DNA from: Hysterangium stoloniferum | Lineage: Eukaryota > Basidiomycota > Agaricomycetes > Hysterangiales > Hysterangiaceae | Assembly: GCA_015178975.1 (NCBI GenBank) | Contig: WHVD01000077.1 | Coordinates: 124,001-188,000 of the forward strand | Direction: 5' to 3' | Length of the DNA stretch: 64,000 nt | Shown here: positions 1-64,000 of the stretch, piece after piece | Layout: every line of letters starts with the position of its first letter | Numbering within the stretch: position 1 is the stretch's first letter | The notes under the pieces: generated by a model | Told to the model about the DNA's origin: nothing | Database searches by the model: none | The model's input: the letters and a program-made list of their open reading frames with translations, nothing else | Made by a program: the position numbers and the translations under genes

Positions 1-1509
1 ATCCAGTCTTGCGAAGTGTTATTCTTATGGATACTGAGAAATTACATCGAGATATACTATCGGCAATTCCATCAGACCCAGTCACCAAAGCACACCTCGA
101 TAACCCATCCAACCCCAATTAACCCCAATGGTCACTAGACTCACAAGGTCTCATTAGACTTGACAACCGCATCTATGTACTGGATTCCAATACCCTTCAG
201 CTGCGAATCCTACAACATAAGCACAACCACCCGATCTCGGGACACTTTGGCCTCACACACTCTTTCACTCATTAGAAGAGAATATACATGGCCTGGCATC
301 TGAGATTTTGTTAAGCACTATTGCAAATCTTGTACAACATGTTTACACTCTAAATCACAGTGACACAAACCATATGGCCTGCTCAAACAATTACCAATAC
401 CAGAAAAACCCTGGAACTCGATTTCTATAGATTTCATCGAGCACCTACCGGCATCCAAAGGTCATACAGCAATCCTAGTTGTTGTGGATCAGCTCACGAA
501 GCAAAGTATTTTCATTCCAACATACAACATGATAACATCTGTACAGTTAGCCGAATTATTTGTCACCCACATATTTTCCAAGCACGGCATTCTGTCGCTT
601 GTCACATCTGATCATGGATCTGAGTTTGTCTCTCACTTTTTTAGGTCACTTGGAAAAGCACTAGATATGAAATTACATTTCACTTTGGGCTATCACCCGG
701 AAGGCAACGGCCGAACCGAACACATGAATCAAACTTTGGAACAGTACATTTGTGTCTATTGTAACTATCAACAAGACAATTGGAAATCACTACTACTGCT
801 AGCCGAATTCGCATATAACAATGCACTGAACGCCACTACTGGCATTTCACCTTTTTTCGCAAACAAAGGCTACAACCCCAATATCGCAATCCACCCAGAA
901 CACAATCTTGCATCCACCCATGCTCAAGACTTCGTTACAAACCTTGACGAGCTACATCAAGAACTTCGTAAAACTATTGCAATGGCCCAAGAACAATACC
1001 AACGGTCTGCGGACAAAAATCGACTTCCGCCTCCTGATTTCAAGATTGGAGACCAAGTATTCGTTAAAGCCAAGTTTTTCCAAACTACTAGACCCTCTAA
1101 GAAGCTCTCTGAAAAATATTTAGGTCCATTTGAAGTTATAGCACAAGCTGGCATGCTTTCATGGACACTTCGGCTTCCCGACAACATGCGTGCAGTGCAC
1201 CTGGTATTTCACGTATCTATGTTAGAACCATGTGTTGCTAACAAAATACTGGATCGCATACAACCACCACCTCCACCTGTGATTATTGATGGAGAACCCA
1301 AATTTGCGATATCGGAAATCCTAGACTCAAAAATCGATAATCGCCGACACTCATGCAAATTGCTTTATTTGGTTAAATGGGCTGGCTATGAAGGTACAAA
1401 TGAAGAAACTTCATGGATCCTAGCTACAGAGCTCAGCAATGCCTTGGAAATCGTTTTAAGGTTTCACCAAGCCTATCCGAATAAACCCAGTCCTCTAAAT
1501 TCTTTATAA
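1..1509 (+). pseudogene. Ty3/gypsy pol 3' fragment: integrase and chromodomain
   Basis: The first 480 bases are colinear with the RNase H-integrase linker and zinc-binding region of the gypsy pol at 12461-15710, but in-frame stops and small indels break them. From 484 to 1509 one 341-codon frame is open. It holds the integrase core, with the second Asp in TSDHGSEF and the Glu in GRTEHMNQ, then the GPF-type C-terminal module (KYLGPFEVIAQAG) and a chromodomain (LVKWAGYEGTNEETSWI). Such chromodomains direct chromoviral integrase to chromatin. The window starts inside the element, so its 5' end is not visible. It is a decayed copy, less CpG-rich than the copy at 2181-2738. Family assignment is sure; activity is unlikely because protease, RT and the DDE region's upstream part are missing or broken. 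Confidence 0.9.
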
Positions 1510-1595
1510 CTCTCTCATGCGGTATCCAACCTTTTCCCAACTATGCCTTATGTTTCACGCTTTGTTTGTTTTGTTTTAAAATCATTATATTTTTA

Positions 1596-1925
1596 CTATC
1601 TAAAGGTTTCCTCCACAACCTCTCCTTCCTCCCCGGCTTCCAAACCTACCCCTTCACCGACGGCCACCAACACCTCTTCACTGACCTTTTCCAATACCCC
1701 AACTCCAGGACCAACTCCATCGCAACTTGACACTTCCAGATACTGTTCAAGTTGCTCCCCGGGCGACTCAATCATGCTGGTTTGTTTGTCCAACCCAACG
1801 CCCAATAATCACAGTTGCTCGGTTATGAGCCCTTGTTGTCGTAGTGTCTCGAATTGGAACCAAGTTGTCTCCGAAAAATAGGTGCGCATGAGGTGGTTTT
1901 CCTCCTCTAATGCATCGGCCTGCAT
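1596..1925 (-). pseudogene. Truncated second copy of the gypsy-borne antisense Zn2Cys6 gene
   Basis: On the minus strand this stretch encodes the C-terminal part of the protein annotated at 3074-3806, including ADALEE, LMRTYFSET and LRQQGLITEQL followed by the same TGA. Beyond that TGA a further 69-codon frame stays open (IESPGEQLEQYLEVSS and an acidic tail). The copy ends near 1925, where a DIRS-like fragment begins, so the cysteine cluster and N-terminus are missing. Its position just 3' of a gypsy chromodomain, on the opposite strand, matches the copy at 3074-3806. That shows the gene travels with the element. Confidence 0.7.
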
Positions 1926-1934
1926 CAGCACAAC

Positions 1935-2180
1935 CCATCCAATTCAGTTTTCTCAGTGCATTCGGACAACAGTGGTGTAGTTGCTGTGTTGAACAAAGGC
2001 CAGTCGCACAACAAAGAGACAAACAAGATTCTAAAAGAAATTTACAAACTGTTAGCCACAAATTTGGGTACAGCTAAGAGCCGAATTCATACCATTGAGG
2101 GAAAACATTGCAGATGCCCTCTCCTAAGGCCACATCACCAATTTCCTCAAGGGCTTCCTGAGAGTCCAAACACAGGCCAG
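1935..2180 (+). pseudogene. RNase H C-terminus of a DIRS-like (YR) retroelement
   Basis: The frame from 1956 reads HSDNSGVVAVLNKGQSHNKE, the usual RNase H segment of DIRS-type RT-RNase H proteins of basidiomycetes. After a frame change near 2095 the sequence continues ENIADALS, an in-frame TAG/TAA-type stop, then GHITNFLKGFLRVQTQA. It stops abruptly at AGCT (about 2170-2175), where gypsy sequence takes over. Its missing continuation (SFPRHLLHQIQSL and a stop, then a tyrosine recombinase) lies on the minus strand at 11902-12460. It is therefore the left end of an inverted segment. Assignment rests on motif recognition. Confidence 0.75.
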
Positions 2181-2738
2181 CTACATCAAGAACTTCGTAA
2201 AACTATCGCAATGGCTCAAGAACGATACCAACGGTCTGCGGATAAAAACCGACTTCCACCTCCTGATTTCAAGATCGGAGACCGAGTATTCGTCAAAGCC
2301 GAGTTTTTCCGAACTACTAGACCTTCTAAGAAGCTCTCTGAAAAATATTTAGGTCCTTTCGAAGTTATAGCACAAGCCGGCACGCTTTCATGGACGCTTC
2401 GGCTCCCCGACAACATGCGTGCAGTGCACCCGGTATTTCATGTATCTATGATAGAACCTTGTGTTCCTAACAATATACCGGATCGCATACAGCCACCACC
2501 TCCACCCGTGATTATTGATGGGGAACCCGAATTCGAGATATCAGAAATCCTAGACTCAAAAATCGACAATCGCCGACGCTCATGCAAATTACTTTATTTG
2601 GTCAAATGGGCTGGCTATGAAGGTACAGATGAAGAAACTTCATGGATCCTAGCTACAGAGCTCGGTAATGCCTCGGAAATCGTTTTAGGGTTTCACCAAG
2701 CTTATCCGAACAAACCCAGTCCTCTCAATTCCTTATAA
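2176..2738 (+). pseudogene. 3' part of gypsy-1 pol: integrase C-terminus and chromodomain
   Basis: This frame starts at the codon pair LHQ just after the shared AGCT junction and runs through the integrase C-terminal GPF module (KYLGPFEVIAQAG) and a chromodomain ending in SPLNSL and a stop. It is the piece missing from the minus-strand pol at 12461-15710, which ends at FVTNLDEL; joined, the two give the order seen in the copy at 1-1509. It is followed by the antisense Zn2Cys6 gene, a polypurine tract and an LTR of the same length (721 bp) as the LTR at 16921-17641. It is one half of a single split element rather than an independent copy. Confidence 0.9.
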
Positions 2739-2969
2739 GTCTATCACGCGGTACCCGACCTTTTTCCGACTATGCCTTATGTTTTCACGCTATGATTTGT
2801 TTGTTTTAAAAAGAAAAACCGATATATTTCACTATCTAAGTTTCTCCCTCTACAACTTCTCCCTCCTCTCCGACCTCTGAACCCTCCTCCGCACCGACAG
2901 CCACCGATACCACACCACCGACCTTCTCCGAAACCCCAATTTCATGCCCACCGCAACTTGAGACTTCCA

Positions 2970-3042
2970 AATACTGCTCAAGTTGACCACCGAGAGACTC
3001 GATAACACTGCTCAAGTTGACCACCGAGAGACTCGATAACAC
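2970..3042 (+). repeat. 34-bp tandem duplication
   Basis: A 34-bp unit starting ACTGCTCAAGTTGACCACCG occurs twice in tandem here but once in the homologous stretch near 1740-1800. Because 34 is not a multiple of three, it shifts the extended reading frame of the antisense gene in this copy. Confidence 0.8.
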
Positions 3043-3073
3043 TGGTCTGTTTCTCCAGCCCGACGCCCAAGAG

Positions 3074-3806
3074 TCACAATTGCTCAGTTATGAGCCCTTG
3101 TTGTCGCAACATCTCATATCGGTACCGGCTCGTCTCCGAGAAGTAGGTCCGCATGAGGCGGTTTTGCTCTTCTAGAGCATCGGCCTGTCGCTCCTGGAAT
3201 GAGCCATCGGCCCCCGGGAAAATACACCCAAGCTTCTGATCAGCGCACTCTTGACAAGTGCGGCCCCGACCATTGGTCCGGGGATGACAGGTTCGACCCC
3301 GTTTCGTGCACCAATTGCACTTGGGGTCATTTTCGGGCCCCGCCTTGGGGGCCTGCTTTTGTTTCTATATAAAAAAAATAAAAAAAAATTATTTAGGAAG
3401 TTTTTATTTTAGGAAACTGAACCCACCTTGGGGCTCGACGGCCCCGGTGCATCCTCCTCGTCCTCCTCTCCCTCTTCGTCATCGGACTCCGAAGGCGTTG
3501 CAGCCTTGCGCTAACAAATATTGTCAGTAAGGTTCGCAAAAGACACCAGAGCCGACTCACTTTCCCCTCCCGTTTCTTTTTTGCCACCTCCTCCCGCGCC
3601 CGATCGGCCTCCTGCTGCTTGTTCTTTGCAAGCACTGCTTCCCAGTGCTTGCGCGCGGCCTCTTCTGCCGCCTGTTTCTTTTCCTCGGCCTCGATGGCCG
3701 CCAACTCCTCCTTCTCTTTCCGCTCCTCCTCTTCACGTGCCTTTTTCTTCTGCTCGAGTATACGCCGACGCTCTTTCGCGTTCGCCGTACCACTCGGCGC
3801 CGACAT
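3074..3806 (-). CDS. Zn2Cys6-like coiled-coil protein, antisense gene inside the gypsy element
   Basis: Three exons (3806-3561, 3510-3427, 3364-3074) join in phase across two introns with GT-AG ends (3511-3560 and 3365-3426) to give about 206 residues. Residues 1-82 are a Lys/Glu-rich coiled coil (ERRRILEQKKKAREEEERKE), followed by an acidic linker (SESDDEEGEEDEEDAPGPSS). A cysteine cluster then fits CX2CX6CX10CX2CX6C exactly, the spacing of the fungal Zn2Cys6 DNA-binding domain, and a short helical tail ends at TGA. The gene runs antisense to pol, between the chromodomain and the 3' LTR. A truncated second copy sits in the same place near 1596-1925, so it is carried by the element. DNA or nucleic-acid binding is inferred from the cluster alone. 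The frame after the TGA stays open in both copies, so a longer spliced form is possible. Confidence 0.7.
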
Positions 3807-4019
3807 GGGCGCAACTGTTAACCTAACCGGGAAGGGCTTTGACCCCGAGCCTATGGTCATGGTGGTTAAAGGAAGGGAAGTGGAATTTCAAGCGCCAGGA
3901 ACTCTCAAACTTTTATATGCAAACTTTTGCCGAGTCACATGATGTTTGACACACCCAGCCATACCCGACAAGTTTTTACGTACGGGATCTAGATTTTCGG
4001 CCTCCTTGGGATTTCGGCC

Positions 4020-4033
4020 AAAAGGGGAGATAC
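4020..4033 (+). other. Polypurine tract of gypsy-1
   Basis: AAAAGGGGAGATAC lies directly before the TGTTACG start of the LTR at 4034. Position and composition are those of a plus-strand priming tract. Confidence 0.75.
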
Positions 4034-4754
4034 TGTTACGACCGTGTCGCAACCCTATCGGCCCCGAGGTTATCGCCACTTGTCAACATTTCAAGTCATC
4101 CTCTCGGAAACCATCGGCCCCGAAGCTGACGAATGTTTCGCGAAGATCAAACTCCATTTACGCCCACGTCAAATAACTCGTATTGTCTGGTCAAACTTTG
4201 ATACGTCCCCTTTATTATGTTGATCCGTTTCAATCTTATGTTTCGCATATGTCTATCTATATTTGTAGTCCTCGAACCATTTCCTTTTACCGTAATCCCG
4301 CTCTCGGTAATCATCGGCCTCCGAACTAATCATAAACTTCCCGTTCCTAGTCAAGCTTATTGTTAATACCGTGTTCCGCCCTTCTCTCCATTAGTATTTT
4401 CCAGACGCCTGTTACTTGTATATGAACCCGCTGTAATTGTAGTTACGAGGCAATCAGAATATCGACTCAGAATACCCTCATACACCTGTATCAGTCTCAT
4501 ACTAAGACTTTCCCCATCCGCCTTCGCGTGCGCTCGCCCACTCCCGGCCCCGACCCCTTGGCCCGACGCCCGACTTGTCCTTCGATTCCGATCGGTATCA
4601 CGCCGAAAGGTACTCACTAGGACTAGTCTTCGCCCGCCCGAAATTTAAGGACATCCTACGGATATTTGCGGGGGCGCAGCCCAAAAGCTGAAGCCAAGTC
4701 CTTCCGATCGGTCCCTGTCGGCCACCGACATTAGTCAGTTTCCAGTTCTTAACA
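4034..4754 (+). mobile_element. 3' LTR of gypsy-1 (LTR family A, 721 bp)
   Basis: It begins TGTTACGACCG and ends CAGTTCTTAACA. Length and sequence match the inverted LTR at 16921-17641 almost base for base (one difference seen is CAACATTTC against CAACGTTTC), so the insertion is young. The base after it reads CTCTT, whose complement AAGAG equals the base run after the other LTR. The shared LTR core GGGCGCAGCCCAAAAGCTGA lies at 4672-4691, with AAGGAC upstream and GTCCTT downstream able to pair. Confidence 0.95.
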
Positions 4755-4987
4755 CTCTTGAACTTAGCTAATCATCTAAGTTCTCCCAGCCTCACAGTTA
4801 CCCCTTAGGCTTATTAACTACATAATAAACCTAATAAGTATTCTTACTGAAATCCCTGCCAACACTTAGATTATTCGAGGCCCATACCTAAGTTAGTGAA
4901 GTACAAGCACACAAGAAATGCAACACAAATTAGTCTCTCTGTTAATAAATTATTTAACACCTTGTTAAATACCTATTAATAGTTACA
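4755..4987 (-). mobile_element. Half of an LTR (family B) interrupted by gypsy-1
   Basis: It is the reverse-strand 3' part of the LTR seen whole at 27415-28399 (shared CTTAGCTAATCATCTAAGTT and the end CTATTAATAGTTACA). Similarity stops right after that ACA. The other half lies at 17642-18295, beyond the gypsy 5' LTR, with AAGAG duplicated at the two gypsy junctions when the inversion is undone. Confidence 0.85.
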
Positions 4988-5240
4988 CATAATCATACAA
5001 GAAACTGAAGCTTTATATCAAGTCTCTGCTATGTTACTGTGCATATACTCAGCTTCTAGCCCCTATTCTCAAGGAATAGCTGTTTATTTGCTAAAAGAGT
5101 CATTCACAGTTCTATTGAACCTTTCAATAATCAAAATAAGCATTGATTTTAGTTGTTTAAGCTTAATAGTGCAACTAATTAATCTATCAGTATTTAAATT
5201 ACTGGACCTTTGCTTGTTTTATTGTTAAAGCTCTGTGACA
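4988..5240. other. No gene seen; AT-rich spacer
   Basis: AT-rich sequence between the LTR half and a copia remnant. Short open frames here match nothing I recognise. Confidence 0.5.
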
Positions 5241-5717
5241 CTATAGCATATATTGAGCTATCCAAGAGAAACCCCTAAATACATTGCAGCGATGTATTTC
5301 TGTACAGTAGCTTAGTAATCCTAATTCTTTTTGTTTGGGTCCATGGTGTACCAACATGTTGTACCCCCCTTCTTGTGTCAACACATTTGTCTCAAAAGAA
5401 TTAATGCTAAGTCTTTTGTCAACAAGCATGCCCTGTATACTACATGATTGCCATCTGCATTATATGTACCTATTGGCAAATGTCCATTGAGTTTTCATAT
5501 ATCTAACATCACCTGGAGGTTCAATGACTTCCCACACATCACATTTCTCCATGACCACTAATTCTTTAGCTAGTGGGTCAGCCCAGATATCTGGATGGTT
5601 CATTGCCTTGGTATAGGGGTGAGGAAGGCAATAATTGCATGGGTCTGGAAGTCTCTCTGTGGTAGCAGTAAAGATCCTGATACTATGAATATTGGTAGGT
5701 GATTTGGTGTTTGTCAA
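5241..5717 (-). pseudogene. Ty1/copia reverse transcriptase N-terminal remnant
   Basis: The minus strand reads MNHPDIWADPLAKELVVMEK, then DVWEVIEPPGDVRYMKTQW and TFANRY, followed in a shifted frame by NADGNHVVYRACLLTKDLA. This is the start of a copia RT (the WVFANKY-NADG-KARLVAKG region). Frames are broken and it fades into unrecognised sequence near 5240. After undoing the inversion it lies upstream of, and in the same orientation as, the copia RT piece at 18298-19206 (SVMHYESLHKNLAIAA), which is the next segment of the same domain. Confidence 0.6.
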
Positions 5718-6094
5718 CCCTCACATCACCTGCATCCCTCAGCAAGTTCCACATGTTTTTAAGAGACTTTCAGCGCCAGCATGTTACAGAAGACAGCTAA
5801 AAGGAGAACACCCAATCTAGCGAAACACCTGTTGCGAGGAGCAAGGCCCCAGTTCCCGTTTGATAATTCCTCTTGGATGCTTACTATTATATCTGGTTAG
5901 GCTTTAGTTGCTGGTATTACTTATTGACTCTCTTCGTCTCATTTTGTGTTGTTGGGTTCCCATACTTTACTGTACTGTGCTAGTATGTTGTTAGAAGGAT
6001 AGAATAAAAAGGGGATCAAGGCACGGAATAGTGATCCTAGTGACAAATAGACCACCATTCGGACACGGACACATACTGGTTACCAGAAGTAAAC
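5718..6094. other. No gene recognised
   Basis: Nothing could be assigned. A weak LTR-like stretch (GGATAGAATAAAAAGGGGAT near 5998) looks like a promoter-type tract but has no partner here. Confidence 0.4.
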
Positions 6095-6500
6095 AAACTC
6101 AGACGACCACACGATATGGATAGGGACTATTATGGATACATGTGGGTCCTTAGGGTTCTGAACTACAAATTCCAACATATGTATCAATGACACAATTTTT
6201 CGATGGATTGTTATTGTTAAGGCACCTCATTATTCGAAGCTGGTATCTACATAAGTAGTTCAGTCAAACATATGCCATGCTAGTTGAAACAACCAATCGG
6301 AGTGACACAGGCTATGGAGCAAAAATTCAAGGAAATCCGAAGAATGAGTAGTATACCTGTATCGGTATATATACATAAGTGCCATGTAAGGAACAAAGAT
6401 GTGTTACTTACCATATTTCAGTCATGTCAGAGTAGCGCATACCCACTTCCCACTGGCCGTGAAGCTTTGATGAAGACGCCGTTAGCAAACACAAGTTGGA
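6095..6500. repeat. Dispersed duplicate, copy 1
   Basis: It shares long near-identical runs with 10240-10594, including GGACTATTATGGATACATGT and GCCATGTAAGGAACAAAGAT. On the minus strand both copies contain a likely splice donor (GTAAGTAACACATC) after an exon-like frame ending KASRPVGSGYALL, so the source may be a gene. The product is unknown. Confidence 0.75.
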
Positions 6501-6619
6501 AATGCGAGCACCGACCTTTGAGTAGCAGTTACAACAGAAAATACCCCCATCCTTCTCAGTAATACGCGTAGAATCAAGTAAAATGTGACCTTCCATGCAC
6601 CTCAAACAAAGCTTATGCT

Positions 6620-6892
6620 ATGCCCCCCCCGCCACCATCACTTCATGAATTGCGCCAGAAAACATCACCATCTGCTCTTCCCGCGAATCCCATGAATTTG
6701 GGCATCACTACCGTCTTAAAGAAGGAATCAACATCACAGGTGTTTTCTTCCGTGCATCTAGCGCGGGACGAAAGGATCACTGCGATATCCAAGGAAATAT
6801 CTGAGCGAATTGTCCGGGGCGTACTGGGGGTGGCGATAAATCCGAGCAATGTGGTTGGGATCGATGGTCACCGCGGAGAATACCGTCCATAG
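6620..6892 (+). pseudogene. FunK1 kinase, N-terminal fragment
   Basis: The 90-codon frame carries VLKKESTSQVFSSVHLARDE and ERITA, closely like residues 30-55 of the FunK1 gene at 34141 (ILKKESRSQLYSSMHLARDE). FunK1 proteins are fungal protein kinases expanded in mushroom-forming fungi. After about 6892 no FunK1 kinase domain follows, so only an N-terminal scrap remains. It could also be the first exon of a gene whose rest was displaced by the nearby rearrangement. Confidence 0.6.
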
Positions 6893-7152
6893 GAAGAGAA
6901 CCAGGAGCAAAGTTCACAAATAAAACGCCAGATATCCAGAGAACGCCAACGCAGACTAGAAACCAAATAATCCAACGCAGCAAAGGACGACCACAACCGA
7001 AGGACAGCCAAACATTCAGTGAGGATGAGCGTTGTCTGCTGAATGACTGACATGGGTTCGGAGTATTTTGAGGTGACAGGGAACTTAAAATGAGTGATGA
7101 GCACTGAGTGAACTGAAAACGCACCAAGAAAATCGTTGATACCTATGTACAC
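6860..7152 (-). pseudogene. Possible decayed multi-pass membrane protein
   Basis: Two minus-strand frames overlap. One reads LTECLAVLRLW and the other continues LLRWIIWFLVCVGVLWISGV, a strong hydrophobic segment. A one-base shift would join them into a membrane-protein-like product. No family is recognised and the call is weak. Confidence 0.25.
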
Positions 7153-7610
7153 CTACATTCCCTACAAAGGGATTGTCAGTTGCAGCTTCACTAAGACTAA
7201 GTGCAAGTGTTGATAGGACTGGAGTATATTCATCAATGAACAGAGACGGTAGGTAAAACGATAATGAAAAAACTACTATGCGCGTTTATCGTAATTATCT
7301 AAGGAAGCGGATACCAAATATTAAAGGTCCGTTGTGGTAAGGCTGGTAAGCCTCACCAGGCTTACAGTTGGCGGGCAGGCAAGGCCCTGTTTTGCTACCA
7401 ATGTGCCTGTTCATAGCAAAGGAGTATCTATTTTATTGGATTCATGGGAACACCAAGGACAGAATAGAAAGTAATGTAATTAAAAGGCACACCCTGCACA
7501 ATCCACCTTCCGCTGCTCATCATAGCGTGCATCCTGGTGTCGTGAGGTAGTTGCTTTGGTTCAAATGTTGGTCATATCGCTACCGACGCTGCTCCTTCAG
7601 GGCGTGTTTC
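7153..7610. other. No gene seen
   Basis: Spacer downstream of the HNH-like gene on the minus strand. It would hold that gene's 3' region. No repeat or ORF of note. Confidence 0.5.
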
Positions 7611-8797
7611 TCACAAAAAAATACAAAGGATGACTGACTTTTCTGCCATTTTCTGCCTTATGAGGTAAGCATGGACATGTGAACCTAGCGGGGTCGACCA
7701 TCTTGGATCACGAGTATCTATCTCGCCATCGTAAACGCCAAGTTCTTCCATGAAATTCTCAATCTCCTGCTCATGGTAATCTTCCATGACGTCGCCACGG
7801 CCGACACTGACAGCAAGGCATTGTTGGAAATGCAGACGGAGAAACCGGTCGCTAGGTCTATAGGGCCCATCGACAAGGATCATATGGCTTTTCAACGGTA
7901 CACCACTGGTTAAGCTTTCCGACCCCTCGAATAAGATGATGCGATAATCGTCCTGTATGTCATGGATACCACAGCTAACTATTTGAAAGGGAGAATACGC
8001 ACTTCAACGTCAACGCCGAGTTTGTTTTCCCAAAAGAGGGTGACAATGTCCTTACGACCTGATACGACATTTTCGACCACCATCAAGTCGCGTAGATCGC
8101 ATGCATCGGGATCTTGATAGTATTTGTTCTCTAGCCATGGGTCATCATTTGACAGCTTATTAGGGATAATAAGGATCGCGGAAAATATCAACATAGATGC
8201 GATGGTTCGAAATGTTACACAACTTGCCTCATAGCCCAAGAATGGGGGAAATACCCACGTTGCTACCAGCGCATCAGAGCCACAGCTTGGCACGACACCA
8301 GAAAAAATGCATTGACGATCTCTATCGAGAGCTTGTTGAATGATAGGGGCGGTCAAGGACGCCTGTTAAGCATCAGAGAGAGTAAAGCACATTCCACGAC
8401 ACAATGAGGTACCTTGGCGGAGAGCAACGGGCTATTTTCTTTCACTCCTTCCTCAATAATGGAAAATGGGTGAACTGGTTGGAAGAAAAAGTAAAGTGAG
8501 GGGTCTCCTGTGTCAAGGTCACGTAGCCTGTAGTGGTACACGAAATAGTATTCTTGCCTATAGCATATAACCCATAGTCTCCAGGAACAATCATGTTTTG
8601 AGATTCTCGGGACAAGGCAGCGCCATTTTTGTGGACAGAATACGTCAACACAATACTAGGTCGAACCTCGACCGGGAAGAGAGTATACGTCTCCGCTTCC
8701 TCCCAAGGATGATACCGATCTCGACCAAAAACAGCATCAGTTATCCAGCGATATGCTGTCGAAACAGTAATGGGTGAGTTGCTATCAACACGCCAGC
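7611..8797 (-). CDS. HNH endonuclease-like protein of the basidiomycete type, with a frameshift near 8550
   Basis: Four exons are visible: 8797-8413, 8362-8228, 8155-8003 and 7952-7611. Introns 8363-8412 and 7953-8002 are 50-bp GT-AG introns; 8156-8227 is GC-AG with a textbook AG/GCAAGT donor. Joins are in phase and give ALDRDRQCIFSG (the HNH cysteine segment), LVATWVFPPFLGYE, DPWLENKYYQD, DIVTLFWENKLGVDVE and the C-terminal block LRLHFQQCLAVSV, MEDYHEQEIENFMEELGVYD, DPRWSTPLG. I recognise this as the fungal HNH-like family. The His usual in the AT-H-IFP segment is Trp here, so nuclease activity is doubtful. In exon 1, GDYGLYAIGK and FVYHYRLRDLDTGD lie in different frames, so a one-base indel near 8550 probably inactivates it. 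The true start was not found: exon 1 is open back to a possible acceptor at 8798-8799. Confidence 0.65.
8156..8227 (-). other. GC-AG intron
   Basis: The donor reads GAG/GCAAGT and the acceptor AATAAG/CTG. Removal joins GYE to LSNDDPWLE in phase. GC donors usually show exactly this strong AG/GCAAGT context. Confidence 0.75.
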
Positions 8798-9555
8798 CTT
8801 AATATGAGTTTAAGGACGATTTTGGAGATTGAACGTCAAAAAAACTCTCCTAAGGCCACTTGGTGCGAATCAGTGCACCAAATGAAGACGTTGCGGTGTT
8901 GTCGAGTGGATTTTTTGGACAAGACGTGAACGGGTTCGTACATAGCGGTGTGACTGGTGCGTAGTAAGAGTGCCGCACAATCCCTGGCATGCCGGGAGAA
9001 GTTCGGCACTCAACGTCCAGCCGAGCGTACGAAGGATTCTCACGCCTTTTGTTTTCTGCGACGATTCTGTTGCTCTAGTCTTTAAAAATTTTACGCTCAA
9101 TTGATGCATTATCATTTTTTAAAACATTTCTAATTATTTTGATCTCACACCATGAGGTCTATATCCTTGCCACAATGGGTCTTTGTGCACTTGGATATTG
9201 ACCTGGGTGGAGAGAGGCACCCACCTCACACAGAGGCGGGGTTTGGGGCCAAAACACCTGGGGCGGCTGGGATCCCAGAACATTCAGTAGTACTACCAAC
9301 AAGGCTGTTAGCAATGGTGGGGAGATAGCCTGGTTGATGGCACACAGGCACCAGTTACTAAATAGCAGTAACTCTGAGAAACAAGAGGGGAGACCTATGG
9401 CAGATGCTTCACCAGGCAAAATGAATTTGTTCACGAACCCAGGAGCACCACAAGGGGTCAAGGCTGCAACATCAATGACCGAAGAAACCTGGGGCAATGG
9501 AAGACTCCACTCCCTGAAATCATACCAGGTTTTAAGGCAAACTCCCAAAAAATCC
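8798..9555. other. No gene recognised; possible promoter of the HNH-like gene
   Basis: It contains short frames on both strands with no recognisable motif. A missing first exon of the HNH-like gene could lie in 8800-9100. Confidence 0.4.
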
Positions 9556-9635
9556 ACAGTTTAGCTGCATTGGTGGAATGTGTGCAGCTCAATTCAGACA
9601 GTTTAGCTGCATTGTGGAATGCATGCAGCTCAATG
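9556..9635. repeat. Tandem pair of a 38-bp unit
   Basis: ACAGTTTAGCTGCATTGGTG followed by a GCAGCTCAAT end occurs at 9556-9594 and again, with a few changes, at 9598-9635. Each unit holds AGCTGCATT...GCAGCT, an inverted repeat. Confidence 0.7.
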
Positions 9636-9966
9636 AGAAACTATCACCCAAGTATAAAATAAAAAAACTTGATCCTTAGGGCATGTAGATAAGGAACAAC
9701 ATTCTGGCATTCATCCTGTATCAGTGGCACCTGCTTTTCCTGGCACAAGGAGTCGATCCCAAAAATAATGAGATTAGCAGGCAGATGAAAATAATTAGCA
9801 TACAAAGCTTACATTATGGTCTTCAGACAGATCACACCACGGCATATACTGTAAGGAACCATTTCAGTTGGAAATGTAGCTGCCTATGGTTGGGTAGGCA
9901 GGCTTTGGTGGGTGAGCGGCGAGTCTTCCCACGTATACATGGACAGCTAACGCTCTCCCCCTACCC

Positions 9967-10197
9967 TGTTGGAATACAAGTGTTACATAAGTTTGTAACA
10001 CATATTCCTTTTGTTCTTTGTTCTTTGTTTCTTTACTCCCATTGTTCAATCCCTTTTTGTAGCAGACATATATAAGTAGCTTAGTGTTCATGTATCTACT
10101 CATTCATTTGCCTAATCTTACTACAAGATATATGCACAAACGAAATTTATATACTGCTCTTATAGTTCATTTGGAGCTTCTATATTTTATTTCAACA
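9967..10197 (+). mobile_element. Possible short copia-type solo LTR
   Basis: It starts TGTTGGAATACAAG and ends TATTTTATTTCAACA, so it has TGTTG/CAACA ends, and contains ACATATATAAGTAG as a TATA box. It abuts the duplicated segment at 10200. No perfect target duplication was found, so the boundaries are tentative. Confidence 0.45.
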
Positions 10198-10239
10198 ACA
10201 TACTGATTAACCAAACTCAGAAAACCGCATGTTGGACAG

Positions 10240-10594
10240 AGTAACAGACATCGATAGGGACTATTATGGATACATGTGGGTACTTAGGGTTCTGAACCAC
10301 AAACATATGTCTCAAGGACAAGTGCATTAACAATAACAATCTGCATAAGTAGTTCAGTCAAATGTATGCCATACTAGTTGAAATAGGCAATTGGAGTGAC
10401 ACAGGCTATGGAGCAAAAATTCAAGGAAATCCAAAGAATGAGTAGTATACCTGTCTTGGTATATATACATAAGTGCCATGTAAGGAACAAAGATGTGTTA
10501 CTTACCATATTCCAGTCATGTCAGAGTAGCGCATACCCACTTCCCACTGGCCGTGAAGCTTTGATGAAGATGCTGTTAGCAAACACAAGTGGGA
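10240..10594. repeat. Dispersed duplicate, copy 2
   Basis: Partner of 6095-6500, over 90 percent alike by eye, cut at 10597 by the insertion of an LTR that begins TGTGATG. Confidence 0.75.
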
Positions 10595-10597
10595 AAT

Positions 10598-11372
10598 TGT
10601 GATGTATCTAGTATATATTCACAAATTTTCCCTTAATTTTCCCGAATTTATTTCAATTTATTTTATTCTATTTTATTTTATTTATTAATTCAAGAATTAG
10701 GCTATTTCCTTTTAACTTCGAATACTCAAAGCTTCGAATGACATCATATTATGTAATTGAAGCCTAGAGCGGTCGAAATATAAATATAATAAAGCCAGGT
10801 TATCTAATTTCGAGAGACCGGGTTTTTATTATATTATATTAGTACATATATGCGCATTATTATCGCGCGATCACGTGACATAACGTGACGACGACGTCAC
10901 GACGTGTTTACAAATCGTCGCGAGTAGTTTTCGCAGCCGCCCGGCCGTGTTTATTTCCGTTTTGGCGCCACGGCTTATTTTGCTTCCACCCTCGGCCATC
11001 CCGGGTTTATTTCCTGGCTCGACCGGTTCGGATCTTCGGTTCGGATCTGCGAGTCGGGTGATAGCTATGACATCATAGCGGAATTATAGAAACTTTTAGA
11101 AGCTTCTAATAATTTCCTAATTAGTTATTTAGCTATTATTAAGCAAAAATCTCTACATGTATAAAAGGAGGCCTAAATCACTGAATAAATCACTACTACT
11201 TTATTACTATCAACAGCACCAGCTCAAAGCTTATCTAATCATCCTAAGGACAAAAATAGCCTTAGTCTGATATCTAATTGCAAGCACCTACACTTGCAGC
11301 ATCTTGAACTCTTTCTCTTGAACTTAGCTAATTCATCTAAGTTCCCTCAGCTTCCTGGAAAACCTTTAGGCT
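10598..11372 (+). mobile_element. LTR, family B variant, 3' end truncated
   Basis: It starts TGTGATGTATCTAG inside the duplicated segment. It then follows the layout of the LTR at 27415-28399: AT-rich 5' part, CTTCGAATACTC block, TATA box, CTTGCAGCATCTTGAACT and ACTTAGCTAATTCATCTAAG. Unlike the other copies its middle (10860-11050) is CpG-rich. At about 11372 it is joined to a truncated family C LTR. Confidence 0.65.
11157..11170 (+). promoter_or_regulatory. TATA box of LTR family B
   Basis: TGTATAAAAGGAGG stands about 60 bases upstream of a conserved CACCAGCTC/AGCTTATC block. The same TATAAAAGGAGG, reversed, occurs in the copies near 17805 and a similar TATA stretch near 27815. It is the likely transcription start region of these LTRs. 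Confidence 0.55.
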
Positions 11373-11901
11373 TACTAATGCTCCCATTCCATTCCATCCC
11401 TAAGACCTAGTTTGGTGTGTACCTGTCTTGTTTCATGATTACCTGTTTTGCACCTCATTATTACCATATTTGGTATTTCATATATTTCAAAGCCTATATA
11501 GTCTTCCATACTCATGTAGTTACAATCCAGTTTCAATCTCAAACTAGTTACACCCTGAATACATCCTGATCCAGTCTCTACTCCTCTTGTCTGTCTGCAT
11601 GTTAGATTCCTGGAACTCCCATGGGAGCTCGAGAATCTACATCTTCCTTGTAGGCATTCCATCAGCTTGAAATATGGACACCTGAGTGATTGTATGAGGG
11701 TGCAGCACATAAGCTGAAGCCAAGTCCATCCCAGTACCTCTGGTAATTATTCTGATACTCCTTGTACTAATCCTGAGAAAGTCCCCAGACTGTTACCTGG
11801 GGACTCCACAGGACAATCCCAGAAAGCATTCAGAATAATTACCAGAATCCCCAAGGACCTTGAGAGATCCTCTTCAGAATGTATCAGTTTGGAACTTAAC
11901 A
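11373..11901 (+). mobile_element. LTR, family C, 5' truncated
   Basis: It matches the flanks of the minisatellite-bearing LTR at 52538-54954 (CATTCCATCCCTAAGACC to GGAACTTAACA). It carries a single CTCAAACTAGTTACACCC where that LTR carries over 1 kb of tandem repeats. The shared LTR core GAGGGTGCAGCACATAAGCT is at 11697-11716. It ends at 11901 inside the tyrosine-recombinase fragment. Confidence 0.7.
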
Positions 11902-12460
11902 CCAGCCCTCTCAGTGACCATTCAATTCTCATCCATTCATTGTCTGACAGGTGGTGCCAACCTTGAGTTATGTATATGCCATGCTCTAACCACTGCTAGG
12001 TATTTCTGAGTAACACCAACTGACACAGTCTCAAATGCCATCCCAGCAGTTGGTTCCTCACTGATCAATGACGAGTCCACTGCCACCCAAAGTACGAATG
12101 AATTTGAAATTGGGAAGGATGCCAGTAGTCTGTCAGCTTCTGCTATAGAGAAGATATTGCAAAATACATGGAACTTGTGAAGACCTGATCCATAGCTATT
12201 TGTGTCCCACAGTGATGCTTCAGAGGCTATGGATGCTAGTAACTGCAGGACTGGGTGCTGCACTGTGGATGGTGGTGGTGTGTTGATCCCTTCTCACATG
12301 AACAGCCTCTCCTTAGCTCTACATGGAGGCCTCAGTACTGACAGAATGAGTTGTAACTGTCCAGATGGTAATGTCTGCACTTTTGAGGCAAAGGGTGTTG
12401 ATGCCCTTGCAGGTGCTATAGTGATTGGATCTGATGTAACAAGTGCCTGGGAAAGCTCGT
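11902..12460 (-). pseudogene. DIRS-like element: end of RNase H ORF and start of tyrosine recombinase
   Basis: Read from 12460 downward, one frame gives SFPRHLLHQIQSL and a stop, the natural end of the RT-RNase H ORF whose front is at 1935-2175. A second frame gives LRPPCRAKERLFM, TGA, then QLLASIASEASLWDTNSYGS, GLHKFHVFCNIF, AEADRLLASF and YLAVVRAWHIHNSRLAP. This is the N-terminal SAM-like region of the YR recombinase of DIRS-like elements. The TGA replaces an expected Trp. The fragment is cut at 11901 by a family C LTR, so the catalytic domain is absent here. Confidence 0.75.
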
Positions 12461-15400
12461 CGAGGTTTGTAACAAAGTCTTGAGCACGGGCGGATGCGAG
12501 ATCGCGTTCCAGGTGGATTGCGATGTTGGGGTTGTAGCCTTTATTTGCGAAGAAAGGCGAAATGCCAGTAGTGGCATTTGGTGCGTTGTTGTATGCGAAT
12601 TCGGCCAGCGGTAGTAGTGATTTCCAGTTGTCTTGTTGATAGTTGCAATAGACACGGATGTATTGCTCCAAGGTTTGATTCATGCGTTCGGTTTGTCCAT
12701 CGCCTTCCGGGTGATAGCCCGAAGTGAAATGTAACTTCATGTCTAGTGCTTTTCCGAGTGACCTAAAGAAGTGAGAGACAAACTCGGATCCGCGATCGGA
12801 TGTGACATGCGACGGAACGCCATGCTTGGAAAATACGTGGGTAACGAATAATTCAGCTAACTGTACAGATGTTATCGTGTCATATGTTGGAATGAAAATA
12901 CTTTGCTTTGAGAGCCGATCCACAACAACTAGGATTGCTGTGTGACCTTCGGATGCCGGTAGGTGCTCGATAAAATCCATAGAAATCGAGTTCCAAGGTT
13001 TTTCCGGTATCGGTAATTGTTTGAGTAGGCCATATGGTTTGTGTCGCTGTGATTTAGAGCGTAAACACGTAGTACAGGATTTACAATAGTGCTTAACAAA
13101 ATCTCGGATGCCGGGCCATGTATATTCTCTTCTAATGAGTGAGAGGGTCTTATTGAGGCCGAAATGTCCTGAGATTGGGTGGTCGTGCTTATGTTGTAGG
13201 ATTCGCAGCCGAAGGGTGTCGGAATCCGGTACATAAATGTGATTGTCAAGTCGAATGAAACCTTGTGAGTCTAATGACCATCGGGGTTGATCGGGGTCGG
13301 ACGGGTTATCGAGGTGTGCTTTGGTGACTGGGTCTAATGGAATTGCCGATAGTATGTCTTGATGTAACTTTTCGGTATCCATAAGGATAACACTTCGCAA
13401 GACTGGATGAATGAGGTAAGTGGCTCGGATAGACGCGGACAGTTGTTCCGATGAAAACATAGGTTTGAAATTATGCGGATTAACTGTGGCGTAGTCGCTA
13501 CTCCCCTCTTTAGGATAGACGTCCCATCGTCTAGTCATAGCGTCGGGTTTTCCACCAAGGCGGCCGGGACGGAAGCGAATTACCATGTTGAAAGCGGAGA
13601 GGTATTCGGACCATCGAGCTTGTCGACGGGTGAGAAGTTTTGTGGTTGAAAAGTAAACTAAATTTTTGTGGTCTGTAATAACATCTACCGGGTGGGCCGA
13701 GCCCTCCAAATAATGTCGCCATGTCTTGAAAGCTTCAGAGATTGCGAGTAATTCCTTATCGTGAACGTCGTAGTTGAGTTCGGGCGCCGAAAATGTGCGA
13801 GACAGAAAAGCTACTGGGTGTACTTCACCATCGGTGTCCAGAATGGACAATATCGCGGCAAGCGCATAGTCCGAAGCATCAGTTTCCACGATGAGTTGAA
13901 CGTCGGGTTTCCAGTGCGACAAAATAGGGGCGGATGTAAACGCACTTTTCAATTCCTGGAATGCCGATCGGCATTCGTCGGAGAAATTCCACGGGGTGTC
14001 TTTGCGAGTAAGACGAGTGAGCGGAACAGTAATTTTTGAGTAATTGTGAATGAAACGGCGATAAAAATTGGCGAAGCCTAAAAAGGATTGAATATCTTTA
14101 ACCTTTCGGGGTTCCGGCCAATCTTGAATGACTTGAATTTTAGCGTCGTCGATGCGGAGACCATCGGGTCCCATCATGAAGCCTAAGTATTCAACCGTGT
14201 CGACATCAAAAGAACATTTTTTACCATTCGCAAAAAGACCATGTTTTCGGAGTCTTCGGAGGACTTCACGGACGTGTTCATCATGAAGTGTAGGGTCTTC
14301 GGAGAAGATGAGGATGTCGTCTAGGTACACAATGACAAAGACGTCAAGGAGGTCGGAAAAGACGTCGTTGATAAAACGTTGAAAGACCGACGGAGCGTTG
14401 GTGAGGCCGAAAGGCATTACTAACCATTCGAAGGAGCCATAGCGAGTGCGAAAAGCCGTTTTCCATTCGTCGCCTTCGGCGATCCGAACCAAATGATAGG
14501 CATGTTTGAGATCTATCTTTGTATAAATTCGGGCCTTCCGAGGGGCGTCGAGTAAATCGGAGATTAATGGTAATGGGTACTTGTCTTTTCGAGTAATCGC
14601 GTTTAGTCCTCGAAAGTCAACGCAAAGTCGAAGGGAACCGTCTTTTTTCCGAACGAATAGGACAGGGGCTCCATAGGGAGACTTTGAGGGTCGGATAAAA
14701 CCTATAGCCAAATGTTCATCCAAGAAATCTCGGATAGCCGATAATTCGGACTGCGAGAGAGGATAAACTGGGCCTAGGGGCGGATGTGAACCATCTTCAA
14801 TATCAATTTTCAAATCGTAAGGCCTGTGAGGGACGAGTCGATCGGCTTTTTGTTTACTGAAGACATCTGCAAATTCATGGTATTTTTTAGGAACACCTTC
14901 TAAATCTGCGATCGGTTCGGTCACCGGGGATGCAAAGCGACCGGTGACTTCGTCAACTTTAAGATTGACTGTAAATGCTCGGGAGCCGTCCAGCTTGATG
15001 GCTCTCATAAAAGCTGCGGCGTTTATTAGAGAGACGGGCGGCGGAGAGCTCGGATTTGCCACAGGGGCCGGAGGTGCTGTAGAGGCCATATTTGCCGAAA
15101 CAGGCGGAAACGGACCAGTCGTATCGGGTGCCGACGGGGTTCGGAAATGGATACTGCCCAATACCCAATCAATCAACGGATTGTAGCGGGTGAGCCAGTT
15201 ATGTCCTAGAACCACGGAGCAGCTCGAGTCCAACTGTGTTACAAAAAACGTAACTGTCTGAAAGGTTCCACATGGGAACCGAAGTCGGAGTTCGCAGGCT
15301 TGCGAGATTACGGAGTTTGAGGTACCATCAAAAAGTCGGAGCGGAATCGGATCTATTGCATAAGTTTTCAACTGTTTTTTTCGGGAAAAACTTGTATCTA

Positions 15401-15710
15401 TAAAACAGTGGGTTGAACCTGAATCTATGAGAGCTCGAAAGGTGAAACTCCCGAGAGGTTCCGAAGTAAGATTTATGAACAAAGAATTAGGATCATACAG
15501 GGTGGATGCGTTAAGATGACAATTTTCCGGTGTGCGAGGAGATTCAACGCAACTCTCCAACCGCACGGAATCCAGAGAGTTGCTTAATCTTTTTTCGACT
15601 CGGCAGCCGGCTTGGCCGGTTGTGAGGTCGTGGCCGTATTGGCCGATCGGGCTTTTGTGGCTTTTGGGCAAGCAGCGACTCGGTGTCCGGGATCTGCACA
15701 CAACAAACAA
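12461..15710 (-). CDS. pol: gypsy-1 Pol: protease, RT, RNase H, integrase, truncated by an inversion breakpoint
   Basis: One open frame of about 1080 codons. In order it has an aspartic protease (ALIDSGSTHCFID near residue 95), a reverse transcriptase (DLKHAYHLVRIAEGDEWKTA and the active-site YLDDILIFSED), RNase H (VETDASDYALAAIL, NYDVHDKELLAI), the zinc-binding HHCC region (HPISGHFGLNK to YCKSCTTCLR), and the integrase core with its three acidic residues in SMDFIEHLP, TSDRGSEF and GQTERMNQ. The frame leaves element sequence after FVTNLDEL, where AGCT joins it to DIRS-like sequence. The next 54 codons to 12294 are not gypsy. The missing integrase C-terminus and chromodomain are at 2176-2738. 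Pol begins in the -1 frame relative to gag, overlapping its end. The RT and protease motifs are intact, so this was recently an active element. Confidence 0.95.
15584..15596 (-). promoter_or_regulatory. Putative -1 frameshift site between gag and pol
   Basis: At the very end of gag the codons are TCG AAA AAA GAT TAA. Pol is open in the -1 frame through the same bases (GAA AAA AGA TTA). A slip of one base on the A6 run before the stop would give a Gag-Pol fusion. A pseudoknot downstream was not assessed. Confidence 0.55.
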
Positions 15711-16882
15711 AGGTTGTTGTCCATTCGGCGTTGCTTTTCCTGTGGTAGGAGCTTGCCATCGGAGCCGAGTTTGCCAGTTAAGTCGGGTTTGTCTTTGTCT
15801 TGAGACTTATTTGACTGTTTGCCCTTGCCTTTTTTGTCGTTAGACCCTTTGTTTTCGGACTTCTTATCGGAAGTCGAGTTGCCAGTGTTATTGGTGTTTT
15901 GATTACCAGACTTGTTGGCATTCTTGTTGTCCGATGATTTTTTGTCCGACGGGTTTTCGCGACTGATTTCCGAACGTCGTTCCCAGTATCGAGTGTCTGC
16001 GTTTTGGGCTTTCAGGCGCATGAGAGGGAGGGTTTTCGGCTTGCCGGTCTCTCCTTTGGAGACTTCGTCTTTGAGGCGAGACGGAAGGCCGGAGTAAAAC
16101 TGGTAACGGAGGGCCGAATCGCCCCAGTCGCAACGCGCGGCGAGGTTGTTGAACTGGACGATATAATCGGTGATGCGCTGAGTGTCTTTCATTTTGAGAT
16201 TAGAAAGCGCGGTTTCGGCATCGCCGGTTTGGTCGTAGGGACCGAAGTTGGTTTCGAGTTCCTCAACAAAAGCATCCCAATCGTGGAGCCAATCGGGGTC
16301 TTCGGAGGTGAGGCCAGAAAATGCGGGTTCAAACCAGGCTGCTGTGGAATCCTTAAGGTATGAAAGTGCGAAGTTTACCTTTCGGTCATCCGTTGCGAAT
16401 GCAGCCGGGCGGTCCCGAAAGTTGAATCGACATTGCATAAGGAATGTCGGCAATTTCTTCGGGTTTGAGCCAGTAAATGGCTCGGGTTTGTTGACTCGGG
16501 TTTGCCCAGGTTCCTTTTCCTTGATATTGCTTTTAAGGAATTCATTAAGGGATCCTAGTGTACCTGAAAACAATTCCCATGTTTCTTCAGGGTCGAGAGC
16601 CGGTTTCTTCTTTGCAGACTTCTTGGAGCCACTAGCCTGAGGTTGGTCGCCATCCTCGGGTTCGTGTTCCGAAACTGGTTGATTGTTAATCTCCTCAGTT
16701 GCTTCGGGATCGGTTGCTTCAGTTACTTCTTCAGCATCGCCGGTAATCTCCACAAAGCGAGATTCTTCGGAGGTTTCTGGTAACGGAGTTTTCTGAGTAG
16801 CTCGGGCTGTATACAGAAAAGGAGACTTGAGAGTGGAAGATTCTGCTTCGCCGCTAGGCTTGGCATTTTTCCTCGGAGGCAT
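15584..16882 (-). CDS. gag: gypsy-1 Gag (432 aa)
   Basis: It starts MPPRKNAKPSG 38 bases inside the 5' LTR. A charged N-terminus is followed by the retrotransposon Gag core (PTFLMQCRFNFRDR, ALSYLKDSTAAWFEPAF, WDAFVEELETNFGPYDQTGD, DYIVQFNNLAARCDWGD, FYSGLPSRLKDEV), a Ser/Asn/Lys-rich linker and one zinc knuckle, CLLCADPGHRVAAC (CX2CX4HX4C). Gag packages the element RNA into virus-like particles in the cytoplasm. Its stop lies just after an A6 run that could serve as the frameshift site into pol. The frame is undamaged. Confidence 0.95.
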   Translation of the reverse strand: MPPRKNAKPSGEAESSTLKSPFLYTARATQKTPLPETSEESRFVEITGDAEEVTEATDPEATEEINNQPVSEHEPEDGDQPQASGSKKSAKKKPALDPEETWELFSGTLGSLNEFLKSNIKEKEPGQTRVNKPEPFTGSNPKKLPTFLMQCRFNFRDRPAAFATDDRKVNFALSYLKDSTAAWFEPAFSGLTSEDPDWLHDWDAFVEELETNFGPYDQTGDAETALSNLKMKDTQRITDYIVQFNNLAARCDWGDSALRYQFYSGLPSRLKDEVSKGETGKPKTLPLMRLKAQNADTRYWERRSEISRENPSDKKSSDNKNANKSGNQNTNNTGNSTSDKKSENKGSNDKKGKGKQSNKSQDKDKPDLTGKLGSDGKLLPQEKQRRMDNNLCLLCADPGHRVAACPKATKARSANTATTSQPAKPAAESKKD

Positions 16883-16920
16883 GATTAGACGGAAAATGCG
16901 AGTGTAAAATCAGAATATAC

Positions 16921-17641
16921 TGTTAAGAACTGGAAACTGACTAATGTCGGTGGCCGACAGGGACCGATCGGAAGGACTTGGCTTCAGCTTTTGGGCTGCG
17001 CCCCCGCAAATATCCGTAGGATGTCCTTAAATTTCGGGCGGGCGAAGACTAGTCCTAGTGAGTACCTTTCGGCGTGATACCGATCGGAATCGAAGGACAA
17101 GTCGGGCGTCGGGCCAAGGGGTCGGGGCCGGGAGTGGGCGAGCGCACGCGAAGGCGGATGGGGAAAGTCTTAGTATGAGACTGATACAGGTGTATGAGGG
17201 TATTCTGAGTCGATATTCTGATTGCCTCGTAACTACAATTACAGCGGGTTCATATACAAGTAACAGGCGTCTGGAAAATACTAATGGAGAGAAGGGCGGA
17301 ACACGGTATTAACAATAAGCTTGACTAGGAACGGGAAGTTTATGATTAGTTCGGAGGCCGATGATAACCGAGAGCGGGATTACAGTAAAAGGAAATGGTT
17401 CGAGGACTACAAATATAGATAGACATATGCGAAACATAAGATTGAAACGGATCAACATAATAAAGGGGACGTATCAAAGTTTGACCAGACAATACGAGTT
17501 ATTTGACGTGGGCGTAAATGGAGTTTGATCTTCGCGAAACATTCGTCAGCTTCGGGGCCGATGGTTTCCGAGAGGATGACTTGAAACGTTGACAAGTGGC
17601 GATAACCTCGGGGCCGATAGGGTTGCGACACGGTCGTAACA
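16921..17641 (-). mobile_element. 5' LTR of gypsy-1 (family A, 721 bp)
   Basis: Plus-strand ends are TGTTAAGAAC and GTCGTAACA. It is the near-identical reverse complement of the LTR at 4034-4754. The bases after it, 17642-17646, are AAGAG, the complement of CTCTT after the other LTR. Reverse-complement LTR core at about 16974-17006. Confidence 0.95.
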
Positions 17642-18295
17642 AAGAGTGCTGACAAAGAGTTCTAGATTCTGCAAGTGTAGGTGCTTGCAGTTAGTATATC
17701 AGACTAAGGCTATTATTGTCCTTAGGGTGATGAGATAAGCTTCTGAGCTGTGCTGTAAAATATGTGTGATAAGATGATTTATTGTGGATTTCTGGCCCTC
17801 CTTTTATACATTTTGATAACTAATTATTTAACCATTTAATTATTTTATGATATTATCACTGAGTCAGTAATGATATCATGTCTAACTATTTATTACCCCT
17901 TTTTGATCCTATGACTCCCCAGTCTGAGACAAGGGCTTCAATCTAAGCCTGAACTTGAAGGTTCAGAGCCCAAGACCTGGGTCAGAATCAAATGCCAATG
18001 ACTCGAAGTTGACTTCAGTAATAAGTCACATGACTCCAAAAATGTGCACATAGCAATAAGGCAAAGTGCCGGGAAGCAATAACTAAGTTAATAAAAGATA
18101 AATAATTAGTTAAGAATTATAATTAATTAATTAAGATATAATAGCATTATATGAGCTCATATATGCTATTATTATGTGAAGTTAAAAGGAACTAGGCCTT
18201 ATATTTCACAATAAAAATATAATAAAAATACAATAAATTCAAAAAAATACTAATTAATTCAAGAGAATTTTATGAGATAATACTGATACCTCACA
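17642..18295 (-). mobile_element. Other half of LTR family B split by gypsy-1
   Basis: Colinear with 27650-28399: GCTGACAAAGA, CAAGTGTAGGTGCTTGCAGT, CTATTATTGTCCTTAGG, the TATA region and the ATAATAGCATTATATGAGCT block. It ends with the reversed LTR start at 18295 (CCTCACA). Its missing end is at 4755-4987. Confidence 0.85.
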
Positions 18296-18297
18296 AT

Positions 18298-19206
18298 CAC
18301 CTAGCAAATATATTGGTGACCAACAAGTGTCATCATGGTGAGATTACTACTGAAAAGCCAAAATGTTCACAAAATGCTTCAGTCATGCATTATGAATCCC
18401 TTCACAAGAACCTTGCAATTGCTGCTGCTTGTTACGACCGTGTCGCAACCCTATCGGCCCCGAGGTTATCGCCACTTGTCAACGTTTCAAGTCGTCCCCT
18501 CGGAAACCATCGGCCCCGAAGCTGACGAATGTTTCGCGAAGATCAAACTCCATTTACGCCCACGTCAAATAACTCGTATTGTCTGGTCAAACTTTGATAC
18601 GTCCCCTTTATTATGTTGATCCGTTCAATCTTATGTTTCGCATATGTCTATCTATATTTGTAGTCCTCGAACCATTTCCTTTTATCGTAATTCCGCTCTC
18701 GGTTATCATCGGCCTCCGAACTAATCATAAACTTCCCGTTCCTAGTCAAGCTTATTGTTAATACCGTGTTCCGCCCTTCTCCCCATTAGTATTTTCCAGA
18801 CGCCTGTTACTTGTATATGAACCCGCTGTAATTGTAGTTACTAGACAATCAGAATATCGACTCAGAATACCCTCATACACCTGTATCAGTCTCATACTAA
18901 GACTTCCCCCATCCGCCTTCGCGTGCGCTCGCCCACTCCCGGCCCCGACCCCTTGGCCCGACGCTCGACTTGTCCTTCGATTCCGATCGGTATCACGCCG
19001 AAAGGTACTCACTAGGACTAGTCTTCGCCCGCCCGAAATTTAAGGACATCCTGCGGATATTTGCGAGGGCGCAGCCCATAAGCTGAAGCCAAGTCCTTCT
19101 GATCGGTCCCTGTCGGCCACCGACATTAGTCAGTTTCCAGTTCTTAACACTGCTCCAAACATGGAAGCATGGCAGGTAGATTATGTTGCTATGTATCTCA
19201 GCTCAC
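18298..19206 (+). pseudogene. Ty1/copia RT fragment interrupted by a solo LTR
   Basis: Removing the LTR at 18430-19149 and one target copy joins HYESLHKNLAIAAA to NMEAWQVDYVAMYLSS. This is the copia RT segment around the first catalytic Asp (usually QVDYVAAYLN). It is bounded on the left by the family B LTR and on the right by another LTR start at 19207. Confidence 0.65.
18430..19149 (+). mobile_element. Solo LTR, family A (720 bp), target duplication CTGCT
   Basis: Ends TGTTACGACCG and GTTCTTAACA. CTGCT is found at 18425-18429 and again at 19150-19154. Almost identical to the gypsy-1 LTRs, so it is recent. Formed by recombination between the two LTRs of an inserted element. Confidence 0.95.
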
Positions 19207-19446
19207 TGTTAAGCTCAGGGCTTATGGGTGGGTTTCTGGGGAACCCACAATGGCAAGTACATGGAATTTGGCTTCAGCTTATGTATGTGCTGTGCCCTTG
19301 CACAATTCTCATGTCCAACTTTAGAAAGGGAAGATGGGAAAGCTGGGGGTCCAGGAATATGCAATATTGGGGGTGGGAGACCTGGGGGTTCCAATAATAT
19401 GCCATGTCAAGTTGGAACACCCATGGGCTCCAGGAATATGCTGGTA
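19207..19446 (-). mobile_element. Partial LTR, family D
   Basis: Starts TGTTAAGCTCAGGG and carries the reversed shared core (TTGGCTTCAGCTTATGTATG at 19269-19288). It stops at an inverted copy of a copia LTR start. Confidence 0.5.
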
Positions 19447-19603
19447 CTGATTTTTCCCAATGAGGATACCTTAAGCATATACTTGATAGGTTTGGAATGA
19501 CCAATCAATCTCCAGTGGCAATGACATTCATTGTGGGGAACAATTGGTCATTCCAAACCTGTCAAGTATATGCTTAAGGTATCCTCATTGGGAAAAACTA
19601 AAT
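19447..19603. repeat. Inverted repeat of the copia LTR start
   Basis: Arms of about 57 bases at 19447-19503 and 19543-19603 are near-perfect reverse complements (CCTTAAGCATATACTTGA against TCAAGTATATGCTTAAGG). They flank a 40-base spacer that contains the presumed LTR start. Confidence 0.75.
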
Positions 19604-19826
19604 GTCACAAGCATTATATATGCTGTAAATCTGAGTTAAAAAGTTTTTCCTCAGTTCTTGTTTACAACCACGAGACTGAGGTTAGTAGATCTTTATCAAA
19701 TAATGCACAATAACTAGGTACTGATACTTCTATTAGTATTATTGTTATAGGTTACCCATTATAGAATTCAGTTCTTGTTTACAACTACAAGACTGAGTAT
19801 TATTGTTATAGCTTCATATTACAACA
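19532..19826 (+). mobile_element. Probable 5' LTR of the copia element
   Basis: From TGTGGGGAAC to TTACAACA, 40 bases before gag. It is followed by GGTTATAGGGCCCTGC, which resembles a copia primer-binding site. It holds two direct copies of TTCAGTTCTTGTTTACAAC about 117 bases apart. No second LTR was found to confirm it. Confidence 0.45.
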
Positions 19827-19866
19827 GGTTATAGGGCCCTGCTAGCACACTCACTGCACATTCAAA

Positions 19867-21016
19867 ATGTCAACTTCCCAAAACACAAACTCCACTGAGA
19901 AGCCTTCTTCTCATCTCTATGACATCCCATATCTAGATGACACTGGATCAAATTTCCAGTCATGGAAATATTGCACTCAAATGGTTCTTGAAGTTCGTGG
20001 ATTGTCAAAAGCCCTTGATGGCACTGAAAAAGATCAGACAAAAATCCAGGAGGCTAGAGCCCAGATTGTATTGACCCTGAAAGATGAACCTTTGAATGGG
20101 ATCATTGGCCTTGAGTCTGCTAAGGAGGTGTGGGAGACGTTATGTGCCAGATACGAAGGAAAAGGAACTCAAAAAGTGGCCTACCTTATTGGTGAGCTAT
20201 TCTGAAGCAGTCTTGTCGACTTGGAAGCCCTCGAACTGCAGATAAATAAAATGCGGGCCACTGCTCAGTCACTTAGAGCTCTCAGAAATGAAATCAAAGA
20301 CAACCTTGTTGCCATTGCTATCATTCTTTCCCTTCCAACTTCTTATTCAACCCTACAAACCATCTTGATGTCAGTTGAAACTCAACAAACAGAAGATGTT
20401 GTCGCCAAAATTCTTGCTGAGAAATCTCGCCAAAAAGAATCAGCTACACAAGCTGCATTCTTGGCAAAGTTTCGAACCAATGATGGGAAGGCTAAATATG
20501 CATCAGCTTCTGGAAAAGAGAAAAAGAAGAAAAAGGAATACAAGAAATGTAATAACTGTGGAAAGAAGCATCTTGGTGAATGCCGAAAACCTAAAAATGA
20601 TTTGAAGGACGATAAAGTTGAGAAGCCAAAAGTTCCTGAAGCCACAGCAAAAATGGCACAAACCACAGCATCAATAATCCAGCCGATCCAATTGTTCATG
20701 GCCCTTGAACAATCAGCAAACCATAATATCCAACACAAATGGATAGTTGACTCTGGAGCATCAGCTGCAATGAGTTCACATTGTGAATGGTTTGCCACTT
20801 ACCACAAACTCGAAGAACCTGTAAAGGTTTGGCTGGGTGATAATTGATACATAGTCACATTTGGAGAAGGCTCCATCAAACTTGAATTATCTGTCGGAAA
20901 TCAGAAAATCAGTGGTATTGTACAGAAGGTGCTACATGTACCAGATTTGCATGGAAACCTCCTATTGGTCTCTGGTCTAAATGGCCTACAAGTTGCATTT
21001 GAACAGGATCAGGGGT
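19867..21016 (+). pseudogene. Ty1/copia Gag and protease, broken
   Basis: The start MSTSQNTNSTEKPSSH and NFQSWKYCTQMVLEVRGL are those of a copia Gag. A TGA at 20203 interrupts it (GELF then LVDLEALELQINKM), and the frame continues to a shortened zinc knuckle CNNCGKKHLGEC, a protease with KWIVDSGAS, a second TGA after KVWLGDN, and LSVGNQKISGIVQKVLHVPD. Both stops are explicable by single transitions. Domain order is intact up to 21016, where an AT-rich insert begins. Confidence 0.85.
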
Positions 21017-21262
21017 ACCGCATATATATACAATTAATAAAAGTATTAGTAGGCATCTGTAAAAGGAAGGAAATTATATACAATGGGTTCTATTAATTGA
21101 CTCTGAATTGTTTAGGATGGAATATGGAGAACTGTTTCTTATGGTTGGTAGTTAACAATATAATAGTCTCAGAGGATATATCACTATTTAAAGATGGAGT
21201 TTTGTAAAAATAAGACTTTTATTAGTAAATATTTGAGATTATAGTAATTATAAACACCCTCC
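21017..21262. other. AT-rich insertion in copia pol, possibly a MITE
   Basis: About 250 AT-rich bases separate the protease end from the integrase lead-in (GEAYLEGNIYILHADI). Near the ends AATTAATAAAAGTATTAGTA and the reverse of GACTTTTATTAGTAAAT are partly complementary. No clean target duplication was found. Confidence 0.4.
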
Positions 21263-22494
21263 TTGGAGAAGCCTACCTGGAAGGCAATATCTACATTCTT
21301 CATGCTGATATAATTCTGCCTGAACAAATCCACATCAGTAGAATCATACCAGGATCTGAAATGGAACCACAAGCACCTACTGCAACTATCAAGGAGTTGA
21401 AGGGCAATATAAAATTGTGGCATCATTGCTTAGGCCACATCAGTGCCAAATCGGTCCTCAAAATGGCTCAAAAGGGAATGGTTAAAGGAATGTTGATTGT
21501 AAAAAACAAAACTGATAACTCACCATGTGAACTGTGTCTCCATGGAAAGCAGACCCACAAACCCATTCCAAAGTCCACTGAAAATCGAGAAACAACCATC
21601 CTTGCCTGCATACATTCAGATATTTGTGGAAAAATGCAGACAAAATCACATACCAGATATGAATACTTCATCACTTTTATTGATGATGCAAGCCAAATGC
21701 TTGATCTTGCATTCTTGAAGGAAAAATCTGAAGCATTGCACAAGTTCTCTGCTTTTGTAGAAAGGGTTGAAGTTGAAACTGGAATGAGAGTTACAAAATT
21801 AAGGTCAGATGGTGGTGGTGAATACATCTCAAAGGAGTTCGAAACATACCTCACTTCTAAGGGCATCAAGTATGAAAAAACGAACGCCTACACACCACAA
21901 GAAAATGGAGTCTCTGAAAGGATGAATCACACCCTTGTAGGAAGTGCAATGTCGATGCTTAAAGATGCAAAGTTAACCAATTCTTACTGGGAAGATGCTA
22001 TCAAATTTGCTGGAAAAATATGTAATGTGGTCCCTACATGAGCCTTATCAAAGTCAACTCCATACAAAGCCTGGTCTGGAAACTTACCTGATATCAGTTG
22101 CTTTCAAATCTTTGGCTGCATAGCATATGTGCTAATGCCAGGAAACAAACAGCAGAAACTGGATGGGAAGACCATTAAATGTGTCTTCATTGGTTATGCA
22201 AAGAATAAAAAGGCTTACCACTGTATTGACCAAACCACTGGACAGGTGTATGAAAGTCACGATGTTATATTTGCTGAAGAAATGGCCACGATGTCTGAAA
22301 GAGTCATTGTCGAGATAGCCCCAAGCTCAAATAACACAGACCCTGCACGAGCAGTCACCCCAGTTGAATCTATTGAGGACAATAGTGACATACCAGACCT
22401 AATGGACGTTGAAGATTCAGATGATGAAGAGGGTTATAAACTACATGATTGTTACCTCAATGAGTCAGATGATAATCAAGAGGAAGATAACAAC
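21263..22494 (+). pseudogene. Ty1/copia integrase
   Basis: It has the zinc-binding lead (LWHHCLGHISAKSVLKMAQ to CELCLHGKQ) and the catalytic acids in CIHSDICG, LRSDGGGEY and PQENGVSERMNH. A TGA follows NVVPT and then the C-terminal IFGCIAYVLMPG, TIKCVFIGYAKNKKAY and ESHDVIFAEE. The domain is complete apart from the stop. A solo LTR at 22495 cuts the following acidic linker. Confidence 0.9.
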
Positions 22495-23343
22495 TGTTAC
22501 AACTGGAATTGCCGCTGGACTCTGGGCACTAACGTATACACACCCACGCCCTATACACACCAATTGTCAGTTTACCGGAATTCCCACTGGACTCTGTATA
22601 TCAGACTTGTCCATGTTTGACTTCGTTAGATCGTGTATCAGTCACCAGAATACCCACTAGACTCCGTCCCTGTCTATGTCTGACCTCATCCCATCCGTCA
22701 GTCACTGGACCCTGCTCAGAAAACCCATCATCCCGCTAACTGAGCCCCATTCCTGTTTTAGTCAATGACCTGTCACAATTCGGACTCTGCTCCCGCTCCA
22801 TTTCCCATTATGGTTTATGACCTGTCACAATTCGGACTCCACTCCTGCTCCATTTCCCATTAGGGTTTATGATTTGTCACAATTTGGACTCTGCTCTGCT
22901 CATTTTATGTTTTGCTAGTTTCATTTCATTATTACTGGATTTGGTATGTTATTCATTCCACAGTCTATATAGTCTGGCAGATGTTGTACATACAATCCAG
23001 TCAGAAAATCGGCTTAGATTCTCCCCAGTAATCTAGTACATTTTCTGCTCTAAACTCCCCTTTGAATTACACCACTCTCACTAGTCAGAGCCCACAGGCT
23101 CCGATGCATCTATCTCTCAACCTCCAACTTATTTATCTCGACTCCCTAACCTCTCGACCCACAACCTCCGACCTACGAGCCCTCAACCCATGAACTCTGC
23201 CCAGACTCCCCGGGATTCCCATCCACCTGTTTGAAATTGGACAACACAATCTCACGAGGGTGCAGCCTATAAGCTGAAGCCAAGGTCCTACTGGATTTCC
23301 CTTGGGTTTCCCTGGAAACCCCGCTGTGTACATACCCTTAACA
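22495..23343 (+). mobile_element. Solo LTR, family E (849 bp), target duplication ACAAC
   Basis: From TGTTACAACTGG to ATACCCTTAACA. ACAAC at 22490-22494 and 23344-23348. It contains TATATAGTCTGG as TATA region, ACAATCCAGTCAGAAAATCG as start-site region, and the shared core GAGGGTGCAGCCTATAAGCT at 23257-23276. The same family occurs reversed at 29123, 44117 and 50106. Confidence 0.95.
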
Positions 23344-23348
23344 ACAAC

Positions 23349-24871
23349 TCACATTCTTCAAAATTTACATATGTAGCCAGCATCAGAAAGCCCACCATCT
23401 GTGATTCACAAAAATCCACAACTGACCCATATCTGAAAAGCTCCAATATGTGATGATGACAATCGTTATTTTGTCACTTCATATGGATCTAAAAATCAAG
23501 AGTCAGTGAGCAAAACTCAGGCAAATGTGGTATGATCAATTCTCAATGAGCCAGAGACATACAAAGAAGCGATGTCTCAACTCAATGCACCCCAGTGCAA
23601 AGCCACATGTGCAGAAGAACTGCTGTCATTCACCAAGACTGATTTGTATGATGAAGTTGAATGTCCTAAGGGTCATTGAGTTGTTGACTGCAAATGGATG
23701 TTCAAAATAAAGTGTGGTCTGGAGGGTGAAATTCTTCAGTACAAAGCCAGGGTTGTGGTGAAGGGATTTACCCAAGTCAAAGGGATCGATTTCAATGAAA
23801 TATTTGTGCCTGTTTCAAAATTCACCTCAATTCATACCCTCTTAGCTTTCACAGCTGAACTCGACTTAGAACTGCATCAAATGGATGTCAAAACAGCGTT
23901 CCTCAATGGCAACCTTGAGGAAAAGATATACATGAACTTACCTCCTGGTTTTCACAAACCAAATACAGTCTGGAGACTGAAGAAGGGACTGTATGGTCTC
24001 AAGCAGGCAAGTCGTGAATAGTATAAACAACTACATACTGAATTTGAAGCTTTGGGCTTCACCCATTGTCAATCAGATCACAGAATATTCATCAAACATG
24101 AAGGAAAGATCCTCGTAATTGTTGCTGTATATTTCAATGATCTGCTACTCCTGTCAAATTCCATGGATCCAGTTGAAAGGGTCCAAAAGGACTTAAAATG
24201 GAAATTTGAGATGACTGACCTAGGTGAGGCATGTTGGATCCTTGGAATGGAAATAACTTGGGATCGAAAAGCATACACACTCTCTGTATCTCAGTGTCAC
24301 TATGTCCTTGATGTTCTTGAACGATTTGGAATGTTGGATTGAAAACCAGGCTTAACACCCATTGAGCTGAATTTATCATTAATAAAGTTGACGGCACCAG
24401 AAGTTGAACCAAAAGCTTACCAGAGTGCAGTTGGGTCCTTCATTATGCCATGATTGGGACTCGCCTGGATCTTGCTTTCACAGTAGGAGTGCTTAGCCAG
24501 CACTGCACAAACCCCAGAAAAGACCATTCCAAGGCCATCAAGCATGTCTTGAGGTACCTAAAAGGTTCCTCAAATCTGGATATCATATACAAAAGGGCTG
24601 GAAATACCAAAGTCAGTGGGTATGTCGATGCAGACTGGGCAACAGACAAATATGACCGATGTTCACTTACTGGTTATGTTTTCTTGCTCACTGGGGGCGC
24701 CGTAAGCTGGAGTTCAAAGAAGCAATATTCGACTGCTCAATCCAGTACCGAAGTGGAATATATGGCAGTGGCACATGTAGGAAAGGAAGCACTATAGTTT
24801 AGAAACTTTATGCAAGAGATAGGTTTTGTTCAAGACTTACCCACCATGCTCTATGTAGACAATCAGTCTGT
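23349..24871 (+). pseudogene. Ty1/copia RT and RNase H
   Basis: It continues the copia element after the solo LTR. Landmarks are KATCAEELLSFTKTDLYDEV, CKWMFKIK, ARVVVKGFTQVKGIDFNEIF, the first RT Asp in HQMDVKTAFLNGNL, YGLKQASRE, then VAVYFNDLLLL where an active RT has Y-V-D-D, and LKWKFEMTDLGEACWILGME. RNase H follows (SGYVDADWATDK, GGAVSWSSKKQ, AQSSTEVEYMA). Stops occur at several sites. The loss of both RT aspartates' context (FND for VDD) shows the copy is dead. It ends at YVDNQSV, cut near 24872. Confidence 0.9.
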
Positions 24872-25420
24872 GTGAGGAGTATGCTTTTACCACAGTTTCA
24901 TTGTAGTAAAACACTCCTTTTATTTCATTTATATTTTACATATTTTACTCACATTTTCCTATCCTTTACATTCTTCAACTATTGCACCATTTCATTAGTT
25001 CAAAGCTCTGTGTATACTTGTGGGCGCTCTCAGCACCAAATAAAGACAGACACTTTTTACCCTGTAACCATGACTTGCCCAGACACTAGTGTCCTGCAAG
25101 TTGTGATTGGGGTATCATCTCGACCATCACAGACGGGCCTTAACTACCAGTGCAATCACTGTTTCAAACTATACTAGTTGAAACTCAAACCATTATCTCA
25201 ATCTGCACAGACTATCTGTGCTACTCTGTTTATTTGACTCTCTCATTATTTCCTTAAACACTCGAGCTGTCACTCAGAATCATACTTCAAGGCCGATTCT
25301 CTTTCATTCATCTTAGCTTTCTATTCTATTTAAGATAGCTAATCTTTCAACTGTATTGAACTACATAGATAGTCAATACACGTTTGGTCTGTATTGAACT
25401 TAGATAGTCAATACATTGTC
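24872..25420. other. No gene; paired palindromic repeats
   Basis: The sequence starts TGTGAGGAGTATGC where copia stops, like an LTR start. Two copies of an inverted repeat, TGTATTGAAC...TAGATAGTCAATACA, lie at about 25350-25378 and 25390-25415, just before an ATG at 25421. They could be operator-like sites for the unknown gene that follows. Confidence 0.4.
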
Positions 25421-26230
25421 ATGTCAAACCTAAACGGTCGATATTCTTCATATATAGAACAGTTAGAACTTCCACCACTCTTCAGTGGTGATCCAGGCTG
25501 GACCATGCTTTCCCTATGAAGAAAAACATTTTATTTAACTATCAAATCCTAACTACACAGCTGTGAGGGTGTCAACATTCGTGACTTTGCAAAACACTGT
25601 CTGGAACTCCTTGCACACTGAGCATCACAAATCTGGTTAAAGGAAGGTAACTCAAACTTCGAGCAGTCGAGTCTCTTGGAAAGGCAAAATGCTCGCACCT
25701 TCATGAAGGATACCCTGGTCTTCCTGCCGAGACAAGTTATGCTCAAGCATCATGGCCAACTACTTTATTCAGGTCCTGTCAGCATGAAGTGGGGCTCTTA
25801 CTACACTTCTCAAGTTTTGAGGGATAAGGTTGTCACTGCCACAAAGGATTACAAGACAATGTACCCATCCATGCCTACGATAATAGCCATCTGGCTGGGA
25901 AGGTATCATGGCATCATATCATGCATGACTTATTCACTTGGCCTGGAACTCTCGATGAGGTAACAAGGATGATCCCAAAGTGGTCAAATGAAGTGATGTT
26001 CTTCCGAGAAAAGGGAATAGTGGGTATCAAGATGGAACTGTTCATTCTGCTCACTGATTTACTTTGTGTGCATGACGATCTGCTACAGATTATGCATGTA
26101 TTGCTTAGAGGGGACCACATTGTGCCAAGGGTTGATACAGATTTCATATACATTCAAATGTTGAAGAATCCATATACAGTAAACCCTCAAATGTATGTTT
26201 CACCTACTTTACTCTCAGGGCAAGATTGAA
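25421..26230 (+). other. Unrecognised coding-like block
   Basis: From ATG at 25421 the frame reads MSNLNGRYSSYIEQLELPPL and stops after about 30 codons. Further frames include VNIRDFAKHCLELLAH, FMKDTLVFLPRQVMLKHHGQ, and a 102-codon frame from 25921 (MHDLFTWPGTLDEVTRMIPK, LLCVHDDLLQIMHVLLRGDH). Codon-like composition and candidate splice sites (ACACAG/CTGTG near 25562) suggest a multi-exon gene or an element ORF, but stops interrupt it. I recognise no family. Confidence 0.35.
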
Positions 26231-27125
26231 GCTCAACCTGGAGAGATGTAACAAGATGATGGCAGAATTGCTCAGTGGGTTTGATGAGTCAGCACAAACA
26301 CCCTCATCCTTCAGTTTTGGTTTTTTTCATGGAGAAGGTCCTGGGATCCATGCCAGATTGACCACCAAAAAAGGACAGTTGTCTTTTCCAAATGTGTCTA
26401 CAGAAAAGATCACAGTCAAAGTTGACTCCAGTTCCCCATCATCCTCAGGTCAAGATTTGCAGTGTCCTGATGAATCTCACCATCCATCACCTATCCATCC
26501 TATCCCATTTACTCCCCTGAGTGGACCCTCCAACAAGTCGTCCAATAGCTCAAATGATTGGGACTGCGATAAAAGCTTGGGAACTGGGGGGCAGAAATCA
26601 GATGATGGTTTTGATGATAGAAAAGGCCCAGGACAGGACTCACCAATGGTAAAGCCATCCCATCCTGCAGAGCTTAACAAAAGCCTTCCCATAGAGACAC
26701 CACTGGGAATTCGTCGACATAAACCCCTAATCCCAGAATGGGGGGCACTGATGAAGTTTCTGAAAATGGAAGGCAATCACGGACACACTGCACTGGACAC
26801 CTCTCAACAGACCAAGCCGAGGATGGATACATTCCCATTTGACCTGGGATGCTCCCTCAAAAACTATATTGCATGGGGGACAATCATTATGTTGCAATAT
26901 TGTTCTGGAACAACAATATCACAACAGGGGGGCAGTATAGGGGGTATAAGAGAAGGCACATACGGGATCGTCACCTATGGCCAGCAAGAGTGTGCAAACG
27001 TCTACATCACCAGTCTTGCCAATGGAATGGTCGAGAGCTGGGTGCAGTGCATGAGCATGTGGGAGTATGGGTGTGGTGTGTGGATGTGGGTGTGTGCTGC
27101 ACGAGTGTGCAAGTGCAGTGTGTAG
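26226..27125 (+). other. Unrecognised 299-codon ORF, Ser/Pro-rich
   Basis: The frame is open for 900 bases. The first 55 residues look globular (RCNKMMAELLSGFDESAQTP, FSFGFFHGEGPGIHARL). The middle is Ser/Pro/Asp-rich and disordered (SSSPSSSGQDLQCPDES, SNKSSNSSNDWDCDK). The last 60 residues run into a GTG/GCA-rich tract and are unlikely to be real. It may be the 3' exon of the block before it. No function assigned. Confidence 0.4.
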
Positions 27126-27390
27126 GCATGTGAGTGCAGGGTGTGCAGCTGCACAAGTGCACAGGTGTGCTATGTGGATGTGGTTTGAAGGCATGCTGCA
27201 TGATTGCTCAACTGCGGGCATGTGGGTGTGCTGCATAAGTGCAGGCATATGGGTACGGTGTATGGATGTGGGTGCACCACATGCATGCACTGTGCAGGTA
27301 CGTGAGTGCACTGCACAGATGTGCGAGTGCACAACTGCACTGTGCAAGGGCATGAGTGCACTGCACAGATATGCACAGTGCGTGAGCACA
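27040..27390. repeat. GTGCA/GTGTG-rich low-complexity tract
   Basis: Degenerate repeats of GTGTGCAAGTGCAGTG and GAGTGCACTGCACAGATGTG fill the stretch and open long frames on both strands. Purine/pyrimidine alternation is high. It has no unit regular enough to count. Confidence 0.7.
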
Positions 27391-27414
27391 GCTTCAGATT
27401 TTTGTTTTCCTATT

Positions 27415-28399
27415 TGTAACTATTAATAGTTATTTAACAAGGTGTTAAATAATTTATTAATAGAGAAAGTAATTTGTATTGGATTATCTGAGTGCTTGTA
27501 CTTGATTAATTCAATAAACTTAGGGTTGGGCCTTGAGTATTGGCAGGTATTTCAGTAAGGATACTTAGATACTTATTAGGTTTATTATCTAATTAATAAG
27601 CCTAAAGGGTAGCTGTGAGGCTGGGGGAACTTAGATGATTAGCTAAGTTCAAGAGTTGCTGACAAAGATTCAAGATGCTGCAAGTGTAGGTGCTTGCAGT
27701 GAGTGTATCAGACTAAGGCTATTATTGTCCTTAGGATGATTAGATAAGCTTCTGAGCTGTGCAGTAAAATGTGTGTGTGATAGATGATTTTATTGGAAAC
27801 TTAGCCCTCCTTATATACATTTTGATAACTCAATGATTAGCTAACTATTTAGTTTATGAGGTCATTAGTTAGATCATAACGACCTCATATTCTACTCATT
27901 ATTTACCCTTTATTTATCATGTGATTCCCTTCTCTGAGACAAGGGTTCTAACCTCTTGCTTGAACATGAAGGTTCAAGGCCGCGGTCCCGGGACGGAAGC
28001 AAACGATGAGTCGGCGGAATCTAATAATGACTTGGTAGTCACATTTGTGACTTGTGTGACTCGGGTAGTCACATCCGTGACTTGTGTGACATCCCGACAC
28101 TGGAGGCTTATCTAATAGGTCACATGACTTCAAAAATGCGCAAACTGGGCTGCAGCAAGGTGCCGAAAGGTAATAACTAAGTAAATAAAATATAAATAAT
28201 TAGTTAAAAATTATAATAAAATAAATAAGATATAATAGCATTATATGAGCTCATATATGCTATTATTATGTGAATTTAAAAGGAATAAGGCCTTATATCT
28301 CACAATAAAAATATAATAAAAATACAATCAATTTGAAAGAATATTAAATAATCCACAGAAAATTAAGAAAATATTATGAGATGATGCTGATACATCACA
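27415..28399 (-). mobile_element. LTR, family B, full length (985 bp)
   Basis: Plus-strand ends TGTAACTATTAATAG and GATACATCACA, so in its own sense it runs TGTGATGTATC...AGTTACA. The left end is fixed by the point where similarity to 4755-4987 stops. It contains a TATA region near 27810 and a palindromic ATAGCATTATATGAGCTCATATATGCTAT. No target duplication was found, and it directly abuts the Tc1 element on its right. Confidence 0.7.
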
Positions 28400-28576
28400 G
28401 CTACTCATTGGGACAGTTTTTTGACCCTTTATTTTTTGACCTGTGTTCCTACTGTTATACACCACTACAAGGCAGAGGGATGCCATAGGAACCATAAAAC
28501 ATGTCACATGACTTTATTTGTATTTGTTTGACAGGTTTAAAATGGTTCAACTACATCCTGACTTCTTACCACCGCC

Positions 28577-30421
28577 ATGAGATCTATTTCTGCTGCTCAG
28601 TGTTCTTCTATTGTCTCTCTCCTCAATGAAGGCTATTCCTATCACCAAATCCAGGAAAGAACTGGTCTAGGCAAGAGTACTGTGAATAGGATTAGTAGGG
28701 AAGTGGATGGGAACAAGGAGAACAACTCTGGGGGCCATCCTTTCAAACAGTCAATATTCCATCAAATCAGCTCTGGACAGCTTGATAATGCAGTTCAGGC
28801 TACCCAATTCATTAATTCTATCATTTCCAACCCTCTCACTCGCCAAACAGTCAGAAATATACTGAAGGAGAATGGTTTTTATTTTTACTCTGCAACAAAG
28901 CAAAAGTAATGATTGCTCAAAGCCATTCATTGTCAGAAGTGGCTCAAATTTGCCCAATATCATGAAAATTGGACTGTGGAGGACTGGAAGAGGGTGTTAT
29001 GGTCAGATGAGACCAATATTAACAGGATTGGGTCAAATGGAAAGTCATATGTGTGGAAACAAAGAGGAGAACCAGTGTCTGACAGGAATACAACACCAAT
29101 AGTCAAACATGGAAGGGGAAATTGTTAGGATACACACTCAGGCCGGGTTTCCGGAGAAACCCGCGGGATATCCGGTAGGACTTGGCTTCAGCTTATAGGC
29201 TGCGCCCTCGCTAGATCGTGTTGTCCAATTTCAGACAGGCGGACGGGAATCCCGGGGAGTCCGGGCGGGGGTTCGTGGGTCGTGAGTCGTAGGTCGTGAG
29301 TCGAGAGTCGTGAATCGAGATAGTCGAGAGAGATAGATGCGCCGGAGCCCGTGGGCTCCGACTAGTGCGAGCGGTCTGATGAGAGTAGGGTTTTTAGAGA
29401 GGAAAATGTATTAGATTACTGGGGGGAATCTAAGCTAATTTTCTGACTGGATTGTATGTACAACATCTGCCAGTTTATATAGACCGTGGAATGCATGACA
29501 TACCGAATCCAGTAATAATGAGACGAGACGAGCAAAACATAAAACGGGAATAGTAAACACCAAATTGGTGTTAGGAACGGGACGGAACGGAGCGGAGTCC
29601 GAATCGTGACAAAGCATAACCCATAACGGGAAACGGAGTGGGAGCGGAGTCCTAAATCGTGACAGGTCATTTGACTAAAACGGGAACGGGGCTCGATTAG
29701 AGCGGTGACGGGATTCTAAGCGGGTCCGGTGACTGATGCGTGGGACGAAGACGGACATAGACAGAGACGGGGTCCGGGGGAAGTCCGGTGACTGATATGT
29801 GTCTTAATGAGGTCGAACGTAACGAGTCTTGACGTAACGGAGTCCGGGCGGGAAATCCTATAAACAGACGATTGGTGCTTGTAGCGCGTGGAGGCGTACG
29901 AGTTAGTGCCCGGAGTCCGGCGGGATTTGTCCGGGTCGTAACAGAAATAACCTCAGGGTATGGGATTGTATGGGTTGGAATGGGGTGGGAAGCTCATAGA
30001 AGTGCAGGGGAGGATAGATGCTGAACAATACTGTCAAATTTTGGAGCTGGGAGTAGTGGAAAGTTTTGAAAAGTTGGAAATGGAGGAGGCCAACTGTTAC
30101 TTTCAGCAGGACAATGAACCTAAACATACATCTCATCAGGCAACAAAATGGTTTGAGGACAAGGAAATTCAAGTACTATCCTGGCCTCCCCCATCCCCTG
30201 ATCTTAACCCCATAGAACATCTTTGGGAACACCTCAAATGCCAACTCCAAAAATATAACACATCATCCAAGGGAGTACATGAATTGTGGGAGAGAGTGGT
30301 GGAGGAGTGGAATGCAATCCAACCAGAAGTCTGCCAAGATCTAATAGAAAGTATGCATAGAAGGATCAGGGCAGTTATAAAGGAAAAAGGGGCATACAAA
30401 GTACTAGAAAGTAAAATAATC
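28577..30421 (+). pseudogene. Tc1-type transposase, split by LTR insertion
   Basis: The first part (28577-28909) has a helix-turn-helix region (SAAQCSSIVSLLNEGYSYHQ, ERTGLGKSTVNRISREV). After a frame change, LKFAQYHENWTVEDWKRVLW and SDETNINRIGSNGKSYVWKQ carry the first catalytic Asp. The LTR at 29123 separates this from NCYFQQDNEPKHTSHQATKW (second Asp) and SPDLNPIEHLWEHLKCQLQK (Glu). All three DDE-family acids are present, but two frame changes and the 821-bp insertion abolish the protein. The second Tc1 element at 55590 encodes a related transposase. Confidence 0.9.
29123..29943 (-). mobile_element. Solo LTR, family E (821 bp), target duplication GAAAT
   Basis: Plus-strand ends TGTTAGGATACAC and GGGTCGTAACA, with GAAAT at 29118-29122 and 29944-29948. 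It is the most CpG-rich copy of family E here, with a run of degenerate GTCGTGA heptamers at 29279-29330. Core reversed at about 29177-29210. Confidence 0.95.
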
Positions 30422-30489
30422 ATAAGTCAAAAAACTGTCCCAATGAGAAGGTGTTGTGCTTTATTTATTATTCAATGGTTTTAAATTCT

Positions 30490-30957
30490 AATCACATGAA
30501 CCAAGGCTTACCTTCAGGCCATGATCCTATTGTACCTTGGTGGGCCATCAGGGGATAATTGGGTGTAGGACTGTTTCAGGATAAGAAGAGTCATTGCATA
30601 GGCTGCAGGTACTCGTTGGATCCATTTATCCTTGTTCCTTGCAACCAGAGTCTAGGTTCATATGCAACCAATAATGTATCATGGCAAGTTGTATTGAAGA
30701 GAGATTTCCAGAAAACAATATGACATGGTTTTTAAGGTAGGTAGATTCAGCCTTCAACTCAGACATAGTCTTCCCAGTGTACAGGTAATCCAAAGCAGCT
30801 CTTCTAACTTGTTTTGGTATCTTCATCAGCTTGTTAAGGAATGGAAGGTGAGGTTTCAGAAGAGTATCAAACATTGGAGATGATGGATAATGAAAGTAAT
30901 CCAAGATCTTGTCAGCTTCATTTGGTAATGACCACACCAAATCCCATTTTCTCAACT
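30490..30957 (-). CDS. Hypothetical protein, 3' exon fragment
   Basis: A frame from 30957 (after a possible TTATAG acceptor) reads LRKWDLVWSLPNEADKILDY, KPHLPFLNKLMKIPKQVRRA and LDYLYTGKTMSELKAESTYL. Near 30640 the downstream frame KWIQRVPAAYAMTLLILKQS and a stop near 30510 suggest one shift or a missed intron. The product is unrecognised. Upstream exons were not found, and an LTR remnant lies there. Confidence 0.35.
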
Positions 30958-31079
30958 ATAAAAGTCAAACTTGAGTTATGTTAATAACTACAAATAACAT
31001 TAAAATGTTTTTATGATATTGTAGTTTTGGAAAATGGTTCTTATTATGATTGAATGTGTTCTTTTCTACTGCAATTAAC

Positions 31080-31350
31080 AGAAGAGCTATATTCACCCAT
31101 AGAGATGTACTTGCACTCTAGTTTGAGTCTTAACACTACTTGTCCCTCAGATTCACCCTCACACTTGTTCTCAGCTCCAGAAATATGCTAAGTATTTGTC
31201 AACTTGAAATAAGGACAAACAAACATTTGTGCAAGGGTATACATAGCATATGGTGAAGGCAAGTCCTTCCTGTACCTGGAAATATTCTGAAAGCTCCCAG
31301 AGTATTTCCTGGAAAGTCCTCAGACTAGTACCTGGAAAGTTCTCAGTAAA
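31080..31350 (+). mobile_element. Decayed LTR 3' part
   Basis: It has the family C/E layout: TCAACTTGAAATAAGGAC, then GCAAGGGTATACATAGCATA and GGTGAAGGCAAGTCC (a degraded core at 31233-31268), then CTGGAAAGTCCTCAGACTAG. Ends are not recoverable. Confidence 0.45.
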
Positions 31351-32523
31351 TTTTGTCCTTTATGGAGCTCACAGTTTAGCCACCCACACTAAACTTGAGC
31401 AAACAAGTCATGATTGGAATAAAGAATCATAGATGAAGCAAAAGGAATCATGAAAGGAACAAAGGGAACTGAAATCTGAAATGGGAACAGGGAAAGGTGT
31501 AAAAATGGATATCCAAGAAGTGAAGATGGTTGGTGAAAAGTAATACATGAGGTGGAGACAAGACACTGATGCACAACACATGGCCAACTTGGGAGCAAGA
31601 CACAAGTGAGTTACAATGGAGAGCACATGTAGGAGGTCTGAAAACAATACCTAACAGGTACTAGGCTACAACAAAGTAGGGTTATGGATGCACAGTTCTC
31701 ACTTGATAGACTTGATCACCCCCACCCCAACCTGTGATGTATAACTTTTGTTGAGAATCCTTAAGTACTTAGCAGCAACTTAAAGACAACAACTATGATA
31801 TATAAAAGGGCTGAATGTGTCAGTAGTCTATTAATTTCTTATTTGTGAGTATTTAAAGGTAGAATGGAATATGGAAAAGGGAATGAATAGCTTTCATTTG
31901 GATTGTGTAACTAAGGATAACTCTCATTAACCTGAGAAAGGTAAGATCCTGTAAACCTGGAACATGTGGGATAAGATGCATGAATGCAAATGGGATGATA
32001 TTGTGTAGTTTAAGATGGTTCAAAAGGCTTATATTTCATAATTCAGCTCTGCTGTTTATATACATAAAATGATGCTGCACAACTGCACATTACTGTGTCT
32101 TAAAATCATGGTTGCTATGCAATAACTGTATGTGATGAGAATATAGTGTGGCTGCACATAACTGTGCACCATAGCAATTGTCTCTGTAAGATCAGAGAAC
32201 AAAAAGGTAGACTAATTGAACCTAGATTGTATTGAGGGGGGCAAAATGGACTGTAGCATGACAGTCCAATTGATGGCTTGAATAATTGATATGAAATGTA
32301 CCTGTTACATGACACAACCAAAGAGAGAGCTATAATAATGCAGGAAAAAAAAACACCACCTAAAAGAATGAATATTGTTAGGACTATGCTGACTATATTC
32401 TCAGCTATACATAATGTTATACCCAATCAATATATCTCAGCTGACTGCTTAGTATCCAATATCCATTCTCATTGGAGTTTATTGTTCTTGTTGTTTTCCC
32501 ATCTTAGTCTCATTGTATTGTGT
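31351..32523. other. No gene recognised; AT-rich
   Basis: About 1.2 kb without convincing ORFs. It may be decayed element interior belonging to the LTR remnants on either side. Confidence 0.45.
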
Positions 32524-33513
32524 TGTTAGGACCTGGGCCCCAGATCCTCCCAGTAATAGCCCTTTCTTGCTATAAGGGTGGCTTCTGACCTGGACCTCAT
32601 ATGGACTTCCCATATTCTCTAGACACTTACTAATCTGTGACCCAGTTTGTTCCTGGTTATGTTTTGACATGCATATATTCACTTGATATTGGGTTTTAGT
32701 ACCTGTTCCCATATCAACTTGACCCATATACTCCAGAATGGTTAATCCTGTTATTTTCTTGTACACATGACTTGTCTGTTTGTTTCAGCAGATCAGTAGT
32801 ACAATAATAAATTATAATTATTCTACTGTATATAGTCTATTAATCTTTTTAAACCACAATCCAATCAGCATATTGACTTAGCTACAACCTATCTCCTCAA
32901 TATACTAAGCTAAACTATGAAACTTGACACCAGTGTATTTTCAGAACTCCTGGGTTTCCAACTCTCTGACCAGTCATGTACTTTCAGACTTTCTGGGATG
33001 ACTGTACCCACCCCTGTCTGAAGCTAGGACCCAATGATCATACAAGAGCCCAGCACATAAGACAAAGGCACCTCCTATCTGCCATGGAACCTCTACAGGT
33101 TTTTCCCATGCCTTAGTTCACTCCTGCCCAGTAAGGCCTGAGCTTAACATATATCCCTTGCATCCTTGTTATATCTCTGGGTTGTGATTAAAATAACTCC
33201 TCTGTCTATATATACATGGAGCAATAGTATTTGAAATCCAATCTGAATATTGTGTTACATCACATTGCATTTAAACTTACTTCTCTCTACAAAAAACCAC
33301 CCATTCCCTTCCTATTTTGGCCCATTGAATACCTTCAGATTTCCTGAGCTGCAGCCTCATTTCTCTTCTAATCCTATTCCTGGCCCATCCTGAAGTCACA
33401 AATTCATTTGAAATTAGGACAGCTGCATAGTTTGTAATGGTGCAACATATAAACCGAAGCCAAGTCCCACCAATTCACAGTCTTTGCTCCTTGGTTTAGT
33501 ACTTGACTTAGGG
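32524..33513 (+). mobile_element. Decayed LTR, family G
   Basis: Starts TGTTAGGACCTGGGCCCC. It has two successive TATA-plus-start-site units (TATATAGTC...ATCCAATCAGCATATTGAC near 32828-32880 and TATATATACATGG...ATCCAATCTGAATATTGTG near 33207-33252) and a worn core (GGTGCAACATATAAACCGAA at 33439-33458). The 3' end is set at GGGACTTAAGG by analogy with the CTTAACA ends of other LTRs. Confidence 0.55.
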
Positions 33514-34140
33514 ACTTAAGGTCTCTATAGTATATTATAATCTCAGCTGATCTCACTTCCAACATCCTGACCATATCCAACCTCCATCACATATGTATAG
33601 TCCAATCACTGACTAGATACATATAAAAGCTGTACAAGGCAGCAATATCATTGTAGACTCATGATCAACATCATCCAACCTCTCTTTTTGACCAAACCCA
33701 GCTGATTTAATAGCAATATTCAACCTTTGTTATATATCTAGTGCAACATCACCAAGTAGACTGCCTATATGTTGGAATTGGTGATGAAACCACCCTTTTC
33801 CTAGGGGCGGTTCACCCATTTCTTCACTTTTTCATAGGAGGATGCTAATTGTGGACCATGTTTTCTGAGGTTAATGCATGCCAGAACCAGTGTACACCTA
33901 AACTAGCATCCTACCTATCATGTCAGAAGGTGATTCACTAACTGACACATTGATTGACAAACAAGTACTATTATTACAAGTCTATTACCCACTTGTAGAT
34001 TGTGTATTACAATAAGTCAACTCATAAGTTCAAGTTCGCCATAGTCCCGGTTCGCTAGACTTAGTTGCCCTGTGACAACACGTGACAGACGCCACCTCGA
34101 TCGCGCTTGTCCTTCCTTGATTATTTTGCATTAACACTCG
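33514..34140. other. No gene; upstream region of FunK1
   Basis: Includes the expected promoter of the kinase gene. From about 34030 the base composition changes to a CpG-richer, host-like one. No clear TATA box. Confidence 0.45.
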
Positions 34141-36146
34141 ATGCCGAAGAACTCGACATCGCCTCATGATTTCCGCCCGAAAACACCACCGTCTTCTACC
34201 GCGCATCCTACGAAGTTGGGTGCCACTCCCATTCTAAAGAAGGAATCAAGATCACAGTTGTATTCATCCATGCACCTAGCCAGAGATGAAAGGATCACCG
34301 CGGAAATATCTGGGCGCGGAGTCGGTCCTCAGAATAGAGGATTTCTTGAGTCAATATCTCCCCAAAGCTCCCAATCCTTGTCCGAAGCGTACGGTCGAAA
34401 CACTGTAAAAACACAAAGCTTTCAGTGAATCCAGTAGCGAGTTTGCCATGTACAAGCCCTGGGTACGTCATTTTGTGGTGCTTTTGGATTTATTGGAATT
34501 TATTTAGGAGATAGATTAATTTTCCTGCAAAATTTTGTCCTAACCTTGAACTCATGGACGCTCACAACACACCTGCTGTGGACTTCGGAGGGAAACAAGT
34601 CAAGCCAGACATACAAATATATTCTCCCAGTTTCAAGCGATAAGGCCTATCGGATATAACACAGACAAAGATGACTGCTGAATTTATAATAGCCGTCGAT
34701 GACGCGTTCAATGACAGTGGTCCCTTCGAGCGTAGTTCCAATACTGTGCGTGATACACTGGGTTAGATTACATTATATGCGACGGCATACCAAGCTGTAC
34801 AATTCCGGACACATGTCTTCCTTGTCCTTGTTTTCCCCAAGTATGCGAGATTCATGCGCTGGGACCGCAGTGGCGTTATCATAACGGAAAAAGTCCCGTT
34901 CTCAAATCCCTCCTATCTCGAGTTCTTCTGGCGGTTTAATAATGTTAGCCCTGCTACACGTGGTGTCGATACTACAGCCACAGAGTTTCCACACGACCAC
35001 CTTGTCGCTGTGAAGGCTGAAAGGTCCCTTGGTATCGAGGATGGTGACCGACTCTTTCGGGTCAAACTTGATCCAAAAGCCCACAATTACGTATTTCGTC
35101 GTCCCACGTACATGGCTGCAGAATCTCCCCTCGGCTGCTCGACTCCTGTTTTCCCGGTCTACTGCGTCGAAATTGGGAAGTTGGTGCTGCTCAAGGACAT
35201 ATGGAGGGTCGTTTCACCTAGTCAGAGCTCTGAACATATGATATATGGGCAGTTGAACAAACGTGGTATCAGGAATATCTGCACGTGCAAGCAGGGATGT
35301 GATACGTTAGATCAGTTTACCAGGACGCAGGATTCATCAACGGCAAGACGCGTTTCTTCGCCATTGAGGCGATTGTAGCACTATTGACTCGTTCTAAACG
35401 AAATTGGAAGGTCTCTAACTGATTTTAGGAATACAAAAGAGATGGTGACCCCAGTGAGAGACGCCATCATAGGTACGTATATCGGTCTCTTAATGGGATT
35501 GCCGCTGATTCCTTTTCGACAGCCCATGGGGACGCTTATGACAAGGCTGAAATTCTTCACATATATATCAACTCAGGCAATATTCTTATCACTCATATCG
35601 GCGGCGGATTGTTAATTGACTGGGATCTTTGCAAAAGCTTCTACATATACATCAAGGACAAGCCCGCATTGAAAGGAATGAGTACCTCCCCTAGTTTCCG
35701 AATCCAATTGGGAATTCTTCTGAACTTTTGTTTGGCGTTTTATTATCTATTTCTGTCATGGACAGGGTGCTTGGCAATTCATGGCTGCTCGTTTGCTAGT
35801 GATTCCCACCCACGGGGAGCTACCACCGACCCCTGATCGGGCCGACGACTTGGAGTCCTTCTTCTACGTCCTTGTCTGCATTGCCGTGAGATATACCGAG
35901 CATAGATTTGTCAAGGGTGCGCTCACCAAGATGCTCCATGCAGCCTTCGACAACCATTATCTGGATCCTAAAGGAGCCGCCAAAGGAGGAGGTACGAAGA
36001 AACCCGAGGTGCCAACCTCTGACTCCTTCCAATTTTCTCGTTTATTCAATGTCTCGTTGAAGGAGTTAATCAAAACATTGGCGAAAACGATTGCGGTACG
36101 ATACGAAGAGGCGCCGAAAGCAACAGAAATTGCTCAATATAAATAA
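34141..36146 (+). pseudogene. FunK1-type fungal protein kinase, probably inactive
   Basis: An N-terminal frame at 34141 (ILKKESRSQLYSSMHLARDE) is followed after introns by PAVDFGGKQVKPDIQIYSPS, an in-frame TAG at 34764-34766, ITLYATAYQAVQFRTHVFLV, then FMRWDRSGVIITEKVPFSNP, YLEFFWRFNNVSPATRGVDT, LLIDWDLCK and, after an intron ending at ATGGACAG, QFMAARLLV and ADDLESFFYVLVCIAVRY. These are hallmark FunK1 segments. The TAG stands where family members have Gln (CAG). The catalytic loop reads HIYINSGNILI (about 35558) where the family has H-R-D-I-S-x-G-N, so the catalytic Asp is gone, while the DWD metal-binding motif is kept. It ends IAQYK and TAA. Exon borders in 35380-35470 are uncertain. Confidence 0.8.
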
Positions 36147-36807
36147 CTGTTTGAGAACCACTGCACCTCAGTGGACTGGCGGATGATGACGCCGTTCTTT
36201 CTACACTACTTGCGGGGAAGCACCTAAAGAGAGTAGCCGCTTTGGGTCGCTCAGACTGGATGGCATCGGAATTGACGACGGCGTTACAGAAGAGCGGTTG
36301 GAATGAGCATGGTGACTGTGTTCAGCGCGATCTATCTTCTCCCCCGCCCACACAACCTATGGCACTGAAAACTGAGTGTTCTGAGAGTGGCGCTGCTCCG
36401 ATCTCAGGGGACCCATTTCGCTAGTAGCGCGCAGTACCCCAACCTCTCGGTGACGTTATCACTCATTGAGAATCTTGTAATAGATCTGAGAAAGTTGCGT
36501 AAACAGCTACTTGGCGGTTAAATCCAGGTGTACCTGCTTTAAATAACCCAGACAACACGAGAGTAGGTTAGGAGCTGAAAGTGGGCTTTGTAATTTCATA
36601 CTTTTATATAGACCCACCACTGTATCTCTTATCCATCGCCGTCAAGAGCGAGAATGCTATTATGGACTATGACACTCCATTCTGGCTTGTACTGTAAATG
36701 GTATGAAGATTTATCGTCATTATTAGGTCCAACATCATGAACTAGAGTAAATAATGTACACCTAAAAGAAAATCTAATAATAATAGTCGTCCTTCTATAT
36801 GGGTCAA
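36147..36807. other. Spacer between FunK1 and OYE
   Basis: The last part of a FunK1 tail-like frame (ALQKSGWNEHGDCVQRDLSS) may lie in 36180-36424. The rest shows no feature. Both genes converge on it, so it would hold both 3' ends. Confidence 0.45.
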
Positions 36808-38147
<1,340 letters not shown>

Positions 38148-39228
38148 GGTAGAAGGGTTGCTTGGTTCTGTATGGTATAGAGGAGTTGACTGCAGAAAGA
38201 CGAGTTTTTGTCGACGGCTTTATATAGTCTGCGAGGCATTTCGCTTGAGAAACTCTGGTGCTGACAGGTTAAGAAACATTTAGTGGTATGAGCTTAGTCT
38301 GACCGCACGGATTACCGATGACTTCATCACCTCTAGTTTGCTTGCAGGCTTGCTCATGCATACGCCGGAGTGGATAATAATGGCTCATATCTAGCCGCCA
38401 TGGCTAGTGAGTTGAGCTATCTTTACACTCGGTGATTCATAGTCGAGAGAAAATGGCAGGAAAGAAGTATGTCGACAAAATTGGTGACTGTAGTATGACT
38501 ATTCCAATATTTCGGAATTACGGTAGAAACGTTGACCTTGAGTCACAGTATGTCAAGTAAGTCACACAAAATATTGTGACCCAAATTTATTTACCAACCG
38601 TACCCATATAACGATTTGGAGGTGAGGAGGTGTTTATTTTTGGCGATTTCTTTTGTGTTACGTTCCCCTCAAGAGACCTCCTAGTTGAAAGCACACTTGA
38701 ACAATGAATGAAGCTACTCAACAAGACATCGAGTCGCCGATGATGATGGTAGAAACCGTTGAAAGCGGAGCGAAGAATGACATGATTCTTTACTGCTTGG
38801 AATATTTCAGAACCATGTTGGACACATTAAGTCAATTTTTGAACTGAAGAACTGTAGCATACATGAAGAATATTTTATACTACAACGAGACAGATGACTG
38901 GAGGGCCAATCAAGGAAGTGAAGGATGAAATAGATCATAAGAAGTTGATGACAAGGCAGGGAGACTAAATTTAAAATACTAAATAATACTAAACAATACT
39001 AAAGGGTTCTGCAGTGGCAAGTGAGACGTGTAAAGGGAGATGGTGACAGGGGAGCAGATAAGATGGAGATGGAATGGAAGGCTACAGGGTTAACTACTAC
39101 AATGAAACAAGTGTCAGGGGTGCTGTGAGTGGTGATGGAAGAGGTACTGATAATGAGTCAATGGAGGGTTTTGAGTCTCAAACAGGTTGTGGGGTCTGAA
39201 ACAATGGGATCCTAACAGTATCCCCCCA
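38148..39228. other. No gene; OYE promoter and intergenic region
   Basis: TTTATATAG at 38219-38227 (minus-strand CTATATAAA) about 75 bases upstream of the OYE start is a good TATA box. From 38900 on the sequence becomes AT-rich gypsy 3' end with a minus-strand PPT-like tract near 39230. Confidence 0.5.
38219..38227 (-). promoter_or_regulatory. TATA box of the OYE gene
   Basis: CTATATAAA on the minus strand, about 75 bases before the ATG at 38147. Confidence 0.5.
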
Positions 39229-42200
39229 TTAGGTCAAGACCCTTTGAGACCTTTCTAGGGAATGGTGCTGAAGTTTTCCTAAAGAGGGAGAGAGAGAGAG
39301 ATGTAGGTGGACTTGGAATAGTGAGGGTGAGTCCAAAAAGGAAATTTGGGGTACTGGCCATGAGCTGCTAAATGGTGGAGAGGGGCCTGATTTGCCTGGA
39401 TTCACAGTATCAAAGTCCAGAATGACTTCTGGTCCATTCCCAAGTTTGGTAACAAGAATCCAGGATGTTTCTTCATCTGTTCCTTCATAGCACCATTTTA
39501 ACAAGTAGAGTAGTTTACAAGAATGTCATCTATAGTTGACTTTGGAGTCTAACACAGTGTCAATTTTGAATTCAGGCTCTCCATTGATAATTATGGGTGG
39601 AGGAGGAAGTTGACTGTGTTCAGGGATGGTGTTCAATGTGGCCAGTTCTAGTACTGAGACATGGAAAACTGGATGAACTGCATGCATGGTATTAAGGAGC
39701 CAAAGGGTAAATGAATGGGTCCTTGCTTGTGCAATAATCTTGTATGGGCCAAGATATTTTTCAGCAAGCTTTTTTGTGGATCAGGTAGTCCTAAAAAAAC
39801 TCAGATTTGATGAAGACTTGGTTTCTGACTTTGAAATTGGGTGCCTGTAGATGTCGGTGGTCCAGTGACTTCTGGGTGTATGCTTGAGCATGAAGTATGG
39901 ACTGTCAGAGGGCATGGTGAAGTTTATCTAGATCAGTGACAAACTCCTGAGTGTGAGTGGAGGCCAGATCATGTTCTGGATGTGATTATAGCCTTTGTTT
40001 GCAAAGAAGGGGGAGATGCCAGTAGTGGTGTTCAGGGTGTTATTGTAGGAGAATTCAGCCAGAGGTAGGAAGTCCAACCAAATGTCCTGTTGATAATTGC
40101 AGTAGATTCAAAGATATTGTTCCAATGTTTGGTTAACTTGTGTGGTCTGTCCATTGCCTTCTGGATGGTCCCCCAAAGTGAAATGTAACTTCATATCAAG
40201 GGCTGTTCCAAGTGATTTGAAGAAGTGGGAGACAAATTTGGAACCCCAATCTGAAGTGACATGAGTCAGGATGTCATGTTTCAAGAAAACATGGATAACA
40301 AATAGTTTAGCAAGTTCTTGGGAGATAATTGTGTCATATGTTGGTATAAAAATGCTCTGCTTAGTGAGTCTGTCAACAATAACTAGTATTGAAATGAATG
40401 ATTGTGAGGGGAGGAAGGTCCTCAATTAAATCCATGGAAATCAAGTTCCACAGGAGCTCCAATATGGGAAGTTGGTTGAGTAGACCATAGGGTTTATGTC
40501 TTTGGGCTTTGGATCACATACAAGTGGTGCAAGACTTGCAATAGCTTTGTAGAAGTGTGCAGAGGGCTGGCCAGGTGTATTCTCAATGGATAATACTGAG
40601 GGATTTGTTGGATCCATAGTGGCCAGAGATGGTCATGAACATGCTGGAGAATGTGCAGGTGGAGTGTTCTGGCATCCAGTACATAGATTCTGCCATCGAG
40701 GCAGATAAAACCACTCGAGTCCTGAGTCCATTGGGGGGCTGATGGGTTGTTGGGGTTGTCAAGATGGGAACTAGTGATTGGATCATTTCAAAGGTCTAGC
40801 AGGATGTCTTGATGAAGCTTTGTAACATCCATAATGGTGACACCATGAAGTATTGGTGTGACTAGAGAGGAAGCTTGAAGATTCCATCAGTTGTTCTGAG
40901 GTAAAGATGGGCTTAAAATTGTGTGGATTGACTGCTGCATAATCATTGGTTCCCTCTTTAAGGTAGATATCCCATTGTCTAGTCATGGTGTCAGGTTTTC
41001 CCCCCAGGTGGCCAGGCTGAAAATGAATAATGAGGTTGAACTGAGAAAGATTGGAATATTCTAAGTTCTTATGATCAGTGACAATGTCAATCAGGGTTCC
41101 TGAACCTTCAAGGTAATGACACCAGGCTTTGAACACCTGAAAAATGGCAAGGAGTTCTTTGTCATGGACATCATAGTTGAGTTCTGTAGAGGTAAATTTT
41201 CTGGAAAGGAAAGCAACTGGGTGAATTTCTCCATCAGAAGTAATAATGGAAAGGATCACAGCTAGTATATAGTCAGATGCATCAGTTTCAATGATTGTCA
41301 GGTGGTCCAGTTGCCAATGTGTAAAAATGGGTGCCAATATGAACACATCTTTGAGGTGTTGGAAAGCCATTCTGCATTGATCTGTAAAATTCCACAGGGT
41401 TCCCTTACAAGTAAGTCAAGTTAGGGGAACCAAAATGTCTGAATAGTTGTGTATGAAATGACAGTAGAAATTGGCAAATCCAAGAAAAGACTGGATGTCT
41501 TTAACCTTTCGGGGTTCCAGCCATTTGCAGATAGTCTAGATTTTGTCTTCATCCATTGTAAGTCCATCCGGTCCCAAAATGAAGCCTAGATATTCAATGC
41601 AATCAACATCAACAGAGCATTTGTCACCACAGGCAAAAAGCCTGTGCTTTTGGAGCCTCTGAAACACTTCATGAACATGTTTGTCATGCTGTGCTAGGTC
41701 CTCTGAATAATGAGGATGTTGTCAAGGTATATGATAACACAAATGTCAAGTAGGTGCATTAGTGAGCCCAAATGGCATGACCGACCATTCAAAATAACTG
41801 TAGTGTGTTCGGAATGCCATCTTCTATTTGTCACCTTTGGTGTTCTGCACCAAGTGGTAAGCATGATGCAAATTGATGTTGGTATAGATGCAGGCTCTCC
41901 AAGGGGCATCTAATAGGTCTGTAATGAATGGAAGAGGGTACCTATCCATTTTTGTGACTTTGTTGAGTCCTCTAAAATCTATGCAAAGGCTTAACAAGCT
42001 GTCCTTCTTTCTAATGAAAGGAATTAGTGTGTTGTATGTAAGACAACATGGAGGGCCATATGAAGCTGATATGAAGGTGTTCATCTATAAATCCTCTAAG
42101 GAGGATGGTCACACTTTATTGAATATACAAAATTTTACTAAATAATCCTCATATTTTTCAAGTGAGACTATTCCTTCTGGCCATGACAACTTATTCTATG

Positions 42201-43070
42201 AGTTTATATTTAATTACCTGAAATTTCATCTTTAAAATATGCATGCCCCTTTAAAATACACACAAATGACATAGTTACACAAAATTATTTGGGTTATTAT
42301 TTAATCTTTGGGTTATGATGTATTCTCTTATATACAAGCAAACTTTCAAATATATTTCATATAATTTAAATTTAGTTGGTTTAGAGAGTTAACCAGAACT
42401 ATCTGGGGTACCAATCCCCATTGTGCAATTTATTCCAAAAGAATAATCTACAGATGATTGTTTGACTAAATTTTGTCAGATATAGGATTAATATTAATAT
42501 TTTTACATTCTTCAGAGTGATACCTAATCAACTGAATTTGATTAAATATTAATTCTACAGCAAACAATATGAATGTATATACTTTATTGAATAAATAGTT
42601 TTTAAAGTTTTGGGTTATCCTCCTAAGAGAAGCCAGTTCAGATTGTGAGAGTAAATATAAACAAGGAGAGGGTCCATGCCATCCTCAAGGTCAACCTTGA
42701 GGTCATAGGTTCTATGAGGCACCAAAGTGTTGGGATGCCATTTGCTGAAAATATCCATGAAGTCATGGTACTTCTCTGGGATGCTGTCAAGATCAACAGT
42801 GGCCTCTGAAAAGATAGTCACATGCATGGAGGTGCCAAGCTGAAGATATTTAGGGAGAACATCTAGGATCCATCCATATTATTGGTGTGTAAAAATCCAT
42901 CAGCATTAACTAAAGAGATAGATGGGGTCTGTCATGGAGGGGGTGGCTAGTGGAGCTGCCACTGCCCTGGCCAAAACTGAAGAAGCTGGAAATCAACCAT
43001 CAGGCACCTGGAAAGTTAGATGTCCCAATACCCAGTCAATCATTGATTAAAGTGGGTAAAATTCAGCTGA
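39229..43070 (-). pseudogene. gypsy-2: decayed chromodomain gypsy pol with a MITE inside
   Basis: In minus order it has a protease C-terminal remnant (43070-42840), LDSIPEKYHDFMDIFSKWHP, RT pieces (LCIDFRGLNKVTKMDRYPLP, YTNINLHHAYHLV), the worn RT active-site strand YLDNILI (for YLDDILI), RNase H (IETDASDYILAVILS, LNYDVHDKELLAI), integrase (ILVIVDRLTKQSIFIPTYDT, TSDWGSKFVSHFF, HPEGNGQTTQVNQ) and a chromodomain (KWCYEGTDEETSWI). It is colinear with gypsy-1 but full of shifts and stops. Most CpGs have become TpG or CpA. A 524-bp MITE splits the region before RT. No LTR of its own could be paired. Confidence 0.9.
42100..42623. mobile_element. MITE with TAA target duplication (PIF/Harbinger-like)
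   Basis: It starts GGAGGATGGTCAC and ends GGGTTATCCTCC, so the termini GGAGGAT/ATCCTCC are inverted. TAA stands at 42097-42099 and 42624-42626. Cutting it out with one TAA restores the gypsy frame ELASLRGFIDEHL. A 3-bp TWA target is typical of PIF/Harbinger. No ORF inside. A second copy is at 57798. Confidence 0.9.
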
Positions 43071-43258
43071 TGGTTCTAAGTAATGTAAGTTTGATATCTG
43101 TGGTTTACAGACTCAGTATCCATTGCCAATAAGGTGTTAGGACTGGAAAACCTGCCAGGCTCTGGACCCCATCCTACATGCACCTGACTCTCTATACCAT
43201 GTTACAGTTAACTGGACAACCTGCTGGGACCCAGATGTTAAACCTGTCTATGCCCAAC

Positions 43259-43993
43259 TGTTACAACCATGTCGCAACCCGATGGTCCCTGAGGATATCA
43301 CCACCTATCGATGTTTCAAGTTATCGCTCAAGTCATCACATCAGAAACCATCGGTTGCCCAATGCTGACATATGCTTTCACGGTGATCAAACCCCATTTA
43401 TGCCCCCATCAAAATATACTCGTACTATCTGGTTATACTCTGATACGTCCCTTTTTATTATGATGATCTGTTCTACTCTATGTTTCACATATGCCTATAC
43501 ATACATATACCTGTAACCCTCAGATTATTTCCTTTTATCATAATTCCACTCTCGGGTAATCACGGCCTCCGAACTTATTGTAACCTTCCCATTCCTAGTC
43601 AAGTTTATTTGTCAATAATGTTTTCTGCTCTTCCCTTAGTTAGTATTTTCTAGACACCAAATACTTGTATATGAACCCTCTGTAGTTGTAGTTACTAGGC
43701 AATCAGAATATCGACTCAGAACACCCACATACATCTTTAGAAGTCTTACTCTAAGTATTCTGCTCTCTGCCTTCACGTGCACTTGCCCACTCTCAGTCCC
43801 TGACCCCTTGGCCCGACACTTGGTCATGATCGGTAACTCACCGAGAGGTACTCATTAGGACTAGTCTTCACCCATCTGAAATTTAAGGACACCTAATGGA
43901 TATTTGCGAGGGTGCAGCATATAGGCTGAAGCCAAGTCCTTCCAATCAGTCCCCATCAGCCTACCGACATTAGTCAGTTTTCAGTTCTTAACA
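43259..43993 (+). mobile_element. Solo LTR, family A (735 bp), target duplication CCAAC
   Basis: TGTTACAACCATGTCG to TCAGTTCTTAACA, with CCAAC at 43254-43258 and 43994-43998. An older relative of the gypsy-1 LTR: many of that LTR's CG sites are TG or CA here. Confidence 0.95.
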
Positions 43994-44116
43994 CCAACCC
44001 TCTGTGTCTCATGCACTAGTCATTGGAATACCTGCTAGGACCCACACATGTCAAACCTGTCAATATCTGACTCTATCTCACACACCAGTTGCTGGACTCT
44101 GCCTGGACAACCCATC

Positions 44117-44940
44117 TGTTAGGGTATGTACATGGCGGGTTTCCAGGGAAACCCATGGGAAATCCAGTAGGACTTGGCTTCAGCTTGTAGGCTGTGCCCT
44201 TGTGAGATCGTGTTGTCTAATTTCAAACTGGCAGATGGGAATCCCAGGGAGTCCAGGTGGGGTTCGTGGGTCGAGGGGTCAGAGGTCAGAGGTCATGGGT
44301 TGAGAGGTTGGGGAGTCGAGATAAATAAGAGACATAGATGTGTTGGAGCCCATGGGCTCTGACTAGCGAGAGCGGTGTAATTCAAGGAGGAGTTTAGAGT
44401 GGAAAATGTACTAGATTACTGGGGAGAATCTAAGCTGATTTTCTGACTGGATTGTATGTACAACATCTGCCAGACTATATAGACTGTGGAATGAATAACA
44501 TACCAATCCAGTAATAATGAAATGAAACTAGCAAAACATGAAACAAGAATAGTAAACACCAAATTTGGTGTTAGGAATGGGACAGAACGGAGCAGAGTCT
44601 GAATCATGACAAATCATAACGCATAATGGGAAATGGAGCAGGGGTGGAGTCCGAATTGTGACAGGTCATTTGACTAAAACGGGAACGGGGCTCAGTTAGA
44701 GGGATGACAGGTTTTCCGAGTGGGGTCTGGTGACTGACGCATGCAACGAGGTCAGACATAGACAGGGATGGAGTCCAGCAGGTATTCTGGTGATTGATAC
44801 ACAATGTAATGAAGTTGAGCGTGGACAAGTCTGACATATGGAGTCTGGCGGGAATTCCGGTAAACCGACAATCGGTGCATATAGGGTGTGGGTGCATATA
44901 AGTTAGTTCCTGGAGTCCGGCAGGAATTCTGGTCGTAACA
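44117..44940 (-). mobile_element. Solo LTR, family E (824 bp), target duplication CCATC
   Basis: Plus-strand ends TGTTAGGGTATGTAC and CTGGTCGTAACA; CCATC at 44112-44116 and 44941-44945. Reversed core at about 44170-44203. Moderately CpG-depleted relative to 29123-29943. Confidence 0.95.
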
Positions 44941-45487
44941 CCATCAACTCTCTAACTGAGCTCCATTCCCATTATGGTCAAATGACCTGTCATATTTCAG
45001 ACCTTGCTCTTATTCCATTCCATCCATAACACCTAGTTTGGTGTTTACTTATCTTGTTGCATGATCACTTGTTTTGATCTTCATTATTACTGGATTTGGT
45101 ATTGCATACATTCCACAGTCTATATAGTCTAGCTAATGTTGTACATACAATCTGGTCAGAAAATTGACTAAGTTCTCCCCCAGTTACTTAGCATATATCC
45201 CACTCCATCCCCATCTCTCTCATCTTTGAAACACAATGCTATCGACCTTGTTGGAGCCCACAGGGTTTCCAACCAGTCTCCTGACCTACTGTATCAACTG
45301 TTCAACCTATCGATCTATCAACTACACCTGGACTCCCTGGGTTTCCCATCCACCTGTTTGAAATTGGACATCATGATCTCACAAGGGTGCAGTCCTACTG
45401 GATTATCCATGGATTTCTTCAGAAACCCTCCATGAACCTGCATGACCTTTAACAGTATTTTCTGGCCAGGACTCACAGATTGTCAAT

Positions 45488-45941
45488 ATGCCACCAAGAA
45501 AAAAAGCACCCATACAGGAAAACATACCTGGACCTTCAACTCTTCATTCCCCACTTATTTTGTACACCAGTCAGACACCTACAAAGCAGCCAGATGCTAT
45601 GAATGAAGCCTGTATTGAAGAATACCCAGAAAACCCAGATGATTCCAAGTACAAGGATGAGTCTGTGGCCCCCAACAAGGGCAAAGGTGTTGAAAATCCC
45701 CCATCAAATGAGCGACCGCCACTTTCAGATCCCACTTCCAAGTTGTTAACAATCACTTTAGAAAGATTGATGGATCACATGCTCAGAGAAACAAGAAAAA
45801 GGATCAGGAACCTCTGCAGTCAAAGGTGAATGCTCCAGAACCTTTCATGGGTTCCAAACTTTCCACCTTCCTCATGCAATGTCACTTCAATTTCTGCGAT
45901 TGATCTGCCACATTCTCACGGACTCCCAAAAAGTCAACTAC
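45488..45941 (+). pseudogene. gypsy-3 Gag fragment
   Basis: MPPRKKAPIQENIPGPSTLH matches the start of gypsy-1 Gag (MPPRKNAKPSG). The frame runs to LERLMDHML, shifts, and continues NAPEPFMGSKLSTFLMQCHF, colinear with KPEPFTGSNPKKLPTFLMQC. An LTR start at 45942 ends it. Confidence 0.8.
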
Positions 45942-46205
45942 TGTTACAACTGTGTCACAACCATGTTGCAACCCAATGGTCCCCGAGGATACTACTGTCT
46001 ACTGATGCTTTCAAGTTATTGATCAAGTCATCATTTTGGCAACCATTGGGCTACCGACACTGACATATACCTTCACAGCAATCAAACTCCATTTACACCC
46101 CTGTCAAATTATAGCCGTACAATGTCTTGACCCTATCCCAAGGTTTCTGAGTTCCCAGTCATTTCCCAATAGTTCCAGAATAAATTCCTGACACGGCACT
46201 TAACA
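45942..46205 (+). mobile_element. Deleted or chimeric LTR
   Basis: The first 180 bases follow family A (TGTTACAACTGTGTCACAAC) and the last 80 follow family I at 56950 (CTTGACCCTATCC to CACGGCACTTAACA). Flanks (ACTAC, GGTGG) do not match. It may be a recombinant of two LTRs or an internal deletion. Confidence 0.6.
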
Positions 46206-46770
46206 GGTGGATATAAAAAACAAAAGACTTAGGAGATGCTAATTTGGTCTTAGGAATACATATTGACTGGGATAGAGTGGCAGGGGCAATAAGTATGTAT
46301 CTCACAATGTGTGTATTTCAAACAGGTGCTTGACAGGTTTGGGATGAAATATTGCAATACCCAAATAATGCCTCTGCCTCCTGGCATCACACTCACTTGA
46401 GATATGGGACCAAAAACACAGGAAGAGTGTTCACTCATGGAAGACAAAGCCTACTGTTAAATGCTAGGTTCCCTACATGTACACCCAGATAGAAACTTGA
46501 CTGAACTTATCATATGGAATCTCAATACTCAGTAAATTCACCTCCAACCCAGGATGTGCTCGTTGGAATGTCCTCACACATATGTTGCATTATGTCAAAG
46601 GAACTCTAGACTACAAAATCACAAATGGAGGAGAATTTAAGAACCTTAAGCCTGTAGGTCATGTAGATGCTGACTTTGGAGGAGACCTCAACAACTGCCA
46701 CTCATGTTCAGGCCACATGTGAAGCATCACAGGAATTCTAACTGTTCACTATACAAAGAATATTGAACTT
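46206..46770 (+). pseudogene. Ty1/copia RT end and RNase H remnant
   Basis: Pieces in order: RFGMKYCNTQIMPLPPGIT, MGPKTQEECSLMEDKAYC, SNPGCARWNVLTHMLHYVKG, TLDYKIT and VGHVDADFGGDLNNCHS. This is the copia RT-RNase H junction with stops and shifts. Confidence 0.75.
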
Positions 46771-46879
46771 CTAGATAAAATATGTGTATTGACTGCCAAA
46801 GTGCAATGTAGGTAGGTATAAAGTAGTAGTAGTTGCCATTAGCAACTGTACAGTTGCTTGAGGTGACTAGAATAAGAAA

Positions 46880-47770
46880 AATGGAATAGACTCAGTTGAT
46901 TGTGAATGCCTATGATCCATCCAATTTTGTAGCCCTGATAAAAGCTACTGCATTAATAAGGGAATTGGATGGGATTACCATGGGTTCCAGGGAAGCTGGG
47001 GGTGCCATAGAGGCCACAGGTGCTAAAAAGGCTCAAGACAATACAGTTGTGTTAGGTGCCATAGGCATTCAGAAAGTGATACTGCCTGACACCCAGTCAA
47101 TCAACAGATTGTGTCAGGTGAGCTAGTTGTGCCCTAGGATGACTGAGCAACTTGAGTCCAACTGCATCACATAGAAAGTGACTATCTGAGATGTTCCACA
47201 CAGGAACTGGATGGAGAGGTCACAAGCTTGGATGATGACCACATTACTTGTTCCATCAAAAAGTCAGAGTATGACTGGGTTTATCAGATAAGACTTCAAA
47301 GAGTGTTTTTGGGGGAAATTTATACTATCTACAAAACAATGGATCAAGCTGGAGTCTATGAGTGCACAAAAAATAGAGTCCATTATTAAGTCAGAAGTAA
47401 GTTTTACAAATAATGAGTTGGAATTTGAGAGAGCAGATGAGTTAAGATGTGTAAACTCCAGAGTTTGTGGAGAGGTAATGCAACCCTCAGTCTGCACAGA
47501 GCCTGGAGGTTGCTTACTCTTTTTTCAACTCAGCAGCCAGTTTCTCCTGTGGGGTTCCCATGGAGGTGGCAGCTGCTCAAGCTTTAGTAGCATTAGCTTT
47601 TGCTACCAGGCATTCCAGGACTTGATGGCTGGGTTTCAGTTGTTGTCTATGCAACATTGCCTCTCTTGTGGAGTAGGTTTGCCATCAGGCCTGAGTTTGC
47701 CAGTAAGGTCAGGTTTTCTGGTGGACTGTTGTTTCCCATATTGTTGACCTTTGTTGCTATTGCCAGGGTT
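46880..47770 (-). pseudogene. gypsy-4: Gag C-terminus and protease remnant
   Basis: The minus strand gives PDLTGKLRPDGKPTPQERQ (as before the zinc knuckle of gypsy-1), then SNSLFVKLTSDLIMDSIFCA, LIDSSLIHCFVDS with the protease DSG changed to DSS, FYVMQLDSSCSVILGHN and INAVAFIRATKLDGS. It overlaps in domain with the 43070-42840 end of gypsy-2, so it is a separate copy. Confidence 0.8.
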
Positions 47771-47993
47771 ATGGTTGTTAGAACATCATGCGGAAATTGG
47801 GTTACATTAATTGTATAATAGATTCCTGAAACATGTTGAGCTATACTGCATCATCACCTTAGGTGTACAGTCGCCCAAGAGCGCATGTTGTCAAAGCCAG
47901 GATCGGGGTGATGATCGGTCAACCAGTCAACTGCAGACCTCAAATTGCGACCTGCTCTCAAACAATTGTAATACAGCTGATCACGTTCACGAA

Positions 47994-49170
47994 CTATCTA
48001 GAAGTTGGCAATGAATGAATGTTAACTCGCGAGACCACACTGAGAATCACCGTTTCAAACTGAGCACAGATTCTCTTTCTCTCCTCTGGGCTTTCGTCCC
48101 ACCAGTATGTACTAGCGGCGAACCCAGGATCCCTAACTCCATCGTCAGAAAGCCAAATAGGATAGCTAGCACTAAATATGGCCGGCTGAATAGAATTAAT
48201 CTCCCAATCAAGAACAGCCGTGATATTGCCGCTTTTGTTGACGAGGATGTTGAAGCTATGGAGGTCACCATGAGTAAGGACACATCGAAACAAGGAAGGA
48301 TCATTGAAGCTCTTCAGGATGGTCATAATGCTGCGTTCAACATACGACAAAGTCTCTTCTGCTCGCTGTTGTGCATCGGGCTCCATATCCCTCACAGCTT
48401 TTCGTTTCAATGCAACGAAAAAACGGACATATTCGAATACGTCCTCAATGACCGTGGGGCAGGATTGAGAGGGATTGACACCAATACGGGGGCCAACTGT
48501 AATGGCATGGGTGCCATTTTTCACTTCGACTAGTACAGATCCAATGCGTTGAGGGACAGGGATACGGAAGAGTTCGAGGACTAAGTCGATATAGTTAGAT
48601 ATAACCCAATCCTAAAAATTGCCGTGGAACCGTCAGTGAATAAGCATATTGTACGCTACCTGCTCACCTTCATGGCGAGAGGGAGGAAGTGCCATTCATT
48701 GGCGAGAGTCGATCCAGGTAATTTTTCTTGGATAGAGAAGTTTGAATCCATGTGATCGACAGCAATGACAGCAGGAACGGGAATGCTGCTATTGTCTTTA
48801 AGCCACCGGAATAGCCGGATCTCAGCGTTGAACTTGTCAAGTGCCCATTTCTCGAGAATAGGGTCAGAAGGGTATTGATGGCGTTGTCGAACAATGACTG
48901 CGCTCCCGTTATCAAGGGTAACATCCAAGGTCTGGGAGTGTATTCTCATTAACATAATATTGATGTGAGAGTCCATCAACCTACAGTATTCATATCTTTT
49001 GCCAGACACCGCGTGCTTACAATATTATGGTTCAGGATTGCTTCTACGGCATTGTGAAGGCCTTGACGACTTGTACAAAGCTCATTGCCGCGCTGCCAAT
49101 CCCCAAAGGACTCTGGCTGACCCTCAAGGTGATGCAATTGGCCTGAATGGTCCCAGTAAGGAAGAAGCAT
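47994..49170 (-). CDS. Aminoglycoside phosphotransferase (APH)-family protein
   Basis: Three exons, 49170-49021, 48931-48668 and 48611-47994 (150, 264 and 618 bases, all in phase 0), with GT-AG introns of 89 and 56 bp, give 343 residues. The start MLLPYWDHSG is the first ATG. An N-lobe carries VTLDNGSAVIVRQRHQYP and FSIQEKLPGSTLANEW. The C-lobe has the catalytic HGDLHSFN at about 252-259 and the metal-binding LDWE at about 272-275. This is the APH/choline-kinase-like fold that phosphorylates small molecules or fructosamine-like substrates with ATP. Fungal members are mostly of unknown substrate. No lesion is visible, so this is the only clearly intact cellular gene in the window. Base composition is less AT-rich than the surrounding elements. 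Confidence 0.85.
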
Positions 49171-49404
49171 GGTAAGTCTAAAGGGATAGGAAAAATATAA
49201 CAAGAACAAATGTGTTGTCACGTGCAAATGTATCCTGATTTGGACAATGGTTTTCTTTTTTTTTTTTAATACATATATATACCGCATCGCATAACCAAGA
49301 TACATAGCGGTTGGGAGAACAAGTACCCTAAATTTGGACAATGGTTCATTGGCTATAGGCAAGTGCCGCGCCATGTTTTTTCTTCAAAAATAAGTAGTAA
49401 CCTC
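49171..49404. other. Upstream region of the APH-like gene
   Basis: ACATATATATACCGC at 49270-49284 (minus-strand GTATATATATGT) with a T10 tract beside it is a possible promoter, 100 bases before the ATG. Confidence 0.4.
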
Positions 49405-50918
49405 ATTACAGCTGTTCCAAGTACATAGTGCAGAGTTTAAAAATCAATAAAAAATTTCCGCTTTAGTCCCAAAAATAAATTGCCATGTAACTCCAAAACG
49501 AGGAGGAATGAAGATATAATACTTTGTATTCACCATATATATATACAGGGCAAGCTATTCCTATACTCAGAATTTCTTATTTCCTGTTATTTATCATTTG
49601 GACCCTTGTCAAAGAATCAGCTCCTCTGCCACAATTGCACACCTGTTTAGGTTCAAACCTGGGGAGAATAATATGATATACTATATATAAAAGTCTAAAT
49701 AAGAATGGATGCTTATACAGTATGGAATATAGGGAATGGCGACACTTGTATGCTGCATTAGTGTAGGTCTGGCCTTTCCCTACATTCCATCCTGTATAGG
49801 CATCCATTCTTGTTTATACTATCATATATAATATACAATATTATTCTCCCCGAGTTTCAAACTGAAAAAGTGTGTAATTGTGGTGGTGGAGCTGATTCTT
49901 TAACAGAGGTCTAAATGTTAAATAACAGGAAATAAGAAATTCTGAGTATAGGAATAGCTTGTCCCATATATGTATATATACTGTATGGTGAATGCAAAGT
50001 ATTATATCTTACTTCCTCCCCATTATGGAGTTACATGGCAATTTATTTTTGGGACCAAAGTGGAATTTTTTTATTGATTTTCAAACTCCACACTATGTAC
50101 CTGGATGTTAGGATACGTACAGGGCGGGTCTCTGGAGAAACCTGTGGAATATCCCATAGGACTTGGCTTCAGCTTATAGGCTGTGCCCTTGCTAGATCGT
50201 GTCGTCCAATTTCAGACAGGCAGATGGGAATCCTGGGGAGTCCAGGTGGGGGTCATGGGTCGTGAGTCGTAAGTCGGAGGTCATGGGTCGTGAGTCGAGA
50301 CTGGTGAGAGAGATAGATACGCCGGAGCCCATGGGCTCCAACTAGTGCGAGCAGTGTGAATCAAGTAGGGTTTTAGAGCAGAAAATGTATTAGATTACTG
50401 GGGGGAATCTAAGCCGATTTTCTGACTGGATTGTATGTACAACATCTGCCAGTTTAAATAGACCATGGAGTAAATGTCATACCGAATCCAGTAATAATGA
50501 AACGAAATGAGCAAAACATAAAATGGGAATAGTAAACACCAAATTGGTGTTAGGAATGGGACGGAATGGAGCAGAGTCCGAATAGTGACAAATCATAAAC
50601 CATAATGGGAAATGGAGTGGGAGCAGAGTCCAAATTGTGACAGGTCATTTGACTAAAATGGGAACGGGTCTCGGTTAGAGGGAAGACAGGTATTCTGAGC
50701 AGGGTCCAGTGACTGACGCGTGGGATGAGGTTGGATATAGACAGAGACGGAGTCCGGTGAGTATTCCGGTGACTGAAACACAATGTAACGAAGACGAATG
50801 TAGATGAGTCTGACGTATGGAGTCCGGTGGGAATTCCAGTGAACTAATAACGGGTGCGTATAAGTTAGTGCCCAGAGTCTGGTGGGATTCCCAGTCGTAA
50901 CACTGGAACAGCTGTAAT
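49405..50918. mobile_element. Foldback/MITE element with long inverted arms, interrupted by a solo LTR
   Basis: The ends are ATTACAGCTGTTCC and GGAACAGCTGTAAT. Inside, arms of roughly 370 bases pair over most of their length: AAATCAATAAAAAATTTCCG with TGGAATTTTTTTATTGATTT, and AAGCTATTCCTATACTCAGA with its complement near 49940. Without the LTR the element is about 710 bp, almost all stem. No ORF. The flanking duplication could not be fixed. Confidence 0.8.
50106..50902 (-). mobile_element. Solo LTR, family E (797 bp), target duplication CTGGA
   Basis: TGTTAGGATACGTAC to CCCAGTCGTAACA; CTGGA at 50101-50105 and 50903-50907. Lies inside the right arm of the foldback element, so it is younger. 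Reversed core at 50160-50191. Confidence 0.95.
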
Positions 50919-51539
50919 TTTAGGTTGGAAAATTGTCAAAATACAATCACATTTGACTTTAGAACCTCAAACACAGGAAATGCTACATATAGTCATTTTC
51001 CTGCTGAAATATACCTTGTACACCACTTTAATTGGCACATCACAAGTTTTAGCCCTTAATTGAGTAATACATACATATATGTACATACATAGCCAAATAA
51101 AGCTATTAAAGTGTTAAATAACAAAATATGACATCAAAAACATGTATATTGCAGCATTTACCTTCCTTATTGGGAAGGCAGCTGCCACAACACTGAAACA
51201 ACTTCACTTGTGGATGTCAGATGCTTTAAAAAAGACTTTATTCCTTTAAGTCTCTTTATAATTCAGTCTGGATTATTTTCTGAATGTTCTTTCAGGCTGC
51301 TTGTCAACCAAAGCTTTCTCACTCATTGCCTCTGCTTGCACTTCTGAACTGGTTGGTGTTTAGGCTTATTTAAACGACTGTGCCATTGTAAACCTGCATG
51401 CATAAGTTGAAACCCACTAACCTCTCTCTAGCCACATTATCCGTGGATCCCTGTAAATGTTGGAGTAACGACTATGCCACAGTAAACCTGCATAAGTTGA
51501 AACCCACAACCTCTCTCTAGCCACATTATCCATGGACTC
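50919..51539. repeat. No gene; pair of direct repeats at 51373-51449 and 51466-51538
   Basis: GTAAACCTGCATGCATAAGT with CCTCTCTCTAGCCACATTAT occurs twice, 93 bases apart. The rest of the stretch is AT-rich with no recognised feature. Confidence 0.6.
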
Positions 51540-51759
51540 CACACCTTTGGACTCACTTCATCATTCCCTGTCACCCTATGTCTCTCTTTACCTTTCTGGT
51601 AATTATTCTGATACACTGTATTGTACTACTAATCCCTGGAACTTCCCCGGACTTATTACCTGGGGACTCTGTGGGACAATTCCCGGAAGCAAGTGTGTGT
51701 TTGGAATAATTACTGGAAACCTCCACGGGACTATCCGTGGAGCTTTGTTCGCAACTTAA
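51540..51759 (+). mobile_element. 5' LTR 3' end of the non-autonomous family C element
   Basis: CTGGTAATTATTCTGATACA to GGAGCTTTGTTCGCAACTTA matches the last 180 bases of the LTR at 52538-54954 and of the copy at 11373. The expected AACA end reads AATG. The 5' part of this LTR is missing or replaced by the direct repeats before it. Confidence 0.6.
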
Positions 51760-52537
51760 TGTGGCTTTTCCCCATGGTTGTTCCTTGTGATTTAAGGTTG
51801 ACCTGCACTCAGAACCCCTGTGGCTTTTCCACAACATCTGGTTCCTTCAGGTTTTTGTGTCTTGGGCACTTACCCTGCCTGTGGACACTGTGACCTTTCA
51901 CCACTCTCACTCTGCCATGTCCCTTTGCCTTTGGGCAACTCCCGGTCCATTGTGACATCTCTGGATGTTTTCATCACCTGTCTCCTACCTCTCGGAACCC
52001 CCAGACCCCTCGGAACTTCCAAACTATGTTCCGGACTTTTCCAGACTTTCAGCCCTTGTCGAATTTCTCGACATTTTGGATTTTGGACCTTTTTCAGAGG
52101 TTTCAACTTACTTTCAAGTATCCAGTATGTCTACAACCTCCTCCAAGACCCCTGGCCTTTCCATGTGCCATGCCACTTCCCGGGATTTATTTTCCCACAG
52201 GTTTGTGCACTAGTGAACACCTTGTTTTGAGGTGTGCACATGGCCAGCAGCCTGGGCTCCATCCAGACTCCTGCTAGCACTCTGTGCTTCTGTCACTTGG
52301 TCAGTTTCCTGGACCTTTCCGTGGACCCATCACTTTTTCTGTGGGTTCTCTGTCCTGCCTCTGTACTCTGTCTCTACTTCCGCCACTATCTGTCTTCAAG
52401 AGCTGTCTGTACCATCACTTGCTCTTGGTCAAATTTTCCCTTCCAGATCATACAACTTGTTGACACATACATGTAACCAACAAATGTATCATGTTCCTAT
52501 GGCCTCTATGGGACTTCGGCCTTAAGGGGAGGGTACT
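51760..52537 (+). mobile_element. Non-coding interior of a family C LTR element
   Basis: About 780 pyrimidine-rich bases between two family C LTR parts, ending in CTTAAGGGGAGGGTAC, a polypurine tract right before the 3' LTR. Frames such as the one from 51820 have no Gag or Pol motif. So it is a TRIM/LARD-like element dependent on another element's proteins. Confidence 0.6.
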
Positions 52538-53210
52538 GTCAGGAACCAGAAAACCCGCCGGCCTCCGGGCTCCCGGACCCCGTCCTACATGCTCCCAACC
52601 CTCTATATTGTATAGTTACCACTGGAGTTCCCACTGGAGCCCACACGCCAACTTGTTTATGCCTGACTCTCTATACACACCCCACCTGTCTGCACCTAAC
52701 CCTCTGTGTCTCATACACCAGTCCTCAGACTCCACCAGACTCTGGACTCCACCCTATATACACCTGACACTCTGTGTCTTATGTATCAGTCACTGGACTC
52801 CGACCAGACTCCCGGAACCCCTCTAACAGAGCATAGAACCCCACTCCTGTTATGATCTGTCTCTACATCTCACACACCAGTCATCGGAAAACCCACTGGA
52901 CTCCGCTGGACCTCCTGCACATCAAACCTGTCTATACCCGACACTATCTTGTGCACCAAGTCACCGGACTCTGACCGGACTTCCGGAACCCCTCTAACTG
53001 AGCCCCGCTCCAGTTATGGTTAAATGACCTGTCATGATTCATTCTCCGTTCCCATTCTGTTCCATCCCTAATTCCCAGTTTAGTATTTACTTGTTTCATT
53101 TTATGTTTAATAGTTCTGCCCCTCACTAATACTGGATTTGGTATTATTACATTTCAAAGTCTATATAAGTCTGCTACATTCATGTACTTAGAATCCAGTT
53201 TCAATCTCGA

Positions 53211-53601
53211 ACAAGTTTGACCTTCAAACAAGTTTGACCTTCAAACAAGTTTGACCTTCAAACAAGTTTGACCTTCAAACAAGTTTGACCTTCAAACAAG
53301 TTTGACCTTCAAACAAGTTTGACCTTCAAACAAGTTTGACCTTCAAACAAGTTTGACCTTCAAACAAGTTTGACCTTCAAACAAGTTTGACCTTCAAACA
53401 AGTTTGACCTTCAAACAAGTTTGACCTTCAAACAAGTTTGACCTTCAAACAAGTTTGACCTTCAAACAAGTTTGACCTTCAAACAAGTTTGACCTTCAAA
53501 CAAGTTTGACCTTCAAACAAGTTTGACCTTCAAACAAGTTTGACCTTCAAACAAGTTTGACCTTCAAACAAGTTTGACCTTCAAACAAGTTTGACCTTCA
53601 A
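53211..53601 (+). repeat. 17-bp minisatellite, array 1 (23 units)
   Basis: The unit ACAAGTTTGACCTTCAA repeats with no visible change for 391 bases, exactly 23 copies. Each unit boundary forms the dyad TCAAAC-AA-GTTTGA. It begins precisely at LTR sequence CTCGAACAAGTTTGA. Confidence 0.95.
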
Positions 53602-53894
53602 TGAAAGGCTGTTGGTATCAGCCTCACTCAGTCAGCAACGGACAGGACAAAGTTCTCTTTGTTGATCATAGGGGGAGAACATGATAGCTATCTGGTAGGG
53701 GGGTGGAATAACTAACTACCCTCGGAAAGGACTATTGTCAATCTAATATACCTGAATTAACAATGGGATGATGGAAATAAGGTTTAAGGAATTATAAATA
53801 GAACAAAAGGATGATCAAGGCAGAGAGATAAAATAATAGATCTTGATCGGGTCGGAATAATGTAGCCAATGTGTGGTAAGACAGGCAGGATTAC
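53602..53894. other. Unique island between two satellite arrays
   Basis: 293 bases unrelated to the LTR or the repeat (TGAAAGGCTGTTGGTATCAG to GACAGGCAGGATTAC). No ORF and no clear terminal repeats. It could be a small insertion or a join of two array ends. Confidence 0.6.
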
Positions 53895-53900
53895 ATTCAA

Positions 53901-54240
53901 ACAAGTTTGACCTTCAAACAAGTTTGACCTTCAAACAAGTTTGACCTTCAAACAAGTTTGACCTTCAAACAAGTTTGACCTTCAAACAAGTTTGACCTTC
54001 AAACAAGTTTGACCTTCAAACAAGTTTGACCTTCAAACAAGTTTGACCTTCAAACAAGTTTGACCTTCAAACAAGTTTGACCTTCAAACAAGTTTGACCT
54101 TCAAACAAGTTTGACCTTCAAACAAGTTTGACCTTCAAACAAGTTTGACCTTCAAACAAGTTTGACCTTCAAACAAGTTTGACCTTCAAACAAGTTTGAC
54201 CTTCAAACAAGTTTGACCTTCAAACAAGTTTGACCTTCAA
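53901..54240 (+). repeat. 17-bp minisatellite, array 2 (20 units)
   Basis: Same unit as array 1, 340 bases, exactly 20 copies, preceded by a partial ATTCAA. Confidence 0.95.
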
Positions 54241-54600
54241 ACAAGTTTGAACACTTGAACAAGTTTGAACACTTGAACAAGTTTGAACACTTGAACAAGT
54301 TTGAACACTTGAACAAGTTTGAACACTTGAACAAGTTTGAACACTTGAACAAGTTTGAACACTTGAACAAGTTTGAACACTTGAACAAGTTTGAACACTT
54401 GAACAAGTTTGAACACTTGAACAAGTTTGAACACTTGAACAAGTTTGAACACTTGAACAAGTTTGAACACTTGAACAAGTTTGAACACTTGAACAAGTTT
54501 GAACACTTGAACAAGTTTGAACACTTGAACAAGTTTGAACACTTGAACAAGTTTGAACACTTGAACAAGTTTGAACACTTGAACAAGTTTGAACACTTGA
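54241..54600 (+). repeat. 18-bp minisatellite (20 units)
   Basis: The unit ACAAGTTTGAACACTTGA follows the 17-bp array without a gap, 360 bases, exactly 20 copies, and passes back into LTR sequence at ACAAGTTACACCCC. It shares its first ten bases with the 17-bp unit. A length divisible by three leaves all six frames open, which creates spurious repeat ORFs. Confidence 0.95.
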
Positions 54601-54954
54601 ACAAGTTACACCCCTGATCCAGTCTCTAGTCTCTTGTCTGTCTGCACGCTCAATTCCCAGAACTCCCATGGGAACTCCGGAATCTATATATCCTTGTATG
54701 CATTCTGTCAACTTGAAATATGGACACCTGAATGAGTGTACGAGGGTGCAGCCTATAAGCTGAAGCCAAGTCCATCTCAGCCCATGCCATACCTTTCTGA
54801 TACCACCTTCCCTTGTACTAATAATCCCTGGAAACTCCCCCAGACTTATTACCCGGGGACTCTGTGGGACATTTCCCAGAAGCAAGTGTGTGTTCGGAAT
54901 AATTACTGGAAACCTCCATGGGACTATCCGTGGAGCTTTGTTCAGAACTTAACA

Positions 54955-55587
54955 GAGGGGGAAGGTGAAACTATTGAGTATCTGTTCACTGCCTTCCCTA
55001 AATTCTGACCCATTCTGTTTAAATGTATGAGTATTAATCTATGTAGGATTTTGAAAGTTATAATAGTACAATGCCTGATATTCAGTCTCCTCTGATTCAA
55101 AAATATCACCTTAATTCCAGGAGTAGGGAATAAAGGGAGATAAACTTCATTTATTCTGATGATTACCTGCATCCAATCCCCATTGTTGAAAGCTGGTTGG
55201 CCCTGCTGCTTTTTTGCAGCTCAACACCTTGTTTTGTAGATACAAATTTTATCTGTTAAGATCTCTTGAAGACATATCTGCTAAACCCAATCCCACTCCA
55301 ACTTTTCAATGGTACAAGCAATTTCATTATCACCCAAGCTTGCAACCTACCCATTCAGTTCCTGTGTGGAACATATCAGACAGTTATGTGACACAGTTGG
55401 ACTCAGGTTGCTTGGTCACTTCGTCATCCTATTTCAGGGCTCATGTATTTTATTTTATTTTATTTTTGTTTTGTTTGTTTGTCCATGTCATATATCACAA
55501 TGCATGTGTGGGCACATGCTGCATGTCATGCAAACATGAAATGGCTCAAAACACTATTCACAGCCATGCAGTGATGATCACATGATA
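54955..55587. other. No gene recognised
   Basis: AT-rich sequence between the family C element and the second Tc1 element. A TTTTATTTTATTTTA microsatellite sits near 55450. Confidence 0.45.
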
Positions 55588-55839
55588 TACAGTGGCTTCC
55601 AAAACTGTCCCAATATTTTGGTAATTCTCAGTAAATGCTTTATAACCCACCACATAAATTTTCTAGAATAGTGAAGTTATTCCCACATATACCTTAGCAT
55701 ACTAGCTTTGATATACCCAAATGTTATATAATATAGATGGATATTGGTGTCACAGTGAATATTTAAAAATGACCAATCATTGGGACAGTTCTGCAACCAC
55801 CCTTTTTGAATCAGATATCTTGTTATTCTAGTACTTTGT

Positions 55840-56806
55840 ATGGCCTCCCTTAGGCTTTATTACAGCACCAAGTCTTCTGGGCATATTTTCAATCAGTTTC
55901 TGACACTTCTGAGGCTCAATCTTTGCCCATTCCACTTCCACCCTCTCCTATAACCCCTAAACTCCCTTTAATGGTGAAGGATATTTCTGGAGCTGTTTCT
56001 TTGGGTGGAATCAAAGATGTTCTATGGGATTCAGGTCAGGAGACTGTGCTGTCCAGTCTAACACCTGAATATGATTTTCAAAAAACCATTTTTGTGGCAT
56101 CTTGGATATGTGTTTAGGTTATTATCCTGCTGGAAAATGGCCTCATCTGCTGGAATATCCAAATCTTCAATGCTCTGGGACAAATGCTGAGCCAGGATCT
56201 CCACATATTGTGCAGAATCCATCCTTCCTTCAATCTCTGCAAGCATTCCCACTCCATTCCAACCCATATAGCCCTACACCATGATATCTCCACCTCCATA
56301 CTTGACTGTAAGTTGGGTTGTCCTATCAGAAAGTGGTTCTCCAGCTTTCTTCAACACATATTGATGTCCATCTGACCCAATCTTATTGATATTGGTCTCA
56401 TCAGACCACAAGACCCTTTTCTGATCATCCACAGTCCAGTTTTGGTACTTGAGGGCAAAGCTTAACCTGGCCTTTCTATGTTGAGCCTTGAGCAAAGGTC
56501 TTTTTGCATTGACTACAGCTTTGAAACCATGCTGTTTCAAGGTCCTTCTGACTATTTTGGGTGAGACATGATATTTATTGATGGAATTAATGTAGTGTGT
56601 GGCCTGGATAGCATTATCTAGTTTGCCAGAGGTGATTTGATATATGATCCTCCTTTCAGGTTTCCTTTGTCTATCTCTATCTCCTGAGCAATTCTACTGA
56701 TAGTAGATTTGCTAAGACCTGTTGTAGAGGGTACATTCCTATTGGAGAGTCCATTTTGTAGGAGGGAGATGGCTTGTTCTCTTTTGAGAGGGGAAATAGC
56801 TTTCAT
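55840..56806 (-). pseudogene. Tc1-type transposase, decayed
   Basis: In minus order: SPLKREQAISLLQNGLSNRN, TGLSKSTISRIAQEI (helix-turn-helix), FALKYQNWTVDDQKRVLWSD with the first catalytic Asp, AEIEGRMDSAQYVEILAQHL, AIFQQDN with the second Asp, then SPDLNPIEHL with the Glu followed by a stop where the related protein has Trp. Several frames and at least three stops of the TGG to TGA/TAG kind. Related to, but clearly different from, the transposase at 28577. Confidence 0.85.
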
Positions 56807-56949
56807 GATAAGAATGATAGTTAAAATGTGATGTTTTATGTCACATATTAATTAGAACATCAAACAGATGTCACGTGAAGTTTCTTGTAATTTTCCTGGC
56901 CCTCTAGAATATAATATGATATAATGAAATGTGTGAAAAGAGAAGGTTG

Positions 56950-57492
56950 TGTTATGACCCATTCCCGGATGTTTCAATATCTGACTTCCGATCTCCAACT
57001 ACAGAACATCATAGTTACCATATCTTCCGCATTCTTCCCTTGTTCCGCATTTGGTAATTTGTCTGTTGACAAGTATTCACTCGTTTGTCTGTTATATTCC
57101 CGTTTCGGAATATTGTCCCCCCGATATGTCTTATTGTATTCCCATTTAAGAATACTTCCATTTCCATCTTATTATGGCCTCAGTTTGTAGTACAATAATG
57201 AAAAGACTTATATTAGTTTCCACAAATTTGTACTTTACCTTAGATCTGATATTGACTTAGTTTCTTATTCCTTCTTCCGTCTTTCTGTATGCTCGATATT
57301 CGGAACTCTTCGGAATTCTGAATATCCGTATCTTCCATTGTAAGTCTCACTTCTGAAATTAAGGACTTCGAGCGTTTGCGTAGAGGCACAGCACATAAGC
57401 TGAAGCCAACGTCCTGACCCTATCCGATAGTTCCCGACTTTCCGGTGACTCTCCGATAGTTCCGGAATAAGTTCCCAGCACGGTACTTAACA
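56950..57492 (+). mobile_element. Solo LTR, family I (543 bp), target duplication GGTTG
   Basis: TGTTATGACCC to GGTACTTAACA; GGTTG at 56945-56949 and 57493-57497. Contains the core variant GCACAGCACATAAGCTGAAG (57386-57405) with AAGGACTTCG upstream and CGTCCT downstream. Confidence 0.95.
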
Positions 57493-57797
57493 GGTTGCAA
57501 AACTGTCCCAATGATTGGTCATTTTTAAATATTCACTGTGACACCAATATCCATCTATATTATGTAATATTTGGATATATCAAAGCTAGTATGCTAAGGT
57601 ATATGTGAGAATAATTTCACTATTTAAAGAAATTTATTTGGTAGGTTATAAAGCATTTATTGAGAATTACCAAAACATTGGGACAGTTTTGGAAGCCACT
57701 GTACATGTGTCAAATGTAAAACTTAACTTTATTTTAATTCTCTTCTAAGACTTGAACCTTGTTTGTTAATAACTTTATTCAATTTTCCCTTTAGTAT

Positions 57798-58425
57798 GGA
57801 GGATAACCCAAAAATTTAAAAGTTATTTGTCTACTAAAGTATATATATTTATATTGTTTGTTGTAGAATTAATATTTAATCAAATTCAGTCCATCAGGTG
57901 ATACTCTGGAGAATAAGGAAATATTAATATTTATCTTGTATCTGACAAAAGTTAGTCAAAGAAACATATATAGATTATCCTTTTGGGGATAAATTCCACA
58001 ACATGGATTGGTTGGCCAGATAGTTCTGGTTAACTTTCTAAACCAAATAAATTTAAATCATATGAACTACATTTGAAAGTTCACATGTATGTATACAAGA
58101 GAATGCATCTTATCCCAAAGATTAAATCATAACCCAAATAATCTTATTTAACCATGATGTTTGTGGATATTTTAAATGTCACAGAGATACTAGAGAATGC
58201 ATCTCATCCCAAAGATTAAGTCATAACCCAGATAATCTTGTTTAACTATGACATTTGTGCATATTTTAAAACTCACAGGGATACTAGAGAATGCATTTTA
58301 TCCCAAAGATTAGGTAATAACCCAGGTAATCTTGTATAATCATGACATTTGTACATATTTTAAGAGAGTATACTGTAAAAGTCTTAAAGATGAAATTTTG
58401 GGGTAATGAAATATAAATCCCTAAA
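57798..58425. mobile_element. MITE copy 2 with an internal 95-bp tandem triplication
   Basis: Reverse-oriented relative of 42100-42623, starting GGAGGATAACCCAAAAATTT. It holds three tandem copies of a unit containing GAGAATGCATCTCATCCCAA at about 58090-58370, where the other copy has one. The right end is lost near 58425, so no flanking TAA pair can be shown. Confidence 0.8.
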
Positions 58426-58429
58426 ACAT

Positions 58430-58620
58430 GTAGTAAGTTGGTGCTAAGTTGATTTTCTGATTGGATTGTGAGTATAAATAGATCCTAGAACGAATATTAT
58501 TGTACTACTAATCTAATGAAACAAAAAGACTAAATGGGTGAACAAGAATGATGCATAGTTGATCATACTAGGAATAAGGATTGGGACAGAATAAGAATAA
58601 CACAAGGGACATAATAAATC
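58430..58620 (-). mobile_element. LTR remnant, family E-like
   Basis: GCTAAGTTGATTTTCTGATT and GGATTGTGAGTATAAATAGA are the reversed start-site and TATA region of the E-type LTRs. No ends. Confidence 0.5.
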
Positions 58621-59079
58621 TTACCACCACAACCTTGTCATTCTCAGGTGGTCAAGTGCAACCATTCTCACTGCAGTATGTATCCACAGCCTGCAATAAA
58701 ACAAAAAATTATTTTTATATATTCTGGCCTATCATAAATTGCTTTATATACTGTATTAGTAATAGCAAGAAGTGTCATTTGGACAATACATATCACCATA
58801 GAAACAATGAATACTGCCTGGTTTGCATAATATGGTTCTAGAAACCAACCTATTCTCAGGATCCACCAGGAGGTTGGATATGGAAAAGCTAATGGAATCA
58901 GAAATATGATGGGATAATCTCCCACCTGACCATCATTACAAGAAACTGTTGAATATGGTTGGTTGACAGCCTAAACTCAGCTTTAGAGCAGTGCAGATGT
59001 GTGATTGTCTTTTACAGTTTTCTGTGTATATGGAATGTTAATGGCCATATAGGGTTGACTTCACTACTGAATACCTAAA
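58621..59079. other. No gene seen
   Basis: AT-rich sequence with short frames only; nothing recognised. Confidence 0.45.
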
Positions 59080-59152
59080 GAATTGGTAGATCAGTGGTAG
59101 AGCATCCAGTCTAGATTATAAATGGTCCTAGGTTCAATTCCTGGCCAGTCCA
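59080..59152 (+). repeat. tRNA-derived sequence (tRNA pseudogene or SINE head)
   Basis: 73 bases fold as a tRNA. The acceptor GAATTGG pairs with CCAGTCC at 6 of 7 positions, followed by a discriminator A. The D arm is GATC/GAGC around AGTGGTA, and the T arm CTAGG/CCTGG encloses TTCAATT. The pol III boxes read TAGATCAGTGG (A, one change from consensus) and GGTTCAATTCC (B, perfect). The anticodon stem does not pair (TCCAG against TATAA), so it is not a working tRNA. No CCA is encoded. Confidence 0.6.
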
Positions 59153-59829
59153 ATATTTTACAAAAGAAACAAGGCAAGGAAGTGCAAGGAGATGATAGCT
59201 GACAGCAGACTGGAAAGTGACCATGGCCGTGAAAGGCTGAAGAGTTAGGCATACCATGGAAAGTAGCAAGATGACATTTTATTAAAGAACGAGGCAACAA
59301 TCTAATATGTAAAATTCGGCAAAGAAAGTGGTAACCATTCCGATTTAAGCTCACAGAGCTTATATCTTTTGCCCAGATTATGCTTCTGGCATGAAAAAAG
59401 ACACTTTTTTTTAGTTGAATCCCTATTCCCACCCCAAAGAATTTTTTCAGCCAAATATAAAGTTGCATCGGACACATGAGTTAAACTACTGATCCTTTGC
59501 CGACAAATCGAGTCGTTAATTTCCCATTGCCATGAAAAGCTCGAGTAACAATGGTACCAATTTTGGGTTTATTCTGCACGGCTGTGGATTTACTGGCAGC
59601 GAATTCGACTTCTATCCTTCCATCATAAATTCTGTGACAGGTAAAATCCGGCTAAGGTCTCAAATAAGATTTCCCTCACTGTTTGCGAATGCAATTGCCA
59701 AAGTAGTATGTCTGCATAAAGGAAACTATGGAAAGAATGAACCAACGGAGACGGACGCGTCCTGCCTCTGCATCAATAGATCCAGGGTTGCACTATTGCC
59801 TTTAAATGGCTCTGTCGTAAAAGCGTCCA
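59153..59829. other. No gene recognised
   Basis: A possible tail of the tRNA-derived repeat, then host-like sequence. Frames on both strands lack known motifs. Confidence 0.4.
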
Positions 59830-60702
59830 CTATAGCATATATAAGTTTTGTCTCTGTTGTTCATCCGTAAGTCTGGGCAAGCAAAAGAGTTTCATTGCGT
59901 CGCCGCCGCCACTATTTTTGCACGACCAGGAATAGATCGGGCTGTCCTCAAGCAAAGACTCAAGCGAAACGAAAGCCCAGTGGACAGAAGGATTGAGCGT
60001 TGGAATGGCCCAATGAAGACGAGGGGAACGGAGAGGTTGAATAATCGTAGCCAGAGGACTCAATGTAGAGCTTAGCTTATAGGTGTCACTACGCCCGCGC
60101 CTCATGAGTTGAATGTCATAGTCGGTGAAACCAGCTTCAGCAGCTGAAGAAGCAGCACCGCGACGTAAAGAATGCCCAGCGAACGCGGCAGGATCAAAGC
60201 CGGCGACGTGCAGCAGCTTCCTAAGAGAGGCAACGACGTGGGGATAATGGAGCGGGGTGCTATCACTGTTACAGAACAGAGAGGAGCTGGGGGGCGTGGG
60301 TCGGTGGTGAAAATATAAGGGCGTGCACAGCACAGGTGGTGGCAGCGACAGTAGTTTCGAAAATGGTGACCCCCTTTCGACAGGGATAGGTTTTAGAAGC
60401 GGGGCCAATGTATGATGCGTTATCAAAGCCAGGCATGAAGAGACATCACTCCACGTCAGATGGGCAGAGGGTTCGAAAGTCTTGAAGTTATTGCCCTTGA
60501 CAGTGAATTCTCGGCATTGTAGGAATGCAGGGAACGTGAGCTTGATGGCAGCATCAATGCTAGCAGCATGCAGGGAAGACCACAGATTGGAGTACAGGAC
60601 GAGGCATCGGAGATTGGGGAGGGCGATGCTGATGATATTCAGATTGTGCTGTCTTTTGTCGCATTCGGTACATCCATACTTGGTGCTCATAGAAACTAAC
60701 AT
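59830..60702 (-). pseudogene. Tyrosine recombinase (DIRS-like/Crypton-like), C-terminal half
   Basis: A 290-codon frame holds LTFPAFLQCREFTVKGNNFK, AHLTWSDVSSCLALITHHTL, and the catalytic block AGFDPAAFAGHSLRRGAASS, AAEAGFTDYDIQLM. HSLRR gives the catalytic His and Arg. The following segment reads RRGRSDTYKLSS where family members have a G-R-W then Y-K-x-Y; the Trp is Gly and the final position is Ser, so the nucleophile region is worn. The frame after that is a plausible tail (LHWAIPTLNPSVHWAF) and then probably non-coding. The N-terminal SAM-like domain is missing. Confidence 0.75.
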
Positions 60703-62143
60703 GCCTCTGAGAAATGAATAACAGTTTCCAGCTTGGGTGAGACATTAAATGAATGATCATAGCCTTGTACAATAGCTTACTCTGTCATTCTAGGGTGCAT
60801 GATTAAGACGCAGACTTGTTCTTTCTCACCAAAATATAGAATTGTAACACAGAATGACGATCGGCCTCATCTCAAATGTTTCTCAAATAAAAGTCAGTGC
60901 CATTAAAAAATCCCTCCATCTTCAGCTGTAATCTCACCTGGAACTTGTAGTCGGCATCCCCTTACTTCCTGTAGTGGGTTGTTGTCGTCAAGCACGGATC
61001 GATCGCAGCATGCAATGTACTTGTTGCCACGTCGCAATGCTAATATCCGCATAATTCAAGGACGGGTATACGATAATAAATTTATTCGCTTTTGGCTGTG
61101 AGGTTGATGGCTGGATCTTGGCGTCCTGTTTTCTTAGGACTGATTCATTAATGAAGATCTTGATGGTCCATAGTATAAATCGGGGGATCTTGAACAGGTT
61201 CATGTGTTTCCTAATGATCAGTACATTGTGTTGATCGCGAAGATTAAAGTGTTGCTTCTGCTGCGGATTTAGCTTGTGTCCGTATCGTGTTTTTTTTGTC
61301 CTCCACTACATCTATCAATAACGCGAGCGGTTTGACATAGTTTTTAGCAATGCCAGATAATGTGCGTCCAATTCCTTTCTTCCTCGTAATGCTAGCTAGC
61401 CCTAATGCCAGTTCGTATGGCCTGCATTCAACTTTATCATGTCAAAAGATACACTCTAACTCCCTTAATACTCAGGCTCGCCACGTACGTCTTGAAACTA
61501 AATCTTCCCATTATTTTCTTATTGGCACATTCGGCTAAACTTGTGATTCCCTTCGTGTCTCGTTGCCGACACCGACTTTGAAACAAGGAGTTCCATGCGC
61601 ATTTCGTCCATCAAACGGCCTGTTCAGGAGGGTAGTCAGAAGTACAAAAAGGAGGTGCGAATGATAGTCACTGATCATGTAAATAATCAATCTCAATAGG
61701 TCACCTATGCTTTTAGGCTCCTACTGATAGCTTCTAGACTAGATCGCGATGCCATGAGATATGTTCACTTGTCAACGGTATACGACCGAACAGGGTCCGA
61801 AACTTGTTACGGGTTGCGCAACCGCCGCCCTTTAAAACCAACTATACGACATAGAAGGTGCGGCGACAGAGGGTTATTCAGTGAACGAAGCTCCAAGAGA
61901 CAACCCGCTCCAAATCGGAAGTCAGCTTTGGCAGTCGAGACTTGGTTCTCAACGTGAAAACTGTATATTTCGGCAAAGATGACAGATTAAAGCCAATTAG
62001 GGATCGGACGCGCGGGGTGCCATTTCAATGTCGAAGACTCACTACTAGATATATATGGACTTCATAAATCAATGCACCTGAGGACGGAGATCAATATTTA
62101 GTGTAAATGAAAAAACCAAGGCAGTCCCTCATTTATTTAATTA
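60703..62143. other. No gene confirmed; short minus-strand ORF at 60988-61203
   Basis: The 71-codon frame (MNLFKIPRFILWTIKIFINE) has no recognised domain. CpG content is host-like, so a small or partial host gene is possible. Confidence 0.3.
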
Positions 62144-62879
62144 TTGCTCTTTCATAATTCATGGCGGAGTCCAAAACCATCATTTTTTGCCGCCGTTTTG
62201 AAGTGAGAAGTTGTAAAGGGTATATCTCCTCAAATACTGCGATTTAAATCAAGTGTATTATATGAAATTTGATCTAATGTATTTTCTCTTATTTCCTATG
62301 GTGCCGGATTGTCACAAAAAGTATGTGCTGCTGGTGCTGCCGGTATGATTACCTCACATAAGTTAGTCAATTTTCCAAGAAATCTAGTGGTTTAAGTAAA
62401 TGGTGACCTCTTCATTCCCAATTATAACACTATATTGAGACTCTTTACGGTTGGAATAAGTAATCTGTGTGCTCAATGTTGTGTGAAAATGGTTTTGCTT
62501 TAAATGTAGAACGCCTATCCCAAAAAGAAATTGCTTTAGAGGCTAAAACACAAATATCTATAGCAAATCCCTCCATGAGAATCTTTATATGTATAATGAA
62601 ATCATTCTGGTATATTCTCACAAAAATTTGACCATTAAATACGATATAAAAGGAGTCTTATAACACTTACTCATTAGGTTGTAATGCATTTTATCTGTTG
62701 AGATAGTGAAATTTTTGGCTCCATAGTTTTCAAGAAAGACAAAAATACATCAATTTTTATATACAACACTTGACCTGAATCACAATATTTGAGGAGATAT
62801 ACCCTTTACAACTTCTCACTTCAAAACGGCGGCAAAAAATGAAGGTTTTGGACTCCGCCATGAATTATGCAAAGAGCAA
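62144..62879. mobile_element. MITE of Tc1/mariner type, 736 bp, TA target duplication
   Basis: Inverted repeats of about 93 bases are nearly identical: TTGCTCTTTCATAATTCATG at the left, TTGCTCTTTGCATAATTCAT on the reverse of the right. TA flanks both ends (62142-62143, 62880-62881). No ORF inside. Confidence 0.9.
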
Positions 62880-63047
62880 TAACCTGCTATTGACTTGTGA
62901 TCAACCACGACATCAGTATTACATTCACTTACTGATCCGAAGGCGGATATTCAGGGCGGGGACATATTAGTTCCTGCAGCAAAGTACAGAAATCAGTATT
63001 CTCGATACGACCACTGGCCATGATTTAAGATGGTTGCCTTGTGTGAT

Positions 63048-63847
63048 TTATCTACTATCCCCAAGGTATGTCAAAAAGATTATTTTACTTCCTTGAACCC
63101 TCCTCTCTTCCATTACAAAGGTGACGGCATTGATTATAGCAGGACCCCTGGGATTCAGAGGCAACCATAGTGGAGCGGAATTCTTTCTACCGCATACATT
63201 GAATTGCATTACTTCGTTGTCACGGAATGCATATACATCAACGCTGACAGACATTGGACAAACGGCAGAATTAACGGATTTACAGTTGATGAATTCGGTG
63301 ATAGTAGTGAAGTAGCAGCGGTTACAGTAATAATAACTCGCTACATTGGACAAGACTAAGGGGATGTGATAAATATCCAAGTCCGAACTTCATTTATCAA
63401 CTTCCGAACTGCCCAACCGTTGGCAAATCACTACCGGTCTTAATGATGTGGAGTACTCGGAAGTTGTCCCCACTACTGGTATGACGTAGCAGTCGTCACG
63501 ACCGCACATACATCGTGATCCGTGGGATGACCCTGTGGACTCGAAGCAGTGAGGAAAAATTAATGCACATTGGAGAGGAACCGACCCTGAAAGGAGGTGA
63601 TGTGCCTTGGGGTATAAGAATAGACTCGAAGTGGGCCTCATGATGGGTTACGTTGCCGATAGGACTCGCTGGCTCTGGATCCAGGCGTTGTTCTATTGGT
63701 CGAAGATGTAATTTGCAATGTCATAAGGGGTGTTGATATCGATTTGTTGTGTTTTGTATAATTAAGTATGATTTGCAGTGAATACAACCTGTTGTTTTGA
63801 AGTTGGTAACATGGCTTCTGCAGTGGAGACATGTATGTTCTACTCAT
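63048..63847 (-). other. Three adjacent short ORFs, possible host gene
   Basis: Minus-strand frames 63847-63638, 63641-63390 and 63380-63048 are nearly contiguous. The last (MDIYHIPLVLSNVASYYYCN, VSVDVYAFRDNEVMQFNVCG) has a coding-like look, and ends near a FVMEER/RVQG stretch that might be a splice border. No family recognised. Confidence 0.3.
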
Positions 63848-64000
63848 CGTTTTCTTCAGTTAATCGCTACATAAAAATTTTATAACAGTCATACATTCAT
63901 GAAGAATCGGCGTTAAAAAAAGGGTTACCGTTCTGTGGTACACCGAGTACATAAAAACGTAAGGCTTCCTCTGACCAGTAAGTGCAGATCGATCCACAAA

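Follow-up and report, generated by a model that had tools for sequence, protein, structure and literature searches.

Transposons in the window

The window, i.e. the whole stretch of 64,000 nucleotides from Hysterangium stoloniferum that was analysed, contained a transposon-rich region in which a segment of 10,275 bp (about 10.3 kb; positions 2179-12453 in sequence coordinates) appeared reversed. The features of this region are given below with the basis of each in brackets.

1..1922, plus strand: gypsy-2, an older fragment from the family of gypsy-1 (self-alignment; integrase core, SH3_Tf2-1 and chromo matches)
1921..2178, plus strand: left piece of a DIRS-like element, left of the inversion (98% identical to a copy on C290 over 259 bp)
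2179..12453, no strand: inverted segment (self-alignment and direct reading)
2179..2182, no strand: left junction, first copy of a probably gypsy-derived AGCT, the A of which may belong to either side (alignment, paralogues)
2179..4033, plus strand: 3' part of gypsy-1, the SH3_Tf2-1 and chromodomain end of pol (Pfam; self-alignment)
4034..4754, plus strand: 3' LTR of gypsy-1, 721 bp, followed by CTCTT (LTR comparison)
4755..5288, minus strand: first part of LTR-B, its first 5 bases being the gypsy-1 target duplication (genome matches)
5289..5293, minus strand: target duplication of LTR-B, ATCGC on the minus strand, alike in 4/5 bases to ATCAC at 18296-18300 (sequence reading; empty site L081)
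5291..5757, minus strand: left piece of the copia-like host (96% to C146:854906-855370)
11379..12453, minus strand: right piece of the DIRS-like element, within the inversion (95-96% to three copies over about 1075 bp)
12454..12457, no strand: right junction, second copy of the probably gypsy-derived AGCT (alignment, paralogues)
12454..16920, minus strand: 5' part of gypsy-1, gag and pol as far as the integrase core (Pfam)
16921..17641, minus strand: 5' LTR of gypsy-1, 721 bp, 3 differences from the 3' LTR (LTR comparison)
17642..18295, plus strand: second part of LTR-B, starting with AAGAG, the gypsy-1 target duplication (genome matches, direct reading)
18297..18429, plus strand: right piece of the copia-like host, ending at a solo LTR (93% to C146:855369-855504)
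18430..19149, plus strand: solo gypsy LTR with the 5-bp target duplication CTGCT, within the copia-like element (LTR comparison, self-alignment)

Comparison of the interrupted elements with their paralogues

Flipping the one segment back restores four separate elements, namely gypsy-1, LTR-B, the copia-like host of LTR-B and the DIRS-like fragment, each of which was compared with its other copies across this 111-Mb genome. In the assembly as it stands, a single intrachromosomal inversion with both breakpoints within transposons is well supported; it had been claimed before from the letters of the window (the sequence-only reading) and is now backed by the paralogue comparisons. The bounds then given to the segment (2170..12460 or 2174-12459) were corrected to 2179-12453.

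Searched separately against Pfam, the pieces of gypsy-1 matched gag, protease, RT, RNase H, integrase and chromodomain. With gag, RT, RNase H, integrase, chromodomain, LTRs and the flanking CTCTT, gypsy-1 has the domain set and the 5-bp target duplication of Ty3/gypsy elements with a chromodomain, but differs from them in being split by the inversion, its two LTRs now facing opposite ways. The older gypsy-2 is uninterrupted across the site where gypsy-1 is broken: its positions 1-953 aligned to 13408-12454 (minus) and 950-1922 to 2179-3187 (plus). Because these two parts meet at AGCT, gypsy-1 is split there, and the proposal that the halves of its pol rejoin on reversal was borne out by a self-alignment dividing exactly at this sequence. 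The break region was present in 39 other listed places, where the match spanned at least 169 of the 171 bases of the query (in one place, 168 bases of the genome), although these represent the best 40 of 708 candidates, a selection which favours whole copies.

Between the two LTRs of gypsy-1, 3 of the 721 sites differ (K = 0.0042), and outside them lie CTCTT and AAGAG, the same 5-bp target duplication, as expected of the pair proposed earlier. A match of 5 bp would arise by chance about once in 1000 cases (1/4^5); here it coincides with three other joins. The event had also been called recent. This holds as an upper limit only, because the LTR difference dates the insertion of gypsy-1, which preceded the inversion.

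Eight uninterrupted paralogues of LTR-B were found among the matches listed, and in them the two pieces of the window meet with an overlap of 5 bp (seven copies) or 4 bp (one copy, in which the match begins at query base 2). Two short paralogue stretches that were read directly contained a single AAGAG. On C112 (about 1.388 Mb) and C511 (about 194 kb) the pieces were on one strand, 966 and 960 bases apart; these copies are interrupted or partly aligned and stand outside the eight. The genome lists comprised the best 40 of 1174 candidates for the second part and the best 40 of 956 for the first, and the pairing took in 29 of 66 places for 17642-18295 and all 40 for 4755-5288. The two halves are thus one LTR, as had been suggested, with the left part extending over 4755-5288 rather than 4755-4987.

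For the copia-like host, one paralogue with an empty site (on C146) was present among the matches listed, which were the best 40 of 1094 for the left piece and the best 40 of 109 for the right. In it the pieces adjoin with a 2-bp overlap and ATCAC occurs once. The common order and orientation of the two pieces agree with what had been described; the right piece, previously placed at 18298-19206, occupies 18297-18429. Neither piece had a supporting match in Pfam at E values up to 1, and "copia" is the name given in the sequence-only reading. The solo gypsy LTR at 18430-19149, which is independent of the inversion, lies inside the right copia piece as first delimited and had been overlooked there.

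The DIRS-like element was represented by the best 40 of 97 candidates for its left piece and the best 40 of 113 for its right piece. Of the 40 left matches 38 paired collinearly with a right match, the leftovers being the window itself and C517; since the C517 copy also runs on, 39/39 other listed copies are collinear. The number of bases between the anchors, whose positions were extrapolated from alignment ends, was 15 in 34 pairs, 9 in three and -7 in one, and would be 6 in the joined window. One right-hand match, on C171, was without a left partner among the matches listed. The continuation of the DIRS-like frame to a stop was confirmed by the uninterrupted copy L058, which ends ...HLLHQIQSL-stop, while the labels RNase H and tyrosine recombinase go by sequence motifs. 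By these motifs the L058 reading frames presumably resemble the RNase H and tyrosine recombinase of a DIRS-type element. Supporting Pfam matches were absent for the window pieces (E up to 1) and for four L058 frames (E up to 0.1, in two of them up to 10), and a PDB sequence search with two L058 frames gave chance-level matches only (E 1.5 and 1.1).

The order of events can be shown because the insertions are nested and two of them carry target duplications, one exact and one alike in 4/5 bases. Read from the sequence, LTR-B entered the copia-like element and gypsy-1 later entered LTR-B; a DIRS-like fragment lay nearby, and the segment from gypsy-1 pol to this fragment is now reversed.

Breakpoint sequences and the origin of the inversion

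Both junctions are unique. The left one (a 38-letter pattern) and the right one (39 letters) each occurred once genome-wide with up to 3 mismatches allowed, and no other copy normally built with such a chimeric join turned up in this search. At the DIRS-like break site, 29/29 examined paralogues (the loci from the best 30 of 113 right-piece matches, with the window left out) carried GGCC and 10 other bases instead of AGCT. Because the paralogues are without it, AGCT is best read as a sequence of gypsy origin that was doubled, with the apparent loss of about 10 bp from the DIRS-like element, a length taken from the paralogues and not from the state of the window copy before the event. As a whole, the sequence-only reading is therefore upheld in the inversion itself and abandoned as regards AGCT at both original sites, and its element limits needed fixing.

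The best explanation, in which we have considerable confidence, is that two breaks in unrelated repeats, the one in gypsy-1 being staggered, were followed by inverted end joining. The gypsy break would have been staggered by 4 bases at AGCT, and filling-in of the ends would have placed AGCT at each junction. The DIRS-like break would have lost about 10 bp by trimming, and non-homologous end joining would have reunited the ends in inverted order. In keeping with this, AGCT stands at both ends of the segment (2179-2182 and 12454-12457), and when flanks of 200 bp from the DIRS-like element and from gypsy-1 were compared, no alignment exceeded 16 bp, the best E being 1.5. A duplication of 3-4 bp is in itself weak and little evidence for a staggered break, since filler or microhomology could produce it equally well.

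Could a mobile-element integrase or transposase, rather than random damage, have made the staggered cut, the inversion then being driven by a failed integration into gypsy-1 at AGCT, with the 4 bp as its target duplication? Intramolecular strand transfer would leave the target doubled on either side of the inverted segment, and a doubled 4-bp sequence is what is seen. However, the DIRS-like break is mid-element and showed no element end, and the duplications at the insertions of gypsy and LTR-B in this region are of 5 bp, not 4 bp, so that we regard such an origin as unlikely. If true, it would mean that transposon enzymes cause small inversions without homology and leave no element behind.

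The mechanism first proposed, in which the palindrome AGCT was present at both original sites and the breaks were joined there by microhomology, would account for AGCT at both current junctions. It is very unlikely in view of the 29 paralogues, none of which has AGCT.

It might also be thought that the assembler placed the segment backwards. Assemblers often err at near-identical inverted LTRs, and this repeat-dense region contains such a pair. The junctions, however, lie outside the LTRs in non-homologous sequence, the window is without any N, and the exact small scar, with 4 bp doubled and about 10 bp lost, is not expected from a wrong join, which makes such an error unlikely. A search for an allelic copy, made with the interior 6600-8800 alone, itself a repeat whose best other copies reach 94%, gave no second haplotype of this locus.

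Ectopic recombination between inverted repeats, such as the inverted gypsy LTRs present here or gypsy-1 and another copy, is hardly credible even though most rearrangements resolved in detail in the available part of a Verticillium dahliae study ran over similar transposons (PMC4971763), since the breakpoints are in unrelated elements (gypsy pol and DIRS-like), mid-element and outside any shared repeat, and the flanks compared share no alignment longer than 16 bp. Inversions of that kind have both breakpoints in copies of one repeat in opposite orientation, which was not found.

Relation to known rearrangements

The inversion is a clear case of an already well-known type of event. As far as the accounts available to us extend, the inversions 2h and 2q of Drosophila mojavensis and O4 and O8 of D. 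subobscura have the break sequence doubled at both ends of the segment, which was read as staggered breaks followed by end joining (PMC3355041, PMC5080602). The window shares with them this doubling of the original break sequence. In the same parts of these accounts the duplications measure kilobases or contain parts of genes (1, 4.3 and 7.1 kb in D. mojavensis; PMC3355041, PMC5080602), whereas in the window the duplication is of 4 bp, the 10.3-kb segment lies entirely in repeats and the other break has lost sequence. In V. dahliae, 8/12 reconstructed rearrangements ran over highly similar transposons and the repair was read as homology-based, according to the portion of that report at hand (PMC4971763); these are likewise fungal rearrangements with breakpoints in transposons, but the two elements involved here are unrelated. 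In the literature on inverted LTRs, staggered breaks and fungal inversion breakpoints we found no publication on this locus, which does not prove that there is none.

No host function of the inversion is indicated, and an effect on any gene was not seen when genes were sought without detail. The value of the locus lies in its being an unusually legible small inversion, in which paralogues give the unbroken state base by base, and it shows how regions dense in repeats can be rearranged although the breakpoints share no homology. Judged from the junctions alone, both of which contain AGCT, it led to the wrong mechanism until the paralogues were compared.

The split gypsy element

The window (contig C530, 124001-188000) was compared with the genome of 111,116,353 bases in 554 contigs, probably a fungal one to judge by the elements present, and self-comparison showed that nested repeats make up much of its first 19 kb. 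The parts of gypsy-1, a chromodomain Ty3/gypsy element, are arranged as follows:

17641-16921, minus strand: 5' LTR (LTR comparison)
down to 12454, minus strand: gag and pol (Pfam matches on separate pieces)
from 2179 up to the 3' LTR, plus strand: remainder, starting AGCTACATC (sequence)
4034-4754, plus strand: 3' LTR (LTR comparison)

The minus-strand body breaks off at 12454, ending ...GACGAGCT. The two LTRs, with 3 differences in 721 positions, have CTCTT and the complement AAGAG as outer flanks and face opposite ways, an arrangement not produced by normal insertion. By contrast gypsy-2 (1-1922), an older fragment of the same family, is unbroken where gypsy-1 is split, bearing out an earlier proposal that pol is divided; the two sides of the break are at 12454 (minus) and 2179 (plus). 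In the self-alignment gypsy-2 positions 1-953 match 13408-12454 and 950-1922 match 2179-3187, so the overlap is AGCT itself. The best 40 of 708 genomic matches to gypsy-2 860-1030 comprised gypsy-2 and 39 other places, spanning query positions 1 to 169 or 171 of 171.

It might be thought that the inversion is apparent and stems from an assembly error. This is very improbable, because each chimeric junction was found once genome-wide (at up to 3 mismatches), the window has no N and both junctions lie outside the near-identical LTRs. The event appears to be a small inversion of an ordinary kind that has left unusually clear traces.

The DIRS-like breakpoint and the origin of AGCT

The other breakpoint lies in a DIRS-like element, whose two pieces are collinear with each other in other copies:

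1921-2178: left piece
12453-11379: right piece

Among 40 listed matches to the left piece 38 were paired with a right match; the unpaired ones were the window itself and a match on C517, which continues likewise. The break site of all 29 examined paralogues reads GGCC, ten bases, then the homologue of 12453. The ten bases occur in five versions (ACATTAGACA in 21 paralogues), and AGCT was found at this site in none of the 29. In the window GGCC is followed by AGCTACATC at the left junction, and gypsy GACGAGCT by TTCCC at the right. AGCT is thus the gypsy element's, now present at both ends, and about ten DIRS-like bases were lost. The first A is assignable to either side, so 3 or 4 bp are duplicated. 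The sequence-only reading was right in its observation and main interpretation, an inversion with both breakpoints in transposons, but wrong in placing AGCT in both original sites.

The longest alignment between the breakpoint flanks was 16 bp. Together with the few bases doubled at one break and the loss at the other, this is consistent with a staggered break and end joining: the gypsy site would have been cut, its ends filled in and then rejoined in inverted order. The staggered cut is deduced from very few bases and would be of the type described for Drosophila inversions, in which the duplications are much longer (PMC3355041, PMC5080602). In contrast, 8 of the 12 Verticillium dahliae rearrangements that were reconstructed lie over transposons of high similarity (PMC4971763).

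Nested insertions and their order

4755-5288, minus strand: LTR-B piece (paralogue comparison)
17642-18295, plus strand: LTR-B piece (paralogue comparison)
18430-19149: solo gypsy LTR, CTGCT on both sides

The first two form a single LTR, LTR-B, as had been proposed. Among the matches listed (29 of 66 places for one piece, 40 of 40 for the other) they adjoin in 8 paralogues, with a 5-bp overlap in 7 and a 4-bp overlap in one, whose match starts at base 2. The overlap is AAGAG, the gypsy-1 target, and was read directly as single in 2 of the 8. The earlier limit of 4987 was too short, most listed paralogue matches starting at query bases 468-470, near 5288. The copia-like host of LTR-B matches C146:854906-855370 (left piece, 96%) and C146:855369-855504 (right piece, 93%), adjoining with a 2-bp overlap in this single paralogue. 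The proposed order of the copia pieces stands; the supposed single piece encloses the solo LTR. The target on C146 is ATCAC; the window has ATCGC before LTR-B and ATCAC after it.

The order is copia-like element, LTR-B, gypsy-1, inversion. The LTR-B target duplication is alike at 4 of 5 bases, that of gypsy-1 is exact, and the gypsy-1 LTRs diverge by K = 0.0042. With assumed substitution rates between 1e-9 and 1e-8 per site per year, gypsy-1 would have inserted about 2 to 0.2 million years ago. The inversion came later, and for it this age is an upper limit.

Neighbouring repeats

At 1919-1923 gypsy-2, truncated in its 3' part, is fused directly to the DIRS-like fragment, a further junction of unrelated repeats beside the inversion. 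At 11379 the DIRS-like piece gives way to LTR-B-like sequence; 10596-11378, which in part matches LTR-B, appears to be a second, diverged relative within the inverted segment. Also inside it, 6600-8800 is a repeat with near-full copies (89-94%) on C36, C24 (twice), C146 and C79; two reading frames within it gave no Pfam match up to E = 10. Two direct repeats at 6113-6503 and 10247-10597, 83% similar with gaps and separated by about 4.1 kb, may mark the two ends of a single element. Elsewhere in the genome, opposed gypsy LTRs abut or nearly so at C518:470918-472139 and C94:151527-152789, possibly through insertion of LTR into LTR. An inverted repeat lies at 19451-19597 (64-nt arms, 92% complementary, 19 nt between). 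On the minus strand, the frame at 54220-54948 holds about 20 tandem TCSSVQ repeats, and that at 59830-60744 (304 aa) contains HSLRRGAASSAAEAG, a stretch which we take to resemble tyrosine recombinases.
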